Origin: Candidatus Paenibacillus intestinavium
GTDB taxonomy: Bacteria > Bacillota > Bacilli > Paenibacillales > Paenibacillaceae
DNA length: 42,807 nt
Direction: 5' to 3'
Assembly: GCA_019113605.1 (NCBI GenBank)
Contig: DXHF01000228.1
Span: 1 to 42,807, forward strand
Positions within the stretch are counted from its first letter, which is position 1, and each line of letters starts with the position of its first letter. The notes beneath the pieces were generated by a model. The model was not told the DNA's origin. It saw nothing but the letters and a program-made list of their open reading frames with translations, and did not search any database. A program made the translations under genes and the position numbers. This document shows, one piece after another, positions 1-42,807 of the stretch.

Positions 1-106
1 CTTTCTCATACAATCCGAGACAACGATGTCCACTTGCTTTCATTTGATCAATAAAAATTTCAATATGGGCATGCTCGCAACCAATTATTCCGTATGCTAA
101 ATTCAT
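1..106 (-). CDS. Gfo/Idh/MocA-type oxidoreductase N-terminus, truncated by the window edge
   Basis: Not in the ORF track. Minus-strand reading from ATG at 106 gives MNLAYGIIGCEHAHIEIFIDQMKASGHRCLGLYEK, a Rossmann-like start typical of this family; GGAGG about 12 nt upstream. Confidence 0.55.
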   Translation of the reverse strand, partial: MNLAYGIIGCEHAHIEIFIDQMKASGHRCLGLYEK

Positions 107-171
107 ACTCTATTAATACCTCCATCTTCTCGGCTCTAGAAAGCCCGCTTGTTGAAGCTTTATTGGAAGAG

Positions 172-1563
172 CTAGTTGTTATTTTTAGCGAAGATTTTAT
201 CTCCCTCTGTACGGAATTCTGCCACAACTTCGTCAGCTGTTGCTTTACCGAATTGATGCTTTTGCAGTACTTGCTCAAACAATGAAGTTACTTCTCCAGC
301 ACCTTTTGGTCCTGCATCATACCAAGCAGGCTGACTTTGAGAAACATGCTCAAGCATAGTAATCATTTTTTTATCACGTTCAGTGAACTTAGGTTCTAGA
401 TATTCACGTACTTTTTTGTTTTCAGGAAGACCTCGCTCTGTTTCAAGTACATCTGCTGCCTCCAAGCTATTGACCATAAAATCAATAAATAAAGCCGCTT
501 CTTTTGGATGCTTTGATTTGGCAGAAGTAGACAAGAACATTGCAGTTTGCAATACGCTACCTGTTTGCTCCGCATGCGGATAAGAGATCATATCTACATT
601 TTCAGTCATTACAGTCTCATATGCTGGGAAGGAGCCAATCCAGGTTGGACCCATAATTGCCACTTGACCTTTTAATAACGCATCTTTATTAGGATCAGCA
701 TTACTTAGCGGTAGCGCTGCTGCAGTAATGTTAGCTGGTGGAACAATACCTTCCGTTCTAGCAGCCTCCCACATTTCCAACCAATTTTTCAAGTTTTCAT
801 CCCAGTAGCCTAGACGATTATCCGCATATAATGTATCGCCTTTAGAGAATAAGTAGTACATAAATGCTTCTAATGATGATGATGCATCAAACACACCATA
901 CACGTTATTACCAACTGCACCTTTTAACTCTCTAGACTTTATAAGAAGCTCTTCCCAAGTAGAGTCTACTGCTGGAAGTTCAACTCCTGCTTGATTGAAA
1001 ATCTCTTTGTTTACTAATAGTACGGAAGCATTATCAGCAACCGGAATGCCTGTTAATTTACCATTGATCGTGCCTTGATTAGCGAGAACATCCGCGTTCA
1101 AATCTGCAATACCCAGCTCTGTTCCTGCATAGGGATTCATATCTCCTAATACGTCGCGCTCAGAATATTCTTTGATGTACAAAATACTCATTTGCATAAT
1201 ATCTGGTGCATTACCAGCAGCTACTTGTGTAGAAAGCTTTTCCCAATAACCATCCCATGATGAATATTCTGGTTTGATTTTAATATTAGGATATTTCTGT
1301 TCAAACAATTCGATAGCTTTTAATGTACGATCATGTCGGCCTTGGCTACCCCACCACGAAAACCTTATTTCTACTTGCTCTTCACTTCCTACTGCTCCAT
1401 TACTTCCCCCATTACTTGAATCGTTACTGGAGTTACCATTACCGCCATTATTGGCTTTGTCATTAGCACCACATGCTGCTAATAATGCCATAATTAAAAC
1501 CATTGATAATAACACCGAAACCTTCTTTACACTTAAGGAATTACGCTTGGTCATTTGAATCAC
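172..1563 (-). CDS. Extracellular sugar-binding lipoprotein of an ABC transporter (family 1 SBP)
   Basis: Signal peptide with lipobox ...MALLAACGAND; SBP-like body (VEIRFSWWGSQGRHDRTLKAIELFEQKYPNIKIKPEYSSWDGYWEKL). Confidence 0.93.
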   Translation of the reverse strand: MIQMTKRNSLSVKKVSVLLSMVLIMALLAACGANDKANNGGNGNSSNDSSNGGSNGAVGSEEQVEIRFSWWGSQGRHDRTLKAIELFEQKYPNIKIKPEYSSWDGYWEKLSTQVAAGNAPDIMQMSILYIKEYSERDVLGDMNPYAGTELGIADLNADVLANQGTINGKLTGIPVADNASVLLVNKEIFNQAGVELPAVDSTWEELLIKSRELKGAVGNNVYGVFDASSSLEAFMYYLFSKGDTLYADNRLGYWDENLKNWLEMWEAARTEGIVPPANITAAALPLSNADPNKDALLKGQVAIMGPTWIGSFPAYETVMTENVDMISYPHAEQTGSVLQTAMFLSTSAKSKHPKEAALFIDFMVNSLEAADVLETERGLPENKKVREYLEPKFTERDKKMITMLEHVSQSQPAWYDAGPKGAGEVTSLFEQVLQKHQFGKATADEVVAEFRTEGDKIFAKNNN

Positions 1564-1660
1564 TCCTTATGTTGTTATCATTACTAACTCTAGTCTAAGT
1601 AAATTAGGAGCGTGTTAATATAATATAAATCTATAAAAAATATAAGAAATATATAGAGTA

Positions 1661-3268
1661 TTAGCAAAACTCTGAAGGATTTTTTCCTGTATGCTTCTTG
1701 AACTGTTGACTGAAGTAAGCATTATTTTTATACCCAACCATCTCCGTTATTTCATAGAGCTTATATTTCTTTAATAGCATTAATTCCTTCGCTTTTTCCA
1801 TACGAACACGAGTAATATAGTTATTATAATTTTCTCCGGTAACTTGCTTAAAAATCTGTGAAAGGTAATTACGGGTAAGAAAAACTTTGTCTGCAATGAC
1901 ATCTAACGTAACGTCTTCTGCATAATGCTCTAGTACATAACGTTTCATAAAATCTACAGTTTTTCTATGTTTATGAGTCCCTCTGTTTGCTAAAGCCTCG
2001 TTTATTGGAATCAAGACTTCCAGCAAATAAGCACTAAAATCGTCTATATGATGAATCCCTTCGATATCTGTATACAAATTCATTTTAGAATCAATATCTT
2101 CGACAAAAATACCTTGATCGTACAAAGAAATCATTAACATTCCGATCAGTTCAATAACCGTGCTTCTAATTAAATGAACACTTAGTGGATTATGCCCAGA
2201 TAACGTATTCGTAAGTTGTCCGATTTGCTGCTTTACATGATCTACTTCTCCCTCCATCACACTTCGAATAAGCTCATGGTAGTTTTCCACTAGATGGCGG
2301 ACTTCTAATTTTTGTGGCTTAAAGTCCGCATTTTCCTCATTAATAAACCATATATCCCCGACAAACTCTCGCCTTGCAAGTAAATTCATTGCAACCTTAT
2401 AAGAACTCGCAATATCGTGCACGCGATGGACCACATTGCCAACAGCTACCCACACTTCTAAGCGCAAATAGTTTTTTATATTTTCAACATATTCCGTTAC
2501 AATATATTTCACTCTTTGCTTCGCTGTTTCTTCACGGAGATGCTGCGGCATAGAGACGATCAAGGCAATAACATTTTGTTGTATATCCGCCAAAAACACT
2601 TCCTTATGTTGTTCCGACATTTCTTCAATCATATTACGTAAAGCGAATGTATATATAGAAACGTCGCTTCGTTTCACATTCAGCCGATCACGTGGCACAG
2701 CATATTCAATAAGTGCTACCGAATAGGATTGATTTTTAAAGTTCATTTGTAAATGCTTGAATGACTTTTCATAAAAAGGAGTATTACAAAAATCCGTTTC
2801 CAGCAGCCCTTTCATAAGCAGCTTCTTTGTCTGTGGACGATGGAACTCCACTAGCTCTCTTAATTCCTTGTCTTCTGTTTCATCCTGTAACTTAATACGT
2901 ATACGATCCGTTACGATTCGAATAACCTCTTGAATTTCGGTTACTGTAGCAGGCTTTGATAAGTAATCTGCAACATTTAATTTCACTGCTGACTGCGCGT
3001 ATTTAAAATCCTCATAACCACTTAAAATAATAACTTCAGCGTCATTTTTTGCTGCACGGATACATTTGAGCATTTCAATGCCATCCATTACAGGCATAAA
3101 AATATCTGTCAAAATAAGCTGAGGCTTGATTTGTTCAATTAATTGTAAGCCTTCTGCTCCGTTGACAGCCAAGCCGCATATTTCAACATCGAATTGATCC
3201 CATGGTACTGCTCGAGATAGTCCTTCTAATGTGTTCATGTCATCATCAATAATAATCGCTCTAATCAT
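1661..3268 (-). CDS. Response regulator with C-terminal AraC HTH (YesN-like)
   Basis: Receiver domain (IIIDDDMNTLEGL...ILTDIFMPVMDGIEML...LSKPATV) and AraC HTH (TLDVIADKVFLTRNYLSQIFKQVTGENYNNYI...YFSQQFKKHTGKNPSEF). Confidence 0.95.
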   Translation of the reverse strand: MIRAIIIDDDMNTLEGLSRAVPWDQFDVEICGLAVNGAEGLQLIEQIKPQLILTDIFMPVMDGIEMLKCIRAAKNDAEVIILSGYEDFKYAQSAVKLNVADYLSKPATVTEIQEVIRIVTDRIRIKLQDETEDKELRELVEFHRPQTKKLLMKGLLETDFCNTPFYEKSFKHLQMNFKNQSYSVALIEYAVPRDRLNVKRSDVSIYTFALRNMIEEMSEQHKEVFLADIQQNVIALIVSMPQHLREETAKQRVKYIVTEYVENIKNYLRLEVWVAVGNVVHRVHDIASSYKVAMNLLARREFVGDIWFINEENADFKPQKLEVRHLVENYHELIRSVMEGEVDHVKQQIGQLTNTLSGHNPLSVHLIRSTVIELIGMLMISLYDQGIFVEDIDSKMNLYTDIEGIHHIDDFSAYLLEVLIPINEALANRGTHKHRKTVDFMKRYVLEHYAEDVTLDVIADKVFLTRNYLSQIFKQVTGENYNNYITRVRMEKAKELMLLKKYKLYEITEMVGYKNNAYFSQQFKKHTGKNPSEFC

Positions 3269-5060
3269 GTTGTGAACTTCCCCCTTTTTGATGAAGCATC
3301 TCGACGGAATGTATCGTTATTAAAGGTAAGCTTATCGATATCGTTGTCCCTTTGTTTGGCATACTATCTATTTCGATACCGTATTGTGGACCGAAGTAGA
3401 GATCGATTCTCTCCTTCACATTTCTCACACCATGATGATTAGATGAATAGATATCTTTGCCCTCAGTAATTCCATGTCCATCATCCTTTACTGAAAAATG
3501 CAATCTCTCACCTTCTATACTGCCTGTAATCCAAATCGTACCCGCTCGTCGCGAATGAAAACCATGTATAATCGAGTTCTCTACAAAAGGCTGTAAAATA
3601 AGTTTTGGTACATAATAGTCATGCAATGCCACTGGCATCTCTAATTCGAACGAAATATTGTGCTGATGACGAATTTTTTGCAATTCGACATAGCATTCTA
3701 GATGTTCAGTCTCCTTGGAAAGGGGGATAAACGTCGCGCCACTAGACAATCCTATACGCAGCATCTTACCTAGCAAGGAGAGCATCCGGCTAATATCATC
3801 GGCACCAATTGCTATCGCTTGCCAATTCATCATATCTAATGTGTTATATAAAAAGTGAGGATTCATCTGCTCTTGTAAAACCTTGATCTCTGCCTCACGC
3901 TTCTTCTGATTTTGCTCCTGCAGCTGATTAATCAAATCCTCAATTTCCTCTGCCATACTATTGAAATGATGATTAAGATAACCAAATTCATTGTCATAGT
4001 CATTATTTACACGACTCTTCATTTTTCCTGTTTTTAATAATGCCATAACACGAACTAGACTTTTAATCGGTGTTACAAATTGCTTAGATAGTATATAAGC
4101 AAATACAACTGCGAGAACGACACAAATAATTACTGTGAAAATAATTGTCGTTTGAATTCGTTTACTGCCTTGCGTTATGCTCTCCCACGGAATCATGTCC
4201 ATCGCTATCCACTGGGTTCTAGCTTGTTTATTCCAAATAAGTAGTTTCTTTGTATCAAAAGTTTCAATAGCGTAATTTGATTGAGACTCTGCTTTATTCA
4301 TTACTTGGTCAAGATCATTCTCCAAGGCGGCGAATGAAACAGACGCAGTATCCTTACCTGCTGCTTCTACAATCAAGCGTAGATTAGAGTCAAAAATGTA
4401 GCGATTACTATCAGCCTTATCACCTGAAATTAAATCGTACATATAAGATAATTTCATATTAAAAATGAGTACCCCTATTTCATGACCCGATGGAGAGAAT
4501 ACTTTACGATAGAAGGATACTACATTATCGTTGATTGAAATGTAATTGCCAATTTCAATCAGATGAGAGCCTAGCCAGCCAGAATCAGATTGCTCAATAT
4601 AAGAATAAGAGGGGGATTTTTCAATAATAGAATAAGCGAACACGCCGTTTGCCCCTATATATGAACTGGAAGTACTATTTTTCGCAAAGATTTGTACAGA
4701 ATGAATAGCTTCCTTAATGTAACTATGTCGACTTAGTAGATCAATAATATCTGGATTTTGTTCGATTCTTTCAAAAGAAAACTCTTGTTCTTCTAAAAAG
4801 CTTCGAACTGTGGGATTACTAGCTACTGCAAGGGAATCGTATTCAATCGTCTGCAATTGAAAATCGATTTGCTTATTTATCTCATCAAGCAAAAGTATAC
4901 GCGAAGAGATCGTCTTATTGACGACCTCCTGATTGGTTGTATAGTAGCTTGTTATGCCAAGTAAAGCGATTAATATTGCTGAAATCATAATAAAAGAAGT
5001 AAAGAGAGTTACCTGTAGCGAAAATAATTTAAATGGATTTTTCATTAGCTCCACCCTCAA
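3261..5060 (-). CDS. Membrane sensor histidine kinase (YesM-like)
   Basis: Two TM segments, HAMP-like region, His_kinase motif QMNPHFLYNTLDMMNW, HATPase DDGHGI; overlaps the response regulator. Likely start at MKNPFKLF. Confidence 0.94.
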   Translation of the reverse strand: MRVELMKNPFKLFSLQVTLFTSFIMISAILIALLGITSYYTTNQEVVNKTISSRILLLDEINKQIDFQLQTIEYDSLAVASNPTVRSFLEEQEFSFERIEQNPDIIDLLSRHSYIKEAIHSVQIFAKNSTSSSYIGANGVFAYSIIEKSPSYSYIEQSDSGWLGSHLIEIGNYISINDNVVSFYRKVFSPSGHEIGVLIFNMKLSYMYDLISGDKADSNRYIFDSNLRLIVEAAGKDTASVSFAALENDLDQVMNKAESQSNYAIETFDTKKLLIWNKQARTQWIAMDMIPWESITQGSKRIQTTIIFTVIICVVLAVVFAYILSKQFVTPIKSLVRVMALLKTGKMKSRVNNDYDNEFGYLNHHFNSMAEEIEDLINQLQEQNQKKREAEIKVLQEQMNPHFLYNTLDMMNWQAIAIGADDISRMLSLLGKMLRIGLSSGATFIPLSKETEHLECYVELQKIRHQHNISFELEMPVALHDYYVPKLILQPFVENSIIHGFHSRRAGTIWITGSIEGERLHFSVKDDGHGITEGKDIYSSNHHGVRNVKERIDLYFGPQYGIEIDSMPNKGTTISISLPLITIHSVEMLHQKGGSSQHD

Positions 5061-5118
5061 ATATGATTATTATCATTAAGGATAAGACATAATCAAATGG
5101 GATCACAAGTTATTTTTT

Positions 5119-5988
5119 TTATTTGATGCCTGTTGTCGCAATTCCTTCCACAAAATATTTTTGAGCAAAAGTAAAGATTAAGAATGACGGTAAAATTGCT
5201 AATACAGACATCGCATACATTGGTCCCCATGTTACAGCAGAGGAGTTATCTAGAAATAAACGTAAAGCAAGTGGTACCGTGTACTTGGCTGTATCTGTTA
5301 GATAAAGCATTTGTGCAAGGAAATCATCCCATGTCCATATAAAGCAGAACAATGCTGATGTAACAAGAGCAGGTACACATAGCGGTAAAATAATGCGGAA
5401 CGCAATGCCAACCATAGAGCATCCATCAATTTTCGCAGATTCATCAAGATCACTTGGAATACTACGTATAAATTGAATAATCAAAAATACGTAAAATGGA
5501 CTTACGGCTAAAAAATGCGGAACGATAATAGGTAGAGTTGTACCAATCCAATCAAAATTTTTGAATAGAATATATTGTGGTACAAGCGTTACTTGCGTTG
5601 GTAGCATTAAAGTCATCATTAAAACCGCAAACCAAACACCTTTAAGTGGAAATTTTATTCTTGCAAAACCAAAAGCAACAATAAAGCTTGAAAGTACCGT
5701 TCCTACAACAGACAAGCCAGCGATTAAAAATGAATTTCCAAAAAACTGTCCGAACGTATAACCAGGAATTGCATTCCAGCCCTCTACAAAGTTTTCCCAA
5801 CGAAATTCACTCGGAAACAAATTCGATTTTGGAATCTCTTCATTTGTTTTCAACGAGCTACCGAGTAACCACAATATTGGATAAAGCATGAATAAACTAC
5901 CTAGTATTAATAATATATAGCGCGAAGCTTTATTTATCGTTACACTCATGTCACTACTCCTCCTATTCTCTTTCACATTAATGTGCAT
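5119..5988 (-). CDS. Carbohydrate ABC transporter permease (MalG-type)
   Basis: Multi-TM protein with EAA-like loop DESAKIDGCSMVGIAFRIILPLCVPAL. Confidence 0.95.
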   Translation of the reverse strand: MHINVKENRRSSDMSVTINKASRYILLILGSLFMLYPILWLLGSSLKTNEEIPKSNLFPSEFRWENFVEGWNAIPGYTFGQFFGNSFLIAGLSVVGTVLSSFIVAFGFARIKFPLKGVWFAVLMMTLMLPTQVTLVPQYILFKNFDWIGTTLPIIVPHFLAVSPFYVFLIIQFIRSIPSDLDESAKIDGCSMVGIAFRIILPLCVPALVTSALFCFIWTWDDFLAQMLYLTDTAKYTVPLALRLFLDNSSAVTWGPMYAMSVLAILPSFLIFTFAQKYFVEGIATTGIK

Positions 5989-5991
5989 CTA

Positions 5992-6924
5992 TTAATTTTC
6001 ATAATGTACCCATCGTTTCGATGTACCAAATATAACAGCTGTAATGACAGCAATAATGACAAGTAGTATCCATGCTAATGCACTCGCATACCCCATATCA
6101 AAGAATACGAATGCTTTCTGATATAAATAAAGAGCATATACTAAAGTCGAATCAATAGGTCCACCTTTTGTTATAACAAAAGCTTGGGTAAACATTTGGA
6201 AGCTATTAATCGTCTGCATAATCATGTTAAACAAGATCATCGGAGTAAGCATTGGAAGTGTTATCTTAAAGAAGGTTCTTACTTTAGTTGAACCATCGAC
6301 AGATGCTGCTTCATACAAGTCTTTTGGAATTTGCTTCAAGCCCGCTAGAAATATAACCATAGCCGAGCCGAATTGCCAAACGGATAACGTAATTAATGTA
6401 GATAGTGATGTATCTGGCGTATTGATCCAATCAATTGGTGTCATTCCGAATACGGCTAAACCTTTATTAATAATGCCATCCAATCCAAAGAGATTACGCC
6501 ATATTGCAGCAATGGCAACACTTCCACCAATTAATGATGGCAAATAAAATATGGCTCTAAATAAAGACATTCCGCGAATAGATTGTAATAGCAGCATGGC
6601 GACTAATAACGCAAATATCAGCTTAAGCGGAACTGAAAACAGTACATAAATAAAGGTTACCTTGATTGACTCCGCAAAGGATTTATCATTCGTGAAAATC
6701 TCCTTATAATTTCCGAGTCCCGTAAACGTTGGTGACTCTAATAAGTGAAAATTATTTAACGATAAATACAAGGATTGTAGCATTGGCCACATCGTTAATA
6801 CGAATAAACCTATTAGCCAAGGTGCGATAAAAATATAACCCCAATAACCATCTTTAATAGTACTCAAACTTAGCTTGCTATTGGATCTCTTCTCTTGCAT
6901 AGAGCTTACTGCCATTGTTGTCAC
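5992..6924 (-). CDS. Carbohydrate ABC transporter permease (MalF/UgpA-type)
   Basis: Multi-TM protein with EAA loop YEAASVDGSTKVRTFFKITLPMLTPM. Confidence 0.95.
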   Translation of the reverse strand: MTTMAVSSMQEKRSNSKLSLSTIKDGYWGYIFIAPWLIGLFVLTMWPMLQSLYLSLNNFHLLESPTFTGLGNYKEIFTNDKSFAESIKVTFIYVLFSVPLKLIFALLVAMLLLQSIRGMSLFRAIFYLPSLIGGSVAIAAIWRNLFGLDGIINKGLAVFGMTPIDWINTPDTSLSTLITLSVWQFGSAMVIFLAGLKQIPKDLYEAASVDGSTKVRTFFKITLPMLTPMILFNMIMQTINSFQMFTQAFVITKGGPIDSTLVYALYLYQKAFVFFDMGYASALAWILLVIIAVITAVIFGTSKRWVHYEN

Positions 6925-7064
6925 TCCTCCTTTTGCCTTCTAACCTGTTCAATTTATACTTTAATTCTAGAGACTACTTCATCTGAGAAAAATAATAGAA
7001 ATCTATAATTTATTATGGATATATACAGAGTTGTTGTATCCATTGGGAATGCTTACACAAAAAA

Positions 7065-7131
7065 AAGCACAAAGCATAAGAATGGTCCTCTGTCTCAAAT
7101 TGAGAACTACAGACCCTTATGTTTTGTGCTT
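7065..7131 (-). terminator. Intrinsic terminator after araB (unusually long, branched stem)
   Basis: AAGCACAAAGCATAAG (7065-7080) pairs with CTTATGTTTTGTGCTT (7116-7131); A-run at 7058-7066 becomes the U-run on the minus strand; internal GGTC..CTGT/ACAG..ACC and CTCAATTGAG-like stems. Confidence 0.8.
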
Positions 7132-7167
7132 ACTTTATTATTAGTGCTATAAACTTAGTGTTGAAAA

Positions 7168-8835
7168 TTAATTTGCATGCTCTTTGATCGACTTCAAACG
7201 CTTCATGACATCATTGTCTCCACGACCATAATAATCATGAAGTTGAGTATATTCTGCATAAAGCTTATCGTAAACTGCTACATTTTCAGCAATAGGCTTA
7301 AATGTTTCTTCGCGTACGCGAGCCATGTTAGCCGCTGCATCAACGATGCTATCATAACCTCCTTTTGCTGCTCCAGCTGCGACTGCTACAAACATTGCAG
7401 CGCCAAGTGCTGGCGTTTGCTTAGATGCCGCAATCTTGATTTCGCGATTAGTTACATCTGCATAAATTTGCATTAATAACTTGTTTTTCTGAGGCAATCC
7501 ACCACAAGCGTATAATTCATCAACTACAACACCGTTAGAATGGAAGGCATCAACAATTTTACGAGTGCCGAAAGCAGTTGCTTCTAGTAGTGCACGATAC
7601 ATTTCCCATGGCTTAGTAAGTAACGTCATACCTAGCATTGTACCTGTAAGATTCGTATCTACTAGAACAGAGCGGTTACCATTCCACCAATCAAGTGCTA
7701 GTAGACCAGATTGCCCTGGTACTAATTCATCAGCACGACGAGTTAAATATTCATGGATATGCTCCCCTGCTTGCTCTGCTTCACGATAAGCATAGGCTGG
7801 TACGCTCTCTTCAACGAACCATTCAAATATATCACCAACCGCAGATTGACCCGCTTCATAGCCAAAGTATCCAGGCACGATGCCATCTTCAACTACACCG
7901 CACATCCCTTCAACTTCACGTTCCGTATCACCAAGAATAAGATGGCAGATTGAAGTCCCCATAGACATTACTAATTTACCAGGAGTAACTACACCTACTG
8001 CTGGTACAGCTGCATGCGCATCGACATTACCAACTGCAATTGCAGTTCCAGTTGCTAGGCCAATTTTCGCTGCCATCTGGGCGGTTAATTCCCCAGCCTT
8101 CGTACCAAGCGGCACAACATCACCACGTAACTTCGTAGACGTCAGCTTCGCTAGACGAGGATCTAATGCGCTTAGAAATTCTTCACTAGGATAACCATCT
8201 TGCTTGTGCCAGATCGCCTTATATCCAGCAGTACAGCTGTTACGCACAATATTTCCTGTCATCTGTCCAATAACCCAATCTGTAGCCTCAACAAATTGAT
8301 CGGCTTCATCGTAGATTTCAGGAGCTTCATCTAGTATTTGCCATACTTTTGCAAGCATCCATTCCGATGAAATTTTACCACCATAACGTGCTAGCCACTT
8401 CTCACCACGAGCCGCAGCAATTTCATTAATAGCATCAGCTTCAGGCTGTGCTGCGTGATGCTTCCATAATTTCACCCATGCATGAGGATTATCAACATGC
8501 TGCTCTGCAAAACATAACGGACTACCTTGTTCATTAATAGGTAGCATCGTACAAGCTGTAAAGTCGATACCTAGACCGATCACATCTTCAGGTACGATTC
8601 CAGCAGCACTCATAACAGCTGGAATAGAGTTTTCCAATACTTCTATATAATCTTGAGGATGCTGTAATGCCCAGTCATACTCAAGCTTTCGTCCAGATGG
8701 AAGCGTTTCGTCCATAACGTGATGACGATAAGGGGTAACATGATCAGCAAGCTCATGACCATTTGAAAGATCAACTAATACTGCACGACCTGATTGTGTT
8801 CCATAGTCTACACCAATAGCATATTTCTTACTCAT
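7168..8835 (-). CDS. araB: Ribulokinase
   Basis: FGGY kinase; [23 protein letters not shown]...[13 protein letters not shown]...; adjacent to araD. Confidence 0.96.
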
Positions 8836-8847
8836 AACTAACTCCTC

Positions 8848-9555
8848 CTATTTTTGACCGTAGTATGCGTTTGCACCATGCTTACGTAAGTAATGGCGAT
8901 CCAACAAATCTTGATCCATTGGGCTTACTTGTGGATTTAATGCGAGCGTGTGAAGTCCCATCTTAGCTACTTCCTCCACAACGACAGCATTATGAACAGC
9001 ATTATGAGCATCCTTGCCCCATACAAATGGCGCGTGACTATTGACAAGCACCGCTGGAACCATATTAGGATCAATCTGACGCTCTACAAACGTTTCGACG
9101 ATAACAACACCAGTCTCATGCTCATATGCACCTTGAATTTCGTCCTTCGTCATCGCACGCGTACAAGGAATCTCTCCGTAGAAGTAATCAGCATGTGTCG
9201 TGCCAAGTGCAGGAATGCCTTTACCCCCTTGAGCCCAGCTTGTTGCCCAAGGAGAATGAGTATGAACAACGCCTCCGATGTCTTCAAAATGCTTATATAG
9301 AAGAACATGAGTAGCTGTATCAGAAGAAGGACGATAGCTCCCTTCTACTACATTACCGTCAAGATCGACAACAACCATTTGCTCAGGCTTCAATTCTTCA
9401 TATGGCACGCCACTTGGTTTAATAACAACTAGACCAGATTCACGATCAATTCCACTTACATTTCCCCAAGTAAATGTCACCAAACCATATTTCGGTAATT
9501 CCATGTTGGCTTCCCATACTTGTTGCTTCAATTGTTCTAGCATAAGACTACTCAC
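8848..9555 (-). CDS. araD: L-ribulose-5-phosphate 4-epimerase
   Basis: Class II aldolase family: [28 protein letters not shown]...[12 protein letters not shown]. Confidence 0.96.
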
Positions 9556-9562
9556 TCTCCTT

Positions 9563-9681
9563 AAACTTTTCTTGTCGTTCAGTTAATCATCTTGCGATGA
9601 AAAGTTACATCGAAAGCATTAGCCAAACTTTTCTTGTCGTTCAGTTAATCATCTTGCGATGAAAAGTTACATCGAAAACAT
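9563..9681. repeat. Two tandem copies of a ~57-bp unit with 62-bp period upstream of araD
   Basis: AAACTTTTCTTGTCGTTCAGTTAATCATCTTGCGATGAAAAGTTACATCGAAARCAT starts at 9563 and again at 9625; one difference (G/A) near the end. Confidence 0.95.
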
Positions 9682-9710
9682 ACTTATCTGTCATTTAGAA
9701 AAAATAGAAC

Positions 9711-9722
9711 TTATACGTACAG
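9711..9722. promoter_or_regulatory. Probable AraR operator
   Basis: TTATACGTACAG, a degenerate copy of TTGTACGTACAA, 43 bp centre to centre from the 9754 site. Confidence 0.65.
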
Positions 9723-9753
9723 GATACGCAATTCATAATAATTACATTATAGG

Positions 9754-9765
9754 TTGTACGTACAA
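9754..9765. promoter_or_regulatory. AraR operator upstream of araDB
   Basis: Perfect palindrome TTGTACGTACAA, as in known AraR sites. Confidence 0.85.
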
Positions 9766-9943
9766 GTGTGTCACTATGTTTTTGTTATTTATTTTCAACA
9801 TCTTATAAATACAGCACTTTTGAAGGTACTGCCATCACTTCTGAATGTATAACCCTGCTTCATTGCAGAGATATTAATTAAAAAAGTATATTGAGAAATA
9901 GTCTGGTCCAAGCCTAGCGATAGTATTGCAATGATTGTTGCAG

Positions 9944-11050
9944 CTATACGTAATAAGGTTTGCTCGTTGATTCGCGTATAACAAGTTCAGGTGAATATAC
10001 TTTATCTTCAATAGTTACACCTACACCCTGTTCAACAATTTGCATAAGCATTTGCACCGCATCTCTTCCCATCTGTGTCTTAGGGTGAGCAATTGTCGTC
10101 AGCTTTACTTCTGTTGCTATCGCTAAATTGGCATCGTCAAACCCTACAATAGACAGATGTTCAGGCACTTGTAGCTCTTCTTGTCTTACAATATCGAGCA
10201 TTTTCACAGCTAATTCATCGTTATAGCAAACGATCGCTGTTGGTCTTTCAGCTGCATTTTGTTTCAACAATTGGTGCAATGCATGGGCAGGTACCGTTTC
10301 CTTTTCTTCCGAGCTGTAGCGCAATATATAGTCACTCGATATACTTAACCCTTGCTCTTTGAACGCTCTTACGAAGCCCTTCATACGGCGAATCCCTTGA
10401 AAGTCATCTGTTTTGAAAAATCCTGCCACTCTGCGGTGTCCTAGATCGATGAGATGCTTAGCCGCGCGATAGCCGCCCAATTCATCATCAATTCGGAGGC
10501 ATGGTGCATCGACTTCACTATATCTTTCATTGAGCATTACATAAGGAATACGTAAGGAGTCAAGCGCGAGAAAATAGGAATAGTTAGGATTCCCTTCGGC
10601 GCTTTTCGTAGGTTCTATAATTAACCCCGTTAATTGCTCACGCAGCATTGATTCTAAGCTTTGCTTTTCTTTATGTTTTTCATTGTCTGTACTCGCTAAT
10701 AAAAGTCTAGCACCACGTTCACGTACACTTGCTTCGACTCCTCTAACGATCGTAGGGAAAATGTAATCAGATATATATGTAGTAATTAATCCAATCGTCA
10801 TCCCTGCTCCATTATTACGATTGGAGCTAGCCGAATGCTCTGCTACAAATGTTCCTTTGCCCTGTTCCTTATATAGCCAACCTTCTTGTTCTAGTTCACC
10901 TAATGCTTGTCTTATTGTTTGCCTGCTCATATCAAATTGTTTTACAATTTCGTTCTCAGACGGAAGCTTTTTATGAGGAGCATATTGTCCCGTCATGATC
11001 CAACGCAATATTTCTTCTTTAACTTGAATATATTTCGGGGTCTCTTTCAT
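9944..11050 (-). CDS. araR: AraR-type transcriptional repressor (GntR HTH plus LacI-type ligand domain)
   Basis: N-terminal GntR wHTH (KYIQVKEEILRWIMTGQYAPHKKLPSENEIVKQFDMSRQTIRQALGELEQEGW) fused to a LacI/PBP domain; next to araDB and TTGTACGTACAA sites. Confidence 0.93.
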   Translation of the reverse strand: MKETPKYIQVKEEILRWIMTGQYAPHKKLPSENEIVKQFDMSRQTIRQALGELEQEGWLYKEQGKGTFVAEHSASSNRNNGAGMTIGLITTYISDYIFPTIVRGVEASVRERGARLLLASTDNEKHKEKQSLESMLREQLTGLIIEPTKSAEGNPNYSYFLALDSLRIPYVMLNERYSEVDAPCLRIDDELGGYRAAKHLIDLGHRRVAGFFKTDDFQGIRRMKGFVRAFKEQGLSISSDYILRYSSEEKETVPAHALHQLLKQNAAERPTAIVCYNDELAVKMLDIVRQEELQVPEHLSIVGFDDANLAIATEVKLTTIAHPKTQMGRDAVQMLMQIVEQGVGVTIEDKVYSPELVIRESTSKPYYV

Positions 11051-11105
11051 CCGTACACCTCATGCGCTTATTAGTTGTATGGTTTTAGTATAGCATAGCG
11101 TTAAC

Positions 11106-11117
11106 TTGTACGTACAA
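11106..11117. promoter_or_regulatory. AraR operator upstream of araR (autoregulation)
   Basis: Perfect palindrome TTGTACGTACAA. Confidence 0.8.
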
Positions 11118-11154
11118 TAGGAGTCCGCTACGGGAATAGATCGGAGACCGCTCC

Positions 11155-11268
11155 GAGAACTAATTGCTATTACGATCGCCGTTGTACTCGGATTATTGTA
11201 ATACGAATAACGGTATAAATCCGAGTACAAAAACGAATGCTTCGCTTCTCCACTAGCAATTAGTTCTC
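11155..11268. repeat. Nested inverted repeat in the araR-trxB intergenic region
   Basis: Outer arms GAGAACTAATTGCTA (11155-11169)/TAGCAATTAGTTCTC (11254-11268); inner arms TTGTACTCGGATT (11182-11194)/AATCCGAGTACAA (11218-11230); all perfect. Confidence 0.9.
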
Positions 11269-11812
11269 TCCGCTAGGACGCAGGTGAAAGGATAAAAACA
11301 AAGTCACTTTATTCTCTATTGTGCGAGAGTGCGCGCTTGGAGACAAACTAGAGCACTTTTACTTCTATTTCACTCGAAAGCTAGTTTTCAGAGCTAACAA
11401 ATCTATTGTCTATTCGCTCTATAACACCATTTTTGGTGCTACAGACTTTCATTCTCTCCATTTCCTTATTAAGCTCAATGTAGTCAGCTTCTTGTTCTGT
11501 TCTTCCAAAAACTTATACTTTCTAACTATGTGGACAAAAGTGAACACTATCGCTTTCCCACTAGCGATTTGGCTCTCCGCTATATCTAGGAGCAAACATG
11601 GGCATAAGTTTCTCCTCAATTTGAAGCAAACTGCATCCCCATGAAAATTTGCATAAAAAAATGTATAACTTCTGAAAAATATCGAACCCTATAAAATGAA
11701 TGTTGTATGAACTTCGTTGACATCCGTTGCAGTTTGTAATAACTTAGAAAGATAAGAACTGTGATTATTTTCATTACAGTTACAGACTAGAATTATTTCG
11801 GAGGAATCTATT

Positions 11813-12733
11813 ATGTATAAAACAGTTATTATCGGAACGGGTCCTGCTGGACTAACAGCTGCAATTTACTTAGCTCGTGCAAATATGGAGCCTGTTGTCA
11901 TCGAAGGCTGGCAACCAGGTGGTCAATTAACAACGACTACTGAAATCGAGAACTTCCCTGGCTTCCCTGAAGGTATTCTTGGTTCGGAGCTTATGTCTAA
12001 CATGCGTAAGCAAGCTGAACGTTTCGGTGCTACTTTCAAAACAGGGTCAGTAAAAAGTGTTGATATGAGCAAACGTCCTTTCGTATTAGATGTTGAGGGC
12101 ATGGGAGAAGTTATAGCGGAATCTGTTATTATTTCTACTGGTGCTTCTGCCAAATATCTTGGAATTCCAGGTGAGCAAGACAATATCGGTCGTGGCGTAA
12201 GTACTTGTGCTACTTGCGATGGATTCTTCTTCCGCGGCAAAAAACTCGTTATTATTGGTGGCGGAGATTCCTCTATGGAGGAAGCTGGCTTCCTAACTAA
12301 ATTTGCATCTTCAGTAACTGTCGTCAATCGTCGTACTGAGCTACGTGCTTCGAAAATTATGCAAGACCGTGCTCGTGCTAATGAAAAAATCGAGTGGGCA
12401 CTTAACCGCACACCGGTTGAAGTTCTTGCTAATGGCATGGGTGTTACAGGTCTTAAAGTTCTTAATAATGAGACTGGTGAAGAGGAAATTATCGAAACTG
12501 ATGGCGTATTTATTGCAATCGGCCATACTCCTAACACTGGATTCCTTGACGGACAAATTACGACTGACGAGAGTGGCTATATTATCGTAAAACCTGGTAC
12601 AACGACGACAAATATCCCTGGCGTGTTCGCTTGTGGTGACGTACAAGACTCGACTTACCGTCAAGCGATTACAGCAGCAGGTACTGGCTGTATGGCAGCA
12701 CTTGAAGCCGAACGCTTCCTAGAAGGTCTTTAA
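11813..12733 (+). CDS. trxB: Thioredoxin-disulfide reductase
   Basis: FAD GTGPAGLTAAIY, redox CATCDG, NADP GGGDSSMEEAGFL; start preceded by GGAGG. Confidence 0.97.
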   Translation: MYKTVIIGTGPAGLTAAIYLARANMEPVVIEGWQPGGQLTTTTEIENFPGFPEGILGSELMSNMRKQAERFGATFKTGSVKSVDMSKRPFVLDVEGMGEVIAESVIISTGASAKYLGIPGEQDNIGRGVSTCATCDGFFFRGKKLVIIGGGDSSMEEAGFLTKFASSVTVVNRRTELRASKIMQDRARANEKIEWALNRTPVEVLANGMGVTGLKVLNNETGEEEIIETDGVFIAIGHTPNTGFLDGQITTDESGYIIVKPGTTTTNIPGVFACGDVQDSTYRQAITAAGTGCMAALEAERFLEGL

Positions 12734-12761
12734 AAATAATTACTTCAATTCATAAATAAAA

Positions 12762-12815
12762 GGATGACAGATTTGCTACGCAATAAACTGCGTAACAAGA
12801 CTGTCATCCCTTTTT
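12762..12815 (+). terminator. Intrinsic terminator of trxB
   Basis: GGATGACAG (12762-12770)/CTGTCATCC (12801-12809) with inner TACGCA/TGCGTA, then TTTTT. Confidence 0.88.
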
Positions 12816-12878
12816 GTTTCCCTCTAATAATGTAATATTTAGTGCGTCTGTACTTCAGCTTTCTTCCGCCTTCGTGCG

Positions 12879-13709
12879 TTAGCTTAAATCCACTATACTT
12901 CCTGCTTTCACTTCAATAGGCTTGTCCTGTACACTTATCCAAACATCAGTAGCAGTAGGGTTATGCACAACATGGCAATTCATCGTAAAGCGTAATGCTT
13001 GTAGCGCCTTCGTATATGCGACAATCTCAGCATTAGTTGCATACCATATATCATTGTTCCCTCCAACTTTTTCACCAAATCGCTCAATAAGCTCCCAATT
13101 TTGATCATTCTCGAATTCATAGCTATGTCCCCATACATAAAGTAAACTCATTCTCGAATGTCTCTGATTTACATTCAAGAATTGATCTGCTGCATCAAGC
13201 ATTTGTTTATGGTGACATGTTGGATGCCATTCTAACTTATTTTCAGGCATATGAAATCCTCCATGACTAGCGACAGTCCGAGCATATTCTATACCGATGG
13301 ATTGAAGTTGCTCCTTGACAGAATCATTATACGTGCCAAATGGATAACTCATCCCTCTAATCGGATAACGAACTAGTTCCTCTAACACATGACGATCCTG
13401 CACGACTTGATAAATGATTTGTTCCTGCGGTGACTGTTCAAGGAATGGATGATGTGTCGTATGAACAGAAACTTCATGCCCTTGAAATAACTTTGCAACC
13501 TCACTTGCTTCCAGATAGCTCTCACGGCCCAAAAACCCACTATTTAGATGAAAAGTTCCCTTTAACCCATAATCATTAAAGAGCTTTACTAACCTACGAT
13601 CATACTCTCTACCATCATCAAAACTTAGTGTTATCGCTTTTGCCACACCTTGTGGAAAACGATCAAAGCGAATATTCATTATTACTACCTCCTTAACATT
13701 CCTTGTCAA
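12879..13709 (-). CDS. Polysaccharide deacetylase (NodB-like), no obvious signal peptide
   Basis: ITLSFDDGREYDRRLVKLF and EVSVHTTHHPF metal-binding motifs; likely start MNIRFDRFPQG. Confidence 0.85.
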   Translation of the reverse strand: MTRNVKEVVIMNIRFDRFPQGVAKAITLSFDDGREYDRRLVKLFNDYGLKGTFHLNSGFLGRESYLEASEVAKLFQGHEVSVHTTHHPFLEQSPQEQIIYQVVQDRHVLEELVRYPIRGMSYPFGTYNDSVKEQLQSIGIEYARTVASHGGFHMPENKLEWHPTCHHKQMLDAADQFLNVNQRHSRMSLLYVWGHSYEFENDQNWELIERFGEKVGGNNDIWYATNAEIVAYTKALQALRFTMNCHVVHNPTATDVWISVQDKPIEVKAGSIVDLS

Positions 13710-13721
13710 TGACCATGAACT

Positions 13722-13735
13722 AGTAAACGCTTACA
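13722..13735 (-). promoter_or_regulatory. Candidate CcpA cre-like site upstream of the deacetylase
   Basis: AGTAAACGCTTACA (minus: TGTAAGCGTTTACT), close to the cre consensus. Confidence 0.45.
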
Positions 13736-13944
13736 GTTTTATCATAATCCACACCAACCGAAACTGTAAATATGCAAACAACAATGCAATATATATAGGA
13801 GAATTTATGCGAGTAAATCTACGAAATTCCCTTTACAAATTGGTCCCCTTCCCTTGATCCTGTTATTACAAAAGTCTTACGCCCTATTAAGCGAATGGGT
13901 ACTAGTAATCATTCGATATTTTTAACAGTTAAGTAAATTTCCAA

Positions 13945-13973
13945 TTGCAAATTTTTCAGGCAATTGATACAAT
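13945..13973 (+). promoter_or_regulatory. SigA-type promoter of leader copy A
   Basis: TTGCAA-17 bp-TACAAT with TGA extended -10. Confidence 0.75.
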
Positions 13974-13988
13974 AGCCTCAAATAAAAA

Positions 13989-14044
13989 GGCAATGAATCT
14001 ACGGATTCAACCTCGTGCAATTAAGCGAGGTTGAATCCTTTTTT
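13989..14044 (+). promoter_or_regulatory. Leader copy A: antiterminator-like hairpin overlapping an intrinsic terminator
   Basis: GGCAATGAATC-TACG-GATTCAACC (13989-14012) and GGATTCAACCTCG (14003-14015)/CGAGGTTGAATCC (14026-14038) followed by T6. Confidence 0.85.
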
Positions 14045-14069
14045 GTATCTAAATTTCATATAAAGGAGC

Positions 14070-15824
14070 ATGATGACCATGAATTACGAAGCTATTTATC
14101 ACAGAAGTCAACTGAATTGGGCATACGCTTATGACAAACAAACTTTACATATTCGCTTGCGTTCGAAAAAAAATGATCTAACTGAGGTCACCCTTCATTC
14201 AGGCGATAAATATGGCTGGGATCACACAAATGCCTCTACCCCGATGAAAAAATTAGCTTCCGATCAGCTCTTTGACTATTGGCAAGGAGAGATACAACCA
14301 CAATACAAAAGAACTGTCTATTATTTCGAATTACATGATGGAACTGAAACGATATTTTTACTGGAAAAAGGCTTTGTAGAACAGCAGCCTGATCGTATCT
14401 ACGAAGGATTATTTGACTTCCCTTACCTTAATCCCATTGATGTGATGACTCCGCCAGAATGGGTGAAGGATGCTGTCTTTTATCAAATCTTCCCTGAAAG
14501 ATTTGCTAATGGCGATCCATCCAACGATCCAGAGGGTGTGCTTCCATGGGGTGGTGTTCCTACGCCGACAAATTTCTTCGGCGGAGACCTACAGGGTGTA
14601 ATCGATCATCTTGATTACTTATCCGAGCTTGGCATTAATGCGATATATTTCACTCCTGTATTCGAAGCAACGACCAATCATAAATATGATACGAGAGATT
14701 ATTTCAAAGTAGATCCGCATTTCGGCACAAATGAAACATTGAAGCAGCTGGTCGATGCCTGTCATGACAGAGGTATTCGTGTATTACTAGATGCTGTATT
14801 CAATCATTCTGGCAAAACATTCGAGCCATTCGTTGATTTGCTAGCAAACGGTCCCGATTCTCCATATAAAGACTGGTTTCATATTCGTCAGTGGCCACTT
14901 GAAGTTAAAGATGGAATACCTACGTACGAGACATTCGCTTTCGAACCAATTATGCCAAAATTAAATACGGAAAACCAAGCAGTTAAGGAGTATCTTCTTA
15001 ATGTCGCCAAATTTTGGATTGATGAAATCGGTATTGACGGATGGCGCTTAGATGTAGCGAATGAAGTAGATCATCAATTTTGGCGTGAGTTCCGCACCAC
15101 AGTGAAATCTGCTAATCCAGAAGCATATATACTAGGAGAGATTATGCATGATTCTATGCCTTGGCTACAGGGAGATCAATTCGATGCCGTGATGAACTAT
15201 CCATTTACCAATGCTCTACTTAATTTCTTTGCTCATGGAAAAATCAATACCGATGAATTTGCTAGTGCTATTCAAGCTCAGATCAGTAGCTATCCATTAC
15301 AAATTACCGAGGCATCCTTCAATCTGATGGGTAGCCATGATACTACTCGCTTGCTAACATTATGTAACGGTAATAAAGAACGATTGAAGTTAGCCTATTT
15401 GTTCGAACTTACTTTCTATGGCGTACCTTGTATCTATTATGGGGACGAAATCGGCATGGACGGCGGACATGATCCTCTTAATCGAAAATGTATGGAATGG
15501 GACCCGAATAAGCAGGATCTAGAGCTTCTAGCTTTCTTCCAGAACTCAATTAAACTACGCAAGCAATATGATGCACTGCGTACTGGAGAATTGCGCTTCA
15601 TTCCACAAGATAATAAGCAATTACTCGTCTACGAACGCTGGAATGAGGTGGATTCATTTATTATCATTATTAACAATTCCGAGGAACCTACCCATTGTTC
15701 AGTTGCTGTCGAACAAGAACAATGGATCGATATCGTTAATGATCAAACCCTTACTGCAACGTCCAAAGAAGTTCATATCGAGATTGCAGCCTACAACTAT
15801 CGGATTATTAAATCACTACCTTAG
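14070..15824 (+). CDS. Intracellular GH13 cyclomaltodextrinase/neopullulanase-like enzyme, paralog 1
   Basis: CBM34-like N-terminus ([28 protein letters not shown]); GH13 motifs [37 protein letters not shown]. Confidence 0.93.
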
Positions 15825-15837
15825 TTGACTGTTTCAC

Positions 15838-15881
15838 ACAACCCAGTAAACTCTTGAATTTCAAGGGAATTGCTGGGTTGT
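15838..15881. terminator. Shared bidirectional terminator, overlapping the 3' end of the PPTase gene
   Basis: ACAACCCAG...CTGGGTTGT between convergent genes. Confidence 0.75.
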
Positions 15882-16604
15882 CTGTTTCCTAATATTACCG
15901 TCTATACGCTGAACGAGCTCCTCCCATTTCACTTCCTTTATCAACATGGAATATCTGTGACCTCCCTCTACTACAATCGATAGCCAGTGGTTATTAGGCA
16001 AACGATGTGATTCCCAATGATAACCTTCAGCCTCTATTTTTTCTAATGATAATGGTACTTCAATCGAATTCAGTAATCGAGACAGTCCATAACCTTCTGC
16101 CTTTAATCGAGCTTCTTTACGTGTCCAGATCATGCAAAGTATTTCAATTACGTTATAAGGAAGACTGTTTACATAATCTAATTCTCTTGACGTTAGAACG
16201 GAGGTCATAATAGAACGATGATCTTCCCTCACTTGTTCCACATCGATGCCAACCTGCTCTCTATGACCAAAAACTGCTGCAACTATCTCATCTGTATGAG
16301 TAATATTAAAATAAATTTCTTGTCCTTCTGTCCGAATAGAGCTCTTATCAAGTACAGGCTTACCATATGCGTTCTTAATTAGTTTAATTTTATCGCTAGC
16401 AACACCATACTTCTCCCCAATATACTCCTTTACTAAGGCACGTCCCGTAACAAACTCCAACCTCTTACGTTTTGTATGATATCGCTCATATACCCCATTC
16501 TCTTCTTCATCTAATACATATTGAGCTAGCTCTCTATCTTGCCAATCCTTGTGCTTAGGTAACGCTATCCACTGAACCTCGAGAATATTTAATGGTTTAT
16601 CCAT
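15861..16604 (-). CDS. 4'-phosphopantetheinyl transferase (Sfp-type)
   Basis: FVTGRALVKEYIGEKYG, GKPVL, FNITHTDEIVAAVF, VGIDVEQVRE, IWTRKEARLKAEGYGL motifs. Confidence 0.93.
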   Translation of the reverse strand: MDKPLNILEVQWIALPKHKDWQDRELAQYVLDEEENGVYERYHTKRKRLEFVTGRALVKEYIGEKYGVASDKIKLIKNAYGKPVLDKSSIRTEGQEIYFNITHTDEIVAAVFGHREQVGIDVEQVREDHRSIMTSVLTSRELDYVNSLPYNVIEILCMIWTRKEARLKAEGYGLSRLLNSIEVPLSLEKIEAEGYHWESHRLPNNHWLSIVVEGGHRYSMLIKEVKWEELVQRIDGNIRKQTTQQFP

Positions 16605-16647
16605 TTCATCACCTTTTATATTTTTTTTAATATTTAGTAAATTATGT

Positions 16648-16676
16648 TTGAATTTTTATTCCATACTTGATATAAT
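16648..16676 (+). promoter_or_regulatory. SigA-type promoter of leader copy B
   Basis: TTGAAT-17 bp-TATAAT with TGA extended -10. Confidence 0.8.
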
Positions 16677-16691
16677 TAATTCAAATAAAAA

Positions 16692-16744
16692 GGCAATGAA
16701 TCTCAGGATTCAACCTCGTAACTACGAGGTTGGGTCCTTTTTTT
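16692..16744 (+). promoter_or_regulatory. Leader copy B: antiterminator-like hairpin overlapping an intrinsic terminator
   Basis: GGCAATGAATC-TCAG-GATTCAACC (16692-16715); GGATTCAACCTCG (16706-16718)/CGAGGTTGGGTCC (16725-16737, two U.G wobbles) then T7. Confidence 0.85.
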
Positions 16745-16768
16745 CGTGTAAAATCACAATAAAGGAGA

Positions 16769-18523
16769 ATGATAACAATGAATTTGGAAGCTATTTACCA
16801 CAGAAGTCAACAAAACTGGGCATACGCTTATGACAAACAAACACTGCATATTCGTCTTCGCACAAAAAAAGATGATCTAACAGAGGTTGTTCTTTATTCC
16901 GGTGATAAATACGGCTGGGAGCACACCGACGCTGTTTCACCTATGAAGAAACTTGCATCAGATGGTTTATTCGACTACTGGGAAGCAGAAATACAGCCTA
17001 AATATAGAAGAACGGTATATTACTTCGAATTGTCTGATGGCACACAAAAGAAATATATGTTAGAGAAGGGGTTTTTCGATCAACATCCCGAAATTAAATA
17101 TGAAGGACTTTTCGACTTCCCATTCCTCAATCCTATTGATGTCATTTCTCCACCTGAATGGGTGAAGGATGCTATTTTTTATCAAATATTTCCTGAAAGA
17201 TTTGCAAACGGTGATCCATCTAATGATCCAGAAGGCGTCCTTCCATGGGGCGGGGCTCCCACTCCTACTAACTTTTTCGGCGGTGATCTACAAGGTGTAA
17301 TGGATCATCTGGATTACTTAACCGAGCTAGGTGTTAATGCAATATATTTCAATCCTGTATTTGAGGCTACAACCAATCATAAATACGATACAAAAGATTA
17401 TTTCAAGGTAGATCCTCACTTTGGCACCAATGAAACTTTAAAGCAGCTAGTTGATGCCTGCCACGATAGAGGCATTCGTGTCCTACTAGATGCTGTATTC
17501 AATCACTGTGGAAAAACATTTGAGCCCTTCGTTGATTTATTAGCAAACGGAGCATCATCACCATATACAGATTGGTTTCATATTCGCCAGTGGCCACTTG
17601 AGGTTCGTGATGGCATCCCTACCTATGACACATTCGGCTTTGAACCCATTATGCCAAAATTCAATACTGAAAATGCTGAAGTCAAAGAGTATCTTCTTAA
17701 CGCAGCAAAATTCTGGATTGAAGAAATTGGAATTGACGGCTGGCGTCTAGATGTTGCGAATGAAGTGGATCATCAGTTCTGGCGTGAGTTCAGAACTGTC
17801 GTTAAAAATGCTAATCCAGAAGCCTATGTATTAGGTGAAATTATGCATGATTCTATGCCTTGGCTTCAAGGCGACCAATTTGATGCCGTTATGAACTATC
17901 CGTTCACTAATGCCCTTCTTAACTTCTTTGCCCATGGAAAAACAGATACAGATAGTTTTTCTAATTCTATTCAATCACAGATTGCTAGCTATCCCCGTCA
18001 AATTACAGAGGCATCCTTCAATCTTTTGGGGAGCCATGATACAACGCGTCTGCTAACTTTATGCAGAGGAAATAAAGAACGCTTAAAGCTAGCTTATTTA
18101 TTCGAACTTACCTTTTATGGAGTGCCATGTATTTATTATGGAGATGAGATTGGAATTGATGGTGAGCATGATCCACATAACCGTAAATGTATGGTATGGG
18201 ATCCTAACAAGCAAGACCAAAATCTCCTTGCCTTCTTCCAAAGCACGATCAAACTTCGTAAGCAATATGCTGCTCTACGAACTGGTGAATTACGCTTTAT
18301 TCCACAAGAAAATAAGCAAATACTTGTCTATGAGCGTTGGAATAAGACAGATTCCTTTATCATCATTATAAATAATTCCGAGAAGCAAGCTCATTGCCAA
18401 CTAGAAGTTGAACAGGAGCAATGGATCGATATCGTTACGAATCAATCTCTAGCTCTAACTCCAGATGGTCTAGTAATCGAACTTCCAGCCTTCGGATATA
18501 GTATTGTTAAAGCTACATTATAA
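16769..18523 (+). CDS. Intracellular GH13 cyclomaltodextrinase/neopullulanase-like enzyme, paralog 2
   Basis: Collinear with paralog 1; motifs [37 protein letters not shown]. Confidence 0.93.
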
Positions 18524-18532
18524 CTAATGATA

Positions 18533-18587
18533 AGAAGAGACAGCATTCCTTTGCACCAATGTGCACCACGAAAGCTGTCTCTTCTTT
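18533..18587. terminator. Bidirectional terminator between convergent genes
   Basis: AAGAAGAGACAGC...GCTGTCTCTTCTT. Confidence 0.85.
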
Positions 18588-18610
18588 ACTTGAGGAATCC
18601 TTGCCAATCC

Positions 18611-20584
18611 TTAAGCGAGACCACTGCTTAAGATTACCGCTTGATGAGGACGAAGTGTAAGCTCTGCTCCATTACAACTCCATATTTCCTCTCCCCCTAT
18701 GCTATCTAGCTCTAGTACACATGAATTACCATCTAAACTATATTCCTTGATAGTGAGGGGCAGTGTCTCAACTCCGTTGAGATTAAAGCAACAAATCAGT
18801 TTTTGTCCATTATGCATATACCCATACACGACAATATCCTCTGGAGAATCCGCAATAAAGAAATATTCTGGCCTAATTAAAACTTTCCATTGTACCTTGC
18901 ATTCATGGAGCTTGCTTAGAAGCGCAATCATTGTCGAAGGAGATGCCCAATCAATGTTCATCTGGTTAAAGAAAGCTCTTGGAATATCCGCTCCATCAGT
19001 ATTGTCACCTAGACCACAATTGAGTGGTTGCTGCTCATTCACTTCAAAACCAGTCGTAATGTATGGAATTGCATTAGGTAAAAAATGATTGAATACTGCA
19101 ATCATTCTTGCTAGTTGAACGCCTCCTCTACTCGTAATTCTTGGTGTATCAGCTGTCTCGGCACAAGCAAAAATATGAATATTCATACTAGGCAAATCAC
19201 TTAAATAAGAGACCAAATTAGACTTGCTAATATCAGTCATAATATTCCAGCCACTGCCGAGCATAATATTGTAGCCTACTTCTGCTGCTTTCTTGTGATT
19301 GCGATTAAAGAGATCCTCACTAATAAGAAGTGCCTCAGGCTTCATTTGTTTAATGGTATGAAACATTTCCTCCAATAAAGGTACGGGTAATACATGTCCA
19401 ATATCAATGCGAAATCCATCGACTTTATACGTATTTAGATTATAACGAATACCTTCGATTAGCAGATCCCACAGCTCTCTGTTCGGTTGTTCAGCTGGGT
19501 AGTAGTTACACTTAATCGTATCAAATAGAACATATGGCGCTTGATCTGTCGGTATCAACTCCCTTACCCATGGTGAGAAGTCGGAATACAGTCTAAGAAA
19601 CGTAATATCTGTCCATATAGGCTGCACATCATTAATCCAATCTGAATGTGCGGGCGCTGTCGTTATTGCCATTTCCCGCTCCACTAGTTCAAGCAATTCT
19701 TCCCCGCTATTTTTTGCTTGAAGCTTAAGCCTCTCCCATAATTCCGTATGAAGCTCATTGGGAGGTAAGGAAAACTTTTCAAGAAAAGCTGCAGTCTCCT
19801 TGCTTTGATATACAGTCTCCAACTTATCTGGTGTACACTCTTCGAAAAAGCCAAGCTCAGGGATATGAGGAGGTGCAAATTCCTCTAGCGCATCCTTCTC
19901 AATCCAATACACCCACTCGGGATGGTCATGAATGATTTCACTATTTCTAGCAGTAACACGGGGAATAAAGTCCACTGTTACCTTGATATCTAGCAAGTGA
20001 CAAGCCTCAACGAGCGCAGTCATTTCATCGTTAAGCGTAAAGTCCGTCAGCTCATCAAGCAGCGTATCGTGAAGATTGTCATCGAGATGAAACATCGATT
20101 GTACCGCGTAAGGGGAACCAATATCCCCTTTCAAGTTAATCGCGCTATATCTCGTAATAGGCAGCATATAGAGAATATTAACTCCCATTTGCTTCATTAA
20201 AGGAAGTAATAATATTGTCCTCAAAAACGTTCCAGATTGTATACTACCATCGTGATTATAGTCCCACGCTGTTGAATAACGGATTAAAGTCGAATATATA
20301 ACACTTTCATCCAAATTAGTTGTATCCGTAAGTTTGTAACTCGCAGCATCTGCAAATAATTGATTAATATGTGCATGCAAAAAATGAAAGGCAGGTACGA
20401 GAATTTCGCCTCCTTTCTGTTCAATAATATGTTGATAGCCGCATGTATTCCAGATGGCAGGTAGCCAAAGTGTTTGAGTATCATTATGTTGTCGCTCCTG
20501 AATAAATTGGGCGATACGTTTCAGTGGTTCATGATTTTCTTTATTCAGATCATTCAACTGTCTATCATCACGATATGCCTTCAT
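18611..20584 (-). CDS. GH13 maltosyltransferase-like protein (resembles Thermotoga maritima maltosyltransferase)
   Basis: VEACHLLDIKVTVDFIPRVTARNSEIIHDHPEWVYWI, DVQPIWTDITFLRLYSDF, GFRIDIGHVLP, LLISEDLF and CAETADTPRITSR closely match my recollection of the Thermotoga enzyme; nucleophile Asp, acid Glu and third Asp retained. Confidence 0.75.
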   Translation of the reverse strand: MKAYRDDRQLNDLNKENHEPLKRIAQFIQERQHNDTQTLWLPAIWNTCGYQHIIEQKGGEILVPAFHFLHAHINQLFADAASYKLTDTTNLDESVIYSTLIRYSTAWDYNHDGSIQSGTFLRTILLLPLMKQMGVNILYMLPITRYSAINLKGDIGSPYAVQSMFHLDDNLHDTLLDELTDFTLNDEMTALVEACHLLDIKVTVDFIPRVTARNSEIIHDHPEWVYWIEKDALEEFAPPHIPELGFFEECTPDKLETVYQSKETAAFLEKFSLPPNELHTELWERLKLQAKNSGEELLELVEREMAITTAPAHSDWINDVQPIWTDITFLRLYSDFSPWVRELIPTDQAPYVLFDTIKCNYYPAEQPNRELWDLLIEGIRYNLNTYKVDGFRIDIGHVLPVPLLEEMFHTIKQMKPEALLISEDLFNRNHKKAAEVGYNIMLGSGWNIMTDISKSNLVSYLSDLPSMNIHIFACAETADTPRITSRGGVQLARMIAVFNHFLPNAIPYITTGFEVNEQQPLNCGLGDNTDGADIPRAFFNQMNIDWASPSTMIALLSKLHECKVQWKVLIRPEYFFIADSPEDIVVYGYMHNGQKLICCFNLNGVETLPLTIKEYSLDGNSCVLELDSIGGEEIWSCNGAELTLRPHQAVILSSGLA

Positions 20585-20593
20585 ACTGAATCC

Positions 20594-23500
20594 TCATCCT
20601 TTCTCATGAAACGTTAATTGTGAAAATTGACTACGATGATCAGTCGGCTCCCAAGTCTTCGAGAACAAACCAACACTAAGTATTGGCTGCACCGTTGATT
20701 GTTTATATAGCAGCTCCCAATCAGCCTCCTGCTCATACTTCACTAGAAAACTTAGCTCCCCAGCCTTAGCCTCTACTCGTAAATAATGCATTTCTTGTAT
20801 ATCAGGTCTAACAAACAATTCATAGTTTTCTGTACGCTCCGGATAGAATATCGCTAACAGCTTCCGTCTAGCATTGCCGAACATCATTTTACTTTGATCA
20901 TTAAATTTCACGATAAGACCGCTGTGGAAGCAAGGACCATATTTATTATGATTGATCACTTTTGCTTCTATCGAAAAATGATCATAACTAGGCTGCATAA
21001 GCCATTGAGCAGACTCATCCTTCGTAATCCAAGTATCGTCGATACTATGAACCGTGTGAATCATCGTAATACTCTCATTTTCATGAACCATTGTTGCCCC
21101 GTTAGGATTATGCTCTAGCCATTGTCCTTTTTCAACGGAGATCTGTTCATTAGTAAATCCCGTTTCAAGCTTCGCTTCTATTAACAATCCTCGTACGCTG
21201 TCAAAGAACTCTCTTTCCTTTACTTTAATTCGTTCTACTTCGGAATATAAATCATTCACTTCATAAACATGATCTGCCATTCGATCAAATAAAGTTAACC
21301 TAAATTGTTCCCACTCCTCGCGGATAGTAATACTGAGAGCATTCATGCCATCTATCTGCTCAACGCCCACATCAGCTTTTCCCATGTAGTTGGAGAGAAG
21401 GTCATAATAAACCGACTTATAATTCGTCAACGGAATGAGTCTCGTTATCCGTGACGTGTCCTGTTGCTCCTCAATTTCATGTAGCATCTCCTCCTCGATA
21501 AAGGAAATGGTGGAGTCCCCTTTATGCCATCTCTCTAATTGATTACGATGATCTATCAAAGCGGTTAACCAAGTAGTAGAGGAGGGCTTGTTATCCATAT
21601 TGCTTACGGACCAGAATGAAGGAATTGTTCCAGCAGGACACCAATTGTTCGCATAATACTGACCCATTTTAGCAAGATCATCTACTCGAATGACAAAATC
21701 CCGATAAATTGGCTTTGCACCATCCTCAATATGCATATTATCCAGTATATAAACAAGATCACGCTTAGCATCATAACCTTTCACAATAAAGTAATGCGTA
21801 TGCGGTTCACCCATATAGTGGTTCGAGTAATATAAACCACATAAATCACCAGGAATTAATATACGGTGCTCCTTCTGTAGCTCTTCCCTAAGTAAAATTC
21901 TTAACTCTTTGACATTGGTATATTTGTTTGTATGGATGTCTAAGTGGAATACGGATTTCAACTCTTGCTCATATAAATTAAAGAAATGGGCATGTGGCTC
22001 ACTCTCTCTCTCAAACGGTTGTTCTATCCAATCGTCAGGGAAAAAGGTCATATAGTAGTTGTAATAAAATAAAAACAGATCGAAATAACCGGATTGAAAG
22101 GATTCAAATAATATAGCCATCGGCTTCGTAAAACAATTAACCTGTTCCCAACCATAGGCATCGACATTCGTCTTTATCGCATGATTAATCGAAATCAATG
22201 AAGCCACTGAAGATGAATGATCCTCCTCATTCCAAGGCGTAAACTCAAATTCACCATGACGCTCCCTTAGCAAATCTGCTAAACTAATCGCCGTTGGTGC
22301 CTTATACAAATCTGAAGTTTGAACCGGAATCCCTCTTTCCTTCATTAGAGAAACCACTCTTAGCACATGCAAAGAATGTCCACCAATTTCAAAAAAATGG
22401 TCATCCTCCTCTATGCGATGTCCTGATAAAATTTGTGACCAACAGCCTCTTATTGTTCTTTCCAAAATATGCTCTGTCATATGTTCATTGCTTTGCTTAT
22501 GCTGCCGACTCCTTTGCGGCTGAGGTAAGGCCTTTCGATCTACTTTGCCATTGGGTGTAAGAGGTAATTGCTCTAATGGTACAAAATAAGATGGAATCAT
22601 ATATTGGGGAAGTTTATCCCCCAAATATTTTCTTAGCTCTGTCATTTCGATATCTCTCGTCATACTTACATAGGCAGCTAATTCATGAGTGCCGTCATCA
22701 CTTTTCAAGTCTCTTACAGCCGTCATTTTTATGAAGGGATGTTGCAAAAGTAAACTTTCTATTTCCCCTAATTCTATTCGATAGCCTCGAATTTTCACCT
22801 GATCATCCATACGTCCTAAATGCTGAATTTGACCATTCGGAAGCCATTTTGCTAAATCACCAGTAAGGTACAATCTTTCATTTGCAACAAATGGATGCTC
22901 AATAAATTTCTCATCCGTTAGCTCTGGTCTATTCCAATAACCACGAGCTAGCCCATAACCAGAGATACATAATTGCCCTGATGAACCGATGGGCAACAAT
23001 TCATTATGCTCATTCAAAATATAAATCGAGGTGTTCGCGATCGGAACACCAATCGTAATATACTCTTCATCAGTCAACTCTTGCACTGTTGACCATACTG
23101 TCGTCTCCGTAGGACCATACATATTAAAAATCCGAGCAGAGGTTTGTTCTCGCAGCTGCTTAAATAACGGCATAGGTAGAGGCTCTCCACCAAGCATAAT
23201 AACTTTCAGCTGTCTGAAAGCTTGATGTTCAAGTCCTTCTGCCAACAAAAGCCGCATCCGAGATGGCGTCATCTGCAGTACATCAATATCCTTTTCCACA
23301 ATTAATTGATTAAGCTGTTCACCATCTACCTGCTCCATCTCATCCGCAATAATGACACGCATTCCAGAAGACAGTGGCACCAATGTTTCTAGAACAAAAA
23401 TATCAAAAGATATTGTCGTCACACATAATATACTATAATCCCCATTCATCGGAATTTTCGCTTGAATCGCTCGTATAAAGTTAATAACGGATAGATGTTC

Positions 23501-25417
23501 AATCATGACACCCTTCGGCTTTCCAGTTGATCCCGATGTATAGATGATATATGCCAAATCATGGGGATCGTTCACATTGGAGGGATTCTTCCTTAACTCT
23601 GCCTGCTCGATGTTTTTCCCTTTCCATGCGTCCTCAGCCCCATTAGATGCTAGATTAATGGTTAGCTCCATTAAATCAATATTTTCTACAGACAATACTA
23701 TCCTCTCTCGTAGTTGCTGACCAATGAGAATAATCTGTGCCCCACTGTCTTGCACAACGTAATCAATTCGTTCCTGAGGATATGTTGGATCAATAGGCAA
23801 ATAAGCTCCACCTGCCTTCATAATTCCATAGATTCCAACGATCATCTCAAGAGATCTCTCCGCAAGAATTCCTACAATTGATTGGGCACCAACGCCCCGC
23901 TCTCGAAGCTGGTGTGCTATTCTATTAGATTGTTTATTCAATTGATCATAAGTAAGCTCTTTTCCTTTAAACACAAGTGCCGTTTGATGAGGTGTTAGTA
24001 CCGCTTGCTCCTGAAGCAACTCATGGATTAATTTATTACGAGGTACATCGAGATTCGTACGATTAAATGTTTCAAGTAATTGTGTAATCTCCGTCTCCCT
24101 TAACAAAGAGAGTTCTGCTACTCTACTATTAGGATTTTCTATCATTTGATCTAGCAAGTTTTGTAGAGCACGAATCATATTCGCGATATCTTCTTCTGAA
24201 AACAAATTGTTTTTATACTGTACATCGACAGTAAGTTCATTTTTGCCATTCCAATCATTCACAACAAACTGCAGCGCGTTTAACTGATGACCATTATAAA
24301 TCTCTCGGTGCTCTACCTGCCATCCATTTAACTCCGTTAACATCTTGGTATTGAAACAATTCATTGTGACTTGAAATAACTGCTCTCTACCACTACGTCT
24401 AAGTTCTAATTGTTGTACTAATAGGTCATAAGGATATTTTTGATGCCTATAACAAGACGTTGTAATTTCCTTGAGTCGAGTAAGGAAGCTCACTACCGTC
24501 TCGCCGCTTTCAATCTGTACTCTCAAGGGCATATTACTTGTAAATATTCCGAATATCTCTTTCTCTAATTGACCGTATCGATTGAATATAGGAGTACCGA
24601 TAACTAGATCATCCCTTTTCAAACTTCGGTGCAAATATAGAAGTACTAACCCTGTTAAAATCGTGTTATCGGAACAATTCAGAGATGTCGCCAATCGCCT
24701 AATAGCTGCTGTTGTATACTTATCTAATAAAAATGAGGCTCTACTGCCTTCTACATCATTTGGATCGTCATTTGTAAAAAGTGGTTGTGGTAATGTTGCA
24801 AATTGCTTCAGCCAAAATGTATGATCACGCTGGCAGCGAGAACTTGAGAAATACTTTGCTTCCTGTGAAATGACATTCAAGTACCCTGGCGGCTGTAGCT
24901 TTTCGTATTCACTGTTTTTCAATAGGTTCATGTAAATCTTGCCAATACCTTCTGTTAACAGTTGTACCGACCAACCATCCGCAATAATATGATGTAGCTT
25001 AATAAGCAAACCTGTTCGTACACTATCAAGGCGGAACATCGTAAACTTATACAACTGATCGTCAGTAATTGAAATCGCCCGTGTTGCCTCTTTCTCAACC
25101 CATTGTTGCATGACAAGCTCAGCATTCTCTTCACCAGAAAAGTCATATAACTCAATGGCTATAGGCTCCTTAGTTCGCCAAACATACTGCTTTATTTCAC
25201 CTTCGTATTCTGTGAACTTAAGATGGAAGGCTTCATGTTGGCTTACAAATAAAGAAATAGATTGCTCAAGTAATGAAAAATTGACATTGCCCTCTATTAT
25301 ACTTACCAAGCCCACCACATGAATGGGACTACTCGGATATCGCAACTCCACATAACTAATTCTCTTTTGTGAATGTGTTAAAGGTTCAAGAGCGACACCG
25401 TTCATAACAGTATCCAT
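20594..25417 (-). CDS. Single-module NRPS: C-A-T plus BtrH/papain-like region plus C-terminal ConA-like (DUF1349-type) region
   Basis: C: HHIIADG; A: YIIYTSGSTGKPKGV, NMYGPTETTVW, YLTGDLAKWLPNG, GYRIELGEIE, NGKVDRKALP; T: FFEIGGHSLHVL. About 500 aa follow, including NCFTKPMAILFES, HTHYFIVKGYDAKRDLVYILDN and a beta-rich end (YGPCFHSGLIVKFNDQSKMMFG). No thioesterase motif seen. Confidence 0.9.
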   Translation of the reverse strand: MDTVMNGVALEPLTHSQKRISYVELRYPSSPIHVVGLVSIIEGNVNFSLLEQSISLFVSQHEAFHLKFTEYEGEIKQYVWRTKEPIAIELYDFSGEENAELVMQQWVEKEATRAISITDDQLYKFTMFRLDSVRTGLLIKLHHIIADGWSVQLLTEGIGKIYMNLLKNSEYEKLQPPGYLNVISQEAKYFSSSRCQRDHTFWLKQFATLPQPLFTNDDPNDVEGSRASFLLDKYTTAAIRRLATSLNCSDNTILTGLVLLYLHRSLKRDDLVIGTPIFNRYGQLEKEIFGIFTSNMPLRVQIESGETVVSFLTRLKEITTSCYRHQKYPYDLLVQQLELRRSGREQLFQVTMNCFNTKMLTELNGWQVEHREIYNGHQLNALQFVVNDWNGKNELTVDVQYKNNLFSEEDIANMIRALQNLLDQMIENPNSRVAELSLLRETEITQLLETFNRTNLDVPRNKLIHELLQEQAVLTPHQTALVFKGKELTYDQLNKQSNRIAHQLRERGVGAQSIVGILAERSLEMIVGIYGIMKAGGAYLPIDPTYPQERIDYVVQDSGAQIILIGQQLRERIVLSVENIDLMELTINLASNGAEDAWKGKNIEQAELRKNPSNVNDPHDLAYIIYTSGSTGKPKGVMIEHLSVINFIRAIQAKIPMNGDYSILCVTTISFDIFVLETLVPLSSGMRVIIADEMEQVDGEQLNQLIVEKDIDVLQMTPSRMRLLLAEGLEHQAFRQLKVIMLGGEPLPMPLFKQLREQTSARIFNMYGPTETTVWSTVQELTDEEYITIGVPIANTSIYILNEHNELLPIGSSGQLCISGYGLARGYWNRPELTDEKFIEHPFVANERLYLTGDLAKWLPNGQIQHLGRMDDQVKIRGYRIELGEIESLLLQHPFIKMTAVRDLKSDDGTHELAAYVSMTRDIEMTELRKYLGDKLPQYMIPSYFVPLEQLPLTPNGKVDRKALPQPQRSRQHKQSNEHMTEHILERTIRGCWSQILSGHRIEEDDHFFEIGGHSLHVLRVVSLMKERGIPVQTSDLYKAPTAISLADLLRERHGEFEFTPWNEEDHSSSVASLISINHAIKTNVDAYGWEQVNCFTKPMAILFESFQSGYFDLFLFYYNYYMTFFPDDWIEQPFERESEPHAHFFNLYEQELKSVFHLDIHTNKYTNVKELRILLREELQKEHRILIPGDLCGLYYSNHYMGEPHTHYFIVKGYDAKRDLVYILDNMHIEDGAKPIYRDFVIRVDDLAKMGQYYANNWCPAGTIPSFWSVSNMDNKPSSTTWLTALIDHRNQLERWHKGDSTISFIEEEMLHEIEEQQDTSRITRLIPLTNYKSVYYDLLSNYMGKADVGVEQIDGMNALSITIREEWEQFRLTLFDRMADHVYEVNDLYSEVERIKVKEREFFDSVRGLLIEAKLETGFTNEQISVEKGQWLEHNPNGATMVHENESITMIHTVHSIDDTWITKDESAQWLMQPSYDHFSIEAKVINHNKYGPCFHSGLIVKFNDQSKMMFGNARRKLLAIFYPERTENYELFVRPDIQEMHYLRVEAKAGELSFLVKYEQEADWELLYKQSTVQPILSVGLFSKTWEPTDHRSQFSQLTFHEKG

Positions 25418-25452
25418 ATCGTTTCCCCCTTTTTTGAACGATTATACTTTAC

Positions 25453-26841
25453 TTAGGCTGAGAGATTTTCCGAGTTGGAGATTAGTGTTCGTAGCCATTT
25501 TCCTGAACGGAATCTCATATAACCAATCGTAAATCGTACGACTTCTTCGAGTGATAGAAAAAAGTAGACCCAGAACAAAGGCTGTTTCCATACAAAAGAT
25601 AAAAGTAAACCTAGTGGGACTCCAATTAACCAAGTAGCTGTAGACTCCATAATAAATACAAATTTACTGTCTCCACCACTTTGGAGAATTCCACCAGCAA
25701 TGATCATATTGGCCACCTTCACCCATATGAAAGCAGCAAAAACCCAAATAACGTAGATAGATAATTGATTAGCTTCCTCTGATATTTGGAAAAACCTTGT
25801 ATACAGTGGGGCTAGAAACGCGATTAACACACCTAATCCAATCGAGATGAGAATTCCAATTTTTACGAGTTTTTGAGCATACTCCCGCGCTGTAGCATGG
25901 TCTCCAGCACCTAAACGATTGCCTACCATAACACTTGCAGCCCCTCCCAAACCAGCAAGCAAGCCGATCATTAATCCTTGTAGTGGGAAGGTTATCGTCA
26001 TTGCAGTCATCTCTGTTGTTCCCATTCTGCTGTAAATGATGGCATACACTGCTTCACCTAACACCCACACCAATTCCGTTAAAACGATCGGATACATAGT
26101 CACTAGAAACTTCTTTGTAAGTGGCTTGGATACTTGAATTAACTCCTTAATTGCCACTCCTCCAGGTAGTCGATAACGATAAACAGCACCAATAATAAGT
26201 ATGCACTCAACAATTCTTGAAATGACCGTAGCGTACGCTGCACCCGCCAAGCCAAGCTGCGGAAATCCGAATTTACCAAATATAAGAAAATAGTTTAATA
26301 TGATGTTAATGATAACTGTGCATAAGCTAACATACATTGGAAACTTTACATGTCCTGTACTTCGTAGTATTGCTGAGTAAAGCATTGTAAGCATAGTTGG
26401 TACATAGCTTAATGCTACAATTTTCAGGAAAATAAAGCCCTCCTCAGTCACCTGGCTATCTGTTGTAAATAAGGATAAAAGCATCTCTGGCTTAAAAAAC
26501 ACTAGAATTGAAAATAGCACAGATAAAGAAAGCCCTATTGCAAGTGCCAAACCAAGCAACTGTGAAATACTTTTCGTGTCTTTATTGCCCCAGAATTGAG
26601 CAGCATACACGGAAAGTGCAGCTGCTAGTCCAGCTAGAACAACCGAAATAACACTAAAAATTTTACTAGCGATACCTACTGATGCGATCGCAACATCTCC
26701 AAGCTGACCGACCATGATCTGATCGGTCATGTAAAGCATTGCCATAATTAAACTCTGTAGTGCAATCGGAATGGCTAGCTTATATAGATTTTTATAAAAT
26801 GCTTTATTATCGTTTAACTCCATGCCCACTCCTCTTCCCAT
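25453..26841 (-). CDS. MATE family efflux transporter
   Basis: 12-TM MATE pattern (ALQSLIMAMLYMTDQIMVGQLGDVAIASVGIASKI; GLLAGLGGAASVMVGNRLGAGDHATAREYA). Likely start MELNDNKAFYK. Confidence 0.93.
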   Translation of the reverse strand: MGRGVGMELNDNKAFYKNLYKLAIPIALQSLIMAMLYMTDQIMVGQLGDVAIASVGIASKIFSVISVVLAGLAAALSVYAAQFWGNKDTKSISQLLGLALAIGLSLSVLFSILVFFKPEMLLSLFTTDSQVTEEGFIFLKIVALSYVPTMLTMLYSAILRSTGHVKFPMYVSLCTVIINIILNYFLIFGKFGFPQLGLAGAAYATVISRIVECILIIGAVYRYRLPGGVAIKELIQVSKPLTKKFLVTMYPIVLTELVWVLGEAVYAIIYSRMGTTEMTAMTITFPLQGLMIGLLAGLGGAASVMVGNRLGAGDHATAREYAQKLVKIGILISIGLGVLIAFLAPLYTRFFQISEEANQLSIYVIWVFAAFIWVKVANMIIAGGILQSGGDSKFVFIMESTATWLIGVPLGLLLSFVWKQPLFWVYFFLSLEEVVRFTIGYMRFRSGKWLRTLISNSENLSA

Positions 26842-27530
26842 TAACTAAGCTTTTTATTGTCATGCAGAGCCCCTTCTGATCTGATATAGCGCATTAATGT
26901 GTAATTACTTTTTAACTGTATATCTGCAACTTCGAATCGCTTCGTATAGGAAAGTTGATTGTAGCCTTGTCCATCTACGAGTGATATATTGGCAGTGCCA
27001 CCGATAATAATGGGTAGCTGCATCAGTATAATTTCATTAACTAAGTTTTGATCAAATACATACCAGTTCAACAATCCGCCACCCTCTACCATAAGATGAT
27101 GAATGCCGTACTTCGTCTCTAATATTTCAAATAGTTTATCGAAATCAACAAGATCATGACCGCAAACAATAACCTCTTTCCCCTTCTGACGAATTAATTC
27201 ATTTTTCCGCTCATCCCAACCATTCTCTGTCGTAACGATAATAGTACGCTCGTCATCAGCAAAAATATTGCTCTCTAACGGGATATCTAATGTTCTCGTT
27301 GGAATGATTCTAACGGGATTTTTCGCCTGCTCAAAACGATTAGTCAGAAAGGGATTGTCTGTAAGTATCGTATTTTTTCCAACCATAATACCGTTGACTT
27401 CTCCACGAAACTTATGAATGTATTGCATATCTTCCTCTGTAAATAATTGAAATAATTCCTTACTAGAATAGCCTGATCCGAACGTCAATTTCCCATCAAT
27501 AGATACTTGACTAAATACAGTTACCTTCAT
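26841..27530 (-). CDS. RibD C-terminal-domain/DHFR-like reductase
   Basis: MKVTVFSQVSIDGKLTFG...GIMVGKNTILTDNPFLTNR...HHLMVEGGGLLNWYVFDQNLVNEI; no deaminase domain. Confidence 0.85.
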   Translation of the reverse strand: MKVTVFSQVSIDGKLTFGSGYSSKELFQLFTEEDMQYIHKFRGEVNGIMVGKNTILTDNPFLTNRFEQAKNPVRIIPTRTLDIPLESNIFADDERTIIVTTENGWDERKNELIRQKGKEVIVCGHDLVDFDKLFEILETKYGIHHLMVEGGGLLNWYVFDQNLVNEIILMQLPIIIGGTANISLVDGQGYNQLSYTKRFEVADIQLKSNYTLMRYIRSEGALHDNKKLS

Positions 27531-28693
27531 AAAATTTGTTCCTCCTTCTGTTCATTTAGAAATTGCTCAATCTGTTCAACTATGCCTACTGCAGTACTTA
27601 CCATCATCCGATGTGCTTCATTGGCTTGCCCATGCTCTAGCTCACTAAGACCTGCATCCATTCCTATCCAAGCCGCAATCATATATGGACTAACTGGAAT
27701 GGGAATGCAAGTATTCAACATATTGATTAGCATTTGCAGGTTTGGATTATCTTTATTTTTTAATTGCTCCATAACTACTGAACTAGCAGGTATTCGTTGG
27801 ACTCGATCTGCCCATTTCATCTGGTTCTCATCATTTAACATAAATCTAATGAATTGCTGTATATGTTGACCACACACGGAAGCTAATGACTGATTTGGAA
27901 AGACGATACCAACGGATGATGACATCGAGGTGGATATTCTCCCATTTATGGTAGGCAGATTTCCAACACCTAGTCTTTTGCCCATTTTCCTTTCTAAGTA
28001 ATTAAAGATCCATTCCCCTGTTATAATCGCTCCTACTTTGCCTTCAATAAATTGTCCGAGCAAAGCCGTTGCTCCATCCAGGCTAACTAAATGCCCAACT
28101 TCCTTTTGGGACTGAACAAAGGATAATGCTGCTTTCATCTCCTGGGTATCAAGATCTGGTCTCCCATCTCTCATAGGCCACCCGGAAAACGAAGTAAGAT
28201 ATGGGATAAAGCTATAGGATTGCTTAAGATCCACGGCGATCGGAATAATATTTTGATCTTTTTCCTTATTGTCCAAAGCCACTATTTCCTCCCAAGAACT
28301 AGGCATCATGTCATAAAAATCTTTATTATAAAACAGGACCAAATGATTACCCGTAATAATAGGAACACCTACTTGTTCACCCTCATATTGCATCGATTGT
28401 AAAATATGCTCTGAAATAATATCGTTACAAAGTTCCTGCCGAACAATGGAATAACGACCTAGTTTCTTGTAAGATGACATATCCGAAGGTACAAATGCCA
28501 TATGAGGACCTTCGCCCGTTTCGTGGATATCCTTTATGCTTTCTCCAAGTTGTGCAATGCTCATCACTTCTAGTTTTATCCCAATACCATACTGTTCACT
28601 AAACGATTGGCATATGTCCTCAAGCACCTCAATCGACGTATCACCTTCACCGTTAAACTCATGCCAAATCGTTAACTCCCTTATCGTCTCCAT
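27527..28693 (-). CDS. Maltose/sugar-binding-protein-like protein lacking a signal peptide
   Basis: METIRELTIWHEFNGEGDTSIEVLEDICQSFSEQYGIGIKLEV starts directly in the mature SBP fold; VGVPIITGNHLVLFYNKDFYDMMPSSWEEI and IEGKVGAIITGEWIFNYL are MalE-like. Confidence 0.83.
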   Translation of the reverse strand: METIRELTIWHEFNGEGDTSIEVLEDICQSFSEQYGIGIKLEVMSIAQLGESIKDIHETGEGPHMAFVPSDMSSYKKLGRYSIVRQELCNDIISEHILQSMQYEGEQVGVPIITGNHLVLFYNKDFYDMMPSSWEEIVALDNKEKDQNIIPIAVDLKQSYSFIPYLTSFSGWPMRDGRPDLDTQEMKAALSFVQSQKEVGHLVSLDGATALLGQFIEGKVGAIITGEWIFNYLERKMGKRLGVGNLPTINGRISTSMSSSVGIVFPNQSLASVCGQHIQQFIRFMLNDENQMKWADRVQRIPASSVVMEQLKNKDNPNLQMLINMLNTCIPIPVSPYMIAAWIGMDAGLSELEHGQANEAHRMMVSTAVGIVEQIEQFLNEQKEEQIL

Positions 28694-28764
28694 TGCCGTA
28701 TAGCTCCTTTCAGCTCATAACTATCTACCTTCCAGCAACATTTCGCACCATTATGTGCTAATGC

Positions 28765-29805
28765 TCATGCAGGTATAAAAACCGTCTTCACCGTTTCAAT
28801 ACGTTCTTCTTGTGATGATTTCCCTTGACTTAATAACTCTTCAATAGCATCTTCGTATTCACTCAACTTATAACGCTTAGTAACTAATCCATCCAATCGA
28901 TTCATATCGCCGGCTTGTTGTAGCGCCTCATGAAACATATGACGATATTCACCCGCTCCAATAATTTTAATTCCTTCTTGAATAAAAGAAGTAGGTGTAC
29001 AAGTGTAGCGGTATTGGGCATTGATACCAAATGGAACGATTCGCCCCCCTCTTTCAATCCAGCGTTCCGCAGTTTCTAATTGATTGCCGACAGTATCAAT
29101 TACGACATCAAATTTTCGTTCGCCTAACCATGAATTTACGGCAGCAATATCTAGTTGATCAGGTTTTACAGCTACATTAGCAATGGTTGAGGCTACACTT
29201 AATCGATAATCATTCAGTTCTGTAGCTGCAGTAAAGCTAGCCTGTTGTCGTGCTACCATCTGACATAATAATCCCATCGGCCCCGAACCTAACACGAGTA
29301 CATGATCATCTGGACGAACACCCGCCTCTCTAAAATTATGCAGCACGCATGCTAATGGCTCGATCATTACTGCGGTTTCCCAAGACATCTCATCAGGAAT
29401 ACGATGAATAAATTCCTCCTGCGTAACAAACCATTTCGCGAAGGTTCCATGAACATTCAAGCCCGATATAGACATCCCTCTACCATCTTCAGCAACACAT
29501 AAATGCGGCATATCCCGTAGACAAAATCGACATTGACCACAGCTTTTATTGGGATCAATAACAACCCGATCTCCGATATCTACTCTGGTAACGCTGCTCC
29601 CCTTTTCAACGACAATACCAACGGCTTCATGTCCTCGAATGACATCGTATACGCCAAGCTCCTTACCGGAGATGACTGCCAAATCTGTTCCGCAAATTCC
29701 CGTTAATTGAATATGAATTTTCACATCCCAAGGTGAAATGATTGCTGGTTCCTCCATATGTTGAAGCTCCAGCCTATTATTGCTCGTCCATATTAAAGCT
29801 TCCAT
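28765..29805 (-). CDS. Zn-dependent medium-chain dehydrogenase (polyol/amino-cyclitol dehydrogenase type)
   Basis: GICGTDLAVISG, GHEAVGIVVEKGSSV, structural Zn CGQCRFCLRDMPHLC, GSGPMGLL. Confidence 0.9.
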   Translation of the reverse strand: MEALIWTSNNRLELQHMEEPAIISPWDVKIHIQLTGICGTDLAVISGKELGVYDVIRGHEAVGIVVEKGSSVTRVDIGDRVVIDPNKSCGQCRFCLRDMPHLCVAEDGRGMSISGLNVHGTFAKWFVTQEEFIHRIPDEMSWETAVMIEPLACVLHNFREAGVRPDDHVLVLGSGPMGLLCQMVARQQASFTAATELNDYRLSVASTIANVAVKPDQLDIAAVNSWLGERKFDVVIDTVGNQLETAERWIERGGRIVPFGINAQYRYTCTPTSFIQEGIKIIGAGEYRHMFHEALQQAGDMNRLDGLVTKRYKLSEYEDAIEELLSQGKSSQEERIETVKTVFIPA

Positions 29806-29840
29806 ACTTACGCACTCCCCTGATCTAAAATAATGTTTTC

Positions 29841-31583
29841 TTACTTTATATTTCTGAGCAATCGAAAACCATGTCCCTCTAATCTAAGCGAAAGTGATTG
29901 GAATTCTGAATGTAGTTCTTCATCAGTCCACATATCTTGCCAATCGCCATCCACCTCCAAATTTAATAAATAGGCTTCCTCTGACGTATTCATAGCTACT
30001 ATAAATCTCTCTTCTTCATCCCAACGCATAAATGCTAGGCTGCGATCCCCAGTCAAGGCATGAAGAAATTTATATCCTCCATATCGTAAAGCTGGATAGG
30101 CCCTTCGAATGCTAATCAGCTTCTTATAATAACTGAATAGCTCTTCATTTTGATGGTCTTGATCCCATATCATGCAGCGTCGGTTATCTGGGTCATCACA
30201 GCCTTCCATTCCAATTTCATCACCATAATAAATAGAGGGGGCTCCATAATAGGTAAATTGAAACAAAACAGCGAGCTTTAACCGATCTACGTTCCCTTCA
30301 CATAGAGTTAGAAACCGTGCAGTATCATGGCTACCAAGTAGCTGGAAGGAAGCTTCTATAACCTGTAAGGGATAACTCACCAGCTGTGCACTAACTATAT
30401 CCGCAAATGCTTTACTATCTATGCTGCGATGAGCAAAAAACTGCATGACGCCATAGCGAATGGGGTAATCCATAACAGCATCCAATTGATCACCTTGCAG
30501 CCAAGCCATTGCATCATGCATTATTTCACCGACTATATAGATGTCTTGCTTAACTGCTTTAACGCTATCTCTAAACTGACGCCAAAATCGATGATCCACT
30601 TCATTGGCAACATCAAGTCGATACCCGTCGATATTACAGCTATTTAGCCAATACAAAGATATATTAACTAAATATTCACATAATTCTGGATTTTTCGTAT
30701 TGAATTTAGGTAGCATATGCTCAAATCCAAAAGTCTCATATCGTTTTCCACTATCACCATGAGCCACTGACCAATCCTTCACAAGAAACCAATCTGCATA
30801 TCTAGAAGCTGATCCTTTCTCAATAAAATCTATAAACGGTGGAAAGTTACCTCCACTATGATTAAAAACAATGTCCAGTAGCACACGAATACCGCGTTGA
30901 TGACAAGCTTCAACTAACTCCTTCAATATGTCTATAGTCCCAAAACATTTGTCGACAGCATAATAGTCCGACGTATCATACTTATGGTTAGAATCTGCTT
31001 GGAAAATAGGTGTGAAATAAATAGCATTAATACCAAGCTCCACCAAGTAATCCAAATGATTCATAACCCCTTGCAGATCACCACCAAAAAAATTTGTTTT
31101 TGTAGAGACTGTTCCCCATTCTTGAGTATTCTCAGGTGAAATTAAAGGATTTCCATTCGCAAATCGATCGGGAAATATTTGATAAAAAATAGTATCTTTG
31201 ACCCATGATGGAGGACAGATCCAATCCGCGTCATTCACGTATGGATATTCGAAATTACCAAAATCATAGGGAGCTGCATTCTCTTGACACCAGCGTTCTG
31301 CATAATAAATAATTTCTGAACCTGACTGCACAATAAAGCGATAACTTAGCCTGCCAAAGAGTGGTTTAAGTTTGACCTCCCAATAATCAAAGCGTTCATC
31401 AGCAAGATGTTTATACATATCAATTTTGGTTTCGGTCCTATACCAATCATATTTATCTCCATAGCTAACCTGTACTTTTTCTACATCATTCTTCATCGTT
31501 CGAAGCCGCAAAAAAATCGTATCCTGATTATACAAGAAGGCCCAATTTTGCTTATGCCTATGATATAATGCCTCAATATTCAC
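29841..31583 (-). CDS. Intracellular GH13 cyclomaltodextrinase/neopullulanase-like enzyme, paralog 3 (first gene of the NRPS operon)
   Basis: [66 protein letters not shown]. Start trimmed to GTG at 31583 with SD GAGGTGG; the ORF-track TTG start at 31607 lies in the terminator U-run. Confidence 0.9.
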   Translation of the reverse strand: MNIEALYHRHKQNWAFLYNQDTIFLRLRTMKNDVEKVQVSYGDKYDWYRTETKIDMYKHLADERFDYWEVKLKPLFGRLSYRFIVQSGSEIIYYAERWCQENAAPYDFGNFEYPYVNDADWICPPSWVKDTIFYQIFPDRFANGNPLISPENTQEWGTVSTKTNFFGGDLQGVMNHLDYLVELGINAIYFTPIFQADSNHKYDTSDYYAVDKCFGTIDILKELVEACHQRGIRVLLDIVFNHSGGNFPPFIDFIEKGSASRYADWFLVKDWSVAHGDSGKRYETFGFEHMLPKFNTKNPELCEYLVNISLYWLNSCNIDGYRLDVANEVDHRFWRQFRDSVKAVKQDIYIVGEIMHDAMAWLQGDQLDAVMDYPIRYGVMQFFAHRSIDSKAFADIVSAQLVSYPLQVIEASFQLLGSHDTARFLTLCEGNVDRLKLAVLFQFTYYGAPSIYYGDEIGMEGCDDPDNRRCMIWDQDHQNEELFSYYKKLISIRRAYPALRYGGYKFLHALTGDRSLAFMRWDEEERFIVAMNTSEEAYLLNLEVDGDWQDMWTDEELHSEFQSLSLRLEGHGFRLLRNIK

Positions 31584-31605
31584 TTTTCCCACCTCTTTTT
31601 CAGAC

Positions 31606-31660
31606 AAAAAAAAGGTACAACATCGCCTTAGACGAGGTTGTACCTTTCAGTAGCATTGCC
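31606..31660 (-). promoter_or_regulatory. Leader copy D: antiterminator-like hairpin overlapping an intrinsic terminator, heading the NRPS operon
   Basis: Minus strand GGCAATGCTACTGAAAGGTACAACC (31660-31636) and GGTACAACCTCG...CGATGTTGTACC (31644-31614) then U8. Confidence 0.83.
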
Positions 31661-31674
31661 TTCATTTGCAGTTG

Positions 31675-31703
31675 AGTGTATCACCTCATTTTCGATTAAT
31701 CAA
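31675..31703 (-). promoter_or_regulatory. SigA-type promoter of leader copy D
   Basis: Minus strand TTGATT-17 bp-TACACT with TGA extended -10; same geometry as the other three copies. Confidence 0.7.
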
Positions 31704-31740
31704 CATAAAAATAGGGATTTTATAAAAAAAATAATAATTA

Positions 31741-31770
31741 TTGACATAATTGCAATTACTCGTTTACAAT
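31741..31770 (+). promoter_or_regulatory. Promoter of the CGTase gene
   Basis: TTGACA-18 bp-TACAAT. Confidence 0.75.
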
Positions 31771-31846
31771 TATTTTTAACTACACACAAGCTATCCAAAT
31801 ATAAGGGCTATGCCTTTTTGAACTGACATTAGATTTGTTAGTTTAA

Positions 31847-31895
31847 AAACAACCCCGGGATCTCTTTCTTAGAGAATTCCGGGGTTGTTTGTTTT
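31847..31895 (+). promoter_or_regulatory. Terminator-like hairpin in the CGTase 5' leader
   Basis: AAACAACCCCGG (31847-31858)/CCGGGGTTGTTT (31879-31890) with inner TCTCT/AGAGA, then GTTTT; lies about 110 nt before the start codon. Confidence 0.75.
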
Positions 31896-32001
31896 GGAGG
31901 AGCGATTGAGGGGGTGGGAAGTTCTAATTCAAGAGGCTGTCATGATTGGTAATCTTTCAGGGAAAGTTGGTTCAACCAAATTGAAAGGTGGATGATTATT
32001 A

Positions 32002-34152
32002 ATGACTATTCGTACTTCGAGATTTATTATTCAATTACTTCTTGTCGCTGTTCTTATGATTGGACTACTACTACCTGTCTCTCCAGAATCTACTGCATTT
32101 GCTGCACCTGATACCTCTGTTACCAACAAGCAAAACTTCTCTACAGATGTCATATATCAAATTGTTACGGATCGATTTGTTGACGGAAATACGGCCAACA
32201 ATCCAACCGGCACTGCATTTTCTTCTGGTTGCACTAATTTACGAGTATACTGTGGCGGTGACTGGGCCGGTATTACATCAAAAATTAATGATAACTACTT
32301 TTCCGATATGGGCATTACCGCACTTTGGATATCTCAACCTGTTGAAAACATCTATTCTGTCATCAATTATTCTGGAGTGAATAACACTGCATATCATGGG
32401 TATTGGGCACGTGATTTCAAGAAGACTAATCCGGCCTTCGGAAGCATGAGTGATTTCCAAACTCTTATTAATACGGCACATGGGAAAAACATTAAAATTA
32501 TTATTGATTTTGCACCTAATCACACTTCCCCTGCTTCCGAAACAGAACCAACTTTTGCTGATAACGGCAGACTTTTCAACAATGGTACTCTTCTTGGTGG
32601 TTATACCAATGATACGAATAAATTGTTTCATCACAATGGTGGGACAAGTTTCTCCTCAACTGAAGATGGTATTTACAGAAATTTATATGACCTTGCAGAT
32701 ATTAATCATAATAACAATACTATTGATACTTACTTCAAAGATTCGATCAAACTTTGGCTCGATATGGGAATCGATGGTATTCGTGTTGATGCCGTTAAGC
32801 ATATGCCTTTCGGATGGCAAAAGAGCTGGATGTCCTACATCCATAGTTATAAGCCAGTCTTTACATTCGGAGAATGGTTCCTTGGTGTCAACGAAATAAG
32901 TGCTGAAAATTACAGCTTTGCTAATGAAACAGGCATGAGCCTGCTTGACTTCGAATTCGGTCAAAAAGTCCGTCAAGTTTTCCGTGATAATACAGCTACA
33001 ATGTATGGTTTGGACAGTATGCTAACAGGTACAGCTGCAGGCTACACACAAGTTGCAGATCAAGTAACTTTTATCGACAATCATGATATGGATCGTTTCC
33101 AAGCAACTGGCGCTTCCAATCGTAAATTAGAACAAGCCCTTGCTTTCACTTTAACTTCTCGTGGTGTTCCAGCAATATATTATGGAACTGAGCAGTATAT
33201 GACAGGTAACGGTGATCCAGGTAATCGTGGGAAAATGACTTCATTCAGTAAAACAACAACAGCATATAATGTCATTAAGAAGCTTGCCCCATTACGTAAA
33301 TCTAATCCTGCTATTGCTTATGGGACAACGCAACAACGTTGGATTAATAACGATGTCTATATCTATGAACGTAAATTCGGAAATAATGTAGCTGTCGTTG
33401 CTGTTAATCGTGGATCTACTAGTGCATCTATTAGTAGTCTAAGTACTTCTCTACCAGCAGGTACCTACACAGATGTACTTGGTGGTCTTCTAAGTGGAAA
33501 TAGTATCACTGCTTCTAGTGCTGGTGCAGTAACTACATTCAGTCTTGCTGCTGGGGCTGTTGGTGTATGGCAGTATACAGCTACTTCTGCTCCACTCATC
33601 GGTAATATCGGACCGGATATGGGTAAAGCAGGAAATACTGTTACTATTGATGGACGCGGCTTCGGAACGACGAAGGGTACTGTTTACTTTGGTACAACCG
33701 CTGTAACGGGTACAAGCATTACTTCATGGGAAGATACACAAATTAAAGTAGTAGTGCCCAACATTACAGCAGGTAAGTATAATGTGAAAATTCGTACATC
33801 CACTGCAGTCGATAGTAATAGCTATGCTAACTATAATATTCTAACAGGTAATCAAGTTACCGTTAGATTCGTAGTGAACAACGCAACAACTACGTTAGGC
33901 CAAAGTGTATACCTTACAGGTAGTGTTGCGGAACTAGGTAATTGGGATACAAGTAAAGCAATTGGTCCAATGTACAATCAAGTAATTAATGCCTATCCAA
34001 CTTGGTATTACGACGTTAGTGTTCCAGCAAATACAACGATAGAGTATAAATACTTCAAAAAAGCAGGTTCAACTATTACTTGGCAAAGTGGAAGTAATAG
34101 TACCATTGTTACCCCTGCAAGCGGCGTAACTACTGTTACGATCGGCTTCTAA
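32002..34152 (+). CDS. cgt: Secreted cyclomaltodextrin glucanotransferase (GH13 + IPT/TIG + CBM20)
   Basis: Signal peptide ending [39 protein letters not shown]...[21 protein letters not shown]...[20 protein letters not shown]...[11 protein letters not shown]-terminal [29 protein letters not shown]. Confidence 0.96.
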
Positions 34153-34187
34153 TTTCGCTTTCTTCATTGTATCGCCTTGCTAGATTC

Positions 34188-34237
34188 AAAGCCCACAAGC
34201 TTATCGCCTTTAATAAAGCGATATGTTTGTGGGCTTT
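34188..34237 (+). terminator. Intrinsic terminator of the CGTase gene
   Basis: AAAGCCCACAAGC..TATCGC/GCGATA..GTTTGTGGGCTTT. Confidence 0.88.
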
Positions 34238-34257
34238 CTTCATTAATCATTTAACAT

Positions 34258-34569
34258 TTAGTTAACTATAAAAAGGGTAATTACCAAAATAATTAAGACT
34301 AACAAGCCGATAATTAAACCTGCATGTCCGTAATCATTATCTGTAGTTATTCCTAATAAAAAAGCGATTAATGCATCAATAGCAGATATACTAATTAGAA
34401 TAACTGATTGCGTTATAAAACCTATGATGTACATATGTATGGCAATAATCCCTAATATGAGCGCTACAATACCTTTATGAGCTAAATTCCTCTTGTTCTC
34501 CATCTCCATATCTCTCCCATCTATTATGTAGAGGTAATATTTATCTGAGACTTTCCCCTGATGTACCAT
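34258..34569 (-). CDS. Small membrane protein of unknown function
   Basis: Three hydrophobic segments; likely start MEMENKRNLAHKG. Confidence 0.6.
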   Translation of the reverse strand: MVHQGKVSDKYYLYIIDGRDMEMENKRNLAHKGIVALILGIIAIHMYIIGFITQSVILISISAIDALIAFLLGITTDNDYGHAGLIIGLLVLIILVITLFIVN

Positions 34570-34672
34570 ATCATTACACTGAAAGACGTATTTAGAAACC
34601 TTATTGTTGCATAATTTTTCCTATTACTTTCGAAATAACTGTAGACAAAGCTGTAATCTTTATGCAATAATT

Positions 34673-34688
34673 ACTTAAACGATTAAGT
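34673..34688. promoter_or_regulatory. Candidate LacI-family operator
   Basis: ACTTAAACGATTAAGT, near-palindrome upstream of the regulator at 34736. Confidence 0.7.
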
Positions 34689-34735
34689 TACTTTATTATG
34701 CTTCCGATGTACTTTCATCTCAGAGAGGTTACATC

Positions 34736-35686
34736 GTGACGTCGATGAAAACTGTTAGGAGGATGACGATGAAGAAAGCGACTTTGAAAGATATAGCTAA
34801 CTTAGCACAAGTCTCTGTCGCCACTGTAAGCTATGTACTTAACAACGTAAGCACTCAGACTATTCCAGAGGAAACTCGTTGCAGAGTGTTAGAAGCCTCT
34901 AAAGAACTACAATACATTCCTAATCTCGCTGCGAGATCTCTTGTCATGCAGAAAACAGGACTTATAGGCATTCTCGTTAATCGAGCTAACAATGAAGGTT
35001 ATTGGAAGAAGTTTCGTTACGCAGCCCTTATTGAGTATTTGGAACGCAACCTTACAGAACGAGGTTATCATGTTGTTCTTTCTAGTATCGATGCATCTGC
35101 ACCCAGATTAGACATTATTTCCGAACGAAAACTTGATGGTGTATTTCTTATTGATGTTCGATCAGATACTTTCCACCATATTTCACGCTTATTTTCAGTA
35201 GGCGTACCATTGATTGTAATTGACAGCCTAATTGATGATTCATTGTTTTATAAAGTTGTCGATGATTACGAGCAATTGTTGACGAAGCATATAACTACTC
35301 CCACCTCATCTAATCATTACTTAATTGTTGATGATTTTAACAATATCGAACTAGTTTCTTCTATTAAAAAGGTTTCTGCTCTCGCTATTGAGGATATTCA
35401 CGTCATGAGCAACGAGCAAGAGCTTCGACTTTTTCTTAATAGGCAAAAAGGACGCTCGGGTATTATTATTAACGAATATATTAGTGTGCTAGCCGCAAAA
35501 TATACCGATCCATCTACTTTAACGGTAATCTGCAATGCTGGTTGCCCTGACATCGTCCCCACGCAAGCAAAGTTATTCACTTATGGAGAACAGAAATACG
35601 AGGTTACTCTTGAGCTTATGCTAAAGTTAATGAATAATCCCTTATCTGGTTCTTCTAATAAATACATTAAAATTCAAGCAGAGTAA
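34736..35686 (+). CDS. LacI-family transcriptional regulator
   Basis: HTH ATLKDIANLAQVSVATVSYVLNN, hinge YIPNLAARSLVMQKTGLIGIL; likely start MKKATLKD. Confidence 0.92.
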   Translation: MTSMKTVRRMTMKKATLKDIANLAQVSVATVSYVLNNVSTQTIPEETRCRVLEASKELQYIPNLAARSLVMQKTGLIGILVNRANNEGYWKKFRYAALIEYLERNLTERGYHVVLSSIDASAPRLDIISERKLDGVFLIDVRSDTFHHISRLFSVGVPLIVIDSLIDDSLFYKVVDDYEQLLTKHITTPTSSNHYLIVDDFNNIELVSSIKKVSALAIEDIHVMSNEQELRLFLNRQKGRSGIIINEYISVLAAKYTDPSTLTVICNAGCPDIVPTQAKLFTYGEQKYEVTLELMLKLMNNPLSGSSNKYIKIQAE

Positions 35687-35707
35687 TTAACTCTGTTCTC
35701 CACATCA

Positions 35708-35723
35708 ACTTAAACGTTTAAGT
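35708..35723. promoter_or_regulatory. Candidate LacI-family operator
   Basis: Perfect 16-bp palindrome ACTTAAACGTTTAAGT upstream of the MFS gene; matches the 34673 site at 15 of 16 positions. Confidence 0.75.
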
Positions 35724-35796
35724 CAAACGAAGAACATGTAACAATAGATTCGATGGATTAACCTCTTCTAATTTCAACTATAAAGGAGAATGACTA

Positions 35797-37095
35797 ATGA
35801 TAGAGCTCGCCCGAGACAATCATAACGAAGTGATATCCCCCCCGACAGATGTACTTGTTCAAACTAATGACGATATAAAGGAACTTTCTATTTGGCGTAA
35901 TCGTGCTTTTCTATTTGTCTTTGCTAGTACCAGCCTTTCCGTTCTTGGCAGTACCTTTCATAGCATTGCGTTAAATTTATGGATTCTTCAAACTACAGGA
36001 AGTGCTCGCTTAATGTCGGCGGTTGTAATTATTCATCTCGTCATTACTATGCTATTTGGATCGTTTGCTGGTACTATTGCTGATAGAGTCAATCGAAAAA
36101 ATCTTATGCTAGCAACAGACATTATTCGTTTCGTGTTAATTTCACTCATTGCACTACTTATTTATTTACCTAATACATCTTATATGTACATTATCATATT
36201 GACTGGTATCGTTGCCTTTGTTGGAACCTTTCGCTCGCCTGCATTTCAAGCAGCTCTTGTCGAGATTGTAGGCAAAAACCAACTCACTCAGGCGGTAGGT
36301 GCAATTAGTATATCTGATAATATCGTTCGTATCTCCGGCTTTGCTCTAGGCGGTATAGCGGTTGCACTATTTGGTGGTGCTTTTGCAATAGCCATCGATG
36401 CTACTACGTTTCTCCTATCAGCAATTTCACTTTTACTAGCTGGCCCTTTTCTTTTTCAACGCTCAAAAAGCTCATCTAAGCCAACCAACTCGTTCAGAGA
36501 AGATTTAACTGAAGGAATCCATTATGTATGGCGTGATTCGTTTGCTAGAGCATCTATTTTTCTATTACCAGTTGTCATGTTATTCTTCCTCTCTACTTTC
36601 ATGCTCATTCAAGTAATGGCTATTCAAGTATGGCATGCGAAGTCGATCGTCTTTGGAATCATTGAAGCCTGTATACCGTTAGGATTTGTGATAGGTTCTA
36701 TAATTATTATGAAATTAGATAAACGCCTTAAGCGGCGAGGTTGGTGGATTCTTGGCAGTATGCTTCTTATGGGGCCTCTCTTCATTATTATTTCACAAGT
36801 TTCAAATGCTTATGTTGCACTGCCATTCATTTTCTTGGTAGGGTTTCTCTTCTCATTCAGTACGACGATTATATATATTATGCTGCGAGTAGCCATTGAA
36901 CCCGACATTCAAGGGAGAGTTTTTGGATTACTCGGAGCATTAACTAGTGTCGCACCTCCAGTAGGTCTCGCTTTATTTTCAACCTTGTCAGACTACTATG
37001 GTCCTTCACCCATCATACTAATTAGCGGTATTATTATGATACTTATTATTAGCATTGCTGCTTACCGTATGCGAACCTTTCGTAGCTTTAACTAG
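35797..37095 (+). CDS. MFS transporter
   Basis: 12-TM profile; MFS motif GTIADRVNRKNLML. Confidence 0.92.
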   Translation: MIELARDNHNEVISPPTDVLVQTNDDIKELSIWRNRAFLFVFASTSLSVLGSTFHSIALNLWILQTTGSARLMSAVVIIHLVITMLFGSFAGTIADRVNRKNLMLATDIIRFVLISLIALLIYLPNTSYMYIIILTGIVAFVGTFRSPAFQAALVEIVGKNQLTQAVGAISISDNIVRISGFALGGIAVALFGGAFAIAIDATTFLLSAISLLLAGPFLFQRSKSSSKPTNSFREDLTEGIHYVWRDSFARASIFLLPVVMLFFLSTFMLIQVMAIQVWHAKSIVFGIIEACIPLGFVIGSIIIMKLDKRLKRRGWWILGSMLLMGPLFIIISQVSNAYVALPFIFLVGFLFSFSTTIIYIMLRVAIEPDIQGRVFGLLGALTSVAPPVGLALFSTLSDYYGPSPIILISGIIMILIISIAAYRMRTFRSFN

Positions 37096-37141
37096 TTCTC
37101 CAGTTAGTTAAACAAAACAAATGTAATTTAGTAAATAATGT

Positions 37142-37170
37142 TTGAGTATTTATTCAACACTTGATATAAT
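37142..37170 (+). promoter_or_regulatory. SigA-type promoter of leader copy C
   Basis: TTGAGT-17 bp-TATAAT with TGA extended -10. Confidence 0.8.
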
Positions 37171-37184
37171 CTCCTTAATAAAAA

Positions 37185-37236
37185 GGCAATGAATCTAAGG
37201 ATTCAACCTCGTTTCTACGAGGTTGAATCCTTTTTT
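37185..37236 (+). promoter_or_regulatory. Leader copy C: antiterminator-like hairpin overlapping an intrinsic terminator
   Basis: GGCAATGAATC-TAAG-GATTCAACC (37185-37208); GGATTCAACCTCG (37199-37211)/CGAGGTTGAATCC (37218-37230) then T6. Confidence 0.85.
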
Positions 37237-37250
37237 CGTATATAATCACA

Positions 37251-39059
37251 ATGAGGAGAATGATAACAATGAATTTGGAAGCTGTTTACCACAGAAGTCA
37301 ACAAAACTGGGCATACGCTTATGACAAACAAACGCTGCATATTCGACTTCGCACCAAAAAAAATGATTTAACGGAGGTCGTTCTTTATTCCGGTGATAAA
37401 TACGGCTGGGATCACACTGATACTATTACACCTATGAAAAAACTCGCAACAGACGGTTTATTCGATTACTGGAAGGCAGAAATACAACCCAAATATAGAA
37501 GAACAGTATATTACTTTGAATTATCTGATGACACACAAAAGAAATATATGTTAGAAAAGGGCTTTTTCGATCAACATCCTGAAATTAAATATGAAGGACT
37601 TTTCGACTTCCCATTCCTTAATCCCATTGATGTAATATCTCCACCTGAATGGGTGAAGGATGCTGTATTTTATCAAATTTTCCCTGAACGTTTTGCTAAC
37701 GGTGATCCTTCCATCAATCCCGAGAATGTGGAAGCATGGGGCGGCAAGCCAACAACGAAAAACTTCTTCGGCGGCGATCTACAAGGGGTAATGAACCATC
37801 TTGATCATATTACCAAGCTAGGCATTAATGCGATCTACTTCACACCTATTTTTGAAGCAACGACGAATCATAAGTATGATACGCAGGATTATATGAAGGT
37901 TGATCCTCATTTTGGTAGCAATGAAAAACTAAAGCAACTCGTGGCAGCTTGTCATGAGCGTGGCATACGTGTCCTGCTTGATGCGGTATTCAACCATTCT
38001 GGACGCACCTTTTTGCCCTTCGTCGATGCTCAAAAGAATGGCAAGGACTCCATATACGCAGACTGGTTCCATGTTCGAGAATGGCCGCTGCAAGTTGTTG
38101 ACGACATTCCGAGCTATGACACATATGGCTTTGAACCATTAATGCCAAAGCTAAACACAGAAAATGCGGAGGTTAAACAATATCTACTAGATGTCGCCCG
38201 TTATTGGATTGAAGAAATCGGAATTGATGGCTGGCGTCTTGACGTTGCCGACGAGGTAGATCACCAGTTTTGGCGTGAATTTAGACAGGTTGTGAAAGGC
38301 GTCAATCCAGAAGCCTATATTCTTGGCGAGATTTGGCACGACTCTATGATGTGGCTGCAAGGCGATCAATTTGATGCTGTTATGAACTATCCATTCACCA
38401 ATGCAGTGCTAGAATTTTTCGGACATCAAACGTTAAATACACAGGACTTTGCCCATGCCATCGGCAAGCAACTTACCACTTACCCACAGCAGGTCACGGA
38501 AGCTGCTTTTAACTTGTTGGACAGTCATGATACGTCACGCCTACTGACGATTTGTAAGGACGATGAGCAAAAGATGAAGTTAGCTGCATTATTCCAGCTT
38601 ACCTTCCCAGGAACACCTTGCATCTACTACGGTGATGAGTTCGGAATGAGCGGCGAAAGAGATCCAGGTTGCCGCAATTGTATGGTTTGGGAGCCAGAAG
38701 CGCAAAATCAAGAGCTGTTAAACTTCTATAAAGACGTAATCTCCTTACGTCATACCTATAAAGCGCTACGCAGCAGTGATATTAGCTTTACTTATGTAAG
38801 TCAGCATGAAGATGATGGCACACTTGTCTACGAACGCCGAGATGGTGACGAGCGACTGCGTATTGCTTTAAACGCTCGTCAAGAAGCAAGTCAGCTGGAA
38901 CTGGCCAATGAAGCTAAAGCTGGCTGGAACGTACTTCTAGCAGAAGGTGGTGCGGAGTGTATTGCCAATAACGATGCGACTACAGCGGTAGACACCTTGT
39001 CGTTATCACTGCCTGCTTATAGCTTTATCGTACTAAAAGCAACAAACAAAACCAGCTAA
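37251..39059 (+). CDS. Intracellular GH13 cyclomaltodextrinase/neopullulanase-like enzyme, paralog 4 (apparently mosaic)
   Basis: [68 protein letters not shown]. Confidence 0.93.
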
Positions 39060-39099
39060 AAACTTAAAAAGTCGGGACTGAACCATAACCCCTAAAATA

Positions 39100-39135
39100 A
39101 AAAGCTGTAAGGAAGAATCTCCTTACAGCTTTTTT
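39100..39135. terminator. Bidirectional intrinsic terminator
   Basis: AAAAGCTGTAAGGA/TCCTTACAGCTTTTTT between convergent genes. Confidence 0.9.
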
Positions 39136-39188
39136 GCACGATTAATGAATCTACGACTGAGATACTAACAAACAGACTTCAGTTTTCA

Positions 39189-41564
39189 CTAATTCCAAGT
39201 ATACACAGTTGTGTCTGCTGTTCCAGTAGAACTCGACGGAGAAGTAAAGACGCGGTTGCTACCGCTTTCCCAGACGACATTGCCTAAAGCATCCTTCTTA
39301 ATAAATTTGAATTCAAAGGTCGTTCCTTTTGGCACACTTACAGGTAAGAACCAAACAGGGTAGTTCGGATTCATCATCACTTCCGTTGATTTGGCAGGAT
39401 TCCAATTGCCCAGCTCAGCAATATTGCCGACAATATGAACATTTTGCCCGTACAGCGTCGATGCATTGACTTTGAAAATCACTTGAACCAGATCATCTGA
39501 CAATACCTCATAAACAAAAGCATTGCTGACGGTTGAGCCTTTGGTGACGGTAATGTTTTGCGAGCCAGGCGTTGCACTAGGCACGATCACTTCAATAAAA
39601 TTGTCAGTATTCGCTACAACTGATGCAGTAGTCGTACCAAATTTCACCGTTACCGAGCCACCAAGTCCCGTACCGTAAATATAAACGGTATTACCTGCAC
39701 GACCCGAAGTTGAGACGACATCACCAATTCTTGGAGTTGTTGTACCAAGTGAAGGATTGTACTCCCATACACTAACCTCACCGCCAGAAAGCGTGAAGCT
39801 AGCAAGCTTGTTTTGACCACTAACATTGCTAACCGTATTGGCAGCACCATACAGCAAGCCACCAAGCACATCGTTATAGCTACCTGTCGGAAGCGTTGTG
39901 TTCAGCGCTGGCACTGTAAATGGAAGGTCTGGCTGTCGGTTGATTGCCACAATGACTTGCTTATCGTAAAATTGACGCTGATAGACGATTACATCACTCG
40001 TGCTATACAACACTGATGTTGTACCGTATGCGACGGCTTCATTAGATTGACGAAGTTCAGAAAGCTCTTGAATAACTTTGTAAGCTGTCGTCGTTTCATC
40101 AAAAGCAACCTCGTTCTCCATAAATACGCGACCTGCAATATCACTGCTATCAACAGAGCTAATATATTGTTCTGTTCCATAATAAATGTTCGGTGTACCG
40201 CGCGACGTCATTAGTGCCGCTAATGCTGCATGATACGGCTTGTTGTTAGGTTGAATGTAGCGGAAGCGTGTTACATCGTGGTTGTCGAGGAAAGTTACCG
40301 CTTGATTTTCATAGGAGTAATCAGCGCTAGTCGTTAGTAGCATATTTCCAAAATCAGTCATATTTTCTGTGAAATTACCGAATGCATTCGTTGCAGCACG
40401 GAAATATTCAAAATCGAGATTGTTTACACCTGTACGATCTGGGAAAGTGCGATATTCATCGTATTTGGGATCTGGTCTACCAATAAAAAACTCGCCGAAA
40501 TGAGTAACAGGACCACCTGCTGCAGAATCAATCGCATCCTTTAAGCCCTGTGTAAAGGCTGGACTCATATGCAGCGTAGCATCATGGCGAAAGCCATCTA
40601 CTCCTTTGGATTTCCAAAATAATGCTGCTGCTTCCAGATGGGCGACCACTGAAGCATTTTCCTGAGAGAAATCAGCAAGTGAGCCTAAATCCTTATGTCT
40701 GAATCCATAACGCGAGCTGTCCGAGCCACGATCACCTAGACCATGGAACCAGCCATTTACATCATTGTTCGGGTCTGCTAGTAAATTTTCTACTTTACCA
40801 TCACTGTTGTAATCGTACGGTTCGCCATTAACATCGAGTGCATATGCACCAGTGCTCGTTTTGTCCGGCTCATAGAGCTTGCCGTCCTCTGCCGCAAAGC
40901 CCAGTGTAGGATTTTGCCAGCGGCTAGTATGATTCGTTACAAAATCAATAACTAACTTAATTCCTTCGTCGTGCAGTTCATCGCGCAACTCCTCAAATTC
41001 CTGCATCATGCCAAAATGCTTGTTCGTAGCAAAGTAGTTGCGTACATGATAGCCATGGAAGCTTGTCCAACGATCCATGCCGCCCCCAGCTTTATGATCT
41101 TCAATGACGGTGTCACGGTTTTCATACGGTGCTGAAATCCAAACCGCTGTCACGCCCATATTTTTCAAATACGGAATTTTATCAATAATCCCTTGCCAAT
41201 CCCCGCCTTGATACAGCTTCAAATCATTGCCGTCACCTCGCCCATCACTATTTGCATCATCGAACAAAGTCGGATCGAAGCCAGCAGGTATGTTATTGCT
41301 TGTGTCACCATCTACGAAGCGATCTGTAATAATTTGATACACGGTATCCTTCGGTGTAACTGGACCTAATGCGCCTGATGCCGTGGATGCCTCAACAGTA
41401 GTAGGCTGTGCTGACCATACTGGTAGCAATAAAGCAAATGATAATGCAACTACGAGTAAACGCTTCCACTTAAATGTCATAACCAACTCTCCTCGTCTAA
41501 TTAAATTAGATACCTTTTCACTGGACGCTTTATCGTGATGGTTTCTTCCGCATGTCATTATCAT
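39189..41564 (-). CDS. Secreted GH13 alpha-amylase/maltogenic-amylase-like enzyme with IPT/TIG and CBM20-type domains
   Basis: Probable start MTFKWKRLLVVALSFALLLPVWSAQPTTVEA (about 41480); KDTVYQIITDRFVDGD, GVDGFRHDATLHMSP, FGEFFIG, FLDNHDVTRF; VYIYGTGLGGSVTVKFG and VHIVGNIAELGNWNPAKS. Confidence 0.92.
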   Translation of the reverse strand: MIMTCGRNHHDKASSEKVSNLIRRGELVMTFKWKRLLVVALSFALLLPVWSAQPTTVEASTASGALGPVTPKDTVYQIITDRFVDGDTSNNIPAGFDPTLFDDANSDGRGDGNDLKLYQGGDWQGIIDKIPYLKNMGVTAVWISAPYENRDTVIEDHKAGGGMDRWTSFHGYHVRNYFATNKHFGMMQEFEELRDELHDEGIKLVIDFVTNHTSRWQNPTLGFAAEDGKLYEPDKTSTGAYALDVNGEPYDYNSDGKVENLLADPNNDVNGWFHGLGDRGSDSSRYGFRHKDLGSLADFSQENASVVAHLEAAALFWKSKGVDGFRHDATLHMSPAFTQGLKDAIDSAAGGPVTHFGEFFIGRPDPKYDEYRTFPDRTGVNNLDFEYFRAATNAFGNFTENMTDFGNMLLTTSADYSYENQAVTFLDNHDVTRFRYIQPNNKPYHAALAALMTSRGTPNIYYGTEQYISSVDSSDIAGRVFMENEVAFDETTTAYKVIQELSELRQSNEAVAYGTTSVLYSTSDVIVYQRQFYDKQVIVAINRQPDLPFTVPALNTTLPTGSYNDVLGGLLYGAANTVSNVSGQNKLASFTLSGGEVSVWEYNPSLGTTTPRIGDVVSTSGRAGNTVYIYGTGLGGSVTVKFGTTTASVVANTDNFIEVIVPSATPGSQNITVTKGSTVSNAFVYEVLSDDLVQVIFKVNASTLYGQNVHIVGNIAELGNWNPAKSTEVMMNPNYPVWFLPVSVPKGTTFEFKFIKKDALGNVVWESGSNRVFTSPSSSTGTADTTVYTWN

Positions 41565-41569
41565 GTTGC

Positions 41570-41581
41570 TATTACGTACAA
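41570..41581. promoter_or_regulatory. Weak AraR-like site upstream of the secreted GH13 gene
   Basis: TATTACGTACAA, 10/12 match to TTGTACGTACAA; shares TACGTACAAGTGTG (14 bp) with the araD-proximal site. Confidence 0.35.
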
Positions 41582-41623
41582 GTGTGGCATCACCCCTTTC
41601 AATAAATGACTGAATTTTTCTAA

Positions 41624-42652
41624 TTAACGTTGATAACGAGTTGCGCTTTGTCTGACTACAAGCTCGACACCAAGCACGATTTGACGTTGTTCCACTGCTT
41701 CTCCATCCATTAAAGCAATGAGCTGCTTAATCGCCTGCTCGCCTTTCTGCGCAATATTTTGATGTACTGTTGTTAGTGCCGGAATGGTATAGCTCGCCTG
41801 GTCGCTATTATCAAAACCCATTACTGAAATCTGCTGCGGCACACTAATTCCAAGATCGTATAGCCCTTTAAGCAAGCCAATTGCTGTAACATCAGATAAA
41901 CAAAACACGGCGCTAATATTGGTAGTGGTAGCATGAGCAACTATTGCACTCGCAATACGATAACCACTTAGAGCTGAAACTGGCTCTTGCAGTACAAGCT
42001 CCTCTCGTAACTCAATTCCTGATTCTGTTAGCGCTCGACAATATCCTAGCCAACGATAATAGTGAACACCTTGCTCGCCCAGCTTGCCAGACAGCAGCAT
42101 AATATCGCGATGGCCTAAAGCTAGTAGATGCTTCGTCCCGATATAGCCACCCAGTTCATCATCAAGGCTAATATGCGGTAATTGGTCATCTTGCAAATAG
42201 CTATCAACAAACACAACGGGAACCTTTAATTTTTGTATGCGCTTTAAAATTGGACTTGCTTTTACCGCACCGATGACAATTAAGCCATCAATTTGCCGTT
42301 CACGTATAAAAGAAAATGTTTCATCAGTCTCTACACCAACAAGAATAATATGCAACCGTTTGGAACGTGCCCCTTCTTCAATACCGGTAACAAGTTGCCA
42401 ATAAAAAGGGTTGTCCATGAGCTTCCCCGTTTCCATATATGGGACGACGACCGCGATAAGCGATGAGCGCTTGTCACGCAAATTTCTTGCGGCGGTGCTT
42501 GGCGCAAACTCTAATTCTTCAATTATTGCGTTTATTTTTTGCTTCGTAGCCTCGGATACTCTCCCTGCCCCGTTCATTACATTGGAAACAGTAGCGACCG
42601 AAGTCCCCGCAATTCTAGCAACATCTTTTATCGTAATTTTAGTATCTTTCAC
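41624..42652 (-). CDS. LacI-family transcriptional regulator
   Basis: HTH ITIKDVARIAGTSVATVSNVMNGAGRVSEATKQKI, hinge FAPSTAARNLRDKRSSLIAVVVP. Confidence 0.95.
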   Translation of the reverse strand: MKDTKITIKDVARIAGTSVATVSNVMNGAGRVSEATKQKINAIIEELEFAPSTAARNLRDKRSSLIAVVVPYMETGKLMDNPFYWQLVTGIEEGARSKRLHIILVGVETDETFSFIRERQIDGLIVIGAVKASPILKRIQKLKVPVVFVDSYLQDDQLPHISLDDELGGYIGTKHLLALGHRDIMLLSGKLGEQGVHYYRWLGYCRALTESGIELREELVLQEPVSALSGYRIASAIVAHATTTNISAVFCLSDVTAIGLLKGLYDLGISVPQQISVMGFDNSDQASYTIPALTTVHQNIAQKGEQAIKQLIALMDGEAVEQRQIVLGVELVVRQSATRYQR

Positions 42653-42672
42653 TATGCTGCCTCCTATATTAC

Positions 42673-42688
42673 ATAAAACGTTTCATCA
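42673..42688. promoter_or_regulatory. Candidate LacI-family operator, copy 1
   Basis: ATAAAACGTTTCATCA just upstream of the regulator start. Confidence 0.6.
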
Positions 42689-42748
42689 TTAATAGATGGC
42701 TATAATCAAGGTTATATTACTTAATTAAGTGGATATTGCCCACATATG

Positions 42749-42764
42749 ATAAAACGTTACATCA
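42749..42764. promoter_or_regulatory. Candidate LacI-family operator, copy 2
   Basis: ATAAAACGTTACATCA, 76 bp from copy 1; TGATnnAACGTTnnATCA imperfect palindrome. Confidence 0.6.
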
Positions 42765-42807
42765 CTATTACTAGAATAATAGACTAGGGGGTTTGTGTCA
42801 ATAATAT

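Follow-up and report, generated by a model that had tools for sequence, protein, structure and literature searches.

The DNA considered here, hereafter called the window, is a stretch of 42,807 nucleotides from Candidatus Paenibacillus intestinavium (contig DXHF01000228.1), in which seven open reading frames (ORFs), all on the minus strand, form one operon. The original prediction described a collinear operon with short gaps and overlaps, encoding alpha-glucan enzymes together with a nonribosomal peptide synthetase (NRPS), and both the layout and the family assignments (GH13, MDR, SBP, RibD_C, MATE, NRPS) are confirmed. In gene order, the operon comprises:

29841..31607, minus strand: neopullulanase/cyclomaltodextrinase-type GH13, operon gene 1 (588 aa; Pfam Alpha-amylase, Alpha-amylase_N, Malt_amylase_C)
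28765..29805, minus strand: MDR dehydrogenase, relative of GutB1-type aminopolyol dehydrogenases (346 aa; ADH_N, ADH_zinc_N)
27527..28693, minus strand: MalE/MBP-like maltodextrin-binding protein, SBP (388 aa; PRK09474 MalE match)
26841..27530, minus strand: RibD_C reductase (229 aa; PF01872, E 1.5e-41)
25453..26841, minus strand: predicted MATE exporter (462 aa; MatE, E 7e-55)
20594..25417, minus strand: single-module NRPS, C-A-PCP-BtrH-like-helical linker-ConA-like tail (1607 aa)
18611..20584, minus strand: maltosyltransferase-like divergent GH13 (657 aa; 1GJU homology)

Reading along the operon, the first two junctions are gaps (35 and 71 bp), the next two are overlaps (4 and 1 bp), and the last two are again gaps (35 and 9 bp). 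In two congeners the seven-gene block is collinear, with protein identities of 55–79%, and because gene order is kept in these diverged relatives despite different outer flanks, the block is a unit and a chance arrangement is ruled out. An Rfam search found no element, a promoter and terminator scan gave counts at or below those of shuffles, and a phage search found nothing useful. Three neighbouring genes deserve mention:

32002..34152, plus strand: secreted CGTase, transcribed away from the operon (matches solved CGTases over its full length; position kept in two congeners, 81% identical)
16769..18523, plus strand: neopullulanase-like GH13, tail to tail with the last operon gene (domain search; position kept in congeners, 73%)
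15861..16604, minus strand: 4'-phosphopantetheinyl transferase, PPTase (PF01648)

The conserved unit is wider than seven genes, as the CGTase and this neopullulanase are kept alongside, in agreement with the starch-degrading context originally described. The PPTase, which lies past the CGTase in the congeners and is also found near the cluster in Cohnella, is likely the partner of the NRPS.

Homologous loci (n = 41) were collected by means of the maltosyltransferase-like GH13. The MDR, the MBP-like protein and the RibD_C reductase are all present in 38 of them, the remaining three being interrupted by contig ends, and the MATE exporter occurs in 37. The core consists of these four genes and the maltosyltransferase, and it stays together across two classes, in differing surroundings, in Paenibacillaceae and in gut or rumen Lachnospiraceae and their relatives, with starch enzymes adjoining it in both lineages. 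GH13 homologues of other Bacillota, at first counted in the core family, were excluded because the six such loci that were opened lack both RibD_C and MDR, and two of them adjoin a glycogen-phosphorylase-like ORF (named from reading the sequence).

The NRPS is missing from most homologous loci although the other genes are there, and it is therefore a dispensable addition rather than part of the core; the NRPS-bearing loci, the window included, form one monophyletic branch, and the NRPS is a late addition within it. In six gut loci its place is taken by a gene for an AAC(3)-type N-acetyltransferase, inserted after RibD_C. A HAD phosphatase gene is inserted after RibD_C in L021, L024, L025 and L045 only, and neither the window operon nor most core members have a phosphatase gene. 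Besides the NRPS-type loci, L021, L024 and L025 retain the operon-first GH13. Neither an aminotransferase nor a cyclase is among the operon genes, and a regular expression for the azasugar aminotransferase consensus had no match in the core loci; by eye, L107 fits this consensus with one N-to-P difference.

By score, the RibD_C protein is closest to the archaeal-type 2,5-diamino-6-ribosylamino-pyrimidinone reductase (TIGR01508; PDB 2azn, 6p8c), and it misses two curated equivalog cut-offs (164.7 versus 186.45 for TIGR01508, and 147.1 versus 150.15 for TIGR00227). Riboflavin reductase contacts its substrate through phosphate-binding arginines and a tryptophan that stacks on the pyrimidine (PMC3668577). 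In the RibD_C proteins of the cluster these arginines are invariant, and the tryptophan is lost, with an SSKxLF insertion instead; archaeal-type riboflavin reductases likewise lack this tryptophan, which counts against the explanation favoured below. A riboflavin enzyme was rejected because a separate canonical ribD lies elsewhere in the genome and the other strong RibD_C matches in the Bacillota sample, except that of core member G103, sit in ORFs of 361–417 aa. This is the size of canonical bifunctional RibD. For galactosyrin of Pseudomonas syringae (gsn), the proven route starts from 5-phosphoribosylamine and employs a RibD homologue, a phosphatase and a PF00107 oxidase, with no aminotransferase (PMC11844564). 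This analogy points to a phosphoribosyl-amine as the substrate of RibD_C, rather than the generic sugar-like compound first envisaged for this reductase family, and we propose that the enzyme acts as a phosphoribosyl-amine reductase in a GsnB-like role.

The MDR shares 43–44% identity with dehydrogenases from azasugar-type clusters; a tree places it, with support of 95/99, in one clade with those of the azasugar three-gene cluster (3GC), apart from other MDRs. Its PDB and NCBIfam matches are generic polyol, threonine and alcohol dehydrogenases; despite these, the tree led us to reject a simple sugar dehydrogenase. The 3GC, gabT1-yktC1-gutB1, serves 1-deoxynojirimycin, and oxidation by its dehydrogenase leads to ring closure (PMC8382821). 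We propose from this kinship that the window MDR oxidises the aminopentitol of the pathway outlined below. The aminocyclitol role originally suggested for it is not upheld, given this grouping and an operon with neither cyclase nor aminotransferase, and the acarbose/validamycin type of route was rejected since no cyclase is found among the window ORFs examined. A plasmid search for gsn relatives used RibD_C and MDR as queries: both of the RibD_C neighbourhoods inspected proved unrelated, and the closest MDR match, in Embleya, carries no usable annotation.

The GH13 at 18611–20584 is homologous over ~510 residues to the Thermotoga maritima maltosyltransferase 1GJU (E 4e-115), so that the label maltosyltransferase-like is correct. 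Its catalytic triad D394/E423/D479 is intact, and invariant in eight diverse members; maltosyl transfer is accordingly a prediction that we propose from homology and triad. The maltosyltransferases of the cluster form their own, cluster-specific clade. The SBP has MBP matches in the PDB besides PRK09474 MalE, and because a signal peptide is absent from every homologue with a readable start, it is taken to be cytosolic.

The NRPS contains the following parts:

24074..25384, minus strand: condensation (C) domain, HHIIADG (PF00668, residues 12-448; best solved match 7c1k)
22544..24016, minus strand: adenylation (A) domain, code DILQMGMVWK (PF00501, PF13193)
22268..22456, minus strand: carrier protein (PCP), GGHSL (PF00550; serine motif kept)
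21596..22198, minus strand: BtrH-like acyltransferase part (BtrH_N below cut-off; fold matches; invariant columns)
20603..21121, minus strand: C-terminal concanavalin-like (DUF1349-like) domain (fold matches 3o12, 3mep and GH43 accessory domains)

No module precedes the C domain, with which the protein begins, and its best solved match, 7c1k, is a starter-type C domain. The A-domain code, read by eye, is glycine-type in all seven NRPSs (7/7). BtrH_N (PF14399) scores 23.8 and 25.5 bits, below the Pfam cut-off of 29.7; Cys1095, His1208 and Asp1226 are invariant in this part and form a candidate triad, and a structural model of the NRPS tail, of moderate confidence (pLDDT 69), matches the folds of AziU2-U3 and CtaG (E 3e-6 to 6e-5). 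The ConA-like tail is a possible sugar-binding module.

From the gene content, conservation, enzyme families and residues observed, we infer a pathway, including the compounds acted on, the order of the steps, the closing of a ring and the activity. RibD_C would act on a phosphoribosyl-amine, for which the purine-synthesis intermediate 5-phosphoribosylamine is the simplest candidate, and reduce it to 1-amino-1-deoxyribitol-5-phosphate, which would be dephosphorylated by the HAD enzyme in some members and by a housekeeping enzyme in the window strain. The MDR would then turn one hydroxyl into a carbonyl, which can cyclise with the amine to an iminosugar. Maltodextrin, bound by the cytosolic binding protein, would supply the maltosyl units that the maltosyltransferase adds to this aminopentitol or iminosugar aglycone. 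In the NRPS branch, glycine would be loaded by the NRPS, probably acylated by the N-terminal C domain, and passed as an (acyl)glycyl group onto the amine by the BtrH-like domain, perhaps with the sugar bound by the lectin-like tail; in several gut members the AAC(3)-type N-acetyltransferase would replace this decoration. The product would leave through the MATE exporter. An amine-bearing, maltodextrin-linked product, as anticipated in the original prediction, is thus the best reading, and a maltodextrin-linked amino- or iminosugar made by this whole pathway has, in our estimate, slightly less than an even chance of being right. The link between alpha-glucan enzymes and an NRPS stands as a conserved pathway with a BtrH-like acyltransferase end, although its NRPS-centred framing does not, the NRPS being an addition of one branch.

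A linear maltosylated aminopentitol, in other words a pseudo-aminoglycoside, is a rather doubtful alternative. Here the MDR would work on the sugar part, or introduce a keto group that does not go on to form a ring; the free amine would receive an acylglycyl group in the NRPS branch or an acetyl group in the gut branch. Primary amines are the typical acetylation targets of AAC(3)-family enzymes, genes for which occur in the six gut loci, and they are also the acylation targets of BtrH and CtaG-type enzymes. However, the MDR clusters with azasugar dehydrogenases, whose oxidation leads to ring closure (PMC8382821). It is improbable that RibD_C and MDR act on another phosphoribosyl compound, such as a riboflavin- or pterin-type intermediate, to give a maltosylated pyrimidine or ribityl conjugate: the best RibD_C scores are indeed to the archaeal-type pyrimidinone reductase (TIGR01508; 2azn, 6p8c), but the cluster has no other riboflavin-pathway gene, RibD_C lacks the stacking tryptophan, and a canonical ribD lies elsewhere. 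We find it just as hard to credit a glycolipid- or lipopeptide-type surfactant, namely an N-acylglycine-maltodextrin on an amino anchor prepared by RibD_C and MDR, serving surface activity or starch adhesion rather than inhibition. An N-terminal C domain without upstream module, best matched by 7c1k, and the lectin-like tail would suit it, but the starter-type assignment is weak by score, and because the NRPS-free core is the commoner form, acylation is not the main function. A mere maltodextrin catabolic or storage operon, with RibD_C, MDR and NRPS as unrelated passengers, is the least credible, since ordinary starch and maltodextrin genes as neighbours, and distant maltosyltransferase relatives that stand alone in other Bacillota, are outweighed by a five-gene core that co-travels across two classes and by MATE export and acyltransferases, which are not catabolic.

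As for function, the maltodextrin-linked amino- or iminosugar may plausibly mimic starch or inhibit amylases, its targets being alpha-glucan enzymes at sites of starch breakdown; the starch mimetic first suggested is partly supported. More tentatively, and with the balance somewhat against it, the loci may represent a new, widespread Bacillota class of 5-phosphoribosylamine-derived maltosylated iminosugars, carrying NRPS-derived (acyl)glycine in one soil branch or N-acetyl in several gut members and targeting alpha-glucan enzymes as mimics of starch. If true, acarbose-like pseudo-maltooligosaccharides would have a second biosynthetic origin, whose chemistry does not depend on aminocyclitols, and the phosphoribosylamine route to iminosugars, described only recently, would be extended. 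A cytosolic maltose-binding protein would gain a function, new scaffolds for alpha-glucosidase and amylase inhibitors would be on offer, and such compounds in soil and gut or rumen starch degraders could shape competition and digestion.

No characterised cluster with this gene combination was found in the papers searched, as the original prediction had supposed, and the likenesses to known systems are partial. Judged by the description of its genes in PMC11844564, gsn shares a RibD-type reductase adjoining a PF00107 dehydrogenase, a transporter, the lack of an aminotransferase and, for some core members only, a phosphatase, whereas it has no maltosyltransferase, MBP-like protein, NRPS or AAC(3). 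The 3GC shares the dehydrogenase clade, but the operon lacks its aminotransferase and inositol-phosphatase, and RibD_C would stand in for the amine-introducing step. The GH13 has the catalytic residues of 1GJU along the ~510-residue homology, yet belongs to a cluster-specific clade. The BtrH-like part has a conserved Cys/His/Asp set and may resemble the BtrH, CtaG and AziU2-U3 cysteine acyltransferases in fold, and it would likewise acylate an amine with the group bound to the carrier; unlike them, it shares one protein with a C-A-PCP module and with a ConA-like tail, and its Pfam score is below the cut-off. Finally, the likeness to acarbose-type pseudo-oligosaccharides is one of working alone, in that a maltodextrin mimic containing an amine would be produced alongside secreted starch enzymes, whereas the cluster has no aminocyclitol genes and would draw on another nitrogen source and another aglycone.

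All seven open reading frames of the operon were confirmed when their positions were checked in the window (contig C75 of a source genome with an estimated completeness of 84%), and the families first assigned to them agree with the domain and family matches. The features discussed here are:

172–9555: separate sugar-uptake block, with an SBP, two permeases, a two-component system, an FGGY kinase and a class II aldolase
18611–31607, minus strand: operon of seven genes, encoding a neopullulanase-like GH13 enzyme, MDR dehydrogenase, SBP, RibD_C reductase, MATE exporter, NRPS and, at 18611–20584, a maltosyltransferase-like GH13 enzyme (hereafter GH13)
32002–34152: CGTase, with a full-length match to solved CGTases
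32002–41564: starch/maltodextrin block adjoining the operon, with this CGTase, a LacI-type regulator, an MFS transporter, a neopullulanase and a second CBM20 amylase-like enzyme

In two congeners (G042 and G050; protein identity 55–79%) the seven genes keep their order, with a neopullulanase to the left and the CGTase (81%) and then the PPTase to the right, while the outer flanks differ; in the window the PPTase is instead to the left. In Paenibacillaceae as well as in the gut/rumen lineage, the cluster has starch enzymes next to it. Within the named collection, the closest loci are those of Bacillus sp. FJAT-26390 and Paenibacillus alkaliterrae, so the source is probably a Paenibacillus-like organism.

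When the genome collection was scanned with GH13 as query, 43 loci were retrieved, 41 of them close (at least 43% identity). MDR, SBP and RibD_C all adjoin GH13 in 38 of these 41 and MATE in 37, the missing genes coinciding with contig ends (L020, L031 and L048; for MATE, L045), and the commonest order is MDR, GH13, SBP, RibD_C, MATE. The NRPS, around which the original prediction was framed, is not central and occurs in eight members (six collection loci, the window and a further genome, L172), which form a single clade of the GH13 tree (SH-aLRT 98–99); gut and rumen Lachnospiraceae and relatives form another. The GH13 alignment, as distinct from the whole core, was matched by 50 of 400 genomes of the window's family (E ≤ 1e-60). 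In the loci opened for six more distant homologues from other Bacillota, neither RibD_C nor MDR is present, and these homologues are regarded as ordinary enzymes of glucan metabolism.

GH13 has the Thermotoga maltosyltransferase as its best solved relative (E 4e-115), with D394, E423 and D479 invariant. The SBP is MalE-like, and would be cytosolic because homologues with a readable start begin at the mature domain, a few over-extended calls having been set aside as unusable; under the MBP numbering that we assume, the tryptophans aligned to W230 and W340 are invariant, and the positions matching E111 and W62 carry other residues.

The NRPS consists of C (HHxxxDG; presumably starter-type), A and PCP domains followed by a tail. 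The A-domain code, DI(L/T)Q(M/L)GMVWK in 7/7 aligned NRPSs, is one we take to specify glycine. In the predicted tail model (mean pLDDT 69), the first half matches the cysteine acyltransferases AziU2-U3 and CtaG, and the last part matches DUF1349/ConA-like domains. Elsewhere, L170:5855-12254 (G1070) combines a more distant maltosyltransferase-like GH13, another GH13, a PPTase and a BtrH-like protein that stands alone and exceeds the PF14399 cut-off, a set that may be a further type of acyl-maltodextrin cluster. In Actinomyces oris (L058:8476-12996), where neither RibD_C nor MDR accompanies them, the genes for a DUF6271 protein, a distant maltosyltransferase-like GH13 and a MATE exporter follow one another.

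The MDR, earlier linked to the dehydrogenases of aminocyclitol pathways, is instead azasugar-type, as it forms one clade (95/99) with dehydrogenases of aminotransferase-associated clusters in other Bacilli, to which it is 41–44% identical (about 30% to other Bacilli MDRs). One such cluster, L107, encodes a class-III aminotransferase, an inositol-phosphatase and an MDR, and its aminotransferase matches the published azasugar consensus (PMC8382821) except for one N-to-P difference. Three Paenibacillaceae loci (L109, L110, L113) have azasugar-like clusters that lack this consensus; these combine a class-III aminotransferase and a GutB1-like MDR with an MFS-like ORF and a HAD phosphatase.

In the RibD_C alignment, which includes an E. 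coli RibD segment and an assumed mapping of residue numbers, invariant arginines align with RibD R188 and R211, and an insertion with a conserved SSKxLF replaces the pyrimidine-sandwiching tryptophan. A RibD-like ORF at the second RibD locus of the window's source genome (the "canonical" row) gave the same arginine and tryptophan reading. In Acinetobacter RibD, R188 and R211 contact the substrate phosphate (PMC3668577). The generic sugar-like substrate first proposed is thus narrowed, the phosphate-contact arginines being kept, to a phosphorylated ribosyl compound, a fit that is only suggestive because archaeal-type reductases likewise lack the tryptophan.

After RibD_C, six gut/rumen loci (L045, L046, L047, L049, L050, L051) encode an AAC(3)-family protein; Pfam confirms one of them, and BLAST groups the other five with it; such operons may be a reservoir of these N-acetyltransferase genes, which could serve self-protection or tailoring of a product amine. 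In four loci, three from Paenibacillus and one from Clostridium, a HAD-family protein follows RibD_C. Both AAC(3) and the BtrH-like end of the NRPS hint that the product bears an amine.

The maltodextrin-linked product and starch mimic of the original prediction are retained in altered form: the maltosyltransferase and maltodextrin-binding protein would join an aminopentitol or iminosugar to a malto-oligosaccharide, and MATE would export the product; what each enzyme acts on, the order of the steps, ring closure and the activity are inferred here. The flanking starch enzymes are consistent with a starch mimic. No described cluster of such make-up was found in the open-licence literature, where absence is not proof of novelty. 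The nearest parallel is galactosyrin of Pseudomonas syringae, in which the RibD homologue GsnB reduces 5-phosphoribosylamine and the phosphatase GsnC and the PF00107 oxidase GsnA complete the set, no aminotransferase taking part (PMC11844564). Likened by kind of enzyme rather than by GsnA or GsnB sequence, the core resembles this route in its reductase and its oxidase and also lacks an aminotransferase, which makes an aminopentitol or iminosugar the simplest reading of its product.
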